DNA of 64,000 bases, taken from NCBI GenBank assembly GCA_013348725.1, contig CP054689.1, forward strand, positions 112,501 through 176,500. Reading direction: 5' to 3'. How positions within the stretch are numbered: position 1 is the stretch's first letter; every line of letters starts with the position of its first letter. This stretch comes from Ectothiorhodospiraceae bacterium 2226. Lineage in GTDB: Bacteria > Pseudomonadota > Gammaproteobacteria > GCA-013348725. A program made the position numbers and the translations under genes. The notes under the pieces are model-generated. The model had not been told where the DNA came from and did no database searches. It worked only from the letters and a program-made list of their open reading frames with translations. Of this stretch, positions 1-64,000 are shown one piece after another.

Positions 1-980
1 AGCAGGATCTCGGCGGGAATCGGCGAACCGGCGGCCTCCTCCAGACCAAGGTAGTACTGCGCGAGGAAAGCCTGTAGCACCTCCGCGGGCTCGGTGTGCT
101 CAGCGTGACGCGGATAGAAGGTCTTGTTGCCGAGGTTGCGGCCGCCGCGGATAAAGAACACCTGGACGCAGGTGACGTCCGCTTGGCGTGCCACTGCCAC
201 CACGTCCACGTCGCCGCCCTTACCGCTCACGTACTGGCGTTCCTGCACCCGCCGAAGTGCCGCGATCTGGTCCCGTAGCTCCGCCGCCCGCTCAAAGCTG
301 AGCGCCTCCGCGGCCGCCTCCATACGGGCCCCCAGCGCATCGATCACCTGCCCGCCCTTGCCTTCGAGAAACAGCACGGCGTGCTGCACCGCCTCGGCGT
401 AATCGGCTTCGCTCACCAGGCCCACACAAGGGGCCGTACACCGCTTGATCTGATACTGCAGACAGGGTCGCGTGCGGTTCTCGTAGTACGAGTCTTCGCA
501 TTGCCGCACGGGAAACAGTTTTTGCAGCAGATGGAGGCTCTCACGCGCGGCCGCGGCGCTCGGGAACGGCCCGAAGTAGCGCCCACGCTTGGCGCGCGCC
601 CCGCGGTGCAGCGAAAGGCGGGGGTAGCGGTGGTCGGATAGATAGATATAGGGGTAACTCTTGTCGTCGCGCAGCAGGATGTTATAGCGCGGCTTATGCG
701 CCTTGATGAGGTTGTTCTCGAGGATGAGGGCCTCATTCTCGGTATGCGTCACCGTGATCTCGATGTCGCGGATCTGGCCGACCAGCGCCTGCGTCTTCGT
801 ATCATGCGCCCGCCGGAAGTAGCTGGCGACGCGCTTCTTGAGATTGCGCGCCTTGCCCACGTAGATGACCTCGCCCCCCGCACCGATCATCCGATACACG
901 CCGGGGCGCGTCGTGAGGGTGCGCAGAAAGGCCTCGGGCTCGAAGCCCGGGCGGGACGCGGTGTCGTGAGCGTCGTGCAC
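1..980 (-). CDS. uvrC: UvrABC excinuclease subunit C, N-terminal part (cut by window edge)
   Basis: UvrC makes both incisions in nucleotide excision repair. About 326 codons are visible; the 3' end lies beyond base 1. The frame opens with GTG at 978-980, so an ATG-only search misses it. The first 100 residues hold the GIY-YIG nuclease domain (PGVYRMIG, then VIYVGKARNLKKRV), followed by the family signature LRDDKSYPYIYLS and GRYFGPFPSAAAARESL. A Cys-containing block follows (PCLQYQIKRCTAPCVG), then a UVR region (LSFERAAELRDQIAALRRVQ) that binds UvrB. It starts six bases after the stop of the uracil-DNA glycosylase gene, so the two are probably co-transcribed, downstream of the uvrY-like regulator. 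The uvrY-uvrC neighbourhood is common in gammaproteobacteria. Identification is firm; only the start codon is inferred. Confidence 0.95.
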   Translation of the reverse strand, partial: MHDAHDTASRPGFEPEAFLRTLTTRPGVYRMIGAGGEVIYVGKARNLKKRVASYFRRAHDTKTQALVGQIRDIEITVTHTENEALILENNLIKAHKPRYNILLRDDKSYPYIYLSDHRYPRLSLHRGARAKRGRYFGPFPSAAAARESLHLLQKLFPVRQCEDSYYENRTRPCLQYQIKRCTAPCVGLVSEADYAEAVQHAVLFLEGKGGQVIDALGARMEAAAEALSFERAAELRDQIAALRRVQERQYVSGKGGDVDVVAVARQADVTCVQVFFIRGGRNLGNKTFYPRHAEHTEPAEVLQAFLAQYYLGLEEAAGSPIPAEIL

Positions 981-986
981 CGCGGC

Positions 987-1637
987 CTACTCCCGGGCCG
1001 ACAACAGTTCGTTTACGCGCTCGAACACCTCGGCGAACATCTGCGGCGTCAAGCGCCGGGTCTGGGTGTTGTAGCGGCTGCAGTGGTAGGAGTCGATAAG
1101 GCGCCGCCCGCTCGGCAGGGTATGCAGCGCGCCGTGCGCGAAGGGGTAGGCGCTGAGGCGCACTCCGGCGGCCCGAAGTACGGCCCCGTGAGCGATGCTC
1201 CCCAACGCCATGACCACCGTTTCAGCGGGCAGCGACGCCAGCTCCTGCTTCAAATAGACGTTGCAGTTGCGCACCTCTTCGCCGACCGGTTTATTCTCCG
1301 GGGGCAGGCACTTGACCGCGTTGGTGATACGGCAGCCGTAAAGCACCAAGCCGTCGTCGCGCGCGGTCGCGTGCGGTTGGTTGCTGTAGCCGTAGCGATG
1401 CAGGGTCTCGTACAGAAGAATGCCCGCGTAATCGCCCGTGAACGGGCGCCCGGTCGCGTTGGCGCCATGCAAGCCGGGCGCCAGGCCGACGATCAACAGG
1501 CGCGGTAGCGCCGCGCCGAAGGCCGGCACCGGGGCCGCATGGTAAGCGGGATAGCGCGCGCGCACCTCCGCCAAGTGCGCGGCCAGCCGCGGGCAGCGGC
1601 GGCACTGGGCGTCGAAGACACTGTCGGGCGCGGGCAT
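987..1637 (-). CDS. Family 5 (UDGb-type) uracil-DNA glycosylase, Fe-S
   Basis: Predicted to remove uracil, and in this family often hypoxanthine, from DNA at the start of base excision repair. Numbering from ATG at 1637: motif A is GLAPGLHGANATGRPFTGD (51-69) and motif B region is HCSRYNTQTRRLT from His185. Family 5 enzymes have HPSxxNTxTGxLT there, so Pro is replaced by Cys. Four cysteines suited to a [4Fe-4S] cluster are at about 12, 15, 110 and 125. The protein is 216 residues, usual for the family. An in-frame GTG at 1655 would add six residues; neither start has a strong ribosome binding site. It lies between the uvrY-like gene and uvrC, so base-excision and nucleotide-excision genes appear to share a transcript. 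Family 4 is less likely because of the GAN and NTxT motifs. Confidence 0.85.
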   Translation of the reverse strand: MPAPDSVFDAQCRRCPRLAAHLAEVRARYPAYHAAPVPAFGAALPRLLIVGLAPGLHGANATGRPFTGDYAGILLYETLHRYGYSNQPHATARDDGLVLYGCRITNAVKCLPPENKPVGEEVRNCNVYLKQELASLPAETVVMALGSIAHGAVLRAAGVRLSAYPFAHGALHTLPSGRRLIDSYHCSRYNTQTRRLTPQMFAEVFERVNELLSARE

Positions 1638-1700
1638 GGACACCAAAGACTCCACTCAAGAGCATCGGAACGTCCGTCAGTTTATCGCATCCGCCGCTCG

Positions 1701-2348
1701 CTAAGGGGCGTGGTTCTCCAGTAGGCCGTGGCGGAGGGCAAAATGCGTCAGTTCCACGTCGTTGCGCAGCCCGAGCTTGCGCAGCAATCGGTGTCGGTAG
1801 GTGCCGATGGTCTTGGGACTGAGGTGCAGGCGCTCCGCGATATCGCATACGCGGAAGCCTTGGGTGGCCATGAACATGATCTGCAGCTCGCGCTGCGACA
1901 GCTTCTCCAGCGGGCGCGCGAGATGGGAGTGTTCAGAGCCGGCGGACCAGGCGACCTGCACCGCGACCCGCTGAGACAGGAAGCGCTCCCCACGCCCCAC
2001 CCGGTGCACGGCCTCCAACAGCTCGCGCCCCGGACAGTGCTTGGTGACATAACCCCACGCGCCCGCCTCGATCATCCGCTGTGGAAACGGCTGCTCACCG
2101 TGCATGCTCAGCCCGATGACGCGCAGCTCCTCGCGGCCGGCCAGACGCCGTGTCGCCTCCAGGCCGCCCATGCCCGGCATATGAATATCCATGAGGACGA
2201 CGTCGGGGCGACGCGCACGCACCTGTCGCAGGGCTTCCTCGCCACTGTCGGCCTCCCCGCTGACCTTGATCCCCTCGGCCTCGCCCAGCAGACACACGAC
2301 ACCGGCTCGAAATAGATCGTGATCGTCAACGACCAGCACCTCGAGCAT
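1701..2348 (-). CDS. uvrY: UvrY/GacA-type two-component response regulator (LuxR HTH)
   Basis: A 215-residue response regulator. The N-terminal receiver domain has the acidic pair D8-D9 (VVDDHDLFRAG), the phosphoacceptor D54 (VLMDIHMPGMGG) and the conserved Lys in YVTKHCP. The C-terminal LuxR/NarL helix-turn-helix reads LSQRELQIMFMA, then IAERLHLSPKTIGTYRHRLL. The ATG at 2348 is chosen because the receiver fold begins there and GGGAGGGA precedes it; an upstream in-frame ATG would add an unstructured stretch with no domain. Position just upstream of uvrC matches UvrY/GacA, which with a BarA/GacS kinase activates Csr/Rsm small RNAs. The cognate kinase is not in the window, so the pathway assignment rests on similarity and gene order. 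Confidence 0.85.
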   Translation of the reverse strand: MLEVLVVDDHDLFRAGVVCLLGEAEGIKVSGEADSGEEALRQVRARRPDVVLMDIHMPGMGGLEATRRLAGREELRVIGLSMHGEQPFPQRMIEAGAWGYVTKHCPGRELLEAVHRVGRGERFLSQRVAVQVAWSAGSEHSHLARPLEKLSQRELQIMFMATQGFRVCDIAERLHLSPKTIGTYRHRLLRKLGLRNDVELTHFALRHGLLENHAP

Positions 2349-2404
2349 AATTCCCTCCCCTGCGTTCTTGTTGTCATTGTTCCGTCGAGTAGAACGCAGT
2401 TTTG

Positions 2405-2422
2405 GCGCCATTGCAATGGCGC
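2405..2422. promoter_or_regulatory. 18-bp perfect palindrome between divergent uvrY-like and gnnA genes
   Basis: GCGCCATTG followed immediately by its exact reverse complement CAATGGCGC. It lies 57 bases upstream of the uvrY-like start and 119 bases upstream of gnnA, in the 192-base divergent intergenic region. The form is that of an operator for a dimeric regulator. No binding protein is assigned. Confidence 0.45.
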
Positions 2423-2540
2423 TTGCTCGATCACCTTCCAGTTGCGTCCCGCCGTAGCGAATGCGACCATACGCGCCACATCTTCCCGGTAGCGCCGGCA
2501 ACCGATCGGCCGCTGCAAGAAAACCTCAGGTCGATCAAGC

Positions 2541-3488
2541 ATGAAATCCATAAGAACAGCCGTGATCGGGGTGGGTTACCTCGGCAAATTCCATGCCGAC
2601 AAGTACGCCGACCTACCCGGATCCGAGTTGGTGGCCGTTGTCGATGTGGACCCGGATATCCGCTGCGCCGTCGCCGGCGCCCACCAAGTGGCGGCCGTCG
2701 CCGATTACCGCGAGTTGGCCGGCCAAGTCGACGCGGTGTCCGTCGCCGTGCCTACCCAGCTCCATCGCGAAGTCGCCGGGTTCTTTCTGGAACAGGGCGT
2801 ACATGTCCTGGTGGAGAAGCCTATTAGCACCACCACCGCGGAAGCCGAACAGCTGATCGCGCTCGCCGAGGCCAGCGGCGTCGTATTGCAGGTTGGACAC
2901 CTTGAGCGCTTCAACGCGGCGATGCTCGCGCTCGACGATATCCTCGACGAGCCGCGCTTCATCGAGTCGCACCGCCTGGCGCCGTTCAAGCCGCGCGGCA
3001 CCGATGTGAACGTGGTGCTGGACCTGATGATTCACGATATCGACATCATCTTGGACATCGTGCGCGCCCCGCTCGCGTCCATACACGCCGACGGCGCCTG
3101 TGTGCTGACCGACGGCATCGACATCGCCAACGCCCGTCTGCAGTTCGCCAACGGCTGCGTCGCCAATGTCACCGCCAGCCGGGTCAGCCTCAAGAGCGAA
3201 CGCAAGATGCGCATCTTCCAGCGCGACGCATACATCGCGGTCGACTTTCAAAACCGCACCCTGGTTACGCACCGCAAGGGCGACACGGAAGCGTACCCAG
3301 GCATCCCCAACATCGAGCGCGCGGAACAGAGCTTCGGCCAGACCGATGCGCTGCGCAGTGAAATCGAGGCCTTTCTCCAAGCCGTCCGCGGCGAGCGTCC
3401 CCCGGTAGTGTCGGGCGACGACGGCCGTCGGGCGCTGGAATGCGCCATGGAAATTACCCGACTGGTCGGCCACCGCCCGACCGTCTGA
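2541..3488 (+). CDS. gnnA: Gfo/Idh/MocA oxidoreductase, predicted UDP-GlcNAc 3-dehydrogenase GnnA
   Basis: A 315-residue NAD(P)-dependent sugar dehydrogenase. The Rossmann motif GVGYLG is at 10-15 and the family-typical EKP at 92-94 (LVEKPIS). The C-terminal half is the Gfo/Idh alpha/beta domain, with [14 protein letters not shown] matching the usual HxxD catalytic region. Genes 24 and 5 bases apart link it to a DegT aminotransferase and lpxB. In Acidithiobacillus ferrooxidans, GnnA oxidises the 3-OH of UDP-GlcNAc and GnnB transaminates it, so that LpxA attaches an amide-linked acyl chain; gnnA and gnnB there lie beside lpx genes. The same order here makes GnnA the best reading. A WbpB-like UDP-GlcNAcA dehydrogenase for an O-antigen sugar is the main alternative. 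Confidence 0.75.
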
Positions 3489-3512
3489 GCGACTGCCCTA
3501 CGGAGTCCACGC

Positions 3513-4601
3513 ATGATCCCCATGGTTGACCTTAAGCAGCAGTACGCGGCGCTCAAAGACGAGATCGACCGCGGCATCCTGGAGGCACTGGGGAACACCC
3601 AGTTCGTCCTCGGCCCCAACGTCGCCGCTTTCGAGCAGGAGGCCGCGACCTACCTCGGGGCGCGCCACGCCGTGACCTGCGCCTCCGGCACCGACGCGCT
3701 CCACCTCGCCCTTATCGCGGCGGGCATCGGTCCCGGCGACGAGGTCATCACGACGCCGTTCACCTTCATCGCCACCGCCGAGGCGATCCGCTACGTAGGC
3801 GCGGTACCGGTGTTCGTGGACATCGACCCGCGCACCTTCAATATCGACCCGCGGGCGGTCGAGAGCGCCATTACTCCCGCCACCCGCGCGTTACTGCCGG
3901 TGCACCTGTTCGGCCAGCCGGCCGATATGGACGCCTTGGTAGCGGTCGCGCAGCGTCACGGACTGCAGATCATCGAGGACTGCGCTCAGTCCTTTGGCGC
4001 CCCCATCGGTGAGCGCATGACGGGCACCTTCGGCGTTGCAGGGTGCTTCAGCTTCTTTCCCAGCAAGAATCTCGGCTGCTACGGCGACGGCGGGCTGATC
4101 ACGACCAACGACGACGAGGTAGCTGAACGCCTGCGCATGCTGCGCAACCACGGCAGCCGCGAGCGCTACCACCACGCCATCATCGGCTACAACAGCCGCC
4201 TTGATGAGTTGCAGGCGGTCATCCTGCGCATCAAGCTCAAGCACATCGAGCGCTACAACACCGAGCGCCGCCGCGTGGCGCACCTCTACAGCGACATGCT
4301 GCGCGACAGCCCCTATATGCCGCCCCATGAGGACGGTATCGGTACGCACGTCTATCACCAGTACACCCTGCTGGCCGACAACCGCGCTGAACTCACCGAG
4401 CGCCTGCAGGCGGCGGGCATCGCGAGCGCGATCTACTATCCCATCCCCCTGCACCGCCAGGAGGTGTTCGCGGCCGAGTATGCCTCGCTCAGCTGCCCCG
4501 TCAGCGAGCGGGTGGCCGCCCAATGCCTATCGCTGCCGATCTTCCCGGAACTCGATGATGACCAGGCGCGGCAGGTGATCGAAGCGCTGCTCGGCGGGTA
4601 G
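3513..4601 (+). CDS. gnnB: DegT/DnrJ/EryC1 aminotransferase, predicted GnnB
   Basis: A 362-residue PLP-dependent sugar aminotransferase. The Schiff-base lysine is K185 in FFPSKNLGCYGDGGL and the PLP-ring aspartate is D156 in LQIIEDCAQSFGA. CASGTDALHLAL at 57-68 is the phosphate-binding loop. Paired with the Gfo/Idh gene and followed after four bases by lpxB, it is predicted to transaminate 3-keto UDP-GlcNAc to UDP-GlcNAc3N, giving LpxA a 3-amino acceptor. GGAG lies about nine bases before the ATG. The fold alone cannot separate GnnB from WbpE-type enzymes that act on 3-keto UDP-GlcNAcA; the lipid A context decides the call. Confidence 0.75.
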   Translation: MIPMVDLKQQYAALKDEIDRGILEALGNTQFVLGPNVAAFEQEAATYLGARHAVTCASGTDALHLALIAAGIGPGDEVITTPFTFIATAEAIRYVGAVPVFVDIDPRTFNIDPRAVESAITPATRALLPVHLFGQPADMDALVAVAQRHGLQIIEDCAQSFGAPIGERMTGTFGVAGCFSFFPSKNLGCYGDGGLITTNDDEVAERLRMLRNHGSRERYHHAIIGYNSRLDELQAVILRIKLKHIERYNTERRRVAHLYSDMLRDSPYMPPHEDGIGTHVYHQYTLLADNRAELTERLQAAGIASAIYYPIPLHRQEVFAAEYASLSCPVSERVAAQCLSLPIFPELDDDQARQVIEALLGG

Positions 4602-4605
4602 CGTC

Positions 4606-5775
4606 TTGAACGACGCCCCGCCCGCGCCGGCCGCCGCCGGCCCGCGCATCATGATCGTCGCCGGAGAGGCCTCCGGCGACGCCCATGCCGCGCACGTGGT
4701 CCGCGCCCTTCGCGCCCGCACCCCGGACGCCCGTTTCTTCGGCATCGCGGGCACGCATATGCAGCGTGAGGGCGTCGAGGCCTTGGTGGACGCGCGGCAG
4801 ATGGCGGTGGTGGGACTGGTCGAGGTGCTGGCCCACTTTCGCTTCCTCTACGGCGTGCTCCAGCGCCTGCGCCGCGTGTTGCGCGACGAGCGACCCGATC
4901 TTCTCATCCTGGTCGACTATCCCGATTTCAACCTGCGCCTGGCCCGAACCGCCCGCGAGCTCGGGGTGCCGGTGCTGTACTACATCAGCCCGCAGGTGTG
5001 GGCCTGGCGCAAGGGGCGGGTAAAAACCATCGCCGAGCGGGTCGACCGCATGGCGGTTGTGTTCCCGTTCGAAGTGCCGCTCTACCAGGACGCGGGGCTG
5101 CACGTGGAGTTCGTCGGCCACCCCCTGGCAGAAGAATGCGAACCCATGGACCGCGTACAGGCGCGCGCGCGCCTCGGGCTGCCCGCCGGCACGCGCGTGG
5201 TGGGCCTGTTTCCCGGCAGCCGACGCAGCGAGGTCAAGCGCCTGCTTCCGACGATGGTCGCCGCTGCGGAGACCTTGCACCAACGCTTTCCCGACGTCCG
5301 TTTTCTGCTGCCCCTCGCCTCCAGCCTTGATCACGCCGACCTCGCGCCCCACCTCGCCGGTACGCAGGTCGAGATTGAGGTCGTCGAAGATCGCGCCCAG
5401 GAGGTCATGCACGCCAGTGACGCCATCGTCAGCGCCTCGGGCACGGCAACGCTCGAGATCGCCCTGGCCGGCACACCGCTGTTGATCGTCTACCGTGTAG
5501 CACCGCTCAGCTACACGCTGCTGCGGCGCATCATCAAGCTGCCGCATATCGGCCTGTGCAACATCGTCGCCGAGCGCGAAGTCGCGCCGGAGTTGCTCCA
5601 GGATGCGGCCGAACCCGGCCGTATCGCGGACGTGCTGGGAAGGATGCTCGAAGATGAGGTCTATGCGGCCGAGCTGCGCGCGGGACTTGCGGGAGTGAGG
5701 GCACGGCTAGGCGGCGCCGGCTGCGCGGAAAATGTTGCAAGAATGGCCGTGGAGATGCTCGGCGAACGGCGGTGA
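4606..5775 (+). CDS. lpxB: Lipid-A-disaccharide synthase LpxB
   Basis: LpxB condenses UDP-2,3-diacylglucosamine with lipid X to the lipid A disaccharide at the inner membrane. The 389-residue product has GEASGDAHAAHVVRAL near the N-terminus, YYISPQVWAWRKGRVKTI mid-protein, GLFPGSRRSEVKRLLP, and SASGTATLEIALAGTP near the C-terminus, all GT19 hallmarks. The frame opens with TTG at 4606, four bases after gnnB; the first ATG (4651) falls inside the conserved IVAGEASGD strand and would truncate it, so TTG is preferred. In many gammaproteobacteria lpxB follows lpxA directly. Here it is on the opposite strand, convergent to lpxA and joined to gnnAB. Confidence 0.95.
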   Translation: MNDAPPAPAAAGPRIMIVAGEASGDAHAAHVVRALRARTPDARFFGIAGTHMQREGVEALVDARQMAVVGLVEVLAHFRFLYGVLQRLRRVLRDERPDLLILVDYPDFNLRLARTARELGVPVLYYISPQVWAWRKGRVKTIAERVDRMAVVFPFEVPLYQDAGLHVEFVGHPLAEECEPMDRVQARARLGLPAGTRVVGLFPGSRRSEVKRLLPTMVAAAETLHQRFPDVRFLLPLASSLDHADLAPHLAGTQVEIEVVEDRAQEVMHASDAIVSASGTATLEIALAGTPLLIVYRVAPLSYTLLRRIIKLPHIGLCNIVAEREVAPELLQDAAEPGRIADVLGRMLEDEVYAAELRAGLAGVRARLGGAGCAENVARMAVEMLGERR

Positions 5776-5792
5776 CGGGAGCACTGCTCCCG
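5776..5792 (+). terminator. Hairpin just after lpxB
   Basis: CGGGAGC, loop ACT, GCTCCCG starts at the base after the lpxB stop codon. The seven-base-pair stem has no T-tract after it, so it may slow or protect the transcript end without acting as a classical terminator. Confidence 0.3.
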
Positions 5793-5909
5793 CGCGCCGC
5801 CGACGACCTGAATCAATCCCACCCTGCATCGCACTGACCGCGCGCAGCGCGGCTTTGCGTCAGGTTCGACGGCTTGGGGCCCTCAACCTACTGAACACTC
5901 TCCGGGCCC

Positions 5910-5933
5910 GGCGCTCGGCGCCTTCCGAGCGCC
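5910..5933 (-). terminator. Hairpin after lpxA at the convergent lpxB/lpxA junction
   Basis: GGCGCTCGG, six-base loop, CCGAGCGCC: a nine-base-pair GC stem two bases past the lpxA stop. There is no T-run on the minus strand, so a terminator role for the long rpsB-to-lpxA operon is tentative. The rest of the 160-base gap shows no gene. Confidence 0.35.
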
Positions 5934-5935
5934 GC

Positions 5936-6706
5936 TTAACGGACGATGCTGCGCTTGGAATCCCGCACAAACGCATGCAACAGGGCCACCTCGGGGTGTG
6001 CCTGCGCCAAGTCCGCCATCTGCGCCAGCGCCTGCTCGCGGCCCAAGCCGCTCCGGTACAACACGCGGTACGCCTGTCGCAGGGCGCGCTGGACCTCCAC
6101 GCTGAACCCGCGGCGCTTGAGCCCCTCGCTATTCAAACCATGCGGCTCGGCCGGGTTGCCAGCCACCATGGTGTACGGCGGAACGTCCTTGGAGATCGCG
6201 CTGCCCATGGCGCTGAAGCTGTGGGCACCGATGGCGCAGAACTGATGCACCAGCGTAAACCCGCCGAGTATGGCGTAGTCGCCCAAGGTGACATGTCCCG
6301 CGAGCGATGCGTTGTTCGCCATAATGACGCTGTTGCCGATCTTGCAGTCGTGCGCAACGTGGACATAAGCCATCAGCAAATTATCGTCACCGACACACGT
6401 GAGGCCGCCGCCCGCTCCGGTCCCGCGATGCAGCGTGGCACCCTCGCGGATGACATTGCGGTCGCCGATTTCCAACCGACTGTCCTCGCCGGCGAACTTC
6501 TTATCCTGCGGCACCTCGCCGACGGAACAAAACTGAAAGATGCGATTCTCGCGCCCGATGCGACAGGGGCCGGAAATGACCACGTGCGGCCCGATCCACG
6601 TACCTTCCCCGATCTCCACATCGGGGCCGATGACGCTGAAGGGTCCGACGGTGACATTCGCTCCCAGTGTTGCCGCGGAATCAACCAGCGCTGACGGATG
6701 AATCAT
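5936..6706 (-). CDS. lpxA: UDP-GlcNAc (or UDP-GlcNAc3N) acyltransferase LpxA
   Basis: LpxA transfers a 3-hydroxyacyl chain from ACP to the 3-position of UDP-GlcNAc or, where GnnA/GnnB operate, UDP-GlcNAc3N. The 256-residue left-handed beta-helix has repeated hexapeptides from residue 8 on. Catalytic His119 lies in HVAHDC, equivalent to E. coli His125. The acyl ruler position (E. coli G173) is Met167 in [14 protein letters not shown], as in Pseudomonas LpxA, which favours C10 chains. The C-terminal signature GLKRRGFS is present. ATG at 6704-6706 overlaps the fabZ stop as ATGA, so translation is coupled; an upstream in-frame start would intrude into fabZ. It is the last gene of the operon. Confidence 0.95.
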
Positions 6707-7140
6707 TCGGCGGGACGCTCCGCGCACATAAGCTGCGCCGAGGCCGCCAGCTTGCCGTCGACCGTAGCCTCGGCACTGAACTTCCAGATGCTACGCATCC
6801 GCTTCACGACCTCGACCCGGATGAGTAGCTGATCGCCCGGTTCGACGGGGTGCTTGAAGCGCGCGTCGTCCACGCCCGCAAGGAAGTACAGCGAGCCTTC
6901 TGCCGGTAGCGTGTCGGTGCTCTTGAAGGCGAGTATCCCGGTCGCCTGTGCCATCGCCTCGAGGATCAGCACGCCGGGCATCACGGGGCGCTGCGGAAAG
7001 TGTCCGGTGAAAAACGGCTCGTTGAAGGACACGTTCTTGATCGCCACCAGCGATTTGCCGAGCTCGTACTCACGCACGCGATCGATCAGCAGAAACGGAT
7101 AACGGTGCGGAAGGTACTTGAGCACCTCGTTGATGTCCAT
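6703..7140 (-). CDS. fabZ: (3R)-hydroxyacyl-ACP dehydratase FabZ
   Basis: FabZ dehydrates 3-hydroxyacyl-ACP in fatty acid elongation and competes with LpxA and LpxD for that substrate. The 145-residue hot-dog protein has [13 protein letters not shown] at 10-22, catalytic His47 in [13 protein letters not shown] and catalytic Glu61 in [11 protein letters not shown]. The ATG at 7140 opens [10 protein letters not shown], the usual FabZ start; in-frame sequence upstream is a read-through of the lpxD 3' end. It lies 25 bases after lpxD and overlaps lpxA by four bases. The lpxD-fabZ-lpxA order is standard. Confidence 0.97.
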
Positions 7141-7165
7141 CTGTTCCAATCGGGTAACCCCTTGC

Positions 7166-8218
7166 TTATCCGTTGTCGGCGGGATCGTCCGCCGGCTTAT
7201 TCTGAAGGGCCGCCTCCAGCGCCTTGACGCGCCGTAGCAGCGAGGGAAGCTGGCGTATGTGGGCGACGGTGCGGTGCCATTGCGCATTGGGCTCAGCCGG
7301 CAGCCCGGAGGAGTAGACGCCCGCTTCGCGCGGCGATTTGGTCACCATGGCCATGCCGGTCAATGTGACGCCATCGGGTATGCTCAGGTGTCCGCCGATC
7401 CCGGCCCCCCCTCCGACGGCACAGTGACGCCCAATCAGGGTACTGCCCGCGATACCGGCACAACCCGCGATGACGGTATGCGCGCCGATGCGGCAGTTAT
7501 GCGCGACCTGGACCAGATTGTCGATCTTGACGCCGTCCTCGATGACGGTGTCGTCGATCGCTCCGCGGTCCACCGTAGTATTCGCGCCTATTTCCACGTC
7601 GTTTCCGATGCGCACCGTGCCGAGCTGCGGCACCTTGATCCAAACACCGTTGTCATTCGCCAGGCCGAAGCCGTCGGCCCCGATCACGACACCCGGGTGC
7701 AGCAAGACGCGGGCCCCGAGCGCGCAACCCTCACTTACCGTTACCTGAGCTACCAGATGACTGTGGTCTCCGATGTGCGCGCGCCGCCCGATCACGCAGC
7801 TCGGCCCCAGTCGCACCCCCGCCTCGACCACCGCTTCGCTCTCGACTGTGCAATGAGCCGCGATGCTCGCGCTGGGATCGATACGGGCGTCGGGCGCGAT
7901 CACCGCCGTCGGGTGGATTCCCGGCGACCAGTGCGCGACCTCGGCGAAAAGGCTTGCGATGCGCGCATAGGTGGCGTGCGGATTGTCGGACAGAAGCGCA
8001 TTGGTGGGACAGCTCGCGGCATCGAGCGGGGTTAGCACCACGGCACCGGCGCGCGTTGCGGGGAGTTGTGCCGCGTAACGCCGGTTGGTCAGGAAGGTGA
8101 TTTGGCTCGGGCCCGCGCCGCTCAGCGTCCCCACGCCGGTGATCGCGACATCCGCCGCGCCACGCAACTCTACGCCGGCGTGTTGCGCAAGTTCGGCGAG
8201 TGTATAGGTCGCCTTCAT
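7166..8218 (-). CDS. lpxD: UDP-3-O-(3-hydroxyacyl)glucosamine N-acyltransferase LpxD
   Basis: LpxD adds the second 3-hydroxyacyl chain, at N-2, in lipid A synthesis. The 350-residue protein has an N-terminal uridine-binding domain ([18 protein letters not shown]), a left-handed beta-helix from about 100 with many hexapeptides, and catalytic His in [12 protein letters not shown]. The C-terminal helix ([19 protein letters not shown]) matches the ACP-binding extension. The ATG at 8218 follows the skp stop by one base and gives [10 protein letters not shown], the usual start. If GnnA/GnnB act as proposed, the LpxD substrate would carry an amide at position 3. Confidence 0.96.
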
Positions 8219-8219
8219 G

Positions 8220-8771
8220 CTACTGACGCCGCGGCGCAGTGGTACCCCCGCCACCATTGCGGAATTCGTCGCGTAAACGCTGGATCACCTGATCAGTGAG
8301 GTCCACTTGCTCGCTCGCGTACAGCACGGTGTCGCCGAGCAAGACGTCAAAGTTACCGTCCTTCGCCAGCGCAACGATAACCTCGTAAACACGTCGATGC
8401 AGGCGCCCGAGCTCTTCGTTACGGCGCATGTTGAGGTCCTCGCGGTACTCCTCCTGCCCGCGATTCACGTCGCGCCGGAGACCCATGATGTCGCGCTCGA
8501 GGTTGCGCCGCTCGGCCTCACTCATCACCGCGCCGTCTCTTGCCAAGCGGTCCTCGAGATTCTTGAGTTGGCGCTGCGCGTTGACCAATTCACGTTCCCG
8601 CGGGGCAAACTCGGCCTCGAGCTTCTTGCTGGCCGCCTCGGCCTGCGGGGCCTCCTCCAGCACCCGTGCGGTGTTGACCACGCCGATCTTGAGCGCATCG
8701 GCCCAAGCGGTGGGCATGGCGGACAGAAGGACACCTACAAGGACGCCTATGGCTATTGTTCGATGGATCAT
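8220..8771 (-). CDS. skp: Periplasmic chaperone Skp/OmpH
   Basis: Skp is a periplasmic trimeric chaperone that holds unfolded outer-membrane proteins on their way to BamA. The 183-residue precursor has a Sec signal peptide (residues 1-25, MIHRTIAIGVLVGVL, cut after AWA), a first strand DALKIGVVNTARVLEEAPQA and a long charged coiled coil of about 90 residues that forms the tentacles. It follows bamA by ten bases and precedes lpxD by one, the usual bamA-skp-lpxD arrangement. Confidence 0.95.
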   Translation of the reverse strand: MIHRTIAIGVLVGVLLSAMPTAWADALKIGVVNTARVLEEAPQAEAASKKLEAEFAPRERELVNAQRQLKNLEDRLARDGAVMSEAERRNLERDIMGLRRDVNRGQEEYREDLNMRRNEELGRLHRRVYEVIVALAKDGNFDVLLGDTVLYASEQVDLTDQVIQRLRDEFRNGGGGTTAPRRQ

Positions 8772-8781
8772 GAATTCGCCC

Positions 8782-11085
8782 CTAGAAGCCTGTCCCCAAG
8801 GTGAACTGGAAGGTTTCCGTTCTATCGTCCGGCTCAGCGTTCAAGGCCCGCGCCAAGCTGAACCGCAACACGCCCACCGGGCTCAGCCACGTGAGCGAGA
8901 CACCGGCGGCATAGCGCAGATCGCCCAGGTCGATGCGTTCCCGTTCCCACTGATTCTCAGCGACCTCACGGCGCCCGTACACGTTACCGGCGTCAAGGAA
9001 CAGGCCCATGCGTACGGTTCGGCCATTCTCCCCAAACGGCGGCGGGAAAATCAACTCCGCATTGCCGACTATGCGCGCGTGGCCACCGATTGGGTTGTTC
9101 CACTCGTCTCGCGGTCCAAGGCTGTTACCGCGGTAGCCGCGCACGGAATGGCTGCCCCCGGCGTAGAAATGCTCGTATGGCGGTAGCGTGCTGTCGCCGC
9201 CATAACCCGAGCCGTATCCCAAGTCGGCGTTGAGCGCCAGGGCGATCTGGTCGCGCAGCGGGAAATAGCGTTGGTGGCGCAGTCGCGCCTTGTAGTACTG
9301 AAGATCGGAACCGGGGGCGGCCGTCTCCAGGCTCACGCTGCTGAGGGCGCCGCGGGTGGGAAAGATGGCCCGGTTGCGCGTGTCGTGCGTGAGCCCGGAG
9401 GTCAGCTTGTAGGCACCGAACTGGTCGCCGTTCTCCGCGATGAAATCGTGGATGAATTCGGGCGTGCGCTGCAGCGTACGGATGGTCGTATTCTCGTAGT
9501 CCGCGCCCAGGCGCAACGTGGTGAACTCGGTCAGCGGGATGCCGTAGTTCACGCCGCCGCCGTAGGCGTCGGTGCTGTAGGCGGACACCAACGCCGCCTC
9601 CGCATCGGTCTCGCGGTAGAACACCCGAAAACCGCGGCTCACGCCGTCCATGGTGTGGTATGGATTGGTGTAGCTCACGTCATAGACGTTGGAGACTTCA
9701 CTACGCTCGAGGTTCAGCGCCACCCGCTTGCCGGTGCCCATGAAGTTTTCCTGCGCGACGCCGAGGTTGAAGATCACCCCCTGCGTTTCCGCATAGCCCA
9801 CACCGGCCATGATGCTGCCCGTCGGACGCTCGGTCACGTCGATGTTCACGTCGACCAGATCCGGCGCCCCGGCCACCGGCGGCGTCTCGATGTGCACTTC
9901 CTCGAAGAAGCCCAGGCGATCCAGTCGCTCACGCGAACGTTGCACACGCGCAGTGGACAACCAACTGCCCTCCAGCTGGCGCAGCTCGCGGCGCAAGACC
10001 TCGTCGCGCGTACGCGCGTTGCCGGAAATGTTGATCCGCCGCACATAAACGCGGCGCCCGGGATCCACGTAGAACGTCAAAGCGACTTCCTTGGTCTCCT
10101 CGTCGATCTCCGGCACGGGGTTGATGTTGGCGAAGGCGTAGCCTTCATCGCCCAAACGATCGCTGATGCGGTTGCTGGACTCCACGACCTCTCGACGCGA
10201 AAAGGTTGCGCCGGACTGGACCAGCAGGAGTTCGCGTAACTCCTCCTCCGATACGATCAGGTCTCCCGCCAGGCGTACCTCGCTGACGTTGTAACGATCG
10301 CCTTCCGTCACGTTGACGGTGACGTAGATCTCTTGCTTGTCGGGCGTGATCGAGACCTGGGTGGAATCGATGCTGAAGTTGATGAACCCCTGATCCATAT
10401 AATAGGAGCGCAGGTTCTCCAGGTCGCCGGCCAGCTGTTGGCGTGAGTACTGGTCTCGCCGCGACCACAAGGCCCAAGAGGCGCGCGGACGCTGATCGAA
10501 ACGCCGCAGCAACTCGGCATCCGAGAAGGTCGTGTTGCCGACCACATTCACTTGCCGGATGCGGGCCGGCCGACCCTCGATGATGTCGATCGCCACGGCG
10601 ACGCGGTTGCGCTCGAGCGGCGTGACCTCGGTCTTGACGACGGCCCCGTAACGCCCCAACGCGAAGTACTGGCGCTGGAGTTCGAGTTCGACCCGCTCCA
10701 GCATCGAGCGGTTGAACACCCGCCCCTCTGCGAGCCCGAGCTGTCGAAGTGCCTCATCGAGCTGCTCACCACGGATCGCGCGATTGCCGGTGACCTCGAT
10801 CTCGGCAATCGCGGGCCGCTCCTCCACTACGACCACAAGGGCTCCGTCGTCGCGCTGCAGCCGGACGTCGTTGAAGAAATCGGTGCGATACAGCGCGCGG
10901 ATCGCCTCGGCCGCCAGACGCTCGTCCAGAGTGTCGCCGACGTTGACGGGCAGATAGGTGAACAGCGTCCCGGGCGAAATGCGCTCCAAACCCTCTACGC
11001 GGATGTCGCGCACTTCAAACGGCGTCATGGCAAGCGCGGGCGCCAGCCATAGCAGCAACGGCAGGAACAGGAGACGACGCATCAT
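8782..11085 (-). CDS. bamA: Outer membrane assembly factor BamA
   Basis: BamA is the core of the BAM complex that inserts beta-barrel proteins into the outer membrane. The 767-residue precursor has a signal peptide (MMRRLLFLPLLLWLAPALA), five POTRA domains over about 22-420 (the first begins FEVRDIRVEGLERIS) and a C-terminal 16-strand barrel. The loop 6 signature SVRGYRGNSLGPRD and a terminal Phe (FTLGTGF) are present. Length is normal for the family. It follows rseP by seven bases. Confidence 0.98.
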   Translation of the reverse strand: MMRRLLFLPLLLWLAPALAMTPFEVRDIRVEGLERISPGTLFTYLPVNVGDTLDERLAAEAIRALYRTDFFNDVRLQRDDGALVVVVEERPAIAEIEVTGNRAIRGEQLDEALRQLGLAEGRVFNRSMLERVELELQRQYFALGRYGAVVKTEVTPLERNRVAVAIDIIEGRPARIRQVNVVGNTTFSDAELLRRFDQRPRASWALWSRRDQYSRQQLAGDLENLRSYYMDQGFINFSIDSTQVSITPDKQEIYVTVNVTEGDRYNVSEVRLAGDLIVSEEELRELLLVQSGATFSRREVVESSNRISDRLGDEGYAFANINPVPEIDEETKEVALTFYVDPGRRVYVRRINISGNARTRDEVLRRELRQLEGSWLSTARVQRSRERLDRLGFFEEVHIETPPVAGAPDLVDVNIDVTERPTGSIMAGVGYAETQGVIFNLGVAQENFMGTGKRVALNLERSEVSNVYDVSYTNPYHTMDGVSRGFRVFYRETDAEAALVSAYSTDAYGGGVNYGIPLTEFTTLRLGADYENTTIRTLQRTPEFIHDFIAENGDQFGAYKLTSGLTHDTRNRAIFPTRGALSSVSLETAAPGSDLQYYKARLRHQRYFPLRDQIALALNADLGYGSGYGGDSTLPPYEHFYAGGSHSVRGYRGNSLGPRDEWNNPIGGHARIVGNAELIFPPPFGENGRTVRMGLFLDAGNVYGRREVAENQWERERIDLGDLRYAAGVSLTWLSPVGVLRFSLARALNAEPDDRTETFQFTLGTGF

Positions 11086-11092
11086 CGGGCGG

Positions 11093-12442
11093 TCAACGCA
11101 ATAGGCGTGCTAGGTCGTTGTAGAAGGCGAGCGTCATCAACGCCAACAGCATGACGATTCCGATTCGCTGACCGATCAGTTGCGTCTGTTCCGACACCGG
11201 ACTCCCTTTAACGATCTCGACGAGGTAATACAGCAAATGCCCGCCATCCAGCAGCGGAATGGGCAGCAGGTTCAAAATCCCCAGGCTGATGCTGACGATG
11301 GCCAAAAAAGCCAGGAACTGCGCCAGACCTATGCTGGCCGTATGGCCCGCGTACTGCGCAATGGTGATCGGGCCGCTCAGATTCTCCACCGAGGCTTGAC
11401 CCACGATCATCCGGCCGAGCAGGCGCAGCGTCAGGGTGGTCATCTCCCAGGTACGCTCTGCGCCGGACCATGCCGCTTGCAGCGGACCGTAGCGCTCCAC
11501 CCCCATCCAGCTCGGATCGAGCTCGGGCATGCGTACCGCCACACCGATCCTTCCCAACCCATCCGCGTCGGCCACGGGGCGCACGCGCACCTGCACGGGC
11601 TGGCCGCTACGCTCCAGTTCCAGCGTCAGCCACTGACCCGGCCGCTCCGCAATATACGCTGCGAGCCCCTGCCAGTCATCCACCGGCTGCCCGTCGATGC
11701 GCAGCACCCGGTCGCCGGCGACGATCCCGGCCTCGGCCGCCGCGCCCCCGCGCAGCACCTCACCGATGACGGGCGGCACCCGCGGCTGGAAGGGGGTCAA
11801 TCCCAGCGCGCGAATGGCCTCCCGCGGATCGAGATCCGCGCCCATGCGCGGCAGTTCGAGCACCCGCACGGCGCGCTCGCCGGCGGCGTCCTCGACCTCG
11901 ATCCGCACCGGCCCGCCATCCAGCAAATGCGGCAACAAGGCCTCCATGGCCGCGTTCCAAGTCGGCGTCGCGCGCCCCTGTACGGCCACCACGCGCTGTC
12001 CCTGCTCAAGACCCGCCTGAGCCGCCGGGGTTTGCGCGGGCACCTCCCCAAGGATCGCCTGCAGACCGCTCACGCCGATGACGAACATCAGCCAGTACGC
12101 GGCGATGGCAAACAGGAAGTTCGCCGCCGGCCCCGCGGCGACGATCGCGATGCGTTTGCCCACGCTCTGGCGGTTGAACGCCCGCGACAGGTCCTGCTCG
12201 GCCACCGGCGCCTCGCGCTCGTCGAGCATCTTGACGTAGCCGCCGAGCGGCAGTGCGGCGATCACGAACTCGGTACGATCCGCGCCGAAGCGACGGCTGT
12301 ACAGGGGACGCCCGAAGCCGATCGAAAACCGCAACACCTTCACGCCCGCCCGGCGCGCCATCCAGAAATGGCCGAACTCGTGAAACGCGATCAACACGCC
12401 CAAGGCTACCGCAAAGGCGGCCAGGGTATAGAGCAAGTCCAT
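11093..12442 (-). CDS. rseP: Site-2 protease RseP
   Basis: RseP is an inner-membrane zinc metalloprotease that cuts anti-sigma-E within the membrane and clears signal-peptide remnants. The 449-residue protein has the zinc motif HEFGH in the first segment, two PDZ domains (around 125-200 and 205-285) and the third ligand region LLPIPLLDGGHLLYY near 395. The first transmembrane helix is LLYTLAAFAVALGVLIAF and two more are near the C-terminus. ATG at 12442-12440 shares a base with the dxr stop (TGATG), so translation is coupled. A GTG three bases earlier is possible. Confidence 0.96.
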   Translation of the reverse strand: MDLLYTLAAFAVALGVLIAFHEFGHFWMARRAGVKVLRFSIGFGRPLYSRRFGADRTEFVIAALPLGGYVKMLDEREAPVAEQDLSRAFNRQSVGKRIAIVAAGPAANFLFAIAAYWLMFVIGVSGLQAILGEVPAQTPAAQAGLEQGQRVVAVQGRATPTWNAAMEALLPHLLDGGPVRIEVEDAAGERAVRVLELPRMGADLDPREAIRALGLTPFQPRVPPVIGEVLRGGAAAEAGIVAGDRVLRIDGQPVDDWQGLAAYIAERPGQWLTLELERSGQPVQVRVRPVADADGLGRIGVAVRMPELDPSWMGVERYGPLQAAWSGAERTWEMTTLTLRLLGRMIVGQASVENLSGPITIAQYAGHTASIGLAQFLAFLAIVSISLGILNLLPIPLLDGGHLLYYLVEIVKGSPVSEQTQLIGQRIGIVMLLALMTLAFYNDLARLLR

Positions 12443-13629
12443 CACGCCGCGCCCCCATGCGCCGCCAGCGCCTCACGCGCCACCGCCCGCGCGTGCCCGT
12501 CCGCCGCCATAATGTCGTCCAGTTCGTGCACGGGCACCGCCGACACCCGCGCCAGCGCGTGCTCGATCACACCCGCAATCCCGGTGAAGGGTAAGCCCCC
12601 GTCCAGAAACGCGGCCACGGCCACCTCATTGGCGGCGTTCAACACCGCCGGCGCCGTCCCGCCCGCGCGCCAAGCGGCGTAGGCGAGGCCCAGACACGGA
12701 AAGCGCACCGGATCCGGTGCTTGAAAATCCAGCCGGGCGACGGCGCACAGGTCGAGTGGCTGAACGCCCGACGCCAGCCGCTGCGGCCAAGCGAGCGCGT
12801 GCGCGATCGGGGTGCGCATGTCCGGGTTGCCGAGTTGGGCCAGCACCGAACCGTCCACGTACTGCACCAGGGAGTGGATCACGCTCTGCGGATGCAGCAC
12901 CACCTCCACCCGCTCGACGTCGGTACCGAACAGCCAACAGGCCTCGATCACCTCCAGCCCCTTGTTCATCATGGTGGCCGAGTCCACCGAAATCTTTCGG
13001 CCCATCACCCAATTGGGATGCGCGCACGCTTGCTCCGGCGTAACCTGCGCCAAGTCCTCGGGCGCGGTGTCTCGAAACGGACCGCCGGACGCGGTCAACA
13101 GGATGCGCTCCACACCCACCGCCTGCAGACCCTGCTCGAATGCCGGCGGCATGCACTGGAACACGGCGTTGTGCTCGCTGTCGATGGGCAGCAGTTCGGC
13201 GCCGTGGCGGCGCACCTCCTGCATGAACAGCGGCCCCGCCATGACCAGCGCCTCCTTGTTCGCGAGCAGCACGCGTTTGCCCGCACGCGCGGCGGCGAGC
13301 GTCGGGGCCAGACCGGCGGCGCCGACGATGGCTGCCATCACGTAATCGGTCTGCGGCAGCGCCGCCACTTGCGCCAGCGCGTCCTCCCCGACCAGCACCT
13401 CGGTGTCCAGGCCCTCGTCCCGCAGCCGGCGCGCCAGCGTGTCGGCGCCCCGCGGATCACCGAGCACCGCGTACTCGGGACGGTGCACACGGCACTGGGC
13501 GAGCAAGCGCTCCACCTGGGAGTGGGCCGTCAGGGCGACCACGCGAAAACGCTCGGGGTGACGCTGGATGACATCGAGCGTGCTAACCCCGATCGAGCCG
13601 GTCGCGCCCAGCACCGTCACACCGATCAC
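12442..13629 (-). CDS. dxr: 1-deoxy-D-xylulose 5-phosphate reductoisomerase Dxr
   Basis: Dxr makes 2-C-methyl-erythritol 4-phosphate, the second step of the MEP isoprenoid pathway, which feeds uppS upstream in the operon. The product is about 395 residues: NADPH motif [16 protein letters not shown] at the N-terminus, [12 protein letters not shown], metal-site block [14 protein letters not shown] and [11 protein letters not shown]. The start chosen is GTG at 13629, which overlaps the cdsA stop as GTGA and places the Rossmann strand at the usual distance; GTG at 13644 would add five residues. There is no in-frame ATG near the start. Confidence 0.95.
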
Positions 13630-14456
13630 AGGTATTCCATCCACATGTAACCCAGGAAGAATAAGGGGGCCGCGGCGAGCAGGCTGTCGACTCGGTCGAG
13701 GATGCCACCGTGGCCCGGCAAGATGTGCCCGCTGTCCTTGATGCCGGATGCGCGCTTGAGCATGCTCACCAGTAGATCACCCGTCACGGAGAACAGCACC
13801 GTCACGAGACTCAGCCCCACAAAGTACGGCATGATACCACCGGGCAGGCCCGCCCACAGGAACCCCGCCACGGCGACCGCGGCGGCCGCGATCAACCCGC
13901 CGAGCACCCCCTCGCGCGTCTTGCCGGGACTCACGCGCGGCGCCAGCTTACGCCGCCCGAAACGCCGCCCCGCGAAGAAGGCCCCGCTGTCGGCGGCCCA
14001 CACCAAAGCAAGCACAAACAATACCCAGTAGGGCCCATCTGGCCGGCCGCCGTGGAGCGCGACCAGCACCAGCCAGGCCGGCACCAGGGCGAGCAGCCCC
14101 ATGGCGGCCTTGATCCAAGGGCGGTCCCAGCGCTGGGTCCCGTTCGGGTAGCGCGCAATCAGCGCCAGCGCGATACACCAAAGCGCCGCGATCACACCGC
14201 TCAGCACCCAGAGAGCGACGCTTGGATGCGCCCACCCCAGCCCCCAGGCGAGCAATACGACGACCACGGCGGTGTACGCGCCCCGATGCAGCGGAGCGCG
14301 CCAACCGCACAGCCGGGCCCATTCCCACGCCGCCATGGCGATCAGCAGGGCAGCGCCGGTGGCAAACCAACGGGTCGGCAAGGCGATGATGGCCCACACC
14401 GCGAGCGGCAACAGCACCGCCGCTGTGAGCAAACGTTGGTGCAGGGAACTAAGCAT
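13626..14456 (-). CDS. cdsA: Phosphatidate cytidylyltransferase CdsA
   Basis: CdsA makes CDP-diacylglycerol from CTP and phosphatidate in the inner membrane. The 276-residue product has several hydrophobic helices and, near the C-terminus, the family signature spread over [20 protein letters not shown] and [10 protein letters not shown]. The ATG at 14456 opens [20 protein letters not shown], the first membrane helix, and overlaps uppS by eight bases; upstream in-frame residues read over the uppS 3' end. Its stop overlaps the dxr start. Confidence 0.95.
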
Positions 14457-15183
14457 GCTGGAGGGCTTCGACCTGCTCGCCGGTGCACCCGAAGCGGCGC
14501 TGACGCTTGGCATACGAGGCGAACGCATCGTCCAGGGCGCCGCGGCCGAAGTCGGGCCAGAGGGTGTCGGTGAAGTACAACTCGCTGTAGACGAGCTGCC
14601 AAATGAGGAAGTTGCTGATGCGCTGCTCGCCCCCGCTGCGGATGAACAAATCCACCGGCGGCAGGTCGCTCAGTGCCAGCTCACCCTCCAGCGCTTCGGG
14701 AGTGATCGCCGCGGGATCGAGTTCGCCCGCCTTGACGCGTTCGGCCAGCGCCTGCGCGGCCCGCGCGATATCCCAACGGCCGCCGTAGTTGATCGCAATC
14801 ACCAGGGTGAGCCCGGTATTGTGCCGGGTGAGGTCTTCCGCGCGCGCGATGCCCTCCTGGATCTCCGCCGCAAAGGCGGTGCGGTCGCCGATGACACGCA
14901 TACGCACATTGTTCTCGTGGAGCTTGCCCACTTCGCGGTTGAGCGCACTCAGCAGCAGGTCCATGAGCAGCCCAACCTCTTTGGCCGGCCGACGCCAGTT
15001 CTCGCTGCTGAAGGCAAACAGGGTGAGGACCTCGACGCCCTTCTCGGCGCAGGCCGCGACCACGTCGCGCACCGCGCGCACGCCGGCCTGATGGCCGGCA
15101 AAGCGCGGCAACATCCGCCGCTTCGCCCAGCGGCCGTTGCCGTCCATGATGATCGCCACGTGGCGAGGAAGCTTGTTGTCCAC
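14449..15183 (-). CDS. uppS: Undecaprenyl diphosphate synthase UppS
   Basis: UppS condenses eight isopentenyl diphosphates with farnesyl diphosphate to give the carrier lipid precursor for peptidoglycan and surface glycans. The 244-residue product has the catalytic motif IIMDGNGRWAKRR at 11-23, LTLFAFSSENWRRP, and the C-terminal block DLFIRSGGEQRISNFLIWQ, ending DFGRGALDDAFASY. The start is GTG at 15181-15183 with a run of G residues upstream. It lies 186 bases after frr; that gap shows no gene and may hold a second promoter. Confidence 0.96.
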   Translation of the reverse strand: MDNKLPRHVAIIMDGNGRWAKRRMLPRFAGHQAGVRAVRDVVAACAEKGVEVLTLFAFSSENWRRPAKEVGLLMDLLLSALNREVGKLHENNVRMRVIGDRTAFAAEIQEGIARAEDLTRHNTGLTLVIAINYGGRWDIARAAQALAERVKAGELDPAAITPEALEGELALSDLPPVDLFIRSGGEQRISNFLIWQLVYSELYFTDTLWPDFGRGALDDAFASYAKRQRRFGCTGEQVEALQHA

Positions 15184-15369
15184 GGCGCCCCCCGGATGAT
15201 GTGCTGGCGACCATAGGGCCGCTTCGTGATGGATGCAACGAGTGGCATCGTAGCGCGAACCCGGTGGGGTCGGCGGCTCCGATCAACGGAGCGCTGCCCC
15301 GCGCGCCCCGACGCGCCATAGTGTGTCTCGCCGGGAGACGCGCCCTTCGGTAACCCAACGCAGCGCGCG

Positions 15370-15927
15370 TTAGATCTCCATCAGGTCTTTTTCCTTGAGC
15401 TCGATGAGCTTGTCGATCTCCGCCACGTACTTATCAGTCAGCTTCTGGACCTCGTCCTGCGCGCGGCGCTCATCGTCCTCGCTGATCTCCTTTTCCTTGA
15501 GCAGCGCCTTGAGGTCGTTGAGGGCGTCCCGGCGCACGTTGCGCACCGCGACGCGAGCCCCCTCGCCTTCTTGCCGCACCACACGGGTCATGTCGCGCCG
15601 ACGCTCCTCCGTCAACGGCGGCAACGGTACCCGGATGACGGTACCGGAGGTGGCCGGATTCAGGCCCAGGTCCGACGTCATGATGGCCTTCTCGACCGCC
15701 GAGACCATCTGCTTTTCCCACGGCTGTACCGTGAGCGTACGGGCGTCGCTCGCGCTGACGGTGGCGACTTGGCTGAGCGGCACCTCGGAGCCGTAGTACG
15801 GCACCACGATGTGGTCGAGCAGGCTGGTATGGGCGCGGCCGGTGCGCAGCTTGGTCAACTCGCCCTGCAAGGCCTCGACGCTCTTGGCCATACGGCGCTC
15901 GGCGTCTCGCTTGATGTCCTCGATCAT
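15370..15927 (-). CDS. frr: Ribosome recycling factor
   Basis: Frr, with EF-G, splits post-termination ribosomes. The 185-residue product has normal length and the family features [60 protein letters not shown] and the C-terminal helix [19 protein letters not shown]. Its ATG overlaps the pyrH stop as ATGA. The tsf-pyrH-frr order is standard. Confidence 0.97.
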
Positions 15928-16673
15928 TCTTCGCCTCCCGGGACCACCATCGTCCCTTCGTCCTCGCCCCGAACGACCCGCAGCAGCGCGCCGGGCTTGT
16001 TCATGTTGTACACCCGCAGGGGCATGCGTTCATCGCGGCAGAGCACGATGGCGGTCGCGTCCATTACGTTGAGCTTACGTTCCAACACCTGGTCGTAGGT
16101 CAGGCGGCGATAGCGCTCGGCGTTGGGATTGCGCACGGGGTCGTCGGAATACACCCCGTCGACCTTGGTCGCCTTGATCACCACGTCGGCGCCGATCTCC
16201 ATGCCGCGCAGGCTGGCCGCCGAGTCCGTGGTAAAAAACGGGTTACCAGTGCCGGCGGCGAAGATCACCACCCGCTTCTTTTCCAGGTGACGCACGGCGC
16301 GGCGACGGATGTAATCCTCGCATACCTTATTGATAGGCAGCGCGGACATAACCCGCACGTACATGCCTTCACGCTCCAGGGCGTCCTGCAACGACAGTGC
16401 GTTGATCACCGTGGCGAGCATGCCCATATGATCGGCCGTCGAGCGGTCCATGCCTTCCGAGGCCAGGCTCACCCCGCGGAAGATGTTGCCGCCGCCGATA
16501 ACCAAGGCGACCTCGACCCCGAGGTCGACCACCTCGCGGATCTCGCGCGCGACCCGCTTGATGACCTCGGGATCGATACCGAAGCTCTTGTCGCCCATCA
16601 GCGCCTCACCGCTGAGCTTCAGCAGGATACGGCGGTAGGCCACCGGGCTCGGTTGCGCCTGTTCCTCTGCCAC
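15924..16673 (-). CDS. pyrH: UMP kinase PyrH
   Basis: PyrH phosphorylates UMP to UDP, so it feeds UTP and the UDP-sugars used by the lipid A genes downstream. The 249-residue amino-acid-kinase-fold protein has [13 protein letters not shown] near residue 15, [30 protein letters not shown] and [12 protein letters not shown]. It is slightly longer than E. coli PyrH because of an N-terminal extension ([13 protein letters not shown]). It lies three bases after tsf. Confidence 0.97.
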
Positions 16674-16676
16674 GGC

Positions 16677-17555
<879 letters not shown>

Positions 17556-17618
17556 AGTCTTCACCTCGTCCCTGCGCCGACCGCTGCCGCGATCCGCGCT
17601 TTCGATCCGTTACCTAGT

Positions 17619-17642
17619 AAAAGGGGGCGCTGCGCCCCCTTT
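17619..17642 (-). terminator. rpsB-tsf intergenic hairpin (attenuator)
   Basis: AAAGGGGGCGC and its complement GCGCCCCCTTT flank a central T; read on the minus strand it forms a stem of about nine pairs followed by four T residues (complement of 17619-17622). It lies 18 bases after the rpsB stop and about 64 before tsf. The short T-run suggests partial termination, lowering tsf and downstream expression relative to rpsB. Confidence 0.6.
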
Positions 17643-17660
17643 GTGTGTCTGCCGCGGCGC

Positions 17661-18494
17661 TTACTCGGCGTCCGCTGCGCCCTCCGCCTGCTCCGCCTTG
17701 GCGGGCTGCTTGCGGGCGCGCTTCGGCGCCGCCTCGCCTTCGGCCTCGGGCTCGGCCGCCGCTTCATCCACTTCCACGAAGTCGTCACTCTTGCCGGTGC
17801 CGATGTTCGGGTTGGAGGCACGACCCTCGATGACCGCGTCGGCCGCGGCGCGCACATACAGCTGCACCGCGCGAATGGCGTCGTCGTTGCCCGGAATGAC
17901 GTAGTCCACGCCGTCGGGCGTGTTGTTGGTGTCCACCACCGCCGCCACCGGGATGCCGAGCTTGACGGCCTCGCGGATCGCGATCTTCTCGTGACCCACG
18001 TCGATGATGAACAGCGCGTCGGGCAGGCGCCCCATGTCCTTGATGCCGCCCAGGCTACGCTCGAGCTTCTCCTGCTCGCGCCGCAACATGAGGGCTTCCT
18101 TCTTGCCCATGCGATCGAAGGTGCCGTCGGCGGCCATTCCCTCGAGCTCCTTCAGGCGCTTGATGGACTGCATCACCGTCTTGTAGTTGGTGAGCATGCC
18201 ACCCAGCCAGCGATGGTTGACGAACGGCATACCGCAGCGCTCGGCCTCCTCGCGCACGACTGTCTGAGCCGCGCGCTTGGTGCCAACGAAGAGGATAGTC
18301 CCCTTCTTGGCGGCCAGCGAACTCAGGAAGTTCATCGTGTCGTTGAACCGCGAGAGGGTGTGCTCGAGGTTGATGATGTGGATCTTGTTACGGGCACCGA
18401 AGATGAACGGCGCCATCTTGGGATTCCAGAAGCGGGTCTGATGGCCGAAATGGACACCGGCCTCCAGCATTTGACGCATGGACACCTGAGGCAT
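17661..18494 (-). CDS. rpsB: 30S ribosomal protein S2
   Basis: S2 is an essential small-subunit protein. The 277-residue product opens [20 protein letters not shown] and has the family blocks [40 protein letters not shown] and [13 protein letters not shown]. The ATG at 18494 follows AAGGAGA at good spacing; upstream in-frame ATGs lack a binding site and domain support. It carries a long, Ala/Glu/Lys-rich C-terminal tail (about 45 residues after [17 protein letters not shown]), longer than E. coli S2 and probably disordered. A leader of about 155 bases precedes it. Confidence 0.97.
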
Positions 18495-18620
18495 GATGCT
18501 CTCCTTGTATGGGGTTGGGCCTCCACGCATCCCGCGGGCCGACCCCCTGCTCATAAGTTGGCGGGGGCACCCCGGCACCGACGTTGCGGACGCGTGTGTG
18601 GATTAGGCGGATACTCCGCC

Positions 18621-18659
18621 GCCGAGGGCCGCATTTGCCGCCTCGGCGCGCGCTTTATA
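18621..18659 (-). promoter_or_regulatory. rpsB promoter (extended -10) and leader hairpin
   Basis: On the minus strand TGGTATAAA, an extended -10 element, ends at 18654, placing transcription start near 18648. Just downstream 18621-18627 and 18641-18647 form a seven-pair stem (GCCGAGG with CCTCGGC) at the 5' end of the leader. S2 represses its own mRNA in E. coli, so an autoregulatory leader is reasonable, but the structure was only seen by eye. No clear -35 was found. Confidence 0.5.
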
Positions 18660-18708
18660 CCATAGACCGCCGCTACCCGGCAACGCGCGGCTCGCGCGGC
18701 GAGCCGGG

Positions 18709-18714
18709 TATAAT
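18709..18714 (+). promoter_or_regulatory. -10 element of map-glnD promoter
   Basis: A perfect TATAAT in very GC-rich DNA, 42 bases upstream of the map ATG. No good -35 is visible at the usual distance. Transcription would begin near 18721. Confidence 0.5.
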
Positions 18715-18755
18715 CCTCTGAATCGGCGCCCCGGGCGCCCCCTACGGAAGCTGGC

Positions 18756-19523
18756 ATGAGCGTAACCATCAAGACCCCCGAGGAAATCGAACACATGCGC
18801 CTCGCGGGCCGCCTCGCGGCCGACGTGCTGCACATGATTCGGCCCCACGTCGTGCCCGGCGTCACCACCGGGGAACTGGATCGGATCTGCCACGAGTACA
18901 TCGTCAACGAGCAGGACGCCATCCCGGCCCCGCTGAACTACCACGGCTTTCCCAAGTCGATCTGCACCTCGGTGAATCACCAGGTGTGCCACGGCATCCC
19001 CGGGGACCGCACGCTCAAGAACGGCGACATCGTGAACATCGACGTGACCGTCATCAAGAACGGCTTTCACGGCGATACCAGCAAGATGTTCATGGTGGGC
19101 GAGCCCTCCATCCTCGCGCAGCGTGTGTCCCGCATCGCCTACGAATGCATGCGCCTCGGCATCGAGATGGTGCGCCCGGGCGTACACCTCGGCGATATTG
19201 GCCACGCTATCCAGCACCATGCCGAGCGCCAAAACTGCTCCATCGTGCGCGAGTACTGCGGACACGGCATCGGGCGGCAGTTCCACGAGGACCCGCAGGT
19301 GCTGCACTATGGCACCCCCGGCACCGGCCTGGTGCTGGAGGAAGGCATGACCTTCACCATCGAGCCGATGGTCAATGCCGGCAAGCGCCAGGTGAAGCTG
19401 CTGCCGGACGGCTGGACGGTGGTCACCAAGGACAGGAGCCTGTCGGCCCAATGGGAACACACGATACTGGTGACGGCGGACGGCTTCGAGGTGCTGACGC
19501 GGCGCCCCGAGGACGACATCTGA
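18756..19523 (+). CDS. map: Methionine aminopeptidase, type I
   Basis: Removes the N-terminal Met from nascent proteins. The 255-residue protein has the pita-bread fold motifs: substrate-binding NYHGFPKSICTSVNHQVCHG, metal ligands in NIDVTVIKNGFHGDTSKMF (two Asp), CGHGIGRQFHEDPQVLHYG (His), FTIEPMVNAGK (Glu) and SAQWEHTILVT (Glu). Length matches type I enzymes without an N-terminal extension. Divergent from rpsB, as in E. coli. Confidence 0.97.
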   Translation: MSVTIKTPEEIEHMRLAGRLAADVLHMIRPHVVPGVTTGELDRICHEYIVNEQDAIPAPLNYHGFPKSICTSVNHQVCHGIPGDRTLKNGDIVNIDVTVIKNGFHGDTSKMFMVGEPSILAQRVSRIAYECMRLGIEMVRPGVHLGDIGHAIQHHAERQNCSIVREYCGHGIGRQFHEDPQVLHYGTPGTGLVLEEGMTFTIEPMVNAGKRQVKLLPDGWTVVTKDRSLSAQWEHTILVTADGFEVLTRRPEDDI

Positions 19524-22240
19524 ACAACAGCGAACCGCTGTTCGACCTCCGCGCCTTCAGCGCGGAGCTGGGGCAACGCGCGGCCTCGGAACGGATCGGC
19601 CTGTTTCGCGAGGCCCTGCAGCGTGCCAACCGCCTCGCCTTCGAGCGCTTCCGTGGCGGCGTGCCGGCGACCGAACTGGTCCCGGCGCGCGCCGGGGTGG
19701 TGGATCAGCTACTCGCCCAGGCCTACGAACTCACGCTCCAGAACCTCACCGACCCGCCGGCGCTGGTTGCGGTGGGCGGCTACGGCCGCAGCGAACTGCA
19801 CCCCGGCTCCGACATCGACCTGCTGATCCTGCTGCCCGAGTGCCCTGACGGCGAGGTGCGCCGCGCCGTGGAGCACTTCGTCACCTTCCTGTGGGACGTG
19901 GGCCTGGAGGTCGGCCATAGCGTGCGCACCGTGCAGGACTGCGTACAGGAGGCTGAACGCGACATCACCATCGCCACCAACCTCATGGAGGCGCGGCTGC
20001 TCGGGGGGCCCGCGGAGCTGTTCGCCCAGATGCGCGCCAGCATCGGCCCGGACCGCATCTGGCCAAGCAAGGCCTTCTTCGCCGCCAAGCTCGCCGAGCA
20101 GCAGGCCCGTCACCGCAAGTTCAACGACACAGCCTACAACCTCGAGCCGAACATCAAGGAGGGGCCCGGCGGCCTGCGTGACATCCAGATGGTCGGCTGG
20201 GTGGCCAAGCGCCACTTCGGCGCCCGCACGCTGCACGACCTGGTCGCACAAGGCTTTCTGACCGAGGCCGAGCACAGCGCGCTGATGGAAGGCCAGGCGT
20301 TTCTGTGGCAGATCCGCTTCGGGCTGCACATGCTCGCGGGGCGACGCGAGGACCGCCTGTTGTTCGATCACCAGCGCACGCTGGCGCAGCTGTTCGGCTA
20401 CCGGGATGATGCGGCGCGACTGGCGGTGGAGCACTTCATGAAGCGCTACTACCGGACCATCGGCCAGCTCTCGCGCCTCAACGAGTTACTGCTCCAGCTG
20501 TTCCGCGAGGAGATCTTGTACGCGGATGCCCCCGGCAACCCGGTGCCGATCAACAACCGCTTCCAGTCACGGCGCGGGTTTCTGGAGGCCCGCGACGAGC
20601 GCATCTTCCGGCGCTACCCCTTTGCCCTGCTGGAGGTCTTCCTGCTGATGGCGCAGCACCCGGAACTGCAGGGCGTGCGTGCCAACACGATCCGCCTGAT
20701 GCGCGACCACCGTCACTTGATCGACGAGCGTTTTCGCAACGACCTGCGCTGTCGCAGCCTGTTCATGGAGATCATCCGCCAGCCGCACGGCGTCACCCAC
20801 GAGCTGCGGCGCATGCACCGCTATGGGATCCTGGCCGCCTACCTGCCCACCTTCGGGCGCATCGTCGGCCAGATGCAGCACGACCTGTTCCACGTCTACA
20901 CCGTCGACGAGCACACCCTGTTCGTGATCCGCAACCTGCGCCGCCTCACCGTGCCGGAGCACCGCCACGAATTCCCGCGCCTGTCGGCCATCATGCTGCG
21001 CATCCCCAAGCCCGAACTGCTCTACCTCGCGGCCTTGTTTCACGACATCGCCAAGGGACGCGGGGGCGACCATTCCACCTTGGGCGCCGTGGATGCCGAG
21101 GCCTTCTGCACCGATCACGGCCTGTCGCTGTACGACACCCGTCTGGTCGTGTGGCTGGTGCGCAACCACTTGGTGCTGTCCAGCACCGCGCAGCGCAAGG
21201 ACATCCGCGATCCGGACGTCATCAACGGCTTCGCCGCCCAGATGGGCGACCAGACCCACCTGGACTATTTGTACCTATTGACTGTGGCGGACATCCGCGC
21301 CACCAGCCCGAGCCTGTGGAACGCCTGGAAGGACGCGCTGCTGCTGGAGCTGTACGAGGCCACCAAGCGCGCGCTGCGCCGCGGGCTGGAGAATCCCCTT
21401 GCGCAGTCCGAAGCGATTCGCGAAACGCGGGCCGAGGCGCGCGCCCAACTCGAGCGCGACGAGGTGGATCTTGCGCGCGTCGACCAGCTGTGGACGCGGC
21501 TCGAGGACGAGTACTTTCTGCGCTACGCGGTGGATGAAGTCGTGTGGCACGCGCACGGCATTCTGGCGCCGGGCATGCACCTGCCGCTGGTGCTGATCCG
21601 CCGCGAGTCGCAGCGCGGCGGAACGGAGATATTCATCTACACCCGGGCGCACGATCACCTGTTCGCACTCACCACGGCGGTGCTCGAACGCATGGGGCTG
21701 ACCGTCGTGGACGCGCGCATCATGCCCTCGCGCGACGGCTACACGCTGGACACCTTCATCGTGCTCGAAGAGAGCGGTGCGCCCATCAACAACGTCTATC
21801 GCCTGCACGAGATCACCCGCAATCTCGAAGACGCGCTGAGCCATCCCGCCGCCCGGCGTCCGGCGCGGATCGATCGGCGCGTCTCCCGGCAGCTCAAACA
21901 CTTCCCCACGCCGACCGAGGTGCACTTTCGCCAGGATGCGCGCGGCCAGTACACGGTCATGGAGGTGATCACCTCCGACCGCCCCGGTCTGCTGGCGCAC
22001 ATTGCGCGCGCCCTGCTCGCCTGCGGCGTGCGCCTGCAGAACGCAAAAATCGCTACCTTCGGTGAGCGGGCGGAGGATATCTTTTTCATCACCGACCGGG
22101 ACAACCGACCGCTGCTGCAGGAGACCACCCTCGGCGCACTGCGCGAGACGGTCCGCCAGGCGCTCGATGGCAGCGAATCCCCAGTGCCCACCTTCCCAGC
22201 CACGGCCCCCGCCCCCACCACGCCGGAAGGGCGCGCCTGA
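19520..22240 (+). CDS. glnD: Bifunctional uridylyltransferase/uridylyl-removing enzyme GlnD
   Basis: GlnD senses glutamine and adds or removes UMP on PII proteins, controlling nitrogen assimilation. About 906 residues, normal for the family: nucleotidyltransferase motif GGYGRSELHPGSDIDLLIL near 85-103, HD hydrolase motif HDIAKGRGGDHS near 506, and two C-terminal ACT domains (FALTTAVLERMGLTVVDARI, then ITSDRPGLLAHIARALLACG). No ATG, GTG or TTG lies at the expected start. The best choice is CTG at 19520-19522, overlapping the map stop as CTGA with GAGGA six bases upstream. The alternative is ATG at 19451, which would overlap map by 73 bases. Confidence 0.93.
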   Translation: MNNSEPLFDLRAFSAELGQRAASERIGLFREALQRANRLAFERFRGGVPATELVPARAGVVDQLLAQAYELTLQNLTDPPALVAVGGYGRSELHPGSDIDLLILLPECPDGEVRRAVEHFVTFLWDVGLEVGHSVRTVQDCVQEAERDITIATNLMEARLLGGPAELFAQMRASIGPDRIWPSKAFFAAKLAEQQARHRKFNDTAYNLEPNIKEGPGGLRDIQMVGWVAKRHFGARTLHDLVAQGFLTEAEHSALMEGQAFLWQIRFGLHMLAGRREDRLLFDHQRTLAQLFGYRDDAARLAVEHFMKRYYRTIGQLSRLNELLLQLFREEILYADAPGNPVPINNRFQSRRGFLEARDERIFRRYPFALLEVFLLMAQHPELQGVRANTIRLMRDHRHLIDERFRNDLRCRSLFMEIIRQPHGVTHELRRMHRYGILAAYLPTFGRIVGQMQHDLFHVYTVDEHTLFVIRNLRRLTVPEHRHEFPRLSAIMLRIPKPELLYLAALFHDIAKGRGGDHSTLGAVDAEAFCTDHGLSLYDTRLVVWLVRNHLVLSSTAQRKDIRDPDVINGFAAQMGDQTHLDYLYLLTVADIRATSPSLWNAWKDALLLELYEATKRALRRGLENPLAQSEAIRETRAEARAQLERDEVDLARVDQLWTRLEDEYFLRYAVDEVVWHAHGILAPGMHLPLVLIRRESQRGGTEIFIYTRAHDHLFALTTAVLERMGLTVVDARIMPSRDGYTLDTFIVLEESGAPINNVYRLHEITRNLEDALSHPAARRPARIDRRVSRQLKHFPTPTEVHFRQDARGQYTVMEVITSDRPGLLAHIARALLACGVRLQNAKIATFGERAEDIFFITDRDNRPLLQETTLGALRETVRQALDGSESPVPTFPATAPAPTTPEGRA

Positions 22241-22248
22241 GCCCGCGG

Positions 22249-22620
22249 TCAGCGCCCAACGAACTCCAGGCCGTTGCCGTCGGGGTCGCGGCAGAACACC
22301 GCCGCACGTCCCGAACGACTGCGCGTGAACGCGACGCCCGCGCCTTCGAGGGCGCGCACCACGGCCTCCACGTCCTGGACCTGCAACGCAACGTGCCGGT
22401 CGCGCCCGACATGCGCGGGGCGCCCAGCCACTGGATCGGGGTTCGGCAACTCCAGCAAATGGAGTTGCTGCGACCCCACCCGCAGCCACGCCCCGGGAAA
22501 GCCGAGGTCGGGGCGGGCCGGGTCGACCGCCAGCCCCAACACATCCCGATAGAACGCCAGGCTGCGCGCGGTATCCTGCACCAGCAGACTGGCATGCAGC
22601 AGGCTTTCAATCTGGATCAT
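22249..22620 (-). CDS. Glyoxalase/bleomycin-resistance (VOC) family protein
   Basis: A 123-residue single-module vicinal-oxygen-chelate protein. Features are HASLLVQDTARSLAFYRDVL at the N-terminus, HVGRDRHVALQVQDVEAVVR in the middle and FCRDPDGNGLEFVGR at the C-terminus, where the last Glu is the usual metal ligand; His9 and His of RHVAL could be others. The substrate cannot be told from sequence; lactoylglutathione lyases are usually longer and have other signatures. Its ATG overlaps the stop of the EamA gene upstream (ATGA), so the two are co-translated. Confidence 0.8.
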   Translation of the reverse strand: MIQIESLLHASLLVQDTARSLAFYRDVLGLAVDPARPDLGFPGAWLRVGSQQLHLLELPNPDPVAGRPAHVGRDRHVALQVQDVEAVVRALEGAGVAFTRSRSGRAAVFCRDPDGNGLEFVGR

Positions 22621-23492
22621 GGTTGCTTCTCCGTACGCCGAGTGCCAACGAGATAGGCGGCCAGGGCGATGAGTGCCCCGCCGACCCACTCGCGCAGCAA
22701 CACCACTTCGTCGGTGAGGACATGCGCCGACACCGCGCCCACCACGAGTTGCGATAGCAGAATCACCGCGGACAGGTGCACCGGCATGCGCGAGACGCCG
22801 TACTGCACCGCAACCGTCATCGCCACCATGACCACTGCCCCGAACACGAAACCGACCAGCACCGCGTAACCCAGCGGGGGTGCGGCGGCAGGCTCCGCCC
22901 CGACCGCCAGCAGCACCAGCGCAAAGGCCACCGCGCCCAGCCAGGCGACCGGCGCCTTTACCCGAATCGGCACCGACACCAGCCGGCGCACCGCGGTATT
23001 GGTGATGGCGAACGCCATCCCGGCGGACAGGGCCAGCCAGTCCGCGCGCGTCTGCGGCCAGGGCATGCCCGCCTGCGGCGACCACAGCATCACCGCGGCC
23101 CCTATAAGCGCAATCGCCAGCGCCAGCAGAAATGCGCGCGTGATGCGCTCGCCGAGAAAGGCCCACCCGAACAGCGTCGCCCAGGCCGGTGCCAGATAGA
23201 ACAGCAACATCACCCGCAGCACGTTGCCGTCCAGCATGGCGAGGATGAACATGGTGTTGGTCCACCCGCTGCCGAGGGCCACCACCGCGAGCAGGCCGGG
23301 GTAGCCGCGCAGATGCGACGCCTGCCCCCGCAGCATCGGCAAGGCGACCACCAGGGTGCCGCCGTAGATCACCAAGGCGGCCCACAAGCCGGGCACGCCG
23401 TGCGCCTCCAGCCAGCGCAACGGGTACCAGAACAGGCCCCACAACAGAGCGGCGAGCAGCAGGCTGAAGACGGACAGTCGGTGGGCGGCCAT
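22617..23492 (-). CDS. EamA/DMT-family transporter
   Basis: A 291-residue inner-membrane protein with ten predicted hydrophobic helices in two EamA repeats: LLLAALLWGLFWYPLRWLEA opens the first and AWLGAVAFALVLLAVGAE lies at the start of the second. The drug/metabolite transporter family exports amino acids, metabolites or drugs; the substrate is not predictable here. The last helix is followed by a short basic tail (TRRTEKQP). It shares a transcript with the downstream VOC protein and is divergent from dapC (62-base gap). Confidence 0.85.
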   Translation of the reverse strand: MAAHRLSVFSLLLAALLWGLFWYPLRWLEAHGVPGLWAALVIYGGTLVVALPMLRGQASHLRGYPGLLAVVALGSGWTNTMFILAMLDGNVLRVMLLFYLAPAWATLFGWAFLGERITRAFLLALAIALIGAAVMLWSPQAGMPWPQTRADWLALSAGMAFAITNTAVRRLVSVPIRVKAPVAWLGAVAFALVLLAVGAEPAAAPPLGYAVLVGFVFGAVVMVAMTVAVQYGVSRMPVHLSAVILLSQLVVGAVSAHVLTDEVVLLREWVGGALIALAAYLVGTRRTEKQP

Positions 23493-23554
23493 GGCTATCT
23501 ACTCTATACTACGCCGCTTTTCCAAGCGGCCCATGCGCCGCACCGTCCGGCGCG

Positions 23555-24757
23555 ATGCCCATGAATCCCGATATCGACAAGCTGCACCCCTATCCTTTCG
23601 AGCGCCTTGCCGCCCTCAAGGCCGGCGTGACGCCGCCGGCGGAGCTCGCGCACATTGCGCTGTCGATCGGGGAACCTCAGCATCCGGCGCCGGCCTTCGT
23701 GCGCGAGGCGCTGACGCAGGCCTTTCCGGACCTGGCGAAGTATCCCACCACCGCGGGCGGCGGTGCGCTGCGCTCGGCGATCGCCGCGTGGCTTACCCGG
23801 CGCTTCCGCCTGCCGGCCGAGAGCATCGACCCGCAGCGCCACGTCCTGCCGGTGGCCGGCACGCGCGAGGCCCTGTTCGCGTTCGCGCAGGCGGTGGTGG
23901 ACCGCCGCCGGGATCCCCTGGTGCTGATGCCGAACCCCTTCTACCAGATCTACGAGGGGGCGGCGCTGCTCGCCGGGGCCGAACCTTATTACCTCAACAC
24001 CCCTGCCGCGAGCGGCTTTAGGCCCGATTTCTCCGCCGTGCCGGATGAGGTCTGGGCGCGTTGCCAACTGCTCTATGTATGCTCGCCGGGCAATCCCGCC
24101 GGTGCGGTGATGGGCGTGGAGGACTACGCGCAGCTGCTGGCGCTCGCCGACGCGCACGACTTCGTGATCGCGGCCGACGAGTGCTACAGCGAGCTATACC
24201 CCGACGAGGCCACCCCGCCCACCGGTCTGCTGGAGGCGGCCGCCGCCCTCGGACGGACGGATTACCGCCGCTGCGTGGTGTTCCACAGCCTCTCCAAGCG
24301 CTCCAATCTGCCGGGGCTGCGCTCCGGTTTCGTGGCCGGCGATGCCGAGGTGCTGCGGCGCTTCCTGCGCTACCGCACCTACCACGGCTGCGCACTGCCG
24401 CTGCCGACGCAGGCGGCCAGCACCGCGGCCTGGTCGGATGAGCAGCACGTGGTCGAGAACCGCGCGCGCTACCGGGAGAAGTTCGACGCGGTGCTGGAGA
24501 TCCTGCGCCCGGTCCTGGAGGTCGAGGCGCCGCAGGGCGGCTTCTATCTGTGGCCGCGCACCCCGGTGAACGACGAGCGTTTCGCGCGCGAGCTCTACGC
24601 CCAGGCGAACGTCACGGTGCTGCCCGGCCGTTACCTCTCGCGCCCGGCCCACGGCGCCGATCCGGGTGCCGAGCACGTGCGCATGGCCCTGGTGGCGCCG
24701 CTGGACGAGTGCATCGAGGCGGCGCGGCGCATCCGCCGCTTTGTCGAAGGCTTGTAA
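23555..24757 (+). CDS. dapC: N-succinyldiaminopimelate aminotransferase DapC
   Basis: Transaminates N-succinyl-2-amino-6-ketopimelate in the succinylase branch of lysine and meso-DAP synthesis. The 400-residue class I/II aminotransferase has LSIGEPQHPAP at the substrate-binding N-terminus, KYPTTAGGGALRSAI, PNPFYQIYEGAALLAGAEPY, CSPGNPAGAVM, AADECYSELY, and the PLP lysine in HSLSKRSNLPGLRSGF near 247. The following genes (dapD, dapE) support DapC over a general aminotransferase. A second ATG six bases in (23561) is an equally good start. Confidence 0.93.
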   Translation: MPMNPDIDKLHPYPFERLAALKAGVTPPAELAHIALSIGEPQHPAPAFVREALTQAFPDLAKYPTTAGGGALRSAIAAWLTRRFRLPAESIDPQRHVLPVAGTREALFAFAQAVVDRRRDPLVLMPNPFYQIYEGAALLAGAEPYYLNTPAASGFRPDFSAVPDEVWARCQLLYVCSPGNPAGAVMGVEDYAQLLALADAHDFVIAADECYSELYPDEATPPTGLLEAAAALGRTDYRRCVVFHSLSKRSNLPGLRSGFVAGDAEVLRRFLRYRTYHGCALPLPTQAASTAAWSDEQHVVENRARYREKFDAVLEILRPVLEVEAPQGGFYLWPRTPVNDERFARELYAQANVTVLPGRYLSRPAHGADPGAEHVRMALVAPLDECIEAARRIRRFVEGL

Positions 24758-24788
24758 CGGGCGCGCCGCTGGTTTGGTCGCCCGCCGC

Positions 24789-24813
24789 CGCGCATGCGAC
24801 AATGCGCGCTTTT
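24789..24813 (+). terminator. Weak terminator between dapC and dapD
   Basis: CGCGCAT, six-base loop, ATGCGCG, then CTTTT, 32 bases after the dapC stop and 35 before the dapD ATG. The stem has seven pairs and the tail four T residues. It may set dapD on partly separate expression. Confidence 0.4.
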
Positions 24814-24847
24814 CCATACGTCAGCTCACGCGCTACGGGGATGTACC

Positions 24848-25661
<814 letters not shown>

Positions 25662-25669
<8 letters not shown>

Positions 25670-26024
25670 CCCGGCGGTCCTGTTCGGCATCCGCAGCTGC
25701 GATACCGTGCGCAAGGCGCGCCGCTGGCTCGACCAGCGGGGCGTCGCCTATCGCTATCACGACCTGCGCGATGACGGTGTGGAACCTGCCGACTTGACCG
25801 CTTGGTGTGAAGCCCTGGGCTGGGAGGCGTTGCTCAACCGCCGCAGCACCACCTGGCGCGGCCTGACCGACACCCAGCGCGCGGCGGCGGGGGACGCCGA
25901 GGGAGCCTGTGCCCTGCTCCGCACTCATCCCACGCTCCTGCGCCGGCCGCTGCTGGCGGTCGACGGACGCTACTGGGCGGGGTTCGACGAGGCCGCCTAC
26001 CGCAGTCTGCTGGGCCAGAGTTGA
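25662..26024 (+). CDS. ArsC/Spx-family thioredoxin-fold protein (YffB-like)
   Basis: A 120-residue ArsC-fold protein with the N-terminal [20 protein letters not shown], in which the single Cys is the likely redox residue, then [10 protein letters not shown] and [17 protein letters not shown]. Homologues (YffB) lie directly upstream of dapE in many gammaproteobacteria; their role is not established, though a glutathione-dependent reductase activity has been proposed. It overlaps dapD by eight bases and precedes dapE by eleven, so it belongs to the dap operon. It is unlikely to be a true arsenate reductase: no ars genes are near and the arsenate-binding arginine pattern is not evident. Confidence 0.85.
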
Positions 26025-26035
26025 AGGAACATCCG

Positions 26036-27187
26036 ATGTGCAACAGCGACGCCGAATCGGCCACCCTGGCCCTTGCCAAGGAATTGATCTCCCGCGCCTC
26101 CGTCACGCCGGAGGACGCCGGCTGCCAGCGCCTGATCGCCGAGCGGCTCGCGCCGCTGGGCTTCGTGGCCGAGCACCTGCGCTTTGGTGAGGTGGACAAT
26201 CTGTGGCTGCGTCGGGGCACCGAGGGGCCGCTGTTCGTGTTCGCCGGCCACACCGATGTGGTGCCCGCCGGACCGCTGGAGCTATGGGACTCCCCGCCCT
26301 TCGAGCCCACGCTGCGCGATGGGATGCTCTACGGCCGGGGCGCGGCCGACATGAAGGGCTCGCTGGCGGCCATGGTGACCGCCTGCGAGCAGTTCCTGCG
26401 CGCCGATAGCACCCCGCGCGGCTCCATCGCCCTCCTGCTCACCTCGGACGAGGAAGGTCCGTCGATCAACGGGACGGTGAAAGTGGTCGAGTGGCTGCAG
26501 GCGCGCGGCACCGCCATCGACTGGTGCGTCGTCGGCGAACCCTCGAGCAGCCGGCGCTTGGCCGATACCGTCAAACACGGCCGACGCGGCTCGTTGAGCG
26601 GCACCCTCACCGTGCACGGCACGCAGGGTCACGTGGCCTATCCCGAGCTGGCCGAGAACCCCATCCATTGCCTGGCACCCGCGCTCGCCGAACTCTGCGC
26701 CCGGCGGTGGGACGAAGGCACCGCCGACTTCCCGCCCACGACCTTCCAGGTGTCGAACATCCAGGCCGGGACCGGTGCCACCAACGTGATCCCGGGCAGC
26801 CTGCAGGCGCAGTTCAATTTCCGCCACTCCACCGCCACCACGCAGGAGCAGCTGCGCATCGAGGTCGAGCAGGTGCTGCAGCGCCATGGCCTGCGCTACA
26901 CGCTGCAGTGGACGAGTTCCGGGCAGCCGTTTCTCACCCGCACGGGCGAGTTGTTGGACGCGGTGCGGGCCGCCGCCGAAGAGGTGGTGGGTATCGTGCC
27001 GCAGGCCTCGACCGCCGGTGGCACCTCCGACGGCCGCTTCATCGCGCCGACGGGCGCGCAGGTGGTCGAGCTCGGCCCGGTCAACGCCAGTATCCACAAG
27101 GTGAACGAGTGTGTAGCGGCGACCGACCTGGACGACCTGGCGCGCATCTATCAGGGCGTTCTCGCCCGGCTGGTCGGTTCCGCCTGA
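26036..27187 (+). CDS. dapE: Succinyl-diaminopimelate desuccinylase DapE
   Basis: Zinc-dependent hydrolase that releases succinate to give LL-DAP. The 383-residue M20 peptidase-fold protein has metal and catalytic residues in [39 protein letters not shown] (catalytic Glu pair) and the final ligand in [10 protein letters not shown]. The ATG at 26036 follows AAGGA at good spacing; an in-frame TTG at 26021 overlaps the preceding stop but has no binding site. It ends the dapCD operon and is convergent with the PilZ gene 20 bases on. Confidence 0.95.
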
Positions 27188-27206
27188 TTTACAGGAATCC
27201 TGCGCT

Positions 27207-27539
27207 TTAGCGGATGTCCTCCTGGGCCTGCCCTTGCAGGTAGATGTATTCCTCGATGGCCTGAAAAGCGGCCCGATCGAAGGTGCGAAACATCAAGCCG
27301 GTCGCTTCCTCGGTGCGATGTACGACCACCGCCGGAAGCCGGTGACGACGCCTACGCCCCTTGTGCATCAACTCGAACTCGACATCGACGGGGGCGTGCT
27401 CGGGGAGCTCGATACCGGCATCAACGCACATGCCCTCGAGCCCGATGTTGCGCGACCGGCTGCGCGCGATGGGCATTCCCCGGTGATACAGCAAAACATC
27501 GAGCTTGAGCGCCTTGCGCTTGCTCCAACGGTGCTCCAT
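27207..27539 (-). CDS. PilZ-domain protein
   Basis: A 110-residue single PilZ domain, the usual cyclic-di-GMP receptor fold. The first motif RxxxR is present (R4-R8 in HRWSKR). The second, canonically (D/N)xSxxG, reads NIGLEG at 31-36, with Gly in place of Ser, so binding may be weaker. It ends with a helix FDRAAFQAIEEYIYLQ, common after PilZ domains. The ATG at 27539 follows AAGGAGG at a four-base spacing. It lies downstream of the ExeA-like ATPase on the same strand (132-base gap) and may regulate export, motility or the nearby polysaccharide locus; this is inference. Confidence 0.85.
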   Translation of the reverse strand: MEHRWSKRKALKLDVLLYHRGMPIARSRSRNIGLEGMCVDAGIELPEHAPVDVEFELMHKGRRRRHRLPAVVVHRTEEATGLMFRTFDRAAFQAIEEYIYLQGQAQEDIR

Positions 27540-27671
27540 CTTGCCTCCTTGCAATAGACGCGCGCCTCCTGCGCGCGAGCGGTCGACACCGCCTCGGCGA
27601 GTGTACCGTCTCGGTCGCGGCGGGCCAAGCGGCCGCGGGGTGCGCGAGCAGAAGCGCCTGCAAGTAAAGGC

Positions 27672-29048
27672 TTAACCGAACGGAATCCAACCGCCGTAAA
27701 CGGCGGCGCCGGTAGCGATGACCACCGCCGACAACAGTCCGACGGTGAACCAGCCGATGCCCGTTCGGCGGTGCTCGACCACGGGCACGGGGCGCTCGTA
27801 GGCGATGTCAGGCCACGCGGGCATCTCAGGATGCGGTCCGGGGTGCTCTTCGGCTGCGGCCGGTCGCCGTTGCTCGCGACTGGGTCGCAGCGACTCGATG
27901 TCGCCGCCGGCCTTGGGCGCCGGCCTGGCCTTGGGCGCGACGCGCTCGATCTTCTCCAGCTGCGCCGCCAAGCGTTCGATCTCGGCGAGATCCTCGTCCA
28001 TCGATTTGCGCGGCTCCGGCATCGGCGGAACCTCAACCGGCCGTACCGCAGGCGCCGACGACGCCGGCGCCGGCGCGCGCTGCGATGACCGAGGCGGGGG
28101 CATCCGGTTCGCCTGCCGGTCCGCCGCGTGCCGGGCACCCTGCGTCCGAACACTCGCGCGAGGCGATGGGGACGCCATACCTGTGGCAGCATCCTCTTCA
28201 GCGTAAAGCAGGGGCGCGACGCCGCCGCCTATGCCGGCCACCGCGCGCGCCGCCGGCGTGCGCTTGCCGTGACTACGGTCGTACATGCGCGCAACGTCGT
28301 CTGCGTTCAAGCGGTGGCGCCCCTCGAGGCTCGCCCAGGTCAGCAGGCGGTCGCACAGGCTATTGATCTGCCTGGGCAGACCTTCGGTCCGTTGTGCAAT
28401 CTCCTCGAACAGTTCCGGCTCGAGTTGCGGGTCGCCCGCCCACCCCGCCGAACGGAGGCGGTACTGCACATACGAGCGCACACCCTCCGTGTCGAGCGGC
28501 TCGAGGCGCCGTTCGACCAGGCCGCTGCCTGCCAGCGCTCCGGCCCGCGCCCGCGACTCGTTCGCCCCGAACAGGACACAGGTGAGCGGCACCCGCGTCC
28601 CGCGGCGCAGGGCCGCGATACGTCCCAACTCATCCCACGCCAACGGCGGAAGCTCCTGAACATCGTCTATCAGCAGAAAGAGACGGCCGCCGCCTTGGGC
28701 CCTAGATTCAAGAAAGGTCTCGAACTCCTGCCACAGCTGCTCAGGTGCGCCGCGCGGCATCAACCCGAACAGTGGCGCGACCGCCCGAATCAAGGAATCG
28801 GCGGCGCTCGGCGTCTCCAGGGTGCGCGCCACGACCGGCGCATCCTCGGCTTCGGCAAGCAACTGCTGCGCCAGGGCCGTCTTGCCCACGCCCTTTGCGC
28901 CGGTGACCAATGCGACCGCCGCGCCGCCCGGAAGCCCCCGCTCCAGCCATGCCAGCACCTCCTCTCGCGCGTCGTTGCGGAAGAAGACCCCGGGTTCGGG
29001 CACCGCCAGAAAAGGGGAACCCCTTAATTTGTAATAGGACTCGTACAC
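27672..29048 (-). CDS. ExeA/MshM-like AAA+ ATPase with C-terminal membrane segment
   Basis: A 458-residue ATPase. The N-terminal MYESYYKLRGSPF and FFRN segments are typical of the ExeA family, whose members help assemble secretion, pilus or exopolysaccharide export machines. Walker A is GAKGVGKT (50-57), Walker B is LFLLIDDVQEL (D128, D129), and a winged helix LPRQINSLCDRLLTWA follows near 230. Residues 270-425 are Pro/Ala/Arg-rich and low complexity. A single hydrophobic helix near 432-452 (WFTVGLLSAVVIATGAAVYG) would anchor it in the inner membrane with the ATPase in the cytoplasm. The start is GTG at 29048 with AAGGAG nine bases upstream. A PEP-CTERM-locus ATPase is a related alternative, but no exosortase gene is in view. 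Confidence 0.75.
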   Translation of the reverse strand: MYESYYKLRGSPFLAVPEPGVFFRNDAREEVLAWLERGLPGGAAVALVTGAKGVGKTALAQQLLAEAEDAPVVARTLETPSAADSLIRAVAPLFGLMPRGAPEQLWQEFETFLESRAQGGGRLFLLIDDVQELPPLAWDELGRIAALRRGTRVPLTCVLFGANESRARAGALAGSGLVERRLEPLDTEGVRSYVQYRLRSAGWAGDPQLEPELFEEIAQRTEGLPRQINSLCDRLLTWASLEGRHRLNADDVARMYDRSHGKRTPAARAVAGIGGGVAPLLYAEEDAATGMASPSPRASVRTQGARHAADRQANRMPPPRSSQRAPAPASSAPAVRPVEVPPMPEPRKSMDEDLAEIERLAAQLEKIERVAPKARPAPKAGGDIESLRPSREQRRPAAAEEHPGPHPEMPAWPDIAYERPVPVVEHRRTGIGWFTVGLLSAVVIATGAAVYGGWIPFG

Positions 29049-29533
29049 CGCCAGCCACTCCTTGTGCTTGGCACAGGACGCCCCCGGCGCCCTGATTCAC
29101 CCTTGAAAATAGCATAGGGCACCACGCCCGCCATGCAGCGCGACAACGTCGGTGGGAACCCGAATTGGGATACGAGGCACATCGTCGCCCGCATCCCTTC
29201 GGGAATAATCCGGCTCGACGATTCACGAACACCAACAACGAGACCAACAAGACAGGGGGGGCACACCTCACCTCATGCAGCGCGCCGGAGGGGATTCCGG
29301 CCAGCTGTGACGGACGCCCGCACCGTAGAGGGAACGACGGGCGCCGTCCTGCCGCGTGCACATCTGCACGCATCAACAACGTAAGGCTAGTCGAGCATCG
29401 GTCTCGAGGCGGGGACGTGCCGCGCGCTGTTACGCGCTGACACGAAGACCTCAACCGGATGCCGGGCGACGGAGTGCCACACATCAGCAGGGACGCTGTG
29501 AAGAACTCATTCCAATGAACAGCGGAGCCCAAT
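29049..29533. other. 485-base intergenic region between ATPase and discoidin lipoprotein
   Basis: Divergent region presumably holding promoters for both neighbours. Apart from a small CCC-TTCG-GGG hairpin near 29206-29216, nothing with clear structure was seen, and short open frames here lack ribosome binding sites and homologous motifs. Confidence 0.5.
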
Positions 29534-31390
29534 ATGCCAAGTACGCTCACTTTTGCCCGGCGCGTTCTGCCGCCGCTGGCCCTGATGACGCTCGCCGCCT
29601 GCGGCGGCGGTGACGGCCCTTTGAACAGCTCGCCGCCCACCGTGACCTCGCAGGCGATCACCTTACAAGGCACCGTCAGCGACGGTCCGGTCATCGAGGC
29701 GAACATCGTCGCGCGAGACGCCGCCGGCCGGAGCATCGGCAGCACCACGAGCGATGCCAACGCCCGCTACACCATTCGAATTCCCGAAGGCACGCCTCTC
29801 CCTGTGACCCTTGTCGCCAGCGGCGGTACCGACATCGTCAGCGCGGACGCACCGGCCTTCACCCTCAAGAGCGCGAGTTTCGCGACCAGCTCGGCCACCG
29901 CGAACATCAACGCCTACTCGACGATCGCGGTGCGCACCGCGCGCAAAATGGACGGCGGCCTGAACGCCGCCAACATGGAGCGCGCGATCGGTCACGTGGT
30001 GCGCCAGTTCAACTTCGGGCTGGACACCTTCGCCATGCCCGATCCGATCACCACGCCCGTTACGGGCAATAACGTCGCTACCGCCGTGCGCGCCAATGAA
30101 GCCCTCGCGCAGGCGATCAAGCGCACCCAGGCGGCGCTACAGCAGGGTGCTGACCTTACCGCCGCCCAGATGTCGCACGACGACCTGCTCGAGGCCCTGG
30201 CGGCCGACATGGTGGACGGTGTGTTGGACGGCAACGGCGCCAGCGGCGCGAACCCGCGCAGCGCGGCCGTCGCAAACCTCGCCTCCGCTGCCGTACTGAT
30301 CGAAGCCTTGCACGACAACCTGCACGTCAACGGTCAGAACGCGAACGCCGCCCTCGACGCGGCGATCAGCCTGCTGCTCCCGGATAACGATGAGCGCATC
30401 GCGCATTCCCCGCCCTCGCCGTTGATGGTCGACCAGGCGGTGACCGTCCTCACCGCCGTGCGCGAGGCTACCAGCGCGCCCGGTATCGACGAGGCCCTGG
30501 CCGCGGTGCGCGCTCTCGATGTCGAATCAGCCGAGGAACTGCGCTCCGTGCTTTCCGCCGATCTCGGCGTCGAGCTCGAACAGACCACGATGAGCATCGC
30601 CGTCAGCGAGGACGCCGAACTGATCGACCGCATCAACGCCAGCGTGCGCGAAGCTGTGGTGGTGTACGAACCCGCCCCGGGCGCTACCCCCGCCTGCGCC
30701 GCAGTCGAGCAAATCCCCGCGGTGGCCGTGCGCGCGTCGGCCGAGCAGGTAGGCAACTACGCCGCGCATGTCATTGACGGCAACCCGGAGACGCGGTGGG
30801 CCGGCGGTGGCGAGCCGATGCCGCACTGGATCACGCTGGATCTGGGTGGTGTCCACATGGTGAACCGCACCCGCTTGTCGTTCTTCAACCACGACAACGG
30901 CCGCGTCTACCGCTACAGCGTGCATGGTTCGCTGGACGGCGAAACTTGGCTGCCGGTGTTCCAGAATCGCGAATCACAGCCCGCTCGATGGACGGAGGCC
31001 GATTTCGCCGGCATCAACGCCCGCTACGTCCGGGTGACCCTCGAGTCGGCAAACGATAGCGACGCGGCCAGCATGTGGGCCGCCGAGGTCCACGGGCGCC
31101 CTGCCGGCATGGCGTGCGCAGTACCGACCGTACGGGTACGCTGGAGCGCCAATGGTGACGACGTGAACGGCTACCGCGTATTCGCGGGTCCGAGCCCGTC
31201 CAACACGGAACAGCTGCTCTCGGACCTTCCCGTGTCCAGTGGCGCAATCGATCCGGATCAGCCGGCATTCCAGTACCGTCCGTGGGAAGACCTCGGTATC
31301 CGTTCCGGCGAGAACATCTGCTTTCGCCTGCGCGCCTACAATGATCACGGGCAGTCCGGTTGGTCGGATGCGAGGTGTGCCGGCATCTGA
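29534..31390 (+). CDS. Outer-membrane lipoprotein with discoidin (F5/8 type C) domain
   Basis: A 618-residue lipoprotein. The signal peptide ends in the lipobox LAAC with acylated Cys23; Gly at +2 predicts outer-membrane sorting. Residues about 40-125 form a Carboxypeptidase-regulatory-like beta domain (LQGTVSDGPVIEANIVARDA), then comes an alpha-helical Ala-rich region to about 380. A discoidin domain follows (VGNYAAHVIDGNPETRWAGG to WAAEVHGRP, about 395-530), which usually binds carbohydrate, and the end is a fibronectin III-like segment (VRWSANGDDVNGYRVFAGPS). No catalytic motif was seen. It may bind the surface polysaccharide made by the adjacent locus. It ends in a strong terminator. Confidence 0.75.
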   Translation: MPSTLTFARRVLPPLALMTLAACGGGDGPLNSSPPTVTSQAITLQGTVSDGPVIEANIVARDAAGRSIGSTTSDANARYTIRIPEGTPLPVTLVASGGTDIVSADAPAFTLKSASFATSSATANINAYSTIAVRTARKMDGGLNAANMERAIGHVVRQFNFGLDTFAMPDPITTPVTGNNVATAVRANEALAQAIKRTQAALQQGADLTAAQMSHDDLLEALAADMVDGVLDGNGASGANPRSAAVANLASAAVLIEALHDNLHVNGQNANAALDAAISLLLPDNDERIAHSPPSPLMVDQAVTVLTAVREATSAPGIDEALAAVRALDVESAEELRSVLSADLGVELEQTTMSIAVSEDAELIDRINASVREAVVVYEPAPGATPACAAVEQIPAVAVRASAEQVGNYAAHVIDGNPETRWAGGGEPMPHWITLDLGGVHMVNRTRLSFFNHDNGRVYRYSVHGSLDGETWLPVFQNRESQPARWTEADFAGINARYVRVTLESANDSDAASMWAAEVHGRPAGMACAVPTVRVRWSANGDDVNGYRVFAGPSPSNTEQLLSDLPVSSGAIDPDQPAFQYRPWEDLGIRSGENICFRLRAYNDHGQSGWSDARCAGI

Positions 31391-31428
31391 CGGACCCGTG
31401 ATTCCGGTCTAGGGTCAGCTCGACCGGT

Positions 31429-31459
31429 GACGCCCGGCCTCATGGCCGGGCGTCTCTTT
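31429..31459 (+). terminator. Terminator after the discoidin lipoprotein
   Basis: ACGCCCGGCC, loop TCAT, GGCCGGGCGT followed by CTCTTT. The ten-pair GC stem and T-rich tail start about 40 bases after the stop codon. The glycosyltransferase gene on the other strand ends 37 bases further on. Confidence 0.75.
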
Positions 31460-31495
31460 GTGACTCATCCGGCGCGCCGATCACCATGCATCGGC

Positions 31496-32743
31496 TCAAG
31501 CGCCTCGCACCTGACCGCGCTCGCGCACCCGCGCCTTCGCGCCACGTCCGCCGAGTGCCACATCGTACGCCTGCAACAGTTTCGGGGCCTCATACTCCCA
31601 GGCGAGGTCATTCTCCACGCGCGCCCGCCCGAAACGCCCCATCTCGTCGCGCCGCGCCGGATCGTCGATCAGCTCCACAATCTTGCGTGCCATGTCTTGC
31701 GCATCGTTCGGCTTTGCATAGAGCGAGGCGGCCTGCGCAGAATAACGACCCTCGGTGAGATCGAACTGCACAATCGGTTTGCCGAGCGCCATGTACTCCA
31801 TGATCTTGTTCATGGTGCTCTTGTCGTTCATCGCGTTGGCGACATCGGGGTTCACGCACACATCGGCCGTGTTCAGCACCTCGAGTAACTCCGCGTCCGG
31901 TGCGCGCCCTGTGAACGTGACGTAGTCGGCCACGTGCAGAGCCTGCGCGTACTCCTGCATCTCCTCCAGCGAGGTTCCGCCGCCGACCAGCTTGAAATGG
32001 ATGTCGGTACGGCCGAGGTCGTAAACGATGTGACGCACTGAGCGCAAAAGGTAGTCGATGCCTTCCTGACGCCCCATCACGCCGACGTAACCGACCAGAT
32101 GCTTTCGACCGTGGCGGTGCGCCGCCACCGGTGGCTGCAGCCGCAGGCGCGAAAGGTCCGGCCCGCTGCGCACCACGAACACGCGCTCGGGCGCCATCCC
32201 TCCGCGCTCGAGCGCGATGCGCCGGTAGGACTCGTTGGTGGCCAGCGACACGTCCGCGGTGCGGAAGGTTCGCCGCTCTAACCACAGCAGCAGACGATAG
32301 AAGAAGTCGCGCCGGCCGAACTTCGCCTCGTAGAGTTCCGGATTGATGTCGTGGTGGTCGAAGATGAACCGTCGCCGGAAGAGCTTGAATACGCGCCCAA
32401 TCAAGAAAATCGTGTCGGGGGGATTGCACGCGTGGATGACATCAAAGCCCCGCGTGAAGAACACCTTGCATGCGAGATAGAACTGCGCCGCCAAGGCCCA
32501 GCCGTACTCCACCGCATACCCCAGCGCACCCTCCGCCTCCATCGGGAGGCGGTGGCGGTAGATGTGGATGTCGTCGATGACTTCGTAGCGGGCGTCGTAT
32601 CCTTTCCCGATAGGGCAAATGACTGCCACTTGGTAACCGGCGTCACGCAGCGTGCGGGCCTCCTGCCATACCCGTCGGTCGAACGGGACCGGCAGATTCT
32701 CGACGATGATGAGGACGCGACGCCCGTTACCAGCCGATGCCAT
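31496..32743 (-). CDS. Glycosyltransferase family 4 protein
   Basis: A 415-residue GT-B enzyme. It opens RRVLIIVENLPVPFDRRVWQ, with the acceptor-side loop; FDVIHACNPPDTIFLIG lies mid N-domain. The donor-binding C-domain contains LVGYVGVMGRQEGIDYLL and the EX7E-type block IMEYMALGKPIVQFD. The ATG at 32743 has GGAGGG seven bases upstream and overlaps the algD-like gene by 17 bases; longer in-frame extensions read over algD. Direct coupling to the GDP-mannose dehydrogenase suggests it transfers mannuronate or mannose into the polymer; the donor is not fixed by sequence. Confidence 0.85.
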   Translation of the reverse strand: MASAGNGRRVLIIVENLPVPFDRRVWQEARTLRDAGYQVAVICPIGKGYDARYEVIDDIHIYRHRLPMEAEGALGYAVEYGWALAAQFYLACKVFFTRGFDVIHACNPPDTIFLIGRVFKLFRRRFIFDHHDINPELYEAKFGRRDFFYRLLLWLERRTFRTADVSLATNESYRRIALERGGMAPERVFVVRSGPDLSRLRLQPPVAAHRHGRKHLVGYVGVMGRQEGIDYLLRSVRHIVYDLGRTDIHFKLVGGGTSLEEMQEYAQALHVADYVTFTGRAPDAELLEVLNTADVCVNPDVANAMNDKSTMNKIMEYMALGKPIVQFDLTEGRYSAQAASLYAKPNDAQDMARKIVELIDDPARRDEMGRFGRARVENDLAWEYEAPKLLQAYDVALGGRGAKARVRERGQVRGA

Positions 32744-34040
32744 CGTAACGCCCTCCATCGCTGCGTACGGCGCCGATGCGCACCAGATCGACCAGGACCT
32801 GATCCCGGCGCAGGCGTTTGGCAACCTCCCAGAACTCCGGGTCGCCATTGCCCACGACCAGCGTCTCGCCGTGCTCCAGCACGTCATCCACCCGCGTAGC
32901 CATCAGACGCGCGATGTGCGGGATGCGGTTCAGGATATAGTCGCGATTGGCGCCGACCAGGCGCGCGAGATTCACGTTGCGGTCATACAGCTTGAGGTCG
33001 AACCCCTTGCCGATGAGCCGTTCGATCACCTCCACCATCGGGCTCTCGCGCAGGTCGTCGGTACCGGCCTTGAAGCTGAAACCGAGGATGCCGATGCGCT
33101 GATGCCCCTTATCCATGATCATCCGCAACCCGCGCTCGATTTGGCGCTCGTTGCTCGGCAGGATGGCGTTCAGCACCGGCAGGTCGAGGTCCATGCTACG
33201 CGCCTTGTACGTCAGCGCACGTACATCCTTCGGCAGGCACGACCCGCCGAAGGCAAAACCGGGCTTGAGGTAATACGGCGAGAGGTTCAGCTGGGTGTCC
33301 TTGCAGAACACCTCCATTACCTTGTGGCCGTCCACGCCCAGGCCCTTGCAGATGTTGCCGATCTCGTTGGCGAAGCAGACCTTGAGCGCGTGCCAGGTGT
33401 TGTCCGCGTACTTAACCATCTCCGCGGTGTCGATATCGGTGCGAATGACCGGCGCCTCGATCCCCTCGTAGAGCTTGAGCAACTGGTCGCCGCTGCGCCC
33501 GTCGGACTCCCCTAACACCGTCTTGGGCGGGTTGTAGAAATCGCTCACCGCGGTACCTTCACGCAGGAACTCGGGATTGTTGCAAACCCCGAAGCCCTCG
33601 CCCGCCCGCTTGCCGGAGAACTCCTCCAGGGTCGGGATCACCACGCTGCGCATCGAGCCCGGCAACATGGTGCTGCGCGCCACCACGACGTGGAAGTCGG
33701 ACTTGTCGCGCACGACGCTGCCTATTTCTTCGCAGACGCGGCGCACGTACTTCAGATCCAGGCTGCCGTTCATCTGGCTCGGTGTACCCACGCAGATCAG
33801 CGAGATGTCGCTGCCCTCCACCGCCGCGCGCACGTCCGGGGTGGCGCTGAGGCGCTCCGCACGGACCCCGTCGCGGATCAGGTCGCCGAGGCCATCCTCG
33901 ATGATCGGCGAGCGTCCCTCGTTGATGAGCTCGACCTTGGTCTCATTGGGATCCACGCCGATCACGGTGTGGCCCTGGCGCGCCAGGCATCCGGCCGACA
34001 CCGCGCCGACATAACCGAGCCCGAAGATACTGACTTTCAT
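32727..34040 (-). CDS. algD: GDP-mannose 6-dehydrogenase (AlgD-like)
   Basis: Oxidises GDP-mannose to GDP-mannuronate with two NAD+. The 437-residue product matches Pseudomonas AlgD nearly end to end: NAD motif MKVSIFGLGYVGAVSAGCLA, CVGTPSQMNGSLDLKYV, NNPEFLREGTAVSDF, and the catalytic Cys at 268 in FAFGGSCLPKDVRALTY, the same number as in P. aeruginosa AlgD. The C-domain has LGFSFKAGTDDLRESPMVEV. UDP-glucose dehydrogenases differ in several of these blocks. No other alginate genes (alg8, alg44, algG) are in the window, so the product is a mannuronate-containing polymer of unknown type, not necessarily alginate. Confidence 0.9.
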   Translation of the reverse strand: MKVSIFGLGYVGAVSAGCLARQGHTVIGVDPNETKVELINEGRSPIIEDGLGDLIRDGVRAERLSATPDVRAAVEGSDISLICVGTPSQMNGSLDLKYVRRVCEEIGSVVRDKSDFHVVVARSTMLPGSMRSVVIPTLEEFSGKRAGEGFGVCNNPEFLREGTAVSDFYNPPKTVLGESDGRSGDQLLKLYEGIEAPVIRTDIDTAEMVKYADNTWHALKVCFANEIGNICKGLGVDGHKVMEVFCKDTQLNLSPYYLKPGFAFGGSCLPKDVRALTYKARSMDLDLPVLNAILPSNERQIERGLRMIMDKGHQRIGILGFSFKAGTDDLRESPMVEVIERLIGKGFDLKLYDRNVNLARLVGANRDYILNRIPHIARLMATRVDDVLEHGETLVVGNGDPEFWEVAKRLRRDQVLVDLVRIGAVRSDGGRYDGIGW

Positions 34041-34193
34041 TTCACCTCTCCCTGGGCCGAGACGCAGCGCGCCACGGTCTTGATGTTCGCGTGCACGCCC
34101 CCGAGTCCACCGAGCGCGGGCACTCCCTTCTTGGGCCTCGCGGCTGCGAAGCCCGCTCCCCTGCGCCGACCGATACGACTCCTGTGCCCAGCG

Positions 34194-35375
34194 CTAGGGC
34201 ACCAGCAGATCCATCAGCGCCCCGATGTTCCGTTCCGAATGATGTGCGAGCGCATACTGTTGCGCACGCCGCCCCATGGCGTCCCGCGCCTCATGATCGT
34301 CCAGCAGCGCCCGCACGTCGTCGACCAATTGCGGGAAGGTATGCGACTGCACACCGATACGGTGCCTTTCGAGCACGCCCTCCGGGTTCACGTTCAAGCT
34401 GACTACCGGCACCCGGCGCATCCAAGCCTGCACGAAGGTGTTGGAGAATCCTTCCGCGGTGCTGGTGTTCACCAGGAGGTCCGCCTCGGCCAGAAGACGA
34501 TTGACCTCCTCTTGCGGCAGTGCGCCCGTGTACTCCACCGGACTGCGCGCGATGGCTGTACGCAGCGCATCGCCGGCCCGCCCCTGCACCTGCATCCCGC
34601 CAACCATCACGAACCGCGCGTCGGTGCGCTCGCGTAAGGTCTCGGCCAGCCGCAGGAACAGCTCAGGTTGCTTACACTGCTTGAGGTTAGCGATCCACAT
34701 GACGGTGCAGGGCCGCCGTTTGACCAGCGGCTCCAGCGGGTCCGGGTGAAAGTTGCGGATCAGCGCGTCGGGCGTACGCCCGTAATGCGCCTCGAGCAAC
34801 CGCGCCTGATCGGCATGCTGTGCCACGATGGTCGACGCGTGGCGAATGCCGTACTCGAGCAGGCGCCGCTCCACAAGCCGATAGGCGATATCGCGACGCA
34901 GGCGTATCGGCTGTGGACACACCTCCCAATGCGCCGCAATGTTCCACACCAACCGACACCCGCGTGCGCGCGCATGGCGTGCCGCGATGCCGGTGAAGAT
35001 GCCGCCGCCGCGCTGATAGATGACGTCGGGATCGATCTCGCGCAGGATTCGGCCGAAGGTGCGCAGATCGTGAAACGTGCGCCGTAAGCCGCGTGCCATG
35101 CCGCTCGCATGACCGGCGCGCACCAGGGTATAGCCGTCGGGGCGATAGCCTGGATCGGCAGATCGGGTCACGTAGTACACTTCACCACGCCGCTCGCGAA
35201 CCAACGCCTCGACCAGGCACTGGGCCTGGTACTGCGCCCCGCCCGTGACCTTCGACCAATGACTGCCCACCAGCACGCATATGCGCGGACCGCGACCGTT
35301 GCGCGCTCGGTCGCGGTGGACTGCCAAGCCCGCGGACACGCTGACACTGCCGTCGATGTTAAGCCCCTGTAGCAT
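34194..35375 (-). CDS. Glycosyltransferase family 4 protein
   Basis: A 393-residue GT-B protein. The N-domain shows GPRICVLVGSHWSKVTGGAQ, with a Gly-rich acceptor loop, and YQRGGGIFTGIAARHARARG. The C-domain shows MWIANLKQCKQPELFLRLAE, MVGGMQVQGRAGDALRTAI and the donor-site block STAEGFSNTFVQAWMRRVPV, where Glu precedes GFSNT as in many GT4 enzymes. The first 25 residues before GPRICVL are not conserved-looking, so the true start may be later. The donor is unknown. It is separated from algD by 153 bases that hold no recognisable feature. Confidence 0.82.
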   Translation of the reverse strand: MLQGLNIDGSVSVSAGLAVHRDRARNGRGPRICVLVGSHWSKVTGGAQYQAQCLVEALVRERRGEVYYVTRSADPGYRPDGYTLVRAGHASGMARGLRRTFHDLRTFGRILREIDPDVIYQRGGGIFTGIAARHARARGCRLVWNIAAHWEVCPQPIRLRRDIAYRLVERRLLEYGIRHASTIVAQHADQARLLEAHYGRTPDALIRNFHPDPLEPLVKRRPCTVMWIANLKQCKQPELFLRLAETLRERTDARFVMVGGMQVQGRAGDALRTAIARSPVEYTGALPQEEVNRLLAEADLLVNTSTAEGFSNTFVQAWMRRVPVVSLNVNPEGVLERHRIGVQSHTFPQLVDDVRALLDDHEARDAMGRRAQQYALAHHSERNIGALMDLLVP

Positions 35376-35516
35376 CCTCGCGGCTCCCCCCCGTTTGCCG
35401 CAGTTGCTTCCGATGCGCTTGCATCGGCCAGCATCCTTGCTTCGTTCGTATGCTCCGCAAGTCTAGATCACCCGCCTGCCCCCGCAAGCTGCAGGAACGC
35501 CACCGTGCGGCGGCGC

Positions 35517-36791
35517 TCAACTCCCTCCCGCCCGGCGCCGGCGCGTGCCAGCGGCGAGACGCCGGTACTGCGCCTCCACCACGTCCGCAATGCGCGGGTA
35601 GGTGCGATGACGCTCGACGTAGCGCTTCCCGCGCCCTCCCATCTCCCGGGCGAGCTTCGGATTGGCCAGAAGATAATGAATCGCCTCGCCGAATACCTCC
35701 TCCTCGTAGGGCACGCAGATCCCGCCACCGCTCGCCTCGAGCACCGCCCGCTGCTCAGGATGGTCGTTGGCGACCACGGCCCGGCCCATCGCCATGTATT
35801 CGATCAGCTTGGTAGGGGACGTGGAATTCAAGATGGGCGTGGGATAGAACGGCGACACGCACACCGCCGCCGAAGCACTGATGGCCAATGCGTCCCCACG
35901 CGGCAACCGACCCGTAAACACCACCCGCTCGGATAACCCGCAGCGCTTCACCTCCGCCCGCAGAAACGCCATATCCTGCGGGTCATTCCCGTCACCGACG
36001 AAGCACAGATCCGCCTCGGGCATTCGTTCGGCAACCGGGCGAAAGGCGCGCACCAGAAAATCGAGCCGGCGCACCCGCGCCAGCGTCCCGAGGTACACTA
36101 CGCGGCGCGCGCCGCCCTCGGGAATCGCCGCGGGCACCGTCAAGGTCTCCAGCGAGACCCCCATCGGCACCGGCGTGACCTTTCGCGCATCGATCCCCAT
36201 GGCACACACGTCCCGCTTCATCTGCTCGCTCTGCACAAACACATGGTCAGCCGCGGGCATGATGATCCGATAGAGCAGGAGCCTGTACACCTGGCCCCGG
36301 GCGCGATAGAACCACGGAAAGCGCGCCGCGCCGACCCGCGCCGCGTACTGGGATGCCTCCGGGTACGGGAACGACAACCAGTAGGTGAACCGCGCACCGG
36401 TCGCGCGTGCGAACACCAAACACACCAGCGCGGATACGAACTTGTCCTTCACCTGCACGATGTCGTACCGCCGGCGGCGCGCGCGCCACAAGCCGGAGAC
36501 GTCGTGTACCAGAGCGCGGACGTTCTTCACCAGCCGCGCCCAACGTGAGGTACCGCCATTGGAGGGGCCGACCCAGGCCTCCCCGCCCCCCCACGCGGTG
36601 TCATATGCGCGCGCATTCGGTGCCTTGGCCTGAAGCACCAAATCAAGGGTATGACCTCGGCCGGCCAGTTCCTCGCCGAACAGCACCGTAACGTCCACGC
36701 GAAACGGGGGGTACTTGTCCGCCGCCACGATGAGCAGGCGCAACCCCTCCTCAACGGGAGGCTCGCCGCCCGTGGACGCGTGCGCCTCCAT
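35517..36791 (-). CDS. Glycosyltransferase family 4 protein
   Basis: A 424-residue GT-B enzyme: LRLLIVAADKYPPFRVDVTV at the start, YDIVQVKDKFVSALVCLVFA in the N-domain, then RRVVYLGTLARVRRLDFLVR and the donor block STSPTKLIEYMAMGRAVVAN in the C-domain. The second Glu of the EX7E pattern is replaced by His-Pro-Glu further on (NDHPEQRAVLEA), as in WcaI/WbuB relatives. ATG at 36789-36791 shares a base with the upstream sulfotransferase stop (TGATG), so the two are translationally coupled and probably act on the same repeat unit. Confidence 0.83.
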   Translation of the reverse strand: MEAHASTGGEPPVEEGLRLLIVAADKYPPFRVDVTVLFGEELAGRGHTLDLVLQAKAPNARAYDTAWGGGEAWVGPSNGGTSRWARLVKNVRALVHDVSGLWRARRRRYDIVQVKDKFVSALVCLVFARATGARFTYWLSFPYPEASQYAARVGAARFPWFYRARGQVYRLLLYRIIMPAADHVFVQSEQMKRDVCAMGIDARKVTPVPMGVSLETLTVPAAIPEGGARRVVYLGTLARVRRLDFLVRAFRPVAERMPEADLCFVGDGNDPQDMAFLRAEVKRCGLSERVVFTGRLPRGDALAISASAAVCVSPFYPTPILNSTSPTKLIEYMAMGRAVVANDHPEQRAVLEASGGGICVPYEEEVFGEAIHYLLANPKLAREMGGRGKRYVERHRTYPRIADVVEAQYRRLAAGTRRRRAGGS

Positions 36792-37606
36792 CACTGCACC
36801 GCGAGGGCGCGCGCGCGCTCGTACACGGGGCTGCACAGATCGTGGATCATGGCCCGCTCGCGCGCGCTCAAGCGGGAGGCCTTGTTCACGCTCGAGCCGT
36901 GGACGCCGTCCGCGTACGCGGCACGGTACTCCAGACCGGCGAACGCAAACACCTGCGGCAACAGGCGCATCTTGTCGGCCACCAGCGCGTCGTAATCCAC
37001 CACCAACATGCGCTCCCCGAGCGCCGGTGCCAGTTCGAAGACCTGCGCGGCTTTGCCGCTGTAGCTCAGACAGGCGCGCTTGAGACGCCTCACGGCCAGG
37101 TGCCCGAGCCGCCCCCCCAGCCAGTCATAACGGCGACGCGCGGGACCGTCCAACCGCGCCGCGCCGCATCCGCGGAACAACTCGTTGAGGCCGAAACTGC
37201 GCCAGTTGTAGAGCAACGAGTAGACCACCGAGTACGGGTTACGCACCACCCAGATCAGCCGGAAATCCGCGCCCTCTTGCAGGCTGGCGGCATATTCGCC
37301 GTACCGCTCGTTGAGGTAAGTGGTCTGAAAACAATGCCGACCGGCGACCTCATGCGGCACGGCACCGGCGAGGATCAGCGCGGCATCCAGCTCATCGTCG
37401 CGCCCGAAGCGGAAGTCGACCAACTCGGGCGCCTCGTTCAGGACGCGCGTCAGCATGGTCGTGCCGGAGCGCTGACACCCCGCCACCAGGACCGTGTCCC
37501 TGAACTCCCCGAGCCGGCGCAACAGCGGCCCGTCCTTGGCCCGCACTTGGCGGCCGAACTGTTGCCACGTCGTTATTTGCTGCACTCCCCCCAGTAGAAG
37601 CACCAC
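36791..37606 (-). CDS. Sulfotransferase (PAPS-dependent), copy 1
   Basis: Predicted to transfer sulfate from PAPS to a carbohydrate hydroxyl. The 271-residue product has the 5'-phosphosulfate-binding loop GCQRSGTT at 43-50 after a beta strand (FRDTVLVA) and the 3'-phosphate region IWVVRNPYSVVYSLLYNW with Arg and Ser suitably placed. The C-terminal part (LPQVFAFAGLEY) resembles the usual carbohydrate sulfotransferase end. It is coupled to a glycosyltransferase on each side (overlap of one base downstream; 18-base gap upstream). Start codons near 37606 are GTG GTG, preceded by GGGAGGGGA. The acceptor is unknown. Confidence 0.82.
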   Translation of the reverse strand: MVLLLGGVQQITTWQQFGRQVRAKDGPLLRRLGEFRDTVLVAGCQRSGTTMLTRVLNEAPELVDFRFGRDDELDAALILAGAVPHEVAGRHCFQTTYLNERYGEYAASLQEGADFRLIWVVRNPYSVVYSLLYNWRSFGLNELFRGCGAARLDGPARRRYDWLGGRLGHLAVRRLKRACLSYSGKAAQVFELAPALGERMLVVDYDALVADKMRLLPQVFAFAGLEYRAAYADGVHGSSVNKASRLSARERAMIHDLCSPVYERARALAVQ

Positions 37607-37624
37607 TCCCCTCCCTTGAAGCGC

Positions 37625-38818
37625 TCATCCGATATTCGCGCGAGTCCTCGCGACGCGCGCGGACCGTACCATGGCCCGTTCGTAGACCTCGACATAACGC
37701 TCGGCGATCACCCGCCAGCTGTACCCCGCGGCGTGCCGCTGCGCCGCCTGCCCCATCGCCGCACGGGCATCATCGTCCCGCAACACGCGCAACATGGCCT
37801 CTGCCAGGGCCACCTCGTCGCGCGGCGGCACCAGGAGGCCGTTGTCGCCATGGCGCACCACGTCGCGGTTTCCGGAGATGGCGCTCGCCACCACCGGCTT
37901 GGCGGCCGCCATCGCATCGAGCACCGCCAGCGACAGGCCCTCGGCGCCTTCGCTGACCCCGGCCGACACGTAAGCCTGCGCACCGCGATAAAGCTCCGCG
38001 AGTACGTCCTCCTCTGCCGAAGGCAACGGCGGCAAAGGCCCGAGCAACAACACCCGCCCCTGCAGCCCGTGGCGCGCCACGAGATCGGCGAGCACGGCGG
38101 TGTCGCGCCCGACTATCACCAGGCGCGCGCGAGGTTCGTGCTCGATGACGCGCGCCATGGCCGCGACCGCGACCTCGTGACCCTTGCGGGGATTGTAGTT
38201 GCCGACACTGAGCAGGAACTTGTCCTCGGGCGCCAACCCCAGGCGCGACAGTAGGTCGGGGCGCCGGGGACGCCGGAAACGCTCCAGGTCGACGCCGTTG
38301 GGTACGCGGTAGATCCGCTCGCGCGGTGCGCCCGCATCATGCAGCGATACCTCGATCGCCTCGCTGATCGCGGTGATCGCATCGGCCCGGTGCAGAGCCT
38401 GCCCGATCTTGTCACGCAGATGCGGGCGCAGCCGCAGCCCATGACCCAACTCGGGGATCACGTGGATATCCGCGCCGTGCGGCGTGATTACCAGCGGTAC
38501 GCGGCGCATGTGCTTGATGAGGCTCGCGCGGTAGCCGGCCGGATAGGTCGCGTGCGCATGAATCACGTCACAGCCGCGCAGCGCCACGTCCAGGCCCAGC
38601 TGCGCCACCCGCACCGGCCCCTGCAACACCCGTCCCAGCCCGGGGTAGCGGTGCACGGGATATTCGGTGCGCACACCCGCGTTACGCCACCATCCCGAGG
38701 CGCCGAGCACACGCACCTCGTGCCCCAGCCCCTGCAGGGCCCGCGCAAGCTGATGCACCACCAACTCGCGACCGCCCACATTGGGCAGAAACGAATTGAC
38801 GTAGAGCGCGATGTTCAT
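37625..38818 (-). CDS. Glycosyltransferase family 4 protein
   Basis: A 397-residue canonical GT4: MNIALYVNSFLPNVGGRELV at the start, CDVIHAHATYPAGYRASLIK, VPLVITPHGADIHVIPELGH, then ISEAIEVSLHDAGAPRERIY and VPNGVDLERFRRP at the domain junction. In the C-domain, FLLSVGNYNPRKGHEVAVAA and GAEGLSLAVLDAMAAAKPVV give the EX7E-like donor site. The stop of the upstream sulfotransferase copy 2 overlaps its start (ATGA). The donor sugar is not predictable. Confidence 0.88.
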   Translation of the reverse strand: MNIALYVNSFLPNVGGRELVVHQLARALQGLGHEVRVLGASGWWRNAGVRTEYPVHRYPGLGRVLQGPVRVAQLGLDVALRGCDVIHAHATYPAGYRASLIKHMRRVPLVITPHGADIHVIPELGHGLRLRPHLRDKIGQALHRADAITAISEAIEVSLHDAGAPRERIYRVPNGVDLERFRRPRRPDLLSRLGLAPEDKFLLSVGNYNPRKGHEVAVAAMARVIEHEPRARLVIVGRDTAVLADLVARHGLQGRVLLLGPLPPLPSAEEDVLAELYRGAQAYVSAGVSEGAEGLSLAVLDAMAAAKPVVASAISGNRDVVRHGDNGLLVPPRDEVALAEAMLRVLRDDDARAAMGQAAQRHAAGYSWRVIAERYVEVYERAMVRSARVARTRANIG

Positions 38819-39723
38819 GGCTCCACACCCGCGCGCGGGTCGGCGTAGCCGAAGTGGTCGAGCATCTGCGCGGCGTGGCGGCGCACGGTCTCCACCTCCT
38901 CGTGGGTAAGCCGGGCAAGACTCGCGCGGTCCATGTCCTGCACGGGGATGCGTAACGACCCCGACCAGCTCCGGCCGCAGAAGCGCGCAATGTCCTTGAG
39001 CGCGGTCTCGGGCCGCTGCGCGATGTCCTCGTAACGCACCGCGAGAAATTTATCCACGCCGCGCGCATCCTCAAGCATCACGCGGTTCACGGTATTCCAG
39101 TGGGCGGCCGCCCGCGCCAGCGGCTTCTTGCCCCGCCGGCGGATACTGTCCGATACCGCGTAGCCGTTGCGCACCAGGCCGATGAAGTAGCTGCGCGGAA
39201 ACACTTCTTGCAGCCATTGCATGCGCACGGCATTGGCCGGCGTCTTCTCGATGATCATGCGATCGACGTCCTCGCCCAGCGTATGCATCCAGTCATGCAC
39301 CAGGCGCGGCGCGACCTCGGGTTGCTCGCCCGGGCGCATGCGAAACTTGTCGAGGCGTTCGGTCCACACGCGCCGGATTGCCCGCTCGCCGCCGCGCGTC
39401 AACGCCAGCGTCGCCATGCGCCCCTCCTGCTCGAAGCCGCACACCCCGTCCAGCTCGTTCAGCAACGTGCGCAGCAGGGTCGTTCCCGAGTTGTTGCAGC
39501 CGACGATGAAGCACCACTCGTGCGCGCCGGCGACATCCGCGTAGTGGCGCTCGAAGAAACGACGCCCGCCACCCACGTGCCAGGACAGCGCCCGTTCGAA
39601 GTCCCCCCACGCCTGCCCCCCCTGGCGCAGCAGCCGCCGCACGCCCTGATCCACGCGCGCCGCGAGACCGCTGCCGCGACGGGGCGCTAGCGGCATCCCC
39701 CGTTGTGTTTTCGCCGTCGCCAT
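38815..39723 (-). CDS. Sulfotransferase (PAPS-dependent), copy 2
   Basis: A 302-residue protein with the phosphosulfate loop GCNNSGTT at 75-82, following EWCFIV, and the 3'-phosphate region YFIGLVRNGYAVSDSIRRRG. Asn-Asn replaces the more usual Arg/Lys-containing loop of copies 1 and 3. ERLDKFRMRPGEQPEVAPRL and IIEKTPANAVRMQWLQ are typical of the Sulfotransfer_3 group. The ATG at 39723 has AGAGGA upstream; the longer in-frame extension is low-complexity, basic and likely untranslated. It is coupled to the next glycosyltransferase. It is not closely similar to copies 1 or 3, so it probably sulfates a different position or sugar. Confidence 0.8.
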   Translation of the reverse strand: MATAKTQRGMPLAPRRGSGLAARVDQGVRRLLRQGGQAWGDFERALSWHVGGGRRFFERHYADVAGAHEWCFIVGCNNSGTTLLRTLLNELDGVCGFEQEGRMATLALTRGGERAIRRVWTERLDKFRMRPGEQPEVAPRLVHDWMHTLGEDVDRMIIEKTPANAVRMQWLQEVFPRSYFIGLVRNGYAVSDSIRRRGKKPLARAAAHWNTVNRVMLEDARGVDKFLAVRYEDIAQRPETALKDIARFCGRSWSGSLRIPVQDMDRASLARLTHEEVETVRRHAAQMLDHFGYADPRAGVEP

Positions 39724-39970
39724 GCATTCCTCTCGCTTGCTTTCACGTCCTTGTGACTCGTCCTCCCGCCGCGCATGACTCGGCTCGCCGGTTTGGCGCT
39801 GAACGAGCGGTGGAACACAGAGGGGACTGAGTCGGCGTTGTCTGTACGACAACCTATTGTCATTGTGGCCCGCCCAACTGCGGCGGGCATGCACGTCCCC
39901 GCGGGCCGCGCGTTTCCTGCTGTGAGAATAGCAGCGCCCCTTAGCGATGCCAGGCGCCTAAGGGATCACC

Positions 39971-41110
39971 TCAGTACGATTCAGCACAGGCCGCCACGGC
40001 CCCCGGGACCCTTGCCAGCGCCTGCTCCAGGCAACGGCGCATGTGCGCGGCCGGCTCGAGCTGAGCCATGTAGTAGCGTCGATTGGCGGCGCGCATGCGA
40101 TCGGCCAAGTCGCGCTCCTCCAGCAGGCGTACGCAGGCCGCCACGCAGCCGTCAGTATCATCGAAGCTGAGCAGATTCCGCTCCTCGATCAGTGGCACGG
40201 GCAGTTCACACGGCAGCGCCTCGGTCACGATGGCACGGCCCGCCGCCACGTACTCCGCCAACCGGGCGCCGATCGAGCGATGCAGGCCGGTCGAGGTGAC
40301 CGCCACGGAACTGCCCTTGACAAGCTGCATGAAGCCTGCACGCGAGGTGCTGCGCTCGGTCAGACAGTCGGCATAGTGCGCGGCGGCATAGGGACTGGGC
40401 GCCAGACCCCCGACGAATCGCGGTCCGAGAGACCGGCGCAGCGCCCGCACGATCTCGGCACGCTCGTGGTTGAGGCGCGCCACCTCGTCGCGCTGCACAG
40501 GCGCCCATTCGGCCGGATCCCAAACCCGCGTCTGGAACAGCACCACCGGCTCGGACGACCCCTCTTGTGGCTCCGCCCACCGCTGCATGAAGGGGTATGG
40601 ATAATGCGCGGCCGCTTGGGGACGTCGCCAACGAAGGTAGCGGGTGCGCATCGCCGCGGCCGCCGCGCGTAGCGCTGCCGCCGTGCCGGCATGCTGCCGG
40701 CGATAATGCCAGGCCCGTGCCACCAGACCTCGCTCGTGCGGGCTGCTGCACGGCGCATACAGACCATAAGGCAAAATCTTTGCACGTCGCCGCGGCGCCA
40801 GCGCGCCGCTGGCGCCGCGGCTGTAACTGCGTTTGAAGTACACGTCGCAGGCGTCCAGGCGATCTAGCGCATTGTAGGCATGGCTGTCTTCCATATCGAA
40901 GCAGACGCGGCGGTGGATACCACGGACGCTATCGGCCACTTCCAGCCACAGCGTGTGCCCCGCATAGCTGGACTCGTCGCGCAGCGCGAGCGGGCGCCGT
41001 CGGAAGAAACCCACGCGCGCCTCACCCCGATGTTCGAGCTCGAACAGGCCCGCGTAGATAGGCGAACTGTGGCGCGGATGAGTGTCGGGATAAACGTTGA
41101 TGTCGAGCAT
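39971..41110 (-). CDS. Glycosyltransferase-like protein (CgeB/Glyco_trans_1_2 type)
   Basis: A 379-residue protein. The first half (MLDINVYPDTHPRHSSPIYA, CFDMEDSHAYNALDRLDACD, VYFKRSYSRGASGALAP) matches no GT family I can name. The C-terminal third reads HRSIGARLAEYVAAGRAIVT, then LPVPLIEERNLLSFDDTDGC and LLEERDLADRMRAANRRYYM, which resembles the donor-binding domain of Glyco_trans_1_2 proteins. ATG at 41110 is used; a TTG at 41155 directly abuts the upstream sulfotransferase stop and would add 15 basic residues. A weak dyad (39938-39964) lies just past its stop. Confidence 0.6.
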   Translation of the reverse strand: MLDINVYPDTHPRHSSPIYAGLFELEHRGEARVGFFRRRPLALRDESSYAGHTLWLEVADSVRGIHRRVCFDMEDSHAYNALDRLDACDVYFKRSYSRGASGALAPRRRAKILPYGLYAPCSSPHERGLVARAWHYRRQHAGTAAALRAAAAAMRTRYLRWRRPQAAAHYPYPFMQRWAEPQEGSSEPVVLFQTRVWDPAEWAPVQRDEVARLNHERAEIVRALRRSLGPRFVGGLAPSPYAAAHYADCLTERSTSRAGFMQLVKGSSVAVTSTGLHRSIGARLAEYVAAGRAIVTEALPCELPVPLIEERNLLSFDDTDGCVAACVRLLEERDLADRMRAANRRYYMAQLEPAAHMRRCLEQALARVPGAVAACAESY

Positions 41111-41155
41111 CTGTGCGTGCCCTATTCTCGTTCGTGGTCGTCGGTGGATCGCCAA

Positions 41156-42130
41156 TCAACGCGCCGACACGAAGCGCAAGCCGTGCCACCAGCCGCCCCA
41201 TGCCCGTCGCTGGAAAGCCAGCCAATGCACCCCGTCGCGCAGCTTCAGCGCCTGCATCGCCGCAGCACCCAGGCGCCAGTGCGGGATATTGGGAAACTCG
41301 CGCGCGTAGCCCAACTCATCGAGCAGCGGCCCGCACAGGCCCTCGATCTGACGCCGCGTACGTTCCGCCATGTCGCGCTGGAAACGACCGGCGTTGTCGC
41401 TCACCACACCTTTCTGACCCTGAGCCCAACCGAGGTTCTCCGAGGGGCGCTTGAGCTGCACCCGCGCGGGGTCGAACGGCGCTCCCAGGAAAGCCACCAC
41501 GCGCGCCACCTCGCGTTCCGGGTCACGGACCAGGTCCTCGTAACGCAGCTCAAGATAGCGTTCTGACCCGATCGCACGACCCACTCGCCGCGCGGCCGAC
41601 ACTGCATCGAACCACCGCTGAGCGGTACGCAGTTTGTGCTTGCCCCAGGCACGTTCCGCCGACAGAGCCACATCGCGCGGATCGCGCACGATGTGCACGA
41701 AGCGACTCGCGGGGAAGTGGCGCGCGATCACGTCCAAGCGCTCGACGTGGGCCGGGGACTTGTCGCCCCACCGCAGCCGCTGCCATGGTCCGGCCGGCGC
41801 GCCCTCGCGCGCGTACAGGGCGCGGAACAAACCCTCCAACACCTGCGGCATGCGATAGCCCGGACATTGCGCGTACCACTCTTCCGCGGTGGGGGCGACG
41901 CCCTCGCTCTCCCAGTACCAGTAGGCCTTGGTGCGCGCCATATCCTGCGCGAGGCGTTGGAAGTTGCGGCGCTCGGCGAGATCGCCATACGTCCGCGCCC
42001 GCGTCAGGAAGTGCGGAAAGAAGTTGGTCTCCCCGTCGGGGATCCACAACCCAGGCTGCTGCTTGATGAGCGCGCGCAGCAGCTTGGTGCCCGAGCGCGG
42101 GGTTCCGGTGACAAAGAACGGAGCGCTCAT
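41156..42130 (-). CDS. Sulfotransferase (PAPS-dependent), copy 3
   Basis: A 324-residue Sulfotransfer_3-type enzyme. The phosphosulfate loop is GTPRSGTK at 9-16, the 3'-phosphate region RFVHIVRDPRDVALSAERAW, and a conserved RWGDKSPAHVERLDVIARHF lies between. LELRYEDLVRDPEREVARVV is a further family block. Length and motifs are normal. It overlaps the upstream glycosyltransferase by four bases (ATGA). It is closer to general carbohydrate sulfotransferases than copies 1 and 2. The acceptor is unknown. Confidence 0.85.
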   Translation of the reverse strand: MSAPFFVTGTPRSGTKLLRALIKQQPGLWIPDGETNFFPHFLTRARTYGDLAERRNFQRLAQDMARTKAYWYWESEGVAPTAEEWYAQCPGYRMPQVLEGLFRALYAREGAPAGPWQRLRWGDKSPAHVERLDVIARHFPASRFVHIVRDPRDVALSAERAWGKHKLRTAQRWFDAVSAARRVGRAIGSERYLELRYEDLVRDPEREVARVVAFLGAPFDPARVQLKRPSENLGWAQGQKGVVSDNAGRFQRDMAERTRRQIEGLCGPLLDELGYAREFPNIPHWRLGAAAMQALKLRDGVHWLAFQRRAWGGWWHGLRFVSAR

Positions 42131-43359
42131 GCGCCGACCTCCCGCTCGACACCGTACAGCGCCACCAGATCGTCGACGACCAGGGGGAGCGCATAGGCGC
42201 GCTCCACGCGGCGCCGGTTGTACGCCCCCATGCGCGCGCGCCTTGGTGCGTCCCCGATGAGCCGTCGCAGCGCCGCGGCCAGTTCCGCGACAGCGCCCGG
42301 CGCCACCAGATAACCGCTGCGCCCGTGCTCCACCAAGTCGGGTATTCCGCCGGCATGCGTCGACACCACGGGGTGTCCGTGCGCCATGCCCTGCAAGAGC
42401 GCGACCGGCAACCCTTCCCGGTACGAGGGGAGCACCACAATACTGGGCTTACCGAGCAGACGTTCCACGCCTTCCCGATCGATCCAGCCGCAGATCTCGA
42501 CCCGCTCCTCGAGGCCATGTTCGCGCACGAGCGCGCGCGCCTTGTCGAGATCTCCGTCGCCGGCGATGTAGGCCCGCCACCCGGGCACCGCGCGCAGCTG
42601 CGCTAGCGCGCCGATCAGATCCCAGGCCCCCTTGCGTTCCCCGACCCGGCCCAGGAACACCAGCTGAACTTCGCTCGCTTGCACATCATCCGCTGCGAGT
42701 GGCGGGATAGCGACCGGATTGCCGAGCACGTGCACCCCTCGGCGCGTGCCGCGCAGTTCGGCGTAGAAGCGGCCCCAACTCGGACTGAGGGCGATCACCT
42801 CGGTGCGCGCCAGCGTCGCCCGTACATACCCGCGCGCCCAACGCGGCAGGCCGGCATAGAACTCCTGGAAGCTGGAGGCATGCATGTGGAACAGCGTTCG
42901 CCGGCCCAGGAGGCGCGCCATCCACAGGTAGACCGACTTACGGAAGAAGCTGCCGTTGGCGGCCACCATCAGGTGTACGACATCGGGACGCCAGAACAGC
43001 ATGTCGAAGCCGATCCGCAGCGCGGCCGCAACGGCCACCGCGAGCCTGAGGGGCAAGCGCCCTTCCAACTGGCTCCAGCGATAACGCAGAGAAACCCGGT
43101 TCGAAAGCCCGCCCCGGCGATAGAGTGCGTAGACGGCGGCGATCCCGCCCGGCGTGCGCTCGGGATGGACACCGATCATGAGTACCCGTGGCTTGGCAAA
43201 GCCGTCCTGCCTAGCCTCCACGCACGGCGCACCTTCCAGTGGCACTGCATGGAGCGACCGCTCGGACAGAGTCTGTTGCGCGATGGGTGCCGGCCGAACG
43301 GCGCGGCATACAGAGATGGAGACGTCGCCCATCTCCGTTTGAGTACTGCCATTCCTCAT
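42127..43359 (-). CDS. Glycosyltransferase family 4 protein
   Basis: A 410-residue GT4. After a variable N-terminal stretch of about 55 residues come PRVLMIGVHPERTPGGIAAV (acceptor loop), DVVHLMVAANGSFFRKSVYL and TLFHMHASSFQEFYAGLPRW. The C-domain has LVFLGRVGERKGAWDLIGAL and the donor block SYREGLPVALLQGMAHGHPV (EX7E). The ATG at 43359 follows GGGAGGG at five bases. A possible promoter lies about 60 bases upstream, making this the first gene of the sulfotransferase/glycosyltransferase operon. Confidence 0.88.
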   Translation of the reverse strand: MRNGSTQTEMGDVSISVCRAVRPAPIAQQTLSERSLHAVPLEGAPCVEARQDGFAKPRVLMIGVHPERTPGGIAAVYALYRRGGLSNRVSLRYRWSQLEGRLPLRLAVAVAAALRIGFDMLFWRPDVVHLMVAANGSFFRKSVYLWMARLLGRRTLFHMHASSFQEFYAGLPRWARGYVRATLARTEVIALSPSWGRFYAELRGTRRGVHVLGNPVAIPPLAADDVQASEVQLVFLGRVGERKGAWDLIGALAQLRAVPGWRAYIAGDGDLDKARALVREHGLEERVEICGWIDREGVERLLGKPSIVVLPSYREGLPVALLQGMAHGHPVVSTHAGGIPDLVEHGRSGYLVAPGAVAELAAALRRLIGDAPRRARMGAYNRRRVERAYALPLVVDDLVALYGVEREVGA

Positions 43360-43418
43360 TGGACCCTCCCTGGTCCCAACCAGCGCCCTCCTGGCGTCCC
43401 CTCGTGTTGCTGTCGCTA

Positions 43419-43446
43419 ATTATGAGTTACGCGGCAATCGCGTCAC
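43419..43446 (-). promoter_or_regulatory. Candidate promoter for the 43.4-34.2 kb operon
   Basis: On the minus strand GTGACG (complement of 43441-43446) and CATAAT (complement of 43419-43424) are separated by 16 bases, matching -35 and -10 at four and five of six positions. It overlaps the stop codon of the preceding lyase-like gene. Confidence 0.35.
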
Positions 43447-44417
43447 CTGAGTATAGATAAGCTGCTGCGGTCTTGTACGATCTCGCACCGGACGCAGTTG
43501 TCCCCTTCGGGCTCGGCCTCACCGACCGGTTGCGCAGGTGCCGGTGAGACTTCGGCCGGCGGCGCGACGTCTACCGCTAGACCCTGCGGGGCAGCGGGGG
43601 TGCCACCGGTCGGCCCGTTCATGGTCGACACCGCCTCGAACTGATTGGAGCCCAGCGCCACCCGCAGGTCACCATAGTACAACGAGCGCTGATTGGTGTT
43701 GGTACGGCGGCTGCTCCAGCTCGGCTTGTAGATACCGATCTTCATGTTCGGACCCTTGCGGTCATTGAACATGGTGCGCGTGCGCTGCGACAGCACCTTC
43801 TCACCATCCTTCCAGATCTCGAGGATCCCGTCGGTCTGGTGGCTCCACTTGATCCGCATCACAAAGTGCGTCCAGCGGCCCGTCTCGTACGTGCCGAGCT
43901 TGCGCTGCACCCAACTCTGCCAGGGGCGGTCGTCGCGGCTGATGCACCGGCGCGAGTCGCCGACCGAGGTGACGATCCACGAGTCGTTGCGGATCGACAA
44001 GTTGAGGTTGGGCGCGCGCTGCGACGGGCAACCCGCGTCCGCGGCACCGTGAAACTGGAACAGGATGTCGTCTTCCGTATCCCGGTCGAACTTGTCCAAC
44101 CAAACCTTGAAGCCGTACCAGTACTCCTGCCCCGGAGAAGCGTTGCGGACATTATTGGGCACCATACCGCTGATGTGCACCAGCTCGGACCGGAACGAAA
44201 CGGGATCGTTGCGATTGAGCACGAAGCGCGCCGCCGTGCCATCACCGTCCGGCGCAGCCGTAACTGACGTGGTGTTGTTACCCGAGAATGCCCATTCGTT
44301 GATCTGCGAGAAATCGGTGTCGTAGATCACGTTCGCGCCCGCGCTCAAGGGCGCTGCAAGGGCCAGTACTGCCGCGGCCATCCATCCTTTACCAAACCGG
44401 CTTATTCCGCCTTTCAT
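43443..44417 (-). CDS. Secreted polysaccharide-lyase-like protein 1
   Basis: A 324-residue exported protein resembling the Polysacc_lyase/heparin-lyase-I-like jelly-roll family, which includes glucuronan lyases (PL20). The signal peptide is residues 1-28 (cut after SAGA). Fold blocks: FRSELVHISG near 75, EYWYGFKVWLDKF near 98, ILFQFHG near 118, GRWTHFVMRIKWS near 180, GILEIWKDGEKVL near 197 and KIGIYKPSW near 226. A Pro/Ala-rich tail of about 55 residues with two Cys (CVRC) follows. The ATG at 44417 follows GGGAG. The substrate is inferred to be the uronic-acid polymer of this locus; catalytic residues were not assigned. Confidence 0.7.
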   Translation of the reverse strand: MKGGISRFGKGWMAAAVLALAAPLSAGANVIYDTDFSQINEWAFSGNNTTSVTAAPDGDGTAARFVLNRNDPVSFRSELVHISGMVPNNVRNASPGQEYWYGFKVWLDKFDRDTEDDILFQFHGAADAGCPSQRAPNLNLSIRNDSWIVTSVGDSRRCISRDDRPWQSWVQRKLGTYETGRWTHFVMRIKWSHQTDGILEIWKDGEKVLSQRTRTMFNDRKGPNMKIGIYKPSWSSRRTNTNQRSLYYGDLRVALGSNQFEAVSTMNGPTGGTPAAPQGLAVDVAPPAEVSPAPAQPVGEAEPEGDNCVRCEIVQDRSSLSILR

Positions 44418-44549
44418 GTAGTCTCCCATCACCATGACCTGGATCGCGGGCCATGGTAATGAGCAGCAGACACTTGGAGCGGAACGGTTTCCCACTTCGC
44501 GCCCTAATCCGCCTTCTGGCGCCGCGACTTGGGAACCAGGTCGCGCGGA

Positions 44550-45290
44550 TCAGCGCATGCCCGAAGCTTGTCGCGGCGCCTCCTCCGCCTCGGCGACGAC
44601 CGCGGCGAGCGGCGTCGCGGCGCGCACCGGCACCGCCGGCAGTTCAGCCAGCGTCGGACGGCCTTGGCAGATCACGGTGAACGTCATCGTGAACCCCAGA
44701 AGCCGGCCTCGATGAAGACTGAATTCGGCAGCGCCGCCCGCTTCGAGCAGGGTTCCCAACGCGCGGCTGTCCAGAAGATTGAGGTCTTGCGCGCGGGGCC
44801 GCCCACGGCGCCACGCGTACCAGCGATCGAACAACGGCGTAATCCAGTGCAGAAAGGGGACCCCGGTGTGGGTCTCGATCGGGAACCATCGGTTGGGGGT
44901 AGTGAAGAATACGTTCTTGCCGACCCGCATCATCTCTTCAAGAAACGTCCGCTGGGCCTCGAAATCACCGACGTGTTCGATGACGGCGTTGCTGAACACC
45001 CAGTCGAAGGCACCGTCTGGGAACGGAAAACGACCGCCCGAGTAGGTCACAAACCGTTTGCCGGGGTGTTTGCGCGCCACCCCCGCAAGGTCATCGATGC
45101 CGAGACCGGTGTAGTCCTCGTCCCGGCCGCGAAAGTTCCTCAGGAAGTGATTCTGCGTAGGCGAGCGCTCATTGCCGGACACGCCTACGTCCAACACCTG
45201 ACCACCGTTGTACAGCGACCAGAAATGCGCTGCCTTGCGAGCGCGCGACGCGCGCATCACGGCCTGTTTCAGGCCCCCCCTCCTGGGCAT
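44550..45290 (-). CDS. SAM-dependent methyltransferase (class I)
   Basis: A 246-residue Methyltransf_11-type protein. The SAM-binding motif I is degenerate (VLDVGVSGNERSP), followed by GLGIDDLAGVARKHPGKRFV, the motif III-like FPFPDGAFDWVFSNAVIEHV and MMRVGKNVFFTTPNRWFPIE. FFTTPNRWFPIETHTGVPF is typical of enzymes in surface-glycan loci. The ATG at 45290 follows AGGAG; a GTG six bases earlier lies too close to that site. It sits between the two lyase-like genes and probably methylates a sugar in the same polymer or its lipid carrier; the acceptor is unknown. Confidence 0.75.
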   Translation of the reverse strand: MPRRGGLKQAVMRASRARKAAHFWSLYNGGQVLDVGVSGNERSPTQNHFLRNFRGRDEDYTGLGIDDLAGVARKHPGKRFVTYSGGRFPFPDGAFDWVFSNAVIEHVGDFEAQRTFLEEMMRVGKNVFFTTPNRWFPIETHTGVPFLHWITPLFDRWYAWRRGRPRAQDLNLLDSRALGTLLEAGGAAEFSLHRGRLLGFTMTFTVICQGRPTLAELPAVPVRAATPLAAVVAEAEEAPRQASGMR

Positions 45291-45524
45291 AACCACTCCT
45301 TATTCTTAGGCTCGTTCTACGCTTATTAAGGGGCATGCTTTCCCGACTGAGGGGAACTCGCCCGGTTGTTCTTCATCTTCCCGCCAGTCTAGCCGCTGCG
45401 TGCGGCGCGTCCAGCGAGAGCAGGCGCAGGCATCGCCGGCGTGCCGAAAACGTGCACTGCGTCACGCCTGGACCTCGCTATACATAAGCTTCCGGCACCT
45501 CCCTGTGCCGGTCCTACAAGCCAC

Positions 45525-46430
45525 TCAATCGTCCGACACGGAGACCCGCAGATCGCGCGGCGCGTGCGGCTCCACCACCCTGGACGGCGGCGTATGCACC
45601 GGAATGGTGGACACCATGTCGAAGCTGCCGCGGTGATCGGCGATGCGCACTGCGCCGGCGTAGCTGGCGATCCGGTCAACATTGGTGCTCTGGTCCTGAC
45701 GCCAGCTGAACTTGTAGATCCCCATGGTGATCTTGGGCCCGCGATCGTCGTTGTAGGCATTCGGGCCGCGGTGATCCACCTTCAGCTTGCCGTCCTTCCA
45801 GATTCGCAGGAGGCCGCCCTGACCCTCGTCGTACGCCCACTTGACGTTGAACACGAAGTGGTGCCAACGCCCGAGCTCCTGCTCGCCCACCACAAACCGG
45901 TTCCATGTAGTGAAGGTCTTGTCGGTGCTGTACTTGCGCTTGTCCGACATGCTCAGTACCACCCAACGGCCATCGTCGGTCGAGCCTAAGGACAAGGGCG
46001 GATTGCCGTAGATCTCGAGCAGATTGCCGGCCGCGTCGCGATCCGGCGTGCGGCCCCACTGGAACCAGTTCTCGCCGCGCACGTCAGGCTCATGCTCGTC
46101 GAGCCAGATGCTGAACCCGTACCAGTACTCCTTGCCGATCTCCGCGTTGCGCACTTCCGGGTGAACCTCATCGGAAATGAAGACGATCTCCGAGCGGTAC
46201 AGGCTGCCGTTGCTGCTGTCACCGTGCTCGATCTCGAAGTAGGCGGCTTTGCCGTACCCGTCCGGCGAGGGCTTGATCCGTGTGGTGGTATTGCCGTGAT
46301 GGCGCCACTCGGGCTCCAGAGACTCGAAATCGGTCTTGTAAAGCAACTGCGCATGGACCTGGGACGCACCCAGCATCATAGCGCCCGCGCACAGCGCGCT
46401 TGTCCATAGCCTTGAATGTGGGTACCTCAT
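45525..46430 (-). CDS. Secreted polysaccharide-lyase-like protein 2
   Basis: A 301-residue exported paralogue of the 43.4 kb protein. The signal peptide is residues 1-27 (cut after VHA). Shared fold blocks: LYRSEIVFIS near 77, EYWYGFSIWLDEHEP near 101, ENWFQWGRTPD near 120, GRWHHFVFNVKWAY near 187, GLLRIWKDGKLKVDH near 206, GPKITMGIYKFSW near 231. It lacks the Pro/Ala tail of the first copy. AGAGGA lies just upstream of the ATG. Overall similarity to copy 1 is moderate, so the duplication is old and substrates may differ. Confidence 0.7.
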   Translation of the reverse strand: MRYPHSRLWTSALCAGAMMLGASQVHAQLLYKTDFESLEPEWRHHGNTTTRIKPSPDGYGKAAYFEIEHGDSSNGSLYRSEIVFISDEVHPEVRNAEIGKEYWYGFSIWLDEHEPDVRGENWFQWGRTPDRDAAGNLLEIYGNPPLSLGSTDDGRWVVLSMSDKRKYSTDKTFTTWNRFVVGEQELGRWHHFVFNVKWAYDEGQGGLLRIWKDGKLKVDHRGPNAYNDDRGPKITMGIYKFSWRQDQSTNVDRIASYAGAVRIADHRGSFDMVSTIPVHTPPSRVVEPHAPRDLRVSVSDD

Positions 46431-46797
46431 TGTTTCCTCTTTTGTTTCTGTTTGCCGGGCTCCCTTGGTTGAGTTGGCTCCTTGCTCGGTGGGGCCATCT
46501 TAGGCAGCGCGCGGCGCCCGGGCGGGACCGTGTTCACACTCCGGCTGCGCCGCCGGCACACGCTCACGGGTTCTGGGATCCACTTCGCGACCCGACACCA
46601 CGGCACTGGCGCAAACCGGCGGCCGCGCCTGCACACCCTGCTATCTTCTAGGGGACCGATGAGGGATCCCGCCGCGGCGCGCACACCAACCTCATCCTCA
46701 CAAGGATGCGAATGCCCGCCGCCACAGCGGGGCACCGGGCACCACAATCACAAGTTTAGCGAACGTTCAGCGGCGCACAGGGGGGAGCAACAGCGCA
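46431..46797. other. 367-base divergent intergenic region
   Basis: Lies between lyase-like gene 2 (minus) and a glycosyltransferase (plus), and so must hold both promoters. A small dyad CATCCT-CACA-AGGATG is near 46694-46709. No clear promoter consensus or gene was found; open frames running through it lack binding sites. Confidence 0.45.
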
Positions 46798-47994
46798 ATG
46801 GGTCAGGGACGACTGGTTTACTGCAAGAACGGGGACGTGGCCGCGGAACTGGCCGCCCTCGGCGACAGGCCCGCGCAGGTCACGGGCGGCCCGCACCACT
46901 ACATCGGCACCTTCTTGCAGTGGAGCGAGGACCAACCCGTTCTGCTGCTGTCCTTCAACCGGCACAGCGGGTCACATCGCACCGCGCGCGCGCGGGCGCG
47001 GACCTTGCACTGGGGTCCGCGCCGCAACCCGCTGCTGGGGCCCTTCGCCAAGCTACGTATGTTCTTGACGACGGCGGCCCGCATCCTCGCCTTTCGGCCG
47101 AGCTGGGTGCTGTGTGCCGCCTCGGGGCCGCCGCTGTGGGCCTGCTACGCTGCCGCGCGCATGCTCGGTGTGCCCTTCGTACATACCCGCCACGGGCGAT
47201 TCGGCGGCGGCTCACGGCGCTGGAATCGACAGCTGGAGACATGGCTCGACGGCTGGGTCATCCTTCATGCGCACGCCGTCATCTGCCATGGGCCCTACTT
47301 GCGTGAGCAGTTGCTCGCCCTCGGCGTACCGCGCGCGCGGCTGCTCGAGTTCAACCTCTCGTACCGCTACCTGGACGCGCACCGGGCGCCACGCGAGGCC
47401 CCGAGTGACGCAGGCGGCCGCACGGTGCTGTTCGTCGGGCGCCTGCAGAAAGCCAAGGGGGTGTTCGACCTGCTCGAGGCCATGTTGCCGCGCCTGCAGG
47501 CCGACCCACGCCTGCGCTTGGTGTATGCCGGTGGCGGCCCGGACTTGGCACGGCTGCGTGAGCGCGCGGCCGCCGCCCCCTGCGCGCGACAGATCGAGGT
47601 GCCCGGCTACGTGCCGCACGATCGCGTGCCGACCTTGGTGCGTGAGGCGCGCGTTGTCGTCACACCCACCCGCGCAGAACTTCCCGAGTCACGCTGTAAG
47701 GCGGCCATCGAGAGCCTCGTGCTGGGACGGCCGGTCATCGCCCCGGATGCGGGGCCATTCCCCTACGTCGTGCGCCACGGTGACAACGGGCTGCTGTTCC
47801 GCGAACACGATGTCGCCGATCTCGCGCGCCAGATCGGTGCGGCACTGGACGACGAGGCGCTATACGCGCGGCTACTGGAGGGCGCGCGCCGCGCCGGCGC
47901 GGAACTGCTGGACTCCTCGTTCAACTTCCGGGACGCACTGGAAGCCGCCTACGCCCGTTCAGCCCTCGCGCTGCCGGCCCCCCAGACCCGCTGA
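46798..47994 (+). CDS. Glycosyltransferase family 4 protein
   Basis: A 398-residue GT4 and the only glycosyltransferase of the locus on the plus strand. The N-domain shows GRLVYCKNGDVAAELAAL, SWVLCAASGPPLWACYAAAR and VPFVHTRHGRFGGGSRRWNR; the C-domain shows TVLFVGRLQKAKGVFDLLEA, LVYAGGGPDLARLRERAAAA and PTRAELPESRCKAAIESLVL. The EX7E pattern is present as ESRCKAAIESLVLGRPVIAP. GGGGGAG lies upstream of the ATG. It ends convergently with the next glycosyltransferase across a GC-rich dyad. The donor is unknown. Confidence 0.83.
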   Translation: MGQGRLVYCKNGDVAAELAALGDRPAQVTGGPHHYIGTFLQWSEDQPVLLLSFNRHSGSHRTARARARTLHWGPRRNPLLGPFAKLRMFLTTAARILAFRPSWVLCAASGPPLWACYAAARMLGVPFVHTRHGRFGGGSRRWNRQLETWLDGWVILHAHAVICHGPYLREQLLALGVPRARLLEFNLSYRYLDAHRAPREAPSDAGGRTVLFVGRLQKAKGVFDLLEAMLPRLQADPRLRLVYAGGGPDLARLRERAAAAPCARQIEVPGYVPHDRVPTLVREARVVVTPTRAELPESRCKAAIESLVLGRPVIAPDAGPFPYVVRHGDNGLLFREHDVADLARQIGAALDDEALYARLLEGARRAGAELLDSSFNFRDALEAAYARSALALPAPQTR

Positions 47995-48004
47995 CCTTCA
48001 GGCA

Positions 48005-48034
48005 GCCGGCGGCGCAGCCGAACGCGCCGCCGGC
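48005..48034. terminator. Bidirectional dyad between convergent glycosyltransferases
   Basis: GCCGGCGGCGC, eight-base loop, GCGCCGCCGGC: a perfect 11-pair GC stem in the 61-base gap between two convergent genes. There is no T-tract on either strand, so it may be a roadblock or a Rho-assisted end. Confidence 0.45.
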
Positions 48035-48055
48035 GCGGGGAGCCTCGCCCGCCGC

Positions 48056-49162
48056 TCACCGCTGCCCGAGCGCCTGCGCGTACACGCCGCGCACCGCCTG
48101 CGCCACATTCTCCCAGCGCAGCGCCTCGGCACGGACACGGCAGGCGCGCGCCATGCGCCGACGGCGCAGCTCGTCGCCCAGTACCGACTGCACCGCCTGC
48201 ACGAGCCCATCGACATCCTGCATCGGCACCAGGACCGCCCCCTCCTCGTCCACGTAATCCCGCACCCCGGGCAGATCGGTCGTCACCAGCGGAAGACCGC
48301 ACGCCATCGCTTCGAGCAGGCCGTTATTGGCTGTGCAGTCGATCAGCGGCATGACGAACAGATCGCTCTGCTGGTAGAGGCTGAGCAGTTCGCTGTCGCT
48401 GACCCGCGTTCGGAACTCGACGTTGGCGAGCCCCTCGAAAAGCGCACGATGGCGCTCCGACGTCACCACCACGAATCGCACGCCGGGCGTGAGGGCGAGC
48501 TCGCGCGCCGCCCGGGCCAGGCTCGCCACATCACGCAGATGAGAGCCGACGAACAGACATTGACGATCGTCCGATGGCTGCCCGGGGATGCGCTCCGCGG
48601 GCTTGAAGTAGTCGGTATCCACTCCATGGGGGACGAAATGCACCCTGTCGGCTCCAAGAACGTCGGCGAAGACCTCGCGCTGCACGTTCGAAACGACGAT
48701 GCATGCATCCACCCGAGCCAGATGGGCGCGCTCGCGTACCACCTCGCGAAACCGCGCGGCCGGCGTGTGGTAGGTGCAAACGATGGCGTTCCCCGACGAC
48801 CAGCGCTTCAGATGACCGAGGTAGCGATAGGAATTCTCGCCGTACAGGAAATGGAACACCCGCGGTTTGCGGGCACCCACCCAGCACCGGGCCGCGCGCA
48901 ACTCGCCGGCGAACTGCGGGCCGTGATACCACTGCGAGCCGTTGGCGCGTATCCAGGGCCGAAAGGCGCGCATCAGTACGCGCTCCGACAAACTGGGGCG
49001 CTCGGGCAACGCGATGCGGGTGCCGCCGACGTAGTCGGCCAAGCGGTCGTAGCCCGAGGGCCCCGCATGATGCTGCATGCGCATCGTCACCACCACCGGG
49101 TCCGGGGCGACGAGCGGGTCCTCCAGGGCGCGAAGCTCGTGGGTCCTTGGCTTGTTGTTCAT
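48056..49162 (-). CDS. Glycosyltransferase family 4 protein
   Basis: A 368-residue GT4: VFHFLYGENSYRYLGHLKRW and AIVCTYHTPAARFREVVRER in the N-domain; RVHFVPHGVDTDYFKPAERI at the hinge; QCLFVGSHLRDVASLARAAR, SDLFVMPLIDCTANNGLLEA and MACGLPLVTTDLPGVRDYVD in the C-domain. NNGLLEAMACGLPLV corresponds to the donor-binding block, with Asn-Gly in place of the first Glu, so the EX7E motif is incomplete. The donor is unknown. It is transcribed away from the SGNH lipoprotein, with 264 bases between the two. Confidence 0.82.
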   Translation of the reverse strand: MNNKPRTHELRALEDPLVAPDPVVVTMRMQHHAGPSGYDRLADYVGGTRIALPERPSLSERVLMRAFRPWIRANGSQWYHGPQFAGELRAARCWVGARKPRVFHFLYGENSYRYLGHLKRWSSGNAIVCTYHTPAARFREVVRERAHLARVDACIVVSNVQREVFADVLGADRVHFVPHGVDTDYFKPAERIPGQPSDDRQCLFVGSHLRDVASLARAARELALTPGVRFVVVTSERHRALFEGLANVEFRTRVSDSELLSLYQQSDLFVMPLIDCTANNGLLEAMACGLPLVTTDLPGVRDYVDEEGAVLVPMQDVDGLVQAVQSVLGDELRRRRMARACRVRAEALRWENVAQAVRGVYAQALGQR

Positions 49163-49426
49163 GGCCCAATCCTAGCCGCACCAACCAGCTTTACCAGCCG
49201 GTCACTTGCACACGCTATGCCGCCAACTATGGTTGATCAAGATGATCAAGGCGATCGAGCCGTCTGGCGTGCCAGCACGGGAACGCGCAAGGACGTGCAC
49301 CCACGACGACACCCGGCCAAGCACCGGTTGCGCACGCAGCGCGACGCTCTTCGATCACGGGGGAGGCGCCGGCGGTTCATCATCGCGCGGCGGTGCAGAT
49401 AATAACGAGTGCTGGGGTACACATCG

Positions 49427-51817
49427 ATGGGGTCGCGCCCAAGGGTCGCCGCGCGGGGACTGACGTCCCTACTTATTCCTTTCTTTCTGTCGACGCTAGT
49501 CGCCTGCGGAGGCTCTGACAGCAGTTCCCCGCCCACGTCGGGCCCGCCATCGACCGGCGAAGTTCATACTCTTACGCTTACCCGCGGCTCCAACCATGAG
49601 GGCATTCTGCCCGGCGAGGGCGCCGCGCCGCTGCAGTACGCAATCGCAACGCAACCCGGTGCGGGCAGGGTTTACTTGCTAGACCCCGGGCAAGGGCGGT
49701 ATCGGTACATCCCCGACGCCGTGTTCTGGGGCGAAGACAGCTTCGAGTACCGCGTCACCGACGCCCATGGACGCACGACGGCGGCAACCATGGCTATCAC
49801 GGTGGAACGTGCCGAGGCCCTCTTCAATGCGACCTTTCCCGCAGGCGGTCTACCGGACGGATGGGTGCAGGCGAATCCGGTGGACGTGGTCGACGGCAGC
49901 ACCTACCCCTACCAATGGCGCGGTGAAGACGGGAAGCGCATACGCCAGACGTACGCGAATGACGTCTTCCGCGCCAGCCGCGGTCTTGCCGGCGGACACT
50001 CGCTGGGCGGCGTGGTGTGGTGGGCCGACGGCGTTCGTTGGGAGGACTATCGCTTCGAGGCCGACGTGGAACCGCCTGAGCACGGCGGCGAGGTCGGCCT
50101 CGTGTTTCGCGTCCAAGACCAGGATGTGGACTACCGGCTCAGCCTGAGCGCGCAGTCCACGTTCATCCGCCTGGAGCGGCGCGAGGGCGCGCCCACCGAT
50201 GAGCAGTCCGTCCCCTGGACGCCGCTGGCCACCAGTGCCCGCGGCTACCAGCACGGGCCCTTGCAGCTGACCGTCGACGTGCGCGGTCCGCTCATCCGCG
50301 TGTTCGTCGACGGCGTGGAGACCCTTACCGTGCGGGACGAGGATCCGCTACTGAGCGGCAGCATCGGCCTCTACGCGCGCCACCAGGCCTCGTTCGACAA
50401 CGTGCGCATCGAAACGCTTGCCGAGCGGCCGTCAATCGCGGTGACCCATCCGCAACCCTTCACAACCGTCAGCGGCCCCCTTCTGCGCGTCGAGGGCGCG
50501 CTCGCCGATGCGCCCTCCGCGGCCGAGGTCCGCATCCAGCTCCGCGAGGCCGCCGGCGGTCGCCTCATCGCGCAAGCCACGCGTCCCGCGGAGGCGGAAA
50601 GCTTCGCGGCGGACTTCGGCGGCCTACCGGCCGGCGACGCCATCCTCGACGTCGAACTGCTTCTCGACGGCGAAGTGCTAGCGTTCACCACGCGCGAGAT
50701 CGGGCTGAACGGCAAGACCTGGCTCGCGGTGGGCGACTCCATCCACAACGGCCATGGTGACAACTTTCCCGCCGACAATCGCACCTCGGAGGGGCGCATG
50801 ATCGGCACGCGCGGCATGGGTGCCGTGCTGGCCGAAGCCCTGAGCGTGCGGGGCCTGCCCACCGTGGTCATGAACGAGGCGGTGCCGGGCGACGAGTCCG
50901 ATCATACCGCCAAGCGCATCCACCACTACGTGGAACGCCACGCCGCGGCCGACGCGATCCTGCTGCTGGTCGGCACCAACGACGCTGGCGCAGCGACCGA
51001 GGGCCGCACCGCGAGCCACTACCGCATCCGCATTCGCCGCATCGTCGATACGGTGCTATCGATGAGCGGCCCCCCGATCCTGGCGGCGCGCGTGCCGCCG
51101 CGCTTTGGCGACCGCGCCGAAACGGTGCCCTACTCCGATCCCCACAACCACCCGCGCAATGTCAGCACGCGCGAATACAACGCGGTGCTGGACCAGGAAG
51201 GACTCCCGGGACCCGACCTCTATCATTTCTTCATTCAGGGCGGGCGCGTGAGCTTGTACGCCGACAATACCCACCCAAACAGCCTCGGTCACCGCATACT
51301 CGCCGCTTTGTGGCAACGCGCTCTCGCCGACGTCAACGCGCCGCTGCCGTTCTTCGTGGACAGTCTGGAGCCCTTCGGTTACCGCCAGGACCTTCGGCGC
51401 GTCGACGATCCGGTGTATGTGCGCCATCTACAAAACGCAGACGGCGCGGGATACCTCGTGCACGACGACGGCGCACGCCTGCGTGCACGACCGAGCTTTC
51501 TTGAACGTGGCATTTGGATACTCCCCGACAGCGGAGCCTCTGCGAATATGAACGGAACGGGGATGCGCTTCACCCTCGACCGCCCCGCCACCGTCTATGT
51601 CGCCTACGACGCCAACGCCTCCATCGTGCCTACGTGGCTAAACGACGCGTTTGCGCCTACTGGCGACACCGTCCGTACGACCGACGGCATTCTCACCCTT
51701 TGGCAGCAACGTATCGAGCAGCCGGGCGAAGTGAGCCTTGGCGCTAATCGCGCTGACGGTGCTTCTGGCGCGATGCAGTACCTGGTCATTGTGGTGCCGA
51801 GCCAGGACGTCTGGTAA
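49427..51817 (+). CDS. SGNH-hydrolase lipoprotein 1 (catalytic residues intact)
   Basis: A 796-residue outer-membrane lipoprotein, acylated at Cys27 (STLVAC, then Gly-Gly). Order of parts: cadherin-like/Big_9 repeat at about 45-128 (YRYIPDAVFWGEDSFEYRVT); a concanavalin-like beta-sandwich at about 130-330 (VGLVFRVQDQDVDYRLSL, SIGLYARHQASFDNVRIE); an Ig-like module to about 425; an SGNH/GDSL hydrolase at about 430-640; a C-terminal beta-sandwich from 690. Hydrolase block I GDSIHNG (Ser438), block II Gly488, block III GTND (Asn518) and block V DNTHPNSLGH (Asp613, His616) are all present, so esterase or deacetylase activity is likely. ATG at 49427 is preferred to GTG at 49409. It probably acts on an ester on the surface polysaccharide. 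Confidence 0.78.
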   Translation: MGSRPRVAARGLTSLLIPFFLSTLVACGGSDSSSPPTSGPPSTGEVHTLTLTRGSNHEGILPGEGAAPLQYAIATQPGAGRVYLLDPGQGRYRYIPDAVFWGEDSFEYRVTDAHGRTTAATMAITVERAEALFNATFPAGGLPDGWVQANPVDVVDGSTYPYQWRGEDGKRIRQTYANDVFRASRGLAGGHSLGGVVWWADGVRWEDYRFEADVEPPEHGGEVGLVFRVQDQDVDYRLSLSAQSTFIRLERREGAPTDEQSVPWTPLATSARGYQHGPLQLTVDVRGPLIRVFVDGVETLTVRDEDPLLSGSIGLYARHQASFDNVRIETLAERPSIAVTHPQPFTTVSGPLLRVEGALADAPSAAEVRIQLREAAGGRLIAQATRPAEAESFAADFGGLPAGDAILDVELLLDGEVLAFTTREIGLNGKTWLAVGDSIHNGHGDNFPADNRTSEGRMIGTRGMGAVLAEALSVRGLPTVVMNEAVPGDESDHTAKRIHHYVERHAAADAILLLVGTNDAGAATEGRTASHYRIRIRRIVDTVLSMSGPPILAARVPPRFGDRAETVPYSDPHNHPRNVSTREYNAVLDQEGLPGPDLYHFFIQGGRVSLYADNTHPNSLGHRILAALWQRALADVNAPLPFFVDSLEPFGYRQDLRRVDDPVYVRHLQNADGAGYLVHDDGARLRARPSFLERGIWILPDSGASANMNGTGMRFTLDRPATVYVAYDANASIVPTWLNDAFAPTGDTVRTTDGILTLWQQRIEQPGEVSLGANRADGASGAMQYLVIVVPSQDVW

Positions 51818-51852
51818 CCGCTCCGGCGACGGGCACAAACTTCCGCCTGTCG

Positions 51853-51950
51853 CTTGCAGGCAACGGTTCTTCATCTACTTTCTAAGAAGACCGCGCGTAC
51901 GCGAAGTTGGCTCTATGGGTCTGGGACGCGGCCCGCCCATGAGAACAAGA
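51853..51950 (+). repeat. Leader repeat copy A upstream of SGNH-like lipoprotein 2
   Basis: About 95 bases sharing roughly three quarters identity with 54546-54640. The best-kept parts are TTCTTCATCTACTTT and TTGGCTCTATGGGT. The second ends 99 bases before the gene start, close to the matching distance in the other copy. Confidence 0.7.
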
Positions 51951-52018
51951 AAGCGAGACTCTCGTAGGACTCGTTCGGTCACCACAACGCTGTTCGAATA
52001 ATGACATGGAGGTACACC

Positions 52019-54223
52019 ATGGTTTACCCAGGGAGCAAGACCTTGTTGGCGCTCGCCATCACTTCCTTTCTCGCCGTCGGTTGCGGCGGTGGCAGTGGAA
52101 GCGCCAGCAATCCGGACAACAACCCGCCCTCGGACACTAACGACCCGCCGTCGGACAACAACGAACCCCCGGTCGACGACGGCACCCCACCGGTCAACGA
52201 CGATCCCGACGGCCAACAGCCGGGCGAGGAACTTCCGGACGAACACGACAGCGAGAACCGCACCTGGGTACCGGTCAACGACTCTGCCTACCGCGGCGAG
52301 CTGACGTGGGTGATCGACGACAACGGCGAGTTCCGCCAGACCGCGCACGTCTCAAACCGCTATCAGGCACCGCGTTCATACGCCCATAGCTTCCACCGCG
52401 GCTCGTTCCTGTATCTGCGCGAGGATGAGCCCCGCGCCGACTTCGATTTCTCCACGGTGGCGACGCTGGGCGACGAGCAGGGCCTCGGCGTCATGTTCCG
52501 CTACCAGCGCAGCGAGGACGGCACCCAGGAGTCTTACTACCGGGTCTCGATGAGTCCGCGCTGGGGTTTCACCCGGTTCGAGAAGCGCATCGATAACCGC
52601 TGGGAATCGATCGCGGTCCGAAACATCGGCCATCAACCCGGCGACGACATCGAGATCCGCGCCGTGGGACAGGGGCCCGTGGTGATGGTTTATATCGATG
52701 GCGAACCGATGTTCAGCCACTACGACACCGATCTCATGGATGGTACGGTCGCACTGTACTCACAGGGCCATGCCACGTTCCGCGACGTGCAGCTAGCCGA
52801 TGTCCAGGACGCGCCCGCCGTTGTCATCTCAGTGCCCGTCAACGATACCGTTTCCAGCCATTTCACCCGTGATGGAACCATGACGGTGCGTGCGCACGTG
52901 ATCAACGCGCCGAACGCCGAGGTGGACATCGCGCTGAACGGCGTCGGACCGGCGACGACCCGAACCGATCACGACGGCAACACCTTTACCGCCCAATTCG
53001 ACCCGGTGGACACGGGAGATTACGAGCTCGTCGCCACGCTCAGCGTCGATGGTACCGTCGTGAGCACCCACACGGTATCCAACATCGGCGTGGGTCGCCA
53101 TTACATCAGCATCGGCGACGGCGTGACCGCGGGCTCTGGAGACGAGTATATGGCCGACAACGTCACGGCCGACGGACGCATGATGGCCACCGGCGGCATG
53201 CAGGCGAATCTGGCCACTAGCCTGTCCGCGGCCGAAGGCGTGCCCGTGACGGTGTTCAACGAGGCTATCCCCTCCTTGTCCTCAGCGGAAGCGAGTCACG
53301 CCAACTTCGTGAACTACGTCCTCAGTCGTTACACTGACCCGCTGCGAGCGACCGACCCATTGCGAAACGGCGACGTCGACGGCGTGCTTCTCCTACTCGG
53401 CGCTACGGATGTGGGCAACCACCTCTCGCCGGCCGACTTCGAGGCCAATGTACAGACCTTCGTCAACCGGGCGGGCGAGTACCGCGACGTGCACATCGCC
53501 ACCGCGATGCCCGTGATTCCGGCCGAGGGCGATCTCAGCCCGGCCGCGATTGACAGCTTCGGATTGAACGCCGAATACATCCAGCCCTACAACGACGCCA
53601 TCCGAAGCATCGCGGCGGGCGACACGCGGGCGTTCGTCGGCCCCGACTTGTACCAGCTGTTCCGCGACTATCCCGACCTGTATGACCGCAGCCGCCCCAG
53701 CCCGAACGCCGGCTACAAGCACCCCAACAGTTTGGGCCATGCGATGATGGGCGAATGTTGGTCGCAGTACCTGCAGGGACAGCAGAACTGCTCGCCCAAC
53801 ATCCTGCTCGGGGGCCTTACCCATGGCCTGGAGCAGAACCTGGTTGAGGTCGGCGGCCGCTATTACGTGGATACGGATGCGCGTGTAACGGCGCTGCCGA
53901 GTCTGCTGGAGGGTGGCATCTGGGTCAAAACGCGTGACAGCGCCAAGGACAGCGCGGCGGCCGAGGCCGTAAGCTTCACGGTTCCGGCAGCCGCCACGGT
54001 GTACGTGGGCTACGCCGCCGGAACGGATGCAGCGGACCGCCCCGCCTGGCTGAACGATGGCTTCACCCCGACCGGGGAGACCGTCGCCACCAGCGGCGGC
54101 GCAGACCTCGATCTGTTCGCGGCCAGCTATGGCGCGGGCCAGACCGTCACCCTCGGCGGCAACCGCGCGGGCGACGTGGCGGGCGGCGCCAACAACTATG
54201 TCGTGATCGTCGCGCCCCAATAA
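52019..54223 (+). CDS. SGNH-like lipoprotein 2 (catalytic residues lost)
   Basis: A 734-residue outer-membrane lipoprotein (signal MVYPGSKTLLALAITSFLAV, acylated Cys22). A Pro/Asp/Asn-rich linker to about 80 precedes a concanavalin-like domain (80-262; LGVMFRYQRSEDGTQESYYR), an Ig-like domain (265-358), an SGNH-fold domain (360-595) and a C-terminal beta-sandwich (625-734). Compared with lipoprotein 1, GDS is GDG (Gly368), GTND is GATD (Thr463) and the Asp of DxxH is Gly565, though His568 and PNSLGH stay. Nucleophile, oxyanion Asn and catalytic Asp are thus all missing, so it is predicted to be non-catalytic, possibly glycan-binding. The ATG at 52019 has GGAGG upstream. Confidence 0.78.
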   Translation: MVYPGSKTLLALAITSFLAVGCGGGSGSASNPDNNPPSDTNDPPSDNNEPPVDDGTPPVNDDPDGQQPGEELPDEHDSENRTWVPVNDSAYRGELTWVIDDNGEFRQTAHVSNRYQAPRSYAHSFHRGSFLYLREDEPRADFDFSTVATLGDEQGLGVMFRYQRSEDGTQESYYRVSMSPRWGFTRFEKRIDNRWESIAVRNIGHQPGDDIEIRAVGQGPVVMVYIDGEPMFSHYDTDLMDGTVALYSQGHATFRDVQLADVQDAPAVVISVPVNDTVSSHFTRDGTMTVRAHVINAPNAEVDIALNGVGPATTRTDHDGNTFTAQFDPVDTGDYELVATLSVDGTVVSTHTVSNIGVGRHYISIGDGVTAGSGDEYMADNVTADGRMMATGGMQANLATSLSAAEGVPVTVFNEAIPSLSSAEASHANFVNYVLSRYTDPLRATDPLRNGDVDGVLLLLGATDVGNHLSPADFEANVQTFVNRAGEYRDVHIATAMPVIPAEGDLSPAAIDSFGLNAEYIQPYNDAIRSIAAGDTRAFVGPDLYQLFRDYPDLYDRSRPSPNAGYKHPNSLGHAMMGECWSQYLQGQQNCSPNILLGGLTHGLEQNLVEVGGRYYVDTDARVTALPSLLEGGIWVKTRDSAKDSAAAEAVSFTVPAAATVYVGYAAGTDAADRPAWLNDGFTPTGETVATSGGADLDLFAASYGAGQTVTLGGNRAGDVAGGANNYVVIVAPQ

Positions 54224-54243
54224 ACACGTCGAGTTGGACCCTT

Positions 54244-54270
54244 ACCCCGGCTTCGGCCGGGGTCCTTTAT
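54244..54270 (+). terminator. Terminator after SGNH-like lipoprotein 2
   Basis: ACCCCGGC, loop TTCG, GCCGGGGT, then CCTTTAT. An eight-pair stem with a stable UUCG tetraloop, about 20 bases after the stop codon. Confidence 0.75.
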
Positions 54271-54709
54271 TGCCGGCGCAAGCTCGACACATCTTTGACG
54301 CTAAGGCGGCGGCGCCAAGGAATCCGGAGTACCTGCCCCGGATCGCATTCTTGCATCCGCCACCCCACTCATACGATCCACGGCCCCCGTTGTCGTTAAG
54401 CCAACACGTCCGCTCCACGGACCACAGTGGAGGTCGGTTCCACTCCATGCCGATCTGCACGCGCTGCAGTCGTCTCATTACGCCCAGGTGGTGGTCTGCC
54501 AAGAGTTTGGCCATCTATCGGGGGCCGCTGGAACACCGACACTGCGGTTGCAGGAACGTCTTCTTCATCTACTTTTTAGTAAAGACTGCGCCTGCGTGAA
54601 ATTGGCTCTATGGGTCCGCGATGAGGCGTGCCCCAAGAACGCGAGCGAGCAGTCCTATCATCGCTCATCGATAACCACAAGGAAGTTCACTAAGCGTATG
54701 GAGGGAACC
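54271..54709 (+). other. Intergenic region upstream of SGNH-like lipoprotein 3
   Basis: About 440 bases. The downstream half holds leader repeat copy B. The part from 54271 to about 54540 shows no gene with a ribosome binding site; a 121-codon open frame starting at 54234 runs through the terminator and the repeat and looks spurious. Confidence 0.5.
54546..54640 (+). repeat. Leader repeat copy B upstream of SGNH-like lipoprotein 3
   Basis: Counterpart of 51853-51950, with TTCTTCATCTACTTTT and TTGGCTCTATGGGT; the latter ends 95 bases before the gene start. The duplication that made lipoproteins 2 and 3 therefore carried its upstream control region. Confidence 0.7.
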
Positions 54710-56905
54710 ATGGTCCACCCAGGGAGCAAAACCTTGTTGGCGATTGCCATCACTTCGTTTCTCGCCGTCGGGTGCGGTGGGGGGGGCAGTGACAACGGCA
54801 CCCCCAGCAACGATCCGCCGGCGTCGGATACCAACGAACCGCCGATCGACGACGGCGCACCGCCGGTCAACGATGACCCCGACGGGCAACAGCCGGGTGA
54901 GGAACTGCCGGGCGAACAAGACAGCGACAGCCGCACGTGGGTGCCGGTCAACGACTCCGGCTATCGCGGCGAACTGACGTGGGTGGTCGACGACAATGGA
55001 GTGTTCCGTCAGACCGCGCATGTCTCCAACCGCTATCAGGCGCCCCGCTCTTACGCGCATGGCTTCCACCGCGGTTCATTCCTGTACCTGCGCGAGGAGG
55101 ATCCGCGTGCGGACTTCGATTTTTCCACGGCTGCGACCCTTGGAGACGAGCAGGGACTCGGCGTCATGTTCCGCTACCAGCGCAGCGAAGACGGTGCGCG
55201 CGAGTCGTACTACCGTGTGTCGATGAGCCCGCGCTGGGGCTTCACCCGCTTTGAGAAGCGCGTCGACAATCGATGGGAACCGATCGCCGTGCGCAATATT
55301 GGTTATCAACCGGGCGACGAAGTGCGGATCCGCGCGGTCGGCCACGGCCCGGTGGTTATGGTGTACCTCGATGGTGAAGCGATGTTCAGCCATTACGATA
55401 CCAATCTCACCGAGGGCACCGTCGCGCTGTACTCGCAGGGGCACGCCACGTTCCGCGACGTAGTGATAGGGGATGCGCCTACCGAGCCCGCGGTGGTCGT
55501 CTCGGTCCCGGTAGCGGACTCCGTCTCCAGCCATGTTATGCGCGAGGAAACGATTACGGTGCGGGCGCACGTGATCAACGCCCCCGGTGCCGACGTCGAC
55601 ATCACGCTGAACGGTGCAACGCCGGCGAGGACCCGCGACACCCACGGGGGCAGCACCTTCGACGCCCAGTTCGACCCGGTGACAACGGGCGACCACGAGG
55701 TCGTCGCCACCCTCCGCGTGGGCGGCGCCGTGGTGGACAGCCACACGGTGTCGAACATCGGCGTTGGTCGCCATTACGTCAGTGTCGGCGACGGGGTGAC
55801 AGTCGGCTCCGGGGACGAGTACCGGGCCGACAACGTCACAGCCGACGGACGCATGATGGCCACAGGCGGCATGCAGGCCAATCTGGCCGCCAGCCTGTCC
55901 GCGGCCGACGGCGTGCCCGTGACGGTATTCAACGACGCTATCCCATCCTTGTCCTCGGCGGAAGCGAGTCACCCCAACTTCACGACGAACCTTCTCAGCC
56001 GTTACACGGATCCGATGCGCTCCGGCGACGCGTACCGCAAAGGGGACGTGGACGGCGTGCTCGCGCTGTTTGGGGCGACGGATGTGGGCACCGGGCTCTC
56101 GCCCGCGGCCTTCGAGGCCAATCTGCAGACCTTCGTCGATGCGGTCGCCAGATTCCGCGACGTGCACATTGCGACCGCGATGCCCGTGATTCCCCCTACT
56201 GGAGACCTGAGCCCCGGCACCATCGACAGCTACGGTCTGAACGTGAACTATATCCAACCCTACAACAACGCCATCCAACGCATCGCCGCGGGCCATGGGG
56301 GGACGTTCGTGGGGCCTGACCTTTACCAACTGTTCCGCGACTACCCCGGGTTGTATGATCGCAGCATCCTCAGCCGCTCGGGTGACATCGCTGGGCACAA
56401 GCACCCCAACAGCCTGGGCCATGCGATGATAGGAGAATGCTGGTCGCAGCATCTGCAGGGGCAGCAGTCCTGCTCGCCGGCGTTCCTGCTGGATAACCTG
56501 ACTCACGGCCTCGAGCAGAACGTCGTCGAGGTAGGCGGGCGATATTATGTGGATGACGACAATGCCAGCGTCCGCTCGGTGCCGAACGCGCTGTCAGGCG
56601 GCGTATGGGTCATGACCCGCGATGGCGATAAAGCGAGCGACGCGGGAGACGCGGTCAGCTTCACGATCCCTGCGACCTCCACGGTATACGTCGGGTATGC
56701 GGCAGATACCGCCGCGGCCGACCGCCCCGCCTGGCTTGCGGCGTTTGCCCCCACGGGCGAGACCATCGGCACTGACGGGGGAGCGGATCTCGCGCTGTAC
56801 TCGGCCGGCTATGATGCAGGGCAGACCGTCACCCTCGGTGGCAACCGGGCCGGCGGCGTGGCAGGCGGTGCCAACAACTACGTCGTGATCGTCGTACCCC
56901 AATAA
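54710..56905 (+). CDS. SGNH-like lipoprotein 3 (catalytic residues lost)
   Basis: A 731-residue lipoprotein that is a close tandem paralogue of lipoprotein 2 along its whole length. The lipid-anchored Cys is Cys22 and the domain order is the same: linker to 75, concanavalin-like 75-255, Ig-like 258-350, SGNH-fold 352-590, C-terminal beta-sandwich 620-731. The catalytic positions carry the same changes: GDG (Gly362), GATD (Thr457) and Gly562 for the Asp of DxxH, with His565 kept. Loss at three sites in both copies implies that loss came before the duplication. Two Cys (GEC and QSC, about 577 and 588) may form a disulfide, as in lipoprotein 2. Start ATG at 54710 with GGAGGGA upstream. Confidence 0.78.
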   Translation: MVHPGSKTLLAIAITSFLAVGCGGGGSDNGTPSNDPPASDTNEPPIDDGAPPVNDDPDGQQPGEELPGEQDSDSRTWVPVNDSGYRGELTWVVDDNGVFRQTAHVSNRYQAPRSYAHGFHRGSFLYLREEDPRADFDFSTAATLGDEQGLGVMFRYQRSEDGARESYYRVSMSPRWGFTRFEKRVDNRWEPIAVRNIGYQPGDEVRIRAVGHGPVVMVYLDGEAMFSHYDTNLTEGTVALYSQGHATFRDVVIGDAPTEPAVVVSVPVADSVSSHVMREETITVRAHVINAPGADVDITLNGATPARTRDTHGGSTFDAQFDPVTTGDHEVVATLRVGGAVVDSHTVSNIGVGRHYVSVGDGVTVGSGDEYRADNVTADGRMMATGGMQANLAASLSAADGVPVTVFNDAIPSLSSAEASHPNFTTNLLSRYTDPMRSGDAYRKGDVDGVLALFGATDVGTGLSPAAFEANLQTFVDAVARFRDVHIATAMPVIPPTGDLSPGTIDSYGLNVNYIQPYNNAIQRIAAGHGGTFVGPDLYQLFRDYPGLYDRSILSRSGDIAGHKHPNSLGHAMIGECWSQHLQGQQSCSPAFLLDNLTHGLEQNVVEVGGRYYVDDDNASVRSVPNALSGGVWVMTRDGDKASDAGDAVSFTIPATSTVYVGYAADTAAADRPAWLAAFAPTGETIGTDGGADLALYSAGYDAGQTVTLGGNRAGGVAGGANNYVVIVVPQ

Positions 56906-56958
56906 CCTCCTTCGAGGTTTTCCGCCTTACACCCCCGGCTTCAGCCGGGGGCTTCTTT
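56904..56958. terminator. Tandem terminators after SGNH-like lipoprotein 3
   Basis: First AACCTC, loop CTTC, GAGGTT with T residues after it (56904-56921); then CCCCCGGC, loop TTCA, GCCGGGGG and CTTCTTT (56932-56958). The second overlaps the 3' end of the kinase gene on the minus strand and may act for both strands. Confidence 0.7.
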
Positions 56959-58065
56959 CCCGTGATGGGACGGCCTCGGATCCGCCACCGCTGGATGCGC
57001 TTCGAACGCGGTGTGCAAGCCCACAGCATCGCGCAGGTGTTCGGCATCCCCCACCGAGAAGTCACGCGTCAGCACCATCGCCACCCTTTCCATGTAATAG
57101 ATGGCACGATAAAGATCGAGGCGTGCCAGGATTGCCGGGCGATCGACAGGATGATCGTCCAGCAGGCGATCAGCGGCCGCGACGATGGCTTCATGGGACA
57201 AGACGACATCGGGTCGCCAATACATATGCGCGAAGAAAAAAGCATGCATATCATGCAGCGCACTACGCCGACCGGCAGTATCCCAATCGACCACCCGCAA
57301 ATCTTCACCGCTCACGATGAAGTTCGGATGGACAAAATCACCATGTGAGAACGTCAACACGACTTCCTCGGCCGCGTTCGGCGCCACGAAGGCCGCGTCG
57401 ATTTCGTTAAGGTGCCGCTGGAGAAGCTCATACACTTCAGGGAAGGCATCCAAAACGTGCAGCTTCATACCCGCGCGAAGTTCGTCAACGTAGTCGCGCC
57501 CCCGGCGGCGCACCCAGGGCTTCAGCCGCAGCAGCTCTTTCAGGCAAGGCAGCACCATCCGGTCAAAGGACGCCAGCACCTCGTCCGCGCGGGAAGCCAA
57601 GAGCGACAGCCCCACCGCCCCTTCGATGTAGGACATCTCGCACCATTGGGCGGAGGCATTAATCTCACCGATGGCGGGCGCGAAGGAGACCGCGCGCAGC
57701 TCGTTCATTGTCTGCGCCCAAGCCTCGAACCTCGCCGCCGGGAGCTCGGGTCGGAATATCTGAGTGACGATCCCGCGCTCCAGATCGAACACCAGGTAGC
57801 CGCGCTGCACTGGATAAGCGAACTGGCCATACACCGGGAGGCGAATCACATTGCTCCCCGCAAAGGGGTGAGGCACGCGGATATGATGCAAGGCAAGGTC
57901 AACTAGGTTTCGAAGTCCAAGGTGACGAAGCAGCGACCCCTTCCCCGAGAGCAGGGGCACGATGGGATTGCCATCCAGGCACACGTATTGGTGGCGCATA
58001 CGCAAGAAGCGATACCCGCCCGTCACGCTTTGATAATCCGCCCCCTGTGCCGTCAGCCCGCGCAC
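56941..58065 (-). CDS. APH/choline-kinase-fold phosphotransferase
   Basis: A 374-residue protein with the kinase catalytic loop FSHGDFVHPNFIV (HGDxxxxN) near 254 and the metal-binding segment RVVDWDTAGRRSALHDMHA near 272, the APH superfamily pattern. The N-terminal half is less typical and no clear ATP-binding Lys motif was placed. A helical tail (IYYMERVAMVLTRDFSVGD) resembles APH-family ends. The start is GTG at 58065; a later ATG (23 residues in) is possible. Aminoglycoside resistance is unlikely in this setting; phosphorylation of a sugar or of choline/ethanolamine for polymer decoration is a better guess. It lies 10 bases downstream of a family 2 glycosyltransferase. Confidence 0.65.
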   Translation of the reverse strand: MRGLTAQGADYQSVTGGYRFLRMRHQYVCLDGNPIVPLLSGKGSLLRHLGLRNLVDLALHHIRVPHPFAGSNVIRLPVYGQFAYPVQRGYLVFDLERGIVTQIFRPELPAARFEAWAQTMNELRAVSFAPAIGEINASAQWCEMSYIEGAVGLSLLASRADEVLASFDRMVLPCLKELLRLKPWVRRRGRDYVDELRAGMKLHVLDAFPEVYELLQRHLNEIDAAFVAPNAAEEVVLTFSHGDFVHPNFIVSGEDLRVVDWDTAGRRSALHDMHAFFFAHMYWRPDVVLSHEAIVAAADRLLDDHPVDRPAILARLDLYRAIYYMERVAMVLTRDFSVGDAEHLRDAVGLHTAFEAHPAVADPRPSHHGKEAPG

Positions 58066-58075
58066 ATGCTAATGC

Positions 58076-59056
58076 CTACGCCGGCGTACGGCTTTTGGCC
58101 CGGCGCCCTAACCAGCGCATGACGTCCCGAGGTCGACGCGCGCGCGCCGCCGCCTCCGACAGCGAGGTCCAGGTGAAGCGCCAAGGACTGAACGGAACGC
58201 CGGCGGCCTGCAGCCGCTGACGGTGATGACGCAAGGCGTGTAGCTCGCCGTGGCGCAGGACATGACGGGCCAGCACGACATAGTAGCGCTCGTAAGCCCG
58301 GCGCAGCAGCCGCGCATATTCATCCGCATCGAACAGCCCCGGGCCGTATCGCAACAGCATGACGAGGTTCTCCACGGCGTTGGTGTTGAGCTTTGCCGCC
58401 ACGGTCGAGGTCTGCGACTCGTCGTGCAGTCGCGTACAAGTCAGTACCTGCGGCACGAAACCAAAGTCGGTCTTCTGCAGCAGGCGATGGCAAACCTCCA
58501 CGTCGGCATGCAGATAATTGGCGTCGTAGAAAGGCTGCTCCGACCGCACCAGGTCCGCGCGCAACATCAGGGAGGTCGGCGACCCAAACACGTACAAGCG
58601 CTTGCGGAACGTCTCGCGCGATATCTCACGCCCGTCGACGACGCGAGTTTCCGTGCCCAGCCCGTCACAGGCCACGTGCTGGCCCTTCAGTACGAAGGAC
58701 CCAATCACGCCCGCGCCGGGGTGGCGCTCACCCAATTCGACCATCTGGGACAGGCATTCCGGAAACAGGAAATCATCGGCGTGGAGCACTTTACAGTAGC
58801 GGCTCTGAAGGTCCATCTGACCGAGCGCGAAATTCCAGTTATCAATCAGAGGCAGAAAGCTCGGCGTGTCGACCACGCGAATGCGCGCATCGCGCCGCGC
58901 GTAATCCCGGGCGATACGCCCCGTGCCGTCGGTACTGGCGTTGTTGACGATAATGTACTCCCAGTCCCCGTAGGTCTGACCAAGAACCGACTCGATACAG
59001 GCGGCCAGGAACCGTTCGCCATTGTAGACCGGCGTGATGACACTGACCTTTGCCAT
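58076..59056 (-). CDS. Glycosyltransferase family 2 protein
   Basis: A 326-residue GT-A enzyme: VSVITPVYNGERFLAACIES at the start, IIVNNASTDGTGRIARDYAR, and the metal-binding acidic motif in KVLHADDFLFPECLSQM (HADD for DxD). HADVEVCHRLLQKTDFGFVP follows in the acceptor part. The ATG at 59056 has GGAGGTGAT just upstream, and the TGA within it is the stop codon of the upstream acyltransferase gene, so ribosome binding and termination overlap. The donor is unknown. Confidence 0.88.
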   Translation of the reverse strand: MAKVSVITPVYNGERFLAACIESVLGQTYGDWEYIIVNNASTDGTGRIARDYARRDARIRVVDTPSFLPLIDNWNFALGQMDLQSRYCKVLHADDFLFPECLSQMVELGERHPGAGVIGSFVLKGQHVACDGLGTETRVVDGREISRETFRKRLYVFGSPTSLMLRADLVRSEQPFYDANYLHADVEVCHRLLQKTDFGFVPQVLTCTRLHDESQTSTVAAKLNTNAVENLVMLLRYGPGLFDADEYARLLRRAYERYYVVLARHVLRHGELHALRHHRQRLQAAGVPFSPWRFTWTSLSEAAARARRPRDVMRWLGRRAKSRTPA

Positions 59057-59058
59057 AA

Positions 59059-59763
59059 TCACCTCCCCCCTCCGAGCGTACGAAGCTCCGTCTTTTGCGA
59101 CTTGGCCCCGCGCTGCTTGACGATCCGTGCCGGCACACCCGCCGCCACGCTGTGGGGCGGAACGTAGCCGCTGACCACGGCGCCGGCGCCGATGACCGCG
59201 CCCTCGCCGATATGGGCCCCGTCGAGAATGGTCGCGCCATAGCCGATCCAGGCGTCGTCCTCGATCAGGATGCCGCCGCGGGACGTCAGCGGCTGGTCGC
59301 GCATCGGAATCTCCGGGTCCATGGCGTGGTTATAGTTGTAAATGCCGCAATGGGGCGCGATCTGCACCCGCGCGCCGATGGTCAGTGGCCCGAGGTAGGC
59401 GCATAGCACGCAGCGTGCCTGTATCGAGGTTCCTTCACCGATCCGGACGCGCCCGCCTTGTCCCGTCTGCACGATAGTGTCGCGGTGGATGTGCGCGCCG
59501 TCCCCCACCATCACCTCCGCTCCACCCGCATCCCGAAAGATCAGGACCCGTTCGTCGACGAATACGTGTCGCCCCAGGCGCAGGTCGGAGTGCGCGAGTT
59601 CGGCGCTTGGGGCGTACCAGCCACAAGCATGGCGGCGCGCTAGCGCATGGCGTGCGTAGTATGGCCGCACCGGCCACGCTGCGAGCCCCATGGCTAGACG
59701 TCCCAACGCGCCTTGGCCGGCAAGGCCCATCCACCACCCGGTCCACAAACGGCGCACGCTCAT
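59059..59763 (-). CDS. Hexapeptide-repeat (LbH) acyltransferase
   Basis: A 234-residue WbbJ/maltose-acetyltransferase-type protein with many left-handed beta-helix hexapeptides (VGDGAHIHRDTIVQTGQGGR, IGEGTSIQARCVLCAYLGPL) and the C-terminal block WIGYGATILDGAHIGEGAVI, ending HSVAAGVPARIVKQRG. The likely catalytic His lies in YNYNHAMDPEIPM. It probably O-acetylates a sugar of the polymer, for which the SGNH lipoprotein would be an esterase partner. It is closely coupled to the downstream glycosyltransferase. Confidence 0.85.
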   Translation of the reverse strand: MSVRRLWTGWWMGLAGQGALGRLAMGLAAWPVRPYYARHALARRHACGWYAPSAELAHSDLRLGRHVFVDERVLIFRDAGGAEVMVGDGAHIHRDTIVQTGQGGRVRIGEGTSIQARCVLCAYLGPLTIGARVQIAPHCGIYNYNHAMDPEIPMRDQPLTSRGGILIEDDAWIGYGATILDGAHIGEGAVIGAGAVVSGYVPPHSVAAGVPARIVKQRGAKSQKTELRTLGGGR

Positions 59764-59830
59764 AACTGCTCCCTTCGCACCTTAGACACTCGGCAGTCAC
59801 GCGCTCTTCTAAGGCGAAGGCGCATCATAC

Positions 59831-60874
59831 TCATCTCCAACCGGTTCGCCCGCCGCGCGCAAGCACCCCCTCACTAGCGTCCACACCGGACTGGCTCCGG
59901 GGGTCCACCTTGGCCTGCGGCGCCGGAAAGGGCCCTGCGCCCGCCGGGCAATAGGGGGCCTGGGGCATCTCCGCGTACACTGGCTTGGCGGCCACTCGCG
60001 GCACGCCGACGGTGGCCGGCCGCAGGCCGTAACGTATCCAGCCCACGAGGCGCCCGAGGTACAAGTGGAAGGTCCACCTCCAGCGGAGGCGAGACTCCTT
60101 GGCGCCGATGCCACCCAGTTGCCGGGCAAGGCGCCGCCAATCCCGAAGCTCGCGGCCCACGTGGTGGCGCGCCATGCCGAGCCCGCGGTAACGCAGGTAG
60201 AGGCGTATGTTCTCCCTCCCCCACACCCGCGCCTGCCGCAAGGACGCGCGCAACGTGGGCCGGTACCGTACCGCCACCACCGCATCCGGCACGAAAGTGA
60301 GCGGTACGCCGCTAAGCTGCAGGCGCCAACAGTAATCCGTGTCTTCAAGTACCGCCATGGACTGATCGAAGCCGCCGATCTCCTCATGCAGCGCTTTGCG
60401 TACACCCAGCCCGCAAGTCCCCGCGTGGGCCAGAAACTTGGGATTGGCGTAACGCTGTAGACCATCCTCCTGCGGCGCCATCGGCAAGCCCACCAAACGC
60501 GGCGCGTTGAGCGAACGGAACTCGAAGCGGCTGGCGACGAACGGCGCGGATCGAAGCGCCTCGCCGATCGCGGCGATCCACCCCGGCTGGATCACGTCGT
60601 CTGCATCGAGGAAAGCGACGTTGCGTCCGCGCGCCTTGCGCACCCCGATGTTGCGGGCATAGGCCGCACCCTGGCTAGCCCGCGCCGACAGGACGCGCAG
60701 GTGAGGAAGGCGCCCGAAGTAGCCGCGCACCACACTGAGCGTGTCGTCGCTGGATCCGTTATCGACCACGACAACTTCCCATTCACCCTCCCAGCGTTCC
60801 GTCACCAGGGCCCCAAGCTGCGCACCGATGGTGGCCGCAGCGTTGTAGCAAGGAATGATGATGCTTAGTTCCAC
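59831..60874 (-). CDS. Glycosyltransferase family 2 protein
   Basis: A 347-residue GT-A enzyme: LSIIIPCYNAAATIGAQLGA, EVVVVDNGSSDDTLSVVRGY, AAYARNIGVRKARGRNVAFL and the DxD-type motif in FLDADDVIQPGWI. GGFDQSMAVLEDTDYCWRLQ is the family ED-containing acceptor-side block. The start is GTG at 60874 with GGGAGGG upstream. About 60 C-terminal residues are Pro/Ala-rich and may be disordered. The donor is unknown. Confidence 0.88.
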   Translation of the reverse strand: MELSIIIPCYNAAATIGAQLGALVTERWEGEWEVVVVDNGSSDDTLSVVRGYFGRLPHLRVLSARASQGAAYARNIGVRKARGRNVAFLDADDVIQPGWIAAIGEALRSAPFVASRFEFRSLNAPRLVGLPMAPQEDGLQRYANPKFLAHAGTCGLGVRKALHEEIGGFDQSMAVLEDTDYCWRLQLSGVPLTFVPDAVVAVRYRPTLRASLRQARVWGRENIRLYLRYRGLGMARHHVGRELRDWRRLARQLGGIGAKESRLRWRWTFHLYLGRLVGWIRYGLRPATVGVPRVAAKPVYAEMPQAPYCPAGAGPFPAPQAKVDPRSQSGVDASEGVLARGGRTGWR

Positions 60875-60895
60875 CGCGCCCTCCCTGGCCGATGA

Positions 60896-62107
60896 TTATT
60901 TCAATAGATTCGCCCACTCCGCCCAGCGCTGAGTCATGCGCATACCGCGCGTTAGGTCGTACCGCGGGCGGTACCCGAGCACCCGCTGCGCCTTGCCGGT
61001 TTCGAAGTGCGTCCGTGCACGGAAGAAGTTGAGCATCTCCGGACTGATTGGTTGCAGTGGAGCCTGCTCCTGCGCCGGGTCGCGGCGCATCGGGGCGCCC
61101 CGGCGGCGGGTGGGCGGCTTCGGATTGGGCGCGCCGCGTAAGCGCCCCTTCATTGCACGGGCCGCGGCGAGCAGGTACTGCACCTCACGCGTGCGCCTGA
61201 TGCGTTTGCGCACCGTTTTCTCCTCGTTGAGCATACGCCAGGGCTCGAGGAACACGCTCGGCGCGCGCTGCTCGCGCTCCCAGGCGCGCCAATGGGCGGC
61301 AATCTCGTCGACGCTGGCGGGCACGGTCGCCCGCACACCCAGCATGGCTTCATAGGCGCCAAAGAACTCCCGCCACGAGGGCAGGTCGGGGCCGGAAAGT
61401 AGAAAGGCTTCGCCCGCCGCCTCGGGGCACTCCGCTGCGAGCAACATGCCGTCCACCACATCGTCCACATAGACCGCGTTGCTGAGCCCCTCCCCTCCTT
61501 CCACCAGGAACATGCGCTCGCGCTTCAAGCGTCCCAGCACGCTGTTGGTCCATACCGGGAGGCCGGGCCCATACACCGCGGTGGGCTGCACCACCGCTAC
61601 CGGCAGCCCCTTGTCGCGCGCATAGGACAACGCGAGCGCCTCGGCGTCGATCTTGGTGTCGGCATAGACATTGCCCGAACGGCGGCGCACGGCAGTCTCG
61701 TCGATCTTGCCGTTGGGCGGCACAAACCCATACACGCTGCAGGTGCTGACGTGCACGACCTGCCGCACGCCGAGCTGCAGGGCCGCATCCAGAACCACAT
61801 GGGTCCCGTCCACGTTCACGCGCCGCTGCACCGCCGGGTCGGGGGCGTTACCGTAGGCACAGTGGAACACAAAATCACAGTCGCGCATGGCGGCGCGCAC
61901 CGCCTGCGGGTCGGTCACCTCGCCCTTGTAGAGCGCCACGGGGAAGCGCGCTACCCGCGCCGCGCGACTCAGATTGCGTGCCAGGACGCTCACATGGGCG
62001 TTGCGCTCCAGCACCAGCCTCTCCACCAGGCGACCCCCGATCGCGCCGGTCCCGCCGGTCACGAACACGCGCGCGCCGTGTAGAGCTTGTTGCTTCGCTT
62101 CCACCAT
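60896..62107 (-). CDS. NAD-dependent epimerase/dehydratase (extended SDR)
   Basis: A 403-residue extended SDR. The NAD motif is VFVTGGTGAIGGRLVERLVL near 14-33 and the catalytic YxxxK is in NVYADTKIDAEALAL, with Ser in VHVSTCSVYGFVPP. QPTAVYGPGLPVWTNSVLGR and VEGGEGLSNAVYVDDVVDGM are sugar-nucleotide epimerase blocks. A non-standard insertion of about 70 residues near the C-terminus is Arg/Pro-rich (MKGRLRGAPNPKPPTRRRGA). The ATG at 62107 has GGAGG upstream, just after the Gfo/Idh stop. Substrate specificity cannot be read. Confidence 0.83.
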   Translation of the reverse strand: MVEAKQQALHGARVFVTGGTGAIGGRLVERLVLERNAHVSVLARNLSRAARVARFPVALYKGEVTDPQAVRAAMRDCDFVFHCAYGNAPDPAVQRRVNVDGTHVVLDAALQLGVRQVVHVSTCSVYGFVPPNGKIDETAVRRRSGNVYADTKIDAEALALSYARDKGLPVAVVQPTAVYGPGLPVWTNSVLGRLKRERMFLVEGGEGLSNAVYVDDVVDGMLLAAECPEAAGEAFLLSGPDLPSWREFFGAYEAMLGVRATVPASVDEIAAHWRAWEREQRAPSVFLEPWRMLNEEKTVRKRIRRTREVQYLLAAARAMKGRLRGAPNPKPPTRRRGAPMRRDPAQEQAPLQPISPEMLNFFRARTHFETGKAQRVLGYRPRYDLTRGMRMTQRWAEWANLLK

Positions 62108-62111
62108 GTGT

Positions 62112-63164
62112 TCAGCCTCCCACCTGCGCCAAGCGGCACTCGTGGGCCCCTGGCGGATGCGCCTCCTGCGGGAACAACCAGGGGAGATCCAGCGGCTGAC
62201 GCCGCCGCTGGCAGGCCTCATATAGCCGCGCGGTACGCACGCCCTCACGCCCCGGCGTCAGGGGATCGCTCCCCGAGCGCACAGCGCCAATGAAATCGTC
62301 GAACTGGCGAAGCATCACCTCTCGCATATCATGATCGCCCCGCGCTCCTTCCATCACCGGACCCTCGAGGCTCAACTCGCTTCCGAGCACGCGCAGGCGC
62401 AGCGGGCTGTTGAAACTCACCCCGACCTCCAGCTCGCCGCGCTCGCCCTGGATGCGCCAGGTATTACGCAGGTTGCGGGTGTGACTGAACTCCGCCGTGC
62501 CGCGAATGCCCTCCCCCAGGGTCAGGTGCAGTTCGCAGTCGGCCTCGACCCCGCCTACTGCGTCGTCGTAGTAAGCGACCTCGGAGAAGTCGCCCATCCA
62601 CCAGAGCGCCAGATCCAGCGCGTGTATGCCCATGCCGGTCAGCGCGCCGCCCCCGGTCTCCGGACGAAATGCGCTACCGTCGAGCACCGGCCACCCGAAC
62701 TGCGCCCCCTGCCGCACATCGAAGCGCGTGATCCTGCCAAGCAATCCGCTCTCGAGCACGTGCTTGACCATGCGCGAGTTGCGATAGAAGCGGCACTGAA
62801 AGCCGACGGCGAGCACGCGCTCGGCCGCCTGCGCGGCCTCTGACATGCGCTCGGCCTCGGCGCTGCTGAGCGCCATGGGCTTCTCCACGAGCACATGCAC
62901 ACCGGCCTGGAGGAGATCGATGCTGGCGGGAGCGTGCAGGAAATGCGGCAGCGCAACCACCGCGGCATCCGCGTGCTGCTCAACGTCCCTCCAATCGGTG
63001 AGCACCGTCGGCACGCCAAACCGCTCCGCGAGCGCCTTGGCGCGCACCGGATCACGATCGACGAGCGCGGTGACTTCCACACCCGCATGACGCACCGCCG
63101 CCGGCAGGTGGAAGAGCTCCGCCACCGCGCCGCACCCCACTACTGCCAGTCGTAGCCGTTCCAT
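62112..63164 (-). CDS. Gfo/Idh/MocA-family oxidoreductase
   Basis: A 350-residue NAD(P)-dependent dehydrogenase with N-terminal RLAVVGCGAVAELFHLPAAV and the EKP motif in VLVEKPMALSSAEAERM near 95; GMGIHALDLALWWMGDFSEV is the usual catalytic HxxD region. It is not closely similar to the gnnA product and differs in length. In this position it probably serves nucleotide-sugar synthesis for the polymer, with the epimerase four bases downstream. GAGGGG precedes the ATG at 63164. Confidence 0.85.
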   Translation of the reverse strand: MERLRLAVVGCGAVAELFHLPAAVRHAGVEVTALVDRDPVRAKALAERFGVPTVLTDWRDVEQHADAAVVALPHFLHAPASIDLLQAGVHVLVEKPMALSSAEAERMSEAAQAAERVLAVGFQCRFYRNSRMVKHVLESGLLGRITRFDVRQGAQFGWPVLDGSAFRPETGGGALTGMGIHALDLALWWMGDFSEVAYYDDAVGGVEADCELHLTLGEGIRGTAEFSHTRNLRNTWRIQGERGELEVGVSFNSPLRLRVLGSELSLEGPVMEGARGDHDMREVMLRQFDDFIGAVRSGSDPLTPGREGVRTARLYEACQRRRQPLDLPWLFPQEAHPPGAHECRLAQVGG

Positions 63165-63227
63165 GGCCGTACCCCTCGTGTTCTTACTCGTTCTCGAATA
63201 GGCGTCTTCTTATCGGCGCCGCGCGAC

Positions 63228-64000
63228 TCAGTCCTCGCTGCCCGCCACCCGCCGCAGCGGCAGCTCCTCGCTCGGCGTGTAGCGCGTTGTCCACTTCAGC
63301 ATGGGTCGCATGACACCCTTCATGTCGCCGGTCCACTCCCCACGAGCCGAATCGCCATCAATGCTGTCAATCACCTGGAAGGCGGTGACTTCCCGCTCAT
63401 GGAACACCTTCACCACGGGGTCCAAAGTCACCACCGCGACGTTGATGAACACGGTCCCCTCGGCCAGGAGGTTGCCGGGAATGAGTGCGGAGCTGACGTA
63501 ACGCCCCGCGGGACGCGGACGGCCCCGCCAGGCGGGATCGACGTCATGGGCAGAGAAGAGCTGAATGCCGTCGGCATTGAAGAAGTGAAAGTTCGGCAGT
63601 ACGTGATGCCCCGACTCGTGCAGCTCGTACTCCATCTCCACCGTGATCGGACGCCGGATATCCACGCTCCCCGCGATCTGACCGCTCTCGTCGCGGATAC
63701 GCACCGCGCGAAGATGACCGAGGTCGCTGCCTGGCGCCTCGTTCTCGGCCCACTCACGCACCGCCATCGTGCCCATACCGGCGTTCACGTAGCGGCTGAT
63801 GACCTCACCGGTCGGCCCGTCGTGCAGCAGGCGCCCCTGATCGAGCATGATCACGCGGCTGCACAGGCGGCTGACGGCGGGCACGTTGTGAGACACGAAC
63901 AGGACGGTGCGCCCCTCCTGCCCCACCTCCTGCATCTTGTTCAGGCATTTGCGTTGGAACGCGGCGTCGCCCACGGCGAGCACCTCGTCGATAATCAGGA
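63228..64000 (-). CDS. wzt: Wzt-type ABC transporter ATP-binding protein, C-terminal part (cut by window edge)
   Basis: The visible 257 codons begin with the Walker B/D-loop LIIDEVLAVGD and continue AAFQRKCLNKMQEVGQEGRT and the H-loop LFVSHNVPAVSRLCSRVIML, so this is the C-terminal part of an ABC ATPase whose Walker A lies outside. After about residue 85 of the visible part comes a Wzt_C-like carbohydrate-binding beta-sandwich (GSVDIRRPITVEMEYELHES, VLPNFHFFNADGIQLF, AGRYVSSALIPGNLLAEGTV). Wzt/Wzm transporters export lipid-linked O-antigen or capsule, and the C-terminal domain recognises the chain end. The polymer of this locus is therefore probably exported by an ABC route. Confidence 0.88.
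   Translation of the reverse strand, partial: LIIDEVLAVGDAAFQRKCLNKMQEVGQEGRTVLFVSHNVPAVSRLCSRVIMLDQGRLLHDGPTGEVISRYVNAGMGTMAVREWAENEAPGSDLGHLRAVRIRDESGQIAGSVDIRRPITVEMEYELHESGHHVLPNFHFFNADGIQLFSAHDVDPAWRGRPRPAGRYVSSALIPGNLLAEGTVFINVAVVTLDPVVKVFHEREVTAFQVIDSIDGDSARGEWTGDMKGVMRPMLKWTTRYTPSEELPLRRVAGSED

Follow-up and report, generated by a model that had tools for sequence, protein, structure and literature searches.

Two exported-looking PF14099 lyase-like paralogues that differ at a presumed active-site histidine, in a polysaccharide biosynthesis locus of Ectothiorhodospiraceae bacterium 2226

The gene pair and its locus

The window analysed here is a stretch of 64,000 nucleotides of Ectothiorhodospiraceae bacterium 2226 (contig CP054689.1, positions 112,501 to 176,500). 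On its minus strand two lyase-like genes, p1 and p2, flank a methyltransferase gene, as a preliminary description of this DNA had it, and both open reading frames are intact. The minus-strand run begins with p2 and proceeds through the methyltransferase to p1, an order that suggests co-transcription. Beyond p1 the run comprises GT4 glycosyltransferases, three sulfotransferases and a GDP-mannose 6-dehydrogenase. The genes concerned are the following:

45525..46430, minus strand: p2, exported-looking PF14099 paralogue without the Q-x-H histidine (open reading frame list, Pfam search)
44550..45296, minus strand: class I SAM-dependent methyltransferase, between p2 and p1 (Methyltransf_11 E 3.5e-7, Methyltransf_23 E 1.9e-6)
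43443..44495, minus strand: p1, PF14099 lyase-like, exported-looking (open reading frame list, Pfam search, full R-S-E / Q-F-H / G-I-Y set)
42127..43359, minus strand: GT4 glycosyltransferase, directly after p1 (Pfam search)
41156..42130, minus strand: sulfotransferase (Sulfotransfer_3 E 1.3e-36)
38815..39894, minus strand: sulfotransferase (Sulfotransfer_3 E 1.2e-20)
36791..37606, minus strand: sulfotransferase (Sulfotransfer_3 E 3.3e-10)
32727..34040, minus strand: AlgD-type GDP-mannose 6-dehydrogenase (1mfz E 3.4e-160, 537 bits; UDPG_MGDP_dh domains)

The p1 frame has 350 codons when counted from a GTG; the likelier start would be the ATG at 44417, which has GGGAG ahead of it and the signal peptide immediately downstream. 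The p2 frame encodes 301 amino acids. As judged by eye, an N-terminal signal peptide is evident in p1 and one of the same kind is found in p2, in agreement with the secretion first proposed for both, and the C-terminal tail of p1 is proline-rich. The two proteins share 35% identity across 302 columns with an E value of 7e-52, so that their similarity is not due to chance, and the RSE, EYWYGF, GRW(T/H)H and GIYK motifs, previously reported as common to two diverged copies, are all present in both. The Q-x-H motif, which separates p1 from p2, was missing from that earlier motif list. Throughout the genome, which consists of one contig of 2,956,257 bases, the only PF14099 matches are p1 and p2.

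On the opposite flank of the pair, a plus-strand GT4 gene begins at 46798, beside p2, and this side carries GT4 and GT2 glycosyltransferases, a hexapeptide acyltransferase, GDSL-type proteins and sugar-nucleotide enzymes. Outside the window there are Wzt/Wzm-like ABC export genes, as well as an XrtA-type ATPase, tyrosine kinase, chain-length protein and export protein, all four scoring below their curated cut-offs; Wzy_C proteins are encoded elsewhere in the genome, away from the locus. Taken together, the dehydrogenase, whose AlgD identity had already been proposed, the three sulfotransferases, the glycosyltransferases and the export genes identify the setting as polymer biosynthesis, which had also been the earlier view of the locus. 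From these gene assignments, the locus likely makes and exports a sulfated, uronate-bearing polysaccharide, and mannuronate is probably part of this polymer, which holds only if the AlgD product feeds it. A classical alginate system was rejected, since AlgL (PF05426) and AlgE (PF13372) each gave 0 matches in the whole genome. Classical XrtA/PEP-CTERM sorting was rejected on the lack of any match to the exosortase family PF09721 in the genome, and a scan for promoters and terminators returned nothing useful.

Fold and presumed active site

Both proteins belong to PF14099 (Polysacc_lyase), with scores of 121.6 bits for p1 and 95.1 bits for p2 in a Pfam search, the curated cut-off being 29.9. The Trichoderma reesei glucuronan lyase TrGL (PL20, 2zzj) was the best match of both in sequence and in fold; by phmmer it was found at E 4.1e-7 with p1 and 8.7e-5 with p2, and with the family profile at E 3.5e-21. 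AlphaFold models built from a 27-row alignment were confident, with a pLDDT of 92.5 and a pTM of 0.91 for p1 and of 90.2 and 0.90 for p2, the lyase domains measuring 241 and 250 amino acids, respectively. In Foldseek, 2zzj came first for both (E 1.6e-16 for p1, 1.0e-13 for p2), followed by heparin lyase I with alginate lyases close behind. The comparison by VIA-align against 2zzj gave Z 26.4 for p1 (rmsd 2.6, 224 aligned) and Z 25.8 for p2 (rmsd 2.5, 224 aligned), while Z was about 20 for both against heparin lyase I (PL13) and about 16 for p1 against PL7 alginate lyases; neither p1 nor p2 has a PL7 match in Pfam. The heparin-lyase-I/PL20 fold attributed to the pair from the letters alone is thus borne out by the models. 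The fold lists also hold neurotoxin binding domains, which we read as the common lectin-like jelly roll.

The motif residues are located as follows:

44181..44192, minus strand: p1 RSEL, its Arg the presumed carboxylate neutraliser (sequence; PL7 motif roles as given in PMC9410210)
44049..44057, minus strand: p1 QFH, Gln and presumed catalytic His (alignments)
43728..43730, minus strand: p1 GIYK Tyr, presumed catalytic (at chain position 357 of heparin lyase I in the alignment)
46188..46196, minus strand: p2 RSE, Arg and Glu kept (sequence, alignment)
46053..46061, minus strand: p2 QWG, Gly at the place of the Q-x-H His (alignments)
45714..45716, minus strand: p2 Tyr of GIYK, kept (sequence, alignment)

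The pair therefore differs at Q-x-H, in the presumed active site, where p1 reads FQFH and p2 reads FQWG; all four residues including His are found in p1, and p2 retains Arg, Gln and Tyr. The treatment of both genes as equivalent lyases is for this reason not supported in its original form; of the His, Tyr and Arg that had been named as residues to look for, all three are present by alignment in p1, and Arg and Tyr without His in p2.

When the family profile was compared with solved structures, Q-x-H landed on AQWHGMPD of heparin lyase I (PL13, 3imn/3ilr/3ina), at position 151, and the Tyr of G-I-Y on chain position 357, as counted on the profile alignment. Both the Q-W-H and the G-I-Y of this second-best fold match align with p1 (QFH and GIYK), and p2 has Gly at His151. 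Going by PDB titles, we take His151 and the Tyr to be the presumed catalytic residues of heparin lyase I; the entry 3ina, with the title "heparin lyase I H151A mutant", reads AQWAGMPD at this site and so mimics the state of p2. Heparin lyase I differs from the pair in having about 110 residues, against about 28 in the profile, between two matched stretches (profile positions 109-137 match chain 165-275 of 3ilr), and this long PL13 insertion is absent from the domains in the window. The PL7 motifs (R/E)(S/T/N)EL, QIH and YFKAGVYNQ correspond to RSEL, QFH and MKIGIYKPS of p1, with the His wanting in p2, and PMC9410210 assigns catalysis to the His and Tyr of these same three motifs and neutralisation to their Arg and Gln.

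TrGL resembles p1 and p2 in size, jelly roll, Gln and Tyr, but it reads AQFI at Q-x-H, with Ile in place of His, and YHSEV at R-S-E, with His replacing the Arg that p1 and p2 keep; it comes from a fungal secretome, whereas the pair lies in a bacterial EPS locus. Because 2zzj lacks the Q-x-H histidine, the loss of this residue would be expected to weaken the activity of p2 and not to exclude it.

Across a table of 46 rows, which includes p1, p2 and two duplicate pairs, the Tyr is conserved in 46/46, the Arg in 45/46 (one gap), the Gln in 43/46 and the His in 41/46. The five rows without His are p2 (Gly), L037 and L041 (both Gln), L044 (Trp) and L013 (Ser). Since L037, L041 and L044, all without His, were left out of the 27-row alignment (25 of the 28 loci plus p1 and p2), the 26/27 found there flatters the conservation of this residue, and 41/46 is the fair figure. 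Four further loci (L070-L073) were read by eye and stand outside the counts.

Relatives and ancestry of the pair

PF14099-type lyases are uncommon near this lineage. Among 56 genomes of relatives, drawn from the same class only, PF14099 was matched at E <= 0.001 in two, the own genome included, and over the cut-off in the own genome only. Searches with two alignments found 9 of the 369 genomes of the class (alignment A1, at E <= 1e-8) and 5 of the 398 genomes of the phylum (alignment A4), again counting the own genome in each. A viral origin was set aside, the viral_contigs set holding only three weakly similar loci.

Two other loci of EPS type, one in a proteobacterial MAG and one on a Sulfitobacter plasmid, also hold lyase pairs. 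In the MAG, ZC4RG24, two divergent copies lie side by side, each with QWH, and are sisters in a 42-row tree with support 84/72; their neighbours encode a polysaccharide deacetylase, PMT_2, Inositol_P and two GT2 proteins, and also a Polysacc_synt flippase-type protein, a methyltransferase, a GT4 and an Asn_synthase. The plasmid of Sulfitobacter S223 likewise has two lyase genes inside an rfb/nucleotide-sugar-dehydrogenase cluster; both keep Q-x-H, the second gene (L064 20663-21400, outside the 46 rows) in the form Q-C-H, and in one of the two the lyase is joined to a lengthy repeat region rich in Gly and Asp. A relative on a Vibrio plasmid lies outside any EPS locus, and for another on a Cupriavidus plasmid the record is without annotation around the match. 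Many of the Planctomycetota relatives are C-terminal domains of proteins of about 570-830 amino acids.

In the 42-row maximum-likelihood tree, for which the duplicates L007 and L046 and the fragmentary or weak L041 and L047 were dropped from the 46 rows, p1 and p2 are sisters with support 99/98, placing the loss of the p2 histidine after the duplication. Both copies have Gly in a column where Asp stands in 25/25 of the other rows of the 27-row alignment and in 39/46 of the wider set. As read off the profile alignment, this column corresponds to Asp222 of 2zzj, which PMC3764139 gives as a calcium ligand of TrGL, a residue for which p1 and p2 have no equivalent. The Gly being common to both, the Asp was probably lost already in the ancestor of the pair, before the His went missing from p2. 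Private departures from conserved columns are found in p1 as well as in p2; hence p2 is not the sole diverged copy, and neither of the two is simply decaying. These comparisons indicate that what would have been a secreted jelly-roll uronan lyase, nearest to PL20/PL13, was duplicated long ago in this lineage. A decaying pseudogene is not favoured for p2, whose reading frame, signal peptide and confident predicted fold are intact. Regarded as a dead paralogue, p2 has lost its His with frame and predicted fold preserved, and 2zzj is likewise without that His.

Proposed roles of the two copies

The reading that we prefer, and to which we give a probability of roughly one half, is that p1 cuts the uronate-containing EPS of its own locus, as AlgL does, and that p2 mainly binds this polymer with little or no cutting. 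The two proteins would be produced alongside the enzymes that make a sulfated exopolysaccharide, probably one containing mannuronate. The polymer would be cut by p1 through beta-elimination, with Arg and Gln neutralising the carboxylate and His and Tyr shifting protons, and the cutting would clear stalled periplasmic chains or set the chain length, comparable to the action of AlgL on alginate. With its fold, Arg, Gln and Tyr kept, p2 would most likely bind the same polymer and may assist p1, or export, as a partner or chaperone.

A clearing role like that of AlgL, put forward in the preliminary description, is plausible here. AlgL (PL5) offers a parallel in that this lyase is encoded beside the genes that make what it presumably acts on, with a proposed clearing role; it is absent from this genome, which has instead a lyase-like pair, one member without His. 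According to PMC8829089, AlgL has a toroid fold, unrelated to the jelly roll of p1 and p2, and clearing of this type is argued there for synthase-dependent systems. The export genes of our locus look ABC (Wzm/Wzt) and XrtA-type and not synthase-dependent, which argues against AlgL-type clearing, and the preferred reading is also weakened by the four other relatives that lack the His. PMC8829089 further attributes the syn cleavage of ManA to Tyr together with Arg and holds that Tyr by itself could not mediate the anti cleavage of GulA, on which basis we infer that p1 is a working lyase on the polymer of its own locus.

For p2, a polymer-binding pseudo-lyase is our preference, the other candidate being a His-independent syn-lyase. 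The latter would imply a division by stereochemistry, with p2 using Arg, Gln and Tyr for syn elimination at D-uronates (ManA/GlcA) and p1 using its His also, or only, for anti elimination at L-uronates or sulfated residues. We consider such a division unlikely, even if the Tyr and Arg kept in p2, the active glucuronan lyase 2zzj without the Q-x-H histidine and the assignment of ManA and GulA cleavage in PMC8829089 are all in its favour: 2zzj has a His for the R-S-E Arg (YHSEV) and p2 does not, the PL7 set uses His and Tyr jointly according to PMC9410210, and L-uronates in the polymer of the locus are hypothetical.

It is quite improbable that both p1 and p2 act without catalysis, as secreted lectin-like proteins of the matrix whose part is to bind the EPS or to anchor it. 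The fold is common to binding modules and to Cip1, for which PMC3764139 describes no convincing lyase activity, and the missing counterpart of the calcium ligand Asp222 in both copies is in line with this alternative; p1, however, is complete in the motif residues that are named for jelly-roll lyases, and the Tyr is invariant in all rows of the table. The lectin-like alternative, already raised in the preliminary description, applies more to p2, which lacks the Q-x-H histidine, than to p1 with its full motif set, and even for p2 the retention of the invariant Tyr argues against a pure lectin. Least probable of all is a role in scavenging or dispersal, in which the two would break down matrix polysaccharide that is foreign or old and would lie in the EPS locus by chance, as the degradative look of the larger Planctomycetota proteins (an impression from one sequence) might suggest. 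Against this role, the pair heads a biosynthetic run, and the genome has no further PF14099 gene and no match to KduI or Hepar_II_III_C, the two families whose absence makes feeding on uronans less likely.

What is new here is that the presumed active site became asymmetric between the two copies once the gene had duplicated. As a more general proposal, which is tentative and which we regard as rather doubtful, a duplicated lyase of which one copy cuts and the other, lacking His, is either a dedicated binding pseudo-lyase or a lyase of the other stereochemistry might proof-read or measure the polymer at export; among the papers listed by literature searches on this point, none describes a lyase pair acting in this way, as judged by title and opening of the abstract. 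If p1 acts on the polymer of its own locus, the AlgL principle, namely a lyase within the synthesis operon, would extend to ABC/XrtA-type sulfated EPS and would be served there by a jelly-roll fold unrelated to the lyase of synthase-dependent alginate. With its natural His-to-Gly copy, the pair would lend itself to asking if elimination in the jelly-roll fold can proceed with Tyr alone, and p1 could be put to use in cutting bacterial EPS that is sulfated and contains uronate.

Tails, fusions and neighbours of the lyases

The two lyase-like proteins of the window, p1 and p2, and the adjacent pair of MAG ZC4RG24 (L017) all carry a proline-rich linker at the C-terminus, with a short tail of the type P-x-x-L/I/V-x-V/F/L, perhaps what remains of a strand or else a tail for anchoring.

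43443-43610, tail region of p1
45525-45600, tail region of p2

A Sulfitobacter lyase (L064, 14869-18966) is fused to a Gly/Asp-rich repeat region of approximately 1,100 residues, whose repeats resemble the calcium-binding ones of RTX proteins; its neighbour in an EPS-type cluster is another lyase, a small one. An F5/8-type-C protein lies within the window locus (29534-31390, plus strand). An F5/8C-like stretch, judged by eye, stands ahead of the lyase in the relative at L010, and at L038 a similar ORF (3028-5058) comes before the lyase.

Export genes past the window end

L004 (G000:C1:176001-196000) carries genes for EPS export of the XrtA/PEP-CTERM type, encoding an ATPase, a tyrosine kinase, a chain-length protein and an export protein. 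All of them score under the curated cut-offs, and the same genome gave no match to exosortase PF09721. A TIGR03015-like ATPase occurs twice, once in the window and once in L004, with the former longer and more diverged.

27672-29048, minus, window copy (458 aa, 148 bits)
L004 5777-6634, minus, second copy (301 bits)

Candidate esterases and the type of polymer

Three large GDSL-type proteins in succession are possible polymer O-acetyl esterases.

49409-51817, plus, also bearing Ig-like and 3keto-disac_hyd domains
52001-54223, plus, scoring under the Pfam cut-off
54488-56905, plus

Three sulfotransferase genes are interspersed with GT4 genes and an AlgD-type dehydrogenase gene.

36791-37606, sulfotransferase
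38815-39894, sulfotransferase
41156-42130, sulfotransferase

This mix of sulfotransferase, GT4 and AlgD-type genes suggests that the polymer of the locus is a sulfated uronate exopolysaccharide.

Follow-up and report, generated by a model that had tools for sequence, protein, structure and literature searches.

Results

Three tandem lipoprotein genes in a polysaccharide cluster

We find three intact open reading frames in tandem on the forward strand of the 64,000-nucleotide stretch of DNA analysed here (the window), encoding lipoproteins 1, 2 and 3, which we also refer to as copies 1 to 3 (Table 1). By inspection, all three start with a signal peptide and a lipobox, LVAC in copy 1 and AVGC in copies 2 and 3, with the lipobox cysteine at C27, C28 and C22, respectively. 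All three share an architecture of CBM66-like, Ig-like, SGNH (GDSL esterase) and C-terminal beta domains, and in copy 1 the full order is lipobox Cys27, Big_9/cadherin-like, CBM66-like, Ig-like, SGNH and C-terminal beta domain; the three SGNH-architecture lipoproteins of the original prediction are therefore borne out. The frame of lipoprotein 2 is open from 52001 and GGAGG precedes 52019, which is probably the start; its residue numbers, including that of C28, are counted from 52001. Copies 2 and 3 share 77% identity with one another and 34% with copy 1, and no further copies were found in the same genome. Among the Pfam SGNH models, copy 1 matches both PF13472 (E=1.3e-14) and PF00657 (1.1e-9) above the cutoff, whereas copy 2 matches PF00657 alone (9e-4, below the cutoff) and copy 3 matches none.

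Table 1. Positions in the window of the genes, domains, residues and non-coding elements described in the text.
Feature	Position	Strand	Remark
Lipoprotein-like protein, upstream in the window	29534-31390	+	618 aa, F5/8 type C domain
Sulfotransferase-family protein	36791-37606	-	PF13469/PF00685
Sulfotransferase-family protein	38815-39894	-	PF13469/PF00685
Sulfotransferase-family protein	41156-42130	-	PF13469/PF00685
Polysaccharide lyase	43443-44495	-	PF14099
Polysaccharide lyase	45525-46430	-	PF14099
Lipoprotein 1 (copy 1)	49427-51817	+	796 aa, SGNH site intact
Non-coding leader, copy 2	51863-51948	+	conserved with copy 3
Lipoprotein 2 (copy 2)	52019-54223	+	734 aa counted from 52019, predicted SGNH pseudoenzyme
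CBM66-like (LamG / PF06439-like) domain, lipoprotein 2, residues 89-264	52265-52792	+	Foldseek
SGNH-fold domain, lipoprotein 2, residues 366-592	53096-53776	+	identity to relatives, AF2 model
Gly374 (GGC) for catalytic Ser, block I, copy 2	53120-53122	+	against relatives
Ser425 for block II oxyanion Gly, copy 2	53273-53275	+
Thr469 for block III oxyanion Asn, copy 2	53405-53407	+
GYKH for DxxH, copy 2	53711-53722	+	Gly571; His574 retained
Intrinsic-terminator-like hairpin after copy 2	54244-54263	+	8 pairs
Leader counterpart, copy 3	~54561-54633		79% identical over ~72 bases
Lipoprotein 3 (copy 3)	54710-56905	+	731 aa, predicted SGNH pseudoenzyme
Gly362 (GGG) for catalytic Ser, copy 3	55793-55795
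Ser413 for block II oxyanion Gly, copy 3	55946-55948
Thr457 for block III oxyanion Asn, copy 3	56078-56080
GHKH for DxxH, copy 3	56393-56404
Intrinsic-terminator-like hairpin after copy 3	56932-56951	+	8 pairs
APH-family phosphotransferase	56941-58065	-	PF01636, between copy 3 and the glycosyltransferases
Hexapep acyltransferase	59059-59763

The neighbouring genes listed in Table 1 are accompanied by glycosyltransferases, a methyltransferase and a UDP-glucose/GDP-mannose dehydrogenase, as well as by a Wzt_C-like neighbour that scores below the cutoff. The three sulfotransferase-family genes suggest a sulfated surface polysaccharide, and the two PF14099 lyases possibly edit the same polymer. 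Homologues of the lipoproteins elsewhere adjoin GT2 and GT4 genes, a sulfotransferase, an ABC-2 exporter and a UDP-sugar dehydrogenase; the Hexapep protein beside the homologue in L015 is 50% identical to that of the window, and the GT2 of L018 is 43% identical to the product of 58076-59062. The homologue in L022 lies among cytochromes and transporters, with no evident polysaccharide cluster.

Catalytic residues

Copy 1 carries the motifs GDS, PGDES, GTND and DNTH, which place S438, G488, N518, D613 and H616 at its site, and by these residues it looks like an active sugar esterase. The corresponding motifs in copies 2 and 3 are GDG, PSLSS, GATD and G(Y/H)KH, with PNSLGH retained, so that the motif assignments made earlier for all three proteins hold. 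The original prediction had gone further and described all key catalytic residues of copies 2 and 3 as lost. This is right for the Ser, the Asn and the Asp, but overstated as a whole, because the catalytic His of block V is present in both (H574 in copy 2, H565 in copy 3). Conversely, the block II oxyanion Gly, which the prediction did not mention, is also gone, being replaced by Ser in both copies. Of the residues by which an active SGNH enzyme is recognised, copies 2 and 3 thus lack the nucleophile Ser, the block II Gly and the block III Asn, and keep the block V His.

Rarity of the losses among relatives

We compared these sites with the SGNH domains of 32 relatives, collected by scanning 84,980 species genomes and by whole-genome searches; most of the relatives are Gammaproteobacteria, and some come from records of Desulfosarcina, Myxococcota and Hydrogenedentota. 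Both Ser and Asn are retained in all 33 of the other SGNH domains (copy 1 and the 32 relatives), and the His is kept in every one of them in which block V is present, one domain ending before that block. The Asp, in contrast, is absent from three relatives that have Ser, Asn and His (L014_3256, L015_3434 and L049), and many CE2 enzymes are also without it (PMC9487903; PMC2661963); we therefore rejected Asp loss as a sign of inactivity. A few of the remote relatives likewise have another residue at the block II Gly, which leaves the losses of Ser and Asn as the diagnostic ones. Positions that are invariant among the intact relatives are altered more often inside the motif blocks (5/10) than elsewhere (8/67; Fisher p = 0.010), in a small test for which the blocks were picked with the losses in view, and invariant residues outside the blocks have also changed, as in R436F and H444Y.

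A profile of copies 2 and 3 run against 398 genomes of the phylum at E 1e-20 found nothing beyond their own genome, and draws of 369 and 368 genomes from the class returned the same loci and no further copy with a dead site; order-level searches covered only one to three genomes each, and a plasmid search gave one weak LamG-type match. Using tblastn, lipoprotein 2 aligns with L012 across 90-737 (E=2e-76). In a tree that tested whether copy 1 is the sister of copies 2 and 3, the branches were long (1.68 each). The SGNH protein also occurs as tandem pairs in other genomes, namely L014, L015, L018 and L021, and in L014 and L015 one member of the pair is without the DxxH Asp, yet Ser, Asn and His are present.

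Selection on copies 2 and 3

Copies 2 and 3 are under purifying selection after the catalytic loss. Between these two paralogues of one genome, which share the catalytic losses, dN is 0.13-0.15 and dS 0.8-1.6, giving an omega of 0.17 (NG86, bootstrap range 0.14-0.22), 0.18 (LWL85) or 0.08 (ML). The original prediction had proposed selection and not decay, and had named a dN/dS near one as the result that would speak for decay; the observed values of 0.08-0.18, the intact frames and the conserved leaders speak for selection and against decay. When partitioning the proteins by domain, we observe the strongest constraint on the CBM66-like domain (dN/dS 0.06-0.09), with the SGNH domain at 0.21 (NG86). 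The NG86 dS per domain is 0.67-1.16, and there is therefore no sign of recent gene conversion. At three of the altered site positions the two copies differ in codon while encoding the same residue, namely Gly374 (GGC/GGG), Gly571 (GGC/GGG) and Ala468 (GCT/GCG).

Copies 2 and 3 are each organised as a unit of leader, Shine-Dalgarno sequence, open reading frame and GC-rich terminator-like hairpin, with a ribosome site in front of each copy. Their upstream regions (51818-52030 and 54480-54721) align with 78% mean column identity. The leader has no match of comparable score elsewhere in the genome, a search of the cluster's other genes for a common leader motif gave nothing, and no sigma-70-like promoter was found at the leaders of copies 2 and 3. 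The leader is a possible regulatory element.

Domains and structural models

Copies 2 and 3 are homologous to the SGNH domains of the relatives across residues 366-592. Their mean identity to the intact relatives over this domain (0.33 and 0.31, respectively) is near that of copy 1 (0.37), which argues that the SGNH fold is maintained; for the CBM66-like domain it is 0.34 in all three copies. The AlphaFold2 models have a mean pLDDT of 76.2 for copy 2 and 75.5 for copy 1, and in the former two segments fall at pLDDT <50: residues 376-382, which form the block I loop, and residues 447-457, an insert that precedes block III.

For the models of both copy 1 and copy 2, the top PDB matches include the CBM66 fold, with a TM of 0.73-0.82 by target length; for the N-terminal domain of copy 2, Foldseek gives 0.76-0.80 by target length against 4azz/4b1m. 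There is also a profile match to the CBM66 of levanase (4azz; E=2e-4), although at ~16% identity, from which ligand specificity is not to be assumed. CBM66-like folds can bind other ligands, or none. Profile searches pair the SGNH domain with esterases and the C-terminal domain with the C-terminal region of a GH2 beta-glucuronidase, 6hpd (E=2.3e-7); a sequence search of the PDB with copy 1 alone gave no match. We also observe two giant proteins with CBM66-like repeats, one of 3618 aa with 13 repeats (L030, open reading frame from 9698) and one of 3030 aa with 11 (L036, from 4072).

Discussion

Lipoproteins 2 and 3 as predicted pseudoenzymes

In the SGNH lipase SrL, replacing the Ser, the Asn or the His by Ala in each case abolishes activity (PMC10779480). 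Since copies 2 and 3 have lost both Ser and Asn, either of which inactivates SrL when lost singly, esterase activity of these copies is unlikely, and we infer that they are without it. The non-enzymatic state that had been proposed for them is, as far as residues can tell, well supported.

We consider it probable that lipoproteins 2 and 3 are SGNH pseudoenzymes that serve as surface glycan-binding proteins for the cell's own, probably sulfated, polysaccharide. Their ancestor would have been an esterase-type protein with a lipid anchor and CBM66-like, Ig-like, SGNH and C-terminal beta domains. Because every loss is common to both copies, the losses most simply predate the duplication: Ser, Asn, oxyanion Gly and Asp would have disappeared once, ahead of the tandem duplication that gave copies 2 and 3, and both would then have been retained by purifying selection as non-catalytic proteins. 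On the outer membrane, their presumed location, they may bind the polymer that the cluster around them makes, using both the CBM66-like domain and the emptied cleft of the SGNH domain, in which the His remains, and so hold or organise it at the surface, where lipoprotein 1, and perhaps also the two polysaccharide lyases, would edit it. That copies 2 and 3 bind a glycan, and that this ligand is the product of the cluster, is plausible, and polymer binding would suit proteins that have a CBM66-like fold, keep the His and are encoded in such a neighbourhood. A narrower version, which we put forward only tentatively, is that the emptied SGNH site, with the His alone left, is itself the glycan-binding site of a pair of lectin-like lipoproteins for the cell's own sulfated polymer.

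Alternatively, in copies 2 and 3 the SGNH domain could be a spacer or a protein-interaction module, one that, for example, partners or regulates lipoprotein 1 or the lyases, with any glycan binding left to the CBM66-like domain alone. The lower dN/dS of the CBM66-like domain relative to the SGNH domain agrees with this, as does the occurrence of the plant protein ERMO3/MVP1 in protein complexes (PMC3498303), but the His and PNSLGH kept in an emptied site would then need another reason and there is no known partner, and we regard this explanation as unlikely. Somewhat harder to sustain is the idea that copies 2 and 3 are still enzymes that use a relocated set of residues, for example a Ser of PSLSS with the retained His, on a polysaccharide ester or another bond. 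In favour of this, His574 and PNSLGH are retained, both copies have S425, S427 and S428, and purifying selection persists on the SGNH domain; however, nucleophile and oxyanion-hole Asn are both missing, the loss of either one being enough to inactivate SrL (PMC10779480), and S428 is not new, because many intact relatives have it as the Ser of GDES.

The original prediction had also mentioned a decoy, and enzyme-shaped surface lipoproteins within a capsule-type cluster would suit such a role, for instance against phages or foreign esterases that attack an acylated polymer; we consider it very improbable, given that it has no positive evidence, that a defence-family library gave no match and that the low dN/dS carries no sign of an arms race. 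Finally, the loss of several catalytic residues might suggest decaying paralogues on their way to becoming pseudogenes, which is effectively ruled out by a dN/dS of 0.08-0.18 at a dS of 0.8-1.6, by frames free of stops and frameshifts, and by the conservation of lipobox, Shine-Dalgarno sequence, leader and terminator-like hairpins.

Comparison with known systems

SGNH pseudoenzymes are already known in plants. ERMO3/MVP1/GOLD36 of Arabidopsis (At1g54030) resembles copies 2 and 3 in having Gly in place of the catalytic Ser and in retaining a biological role: it carries Gly at position 59, and restoring the Ser is irrelevant to that role (PMC3498303, PMC4757993). Unlike copies 2 and 3, it belongs to the plant vacuole/ER and acts in ER morphology, and no CBM66-like module has been reported for it. 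The SGNH-like acetyltransferases CASD1 and NXPE1 are also without the canonical Gly and Asn, but in contrast to copies 2 and 3 they are active and still have Ser and DxxH (PMC12216134). A bacterial SGNH pseudoenzyme in a polysaccharide cluster was not found in the open-licence literature that we searched, outside which most subscription journals lie. SGNH domains of polysaccharide clusters are usually taken as esterases or acetyltransferases, and the residues indicate that two of the three described here should not be.

For the preferred reading, in which copies 2 and 3 bind the polymer, the closest comparisons concern binding. The Bacillus subtilis levanase CBM66 (4azz, 4b1m) shares its fold with the N-terminal domains of lipoproteins 1 and 2, at the low identity given above. 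The CE2 acetyl esterase CtCE2 of Clostridium thermocellum likewise joins a beta domain to an SGNH-type esterase domain, and its esterase cleft can serve as a non-catalytic glycan site that binds cello-oligosaccharides (PMC2661963). There the His matters and loss of the Ser improves binding: affinity for cellohexaose goes up ~8-fold in S612A and down ~20-fold in H791A (PMC2661963). By analogy with these mutants, a lost Ser beside a kept His, the state of copies 2 and 3, is what would be predicted for a switch to binding. CtCE2 differs in being an active esterase in which Ser and Asn are retained, in having as its beta domain a CE2 jelly roll that is not known to be CBM66-like, and in belonging to a cellulase, whereas copies 2 and 3 are lipoproteins presumed to serve the cell's own polysaccharide. 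Overall, if copies 2 and 3 are binders, one intact and two emptied copies in a single genome would constitute a natural test of the passage from an esterase site to a glycan-binding site, a conversion that the CtCE2 mutants suggest may be possible.
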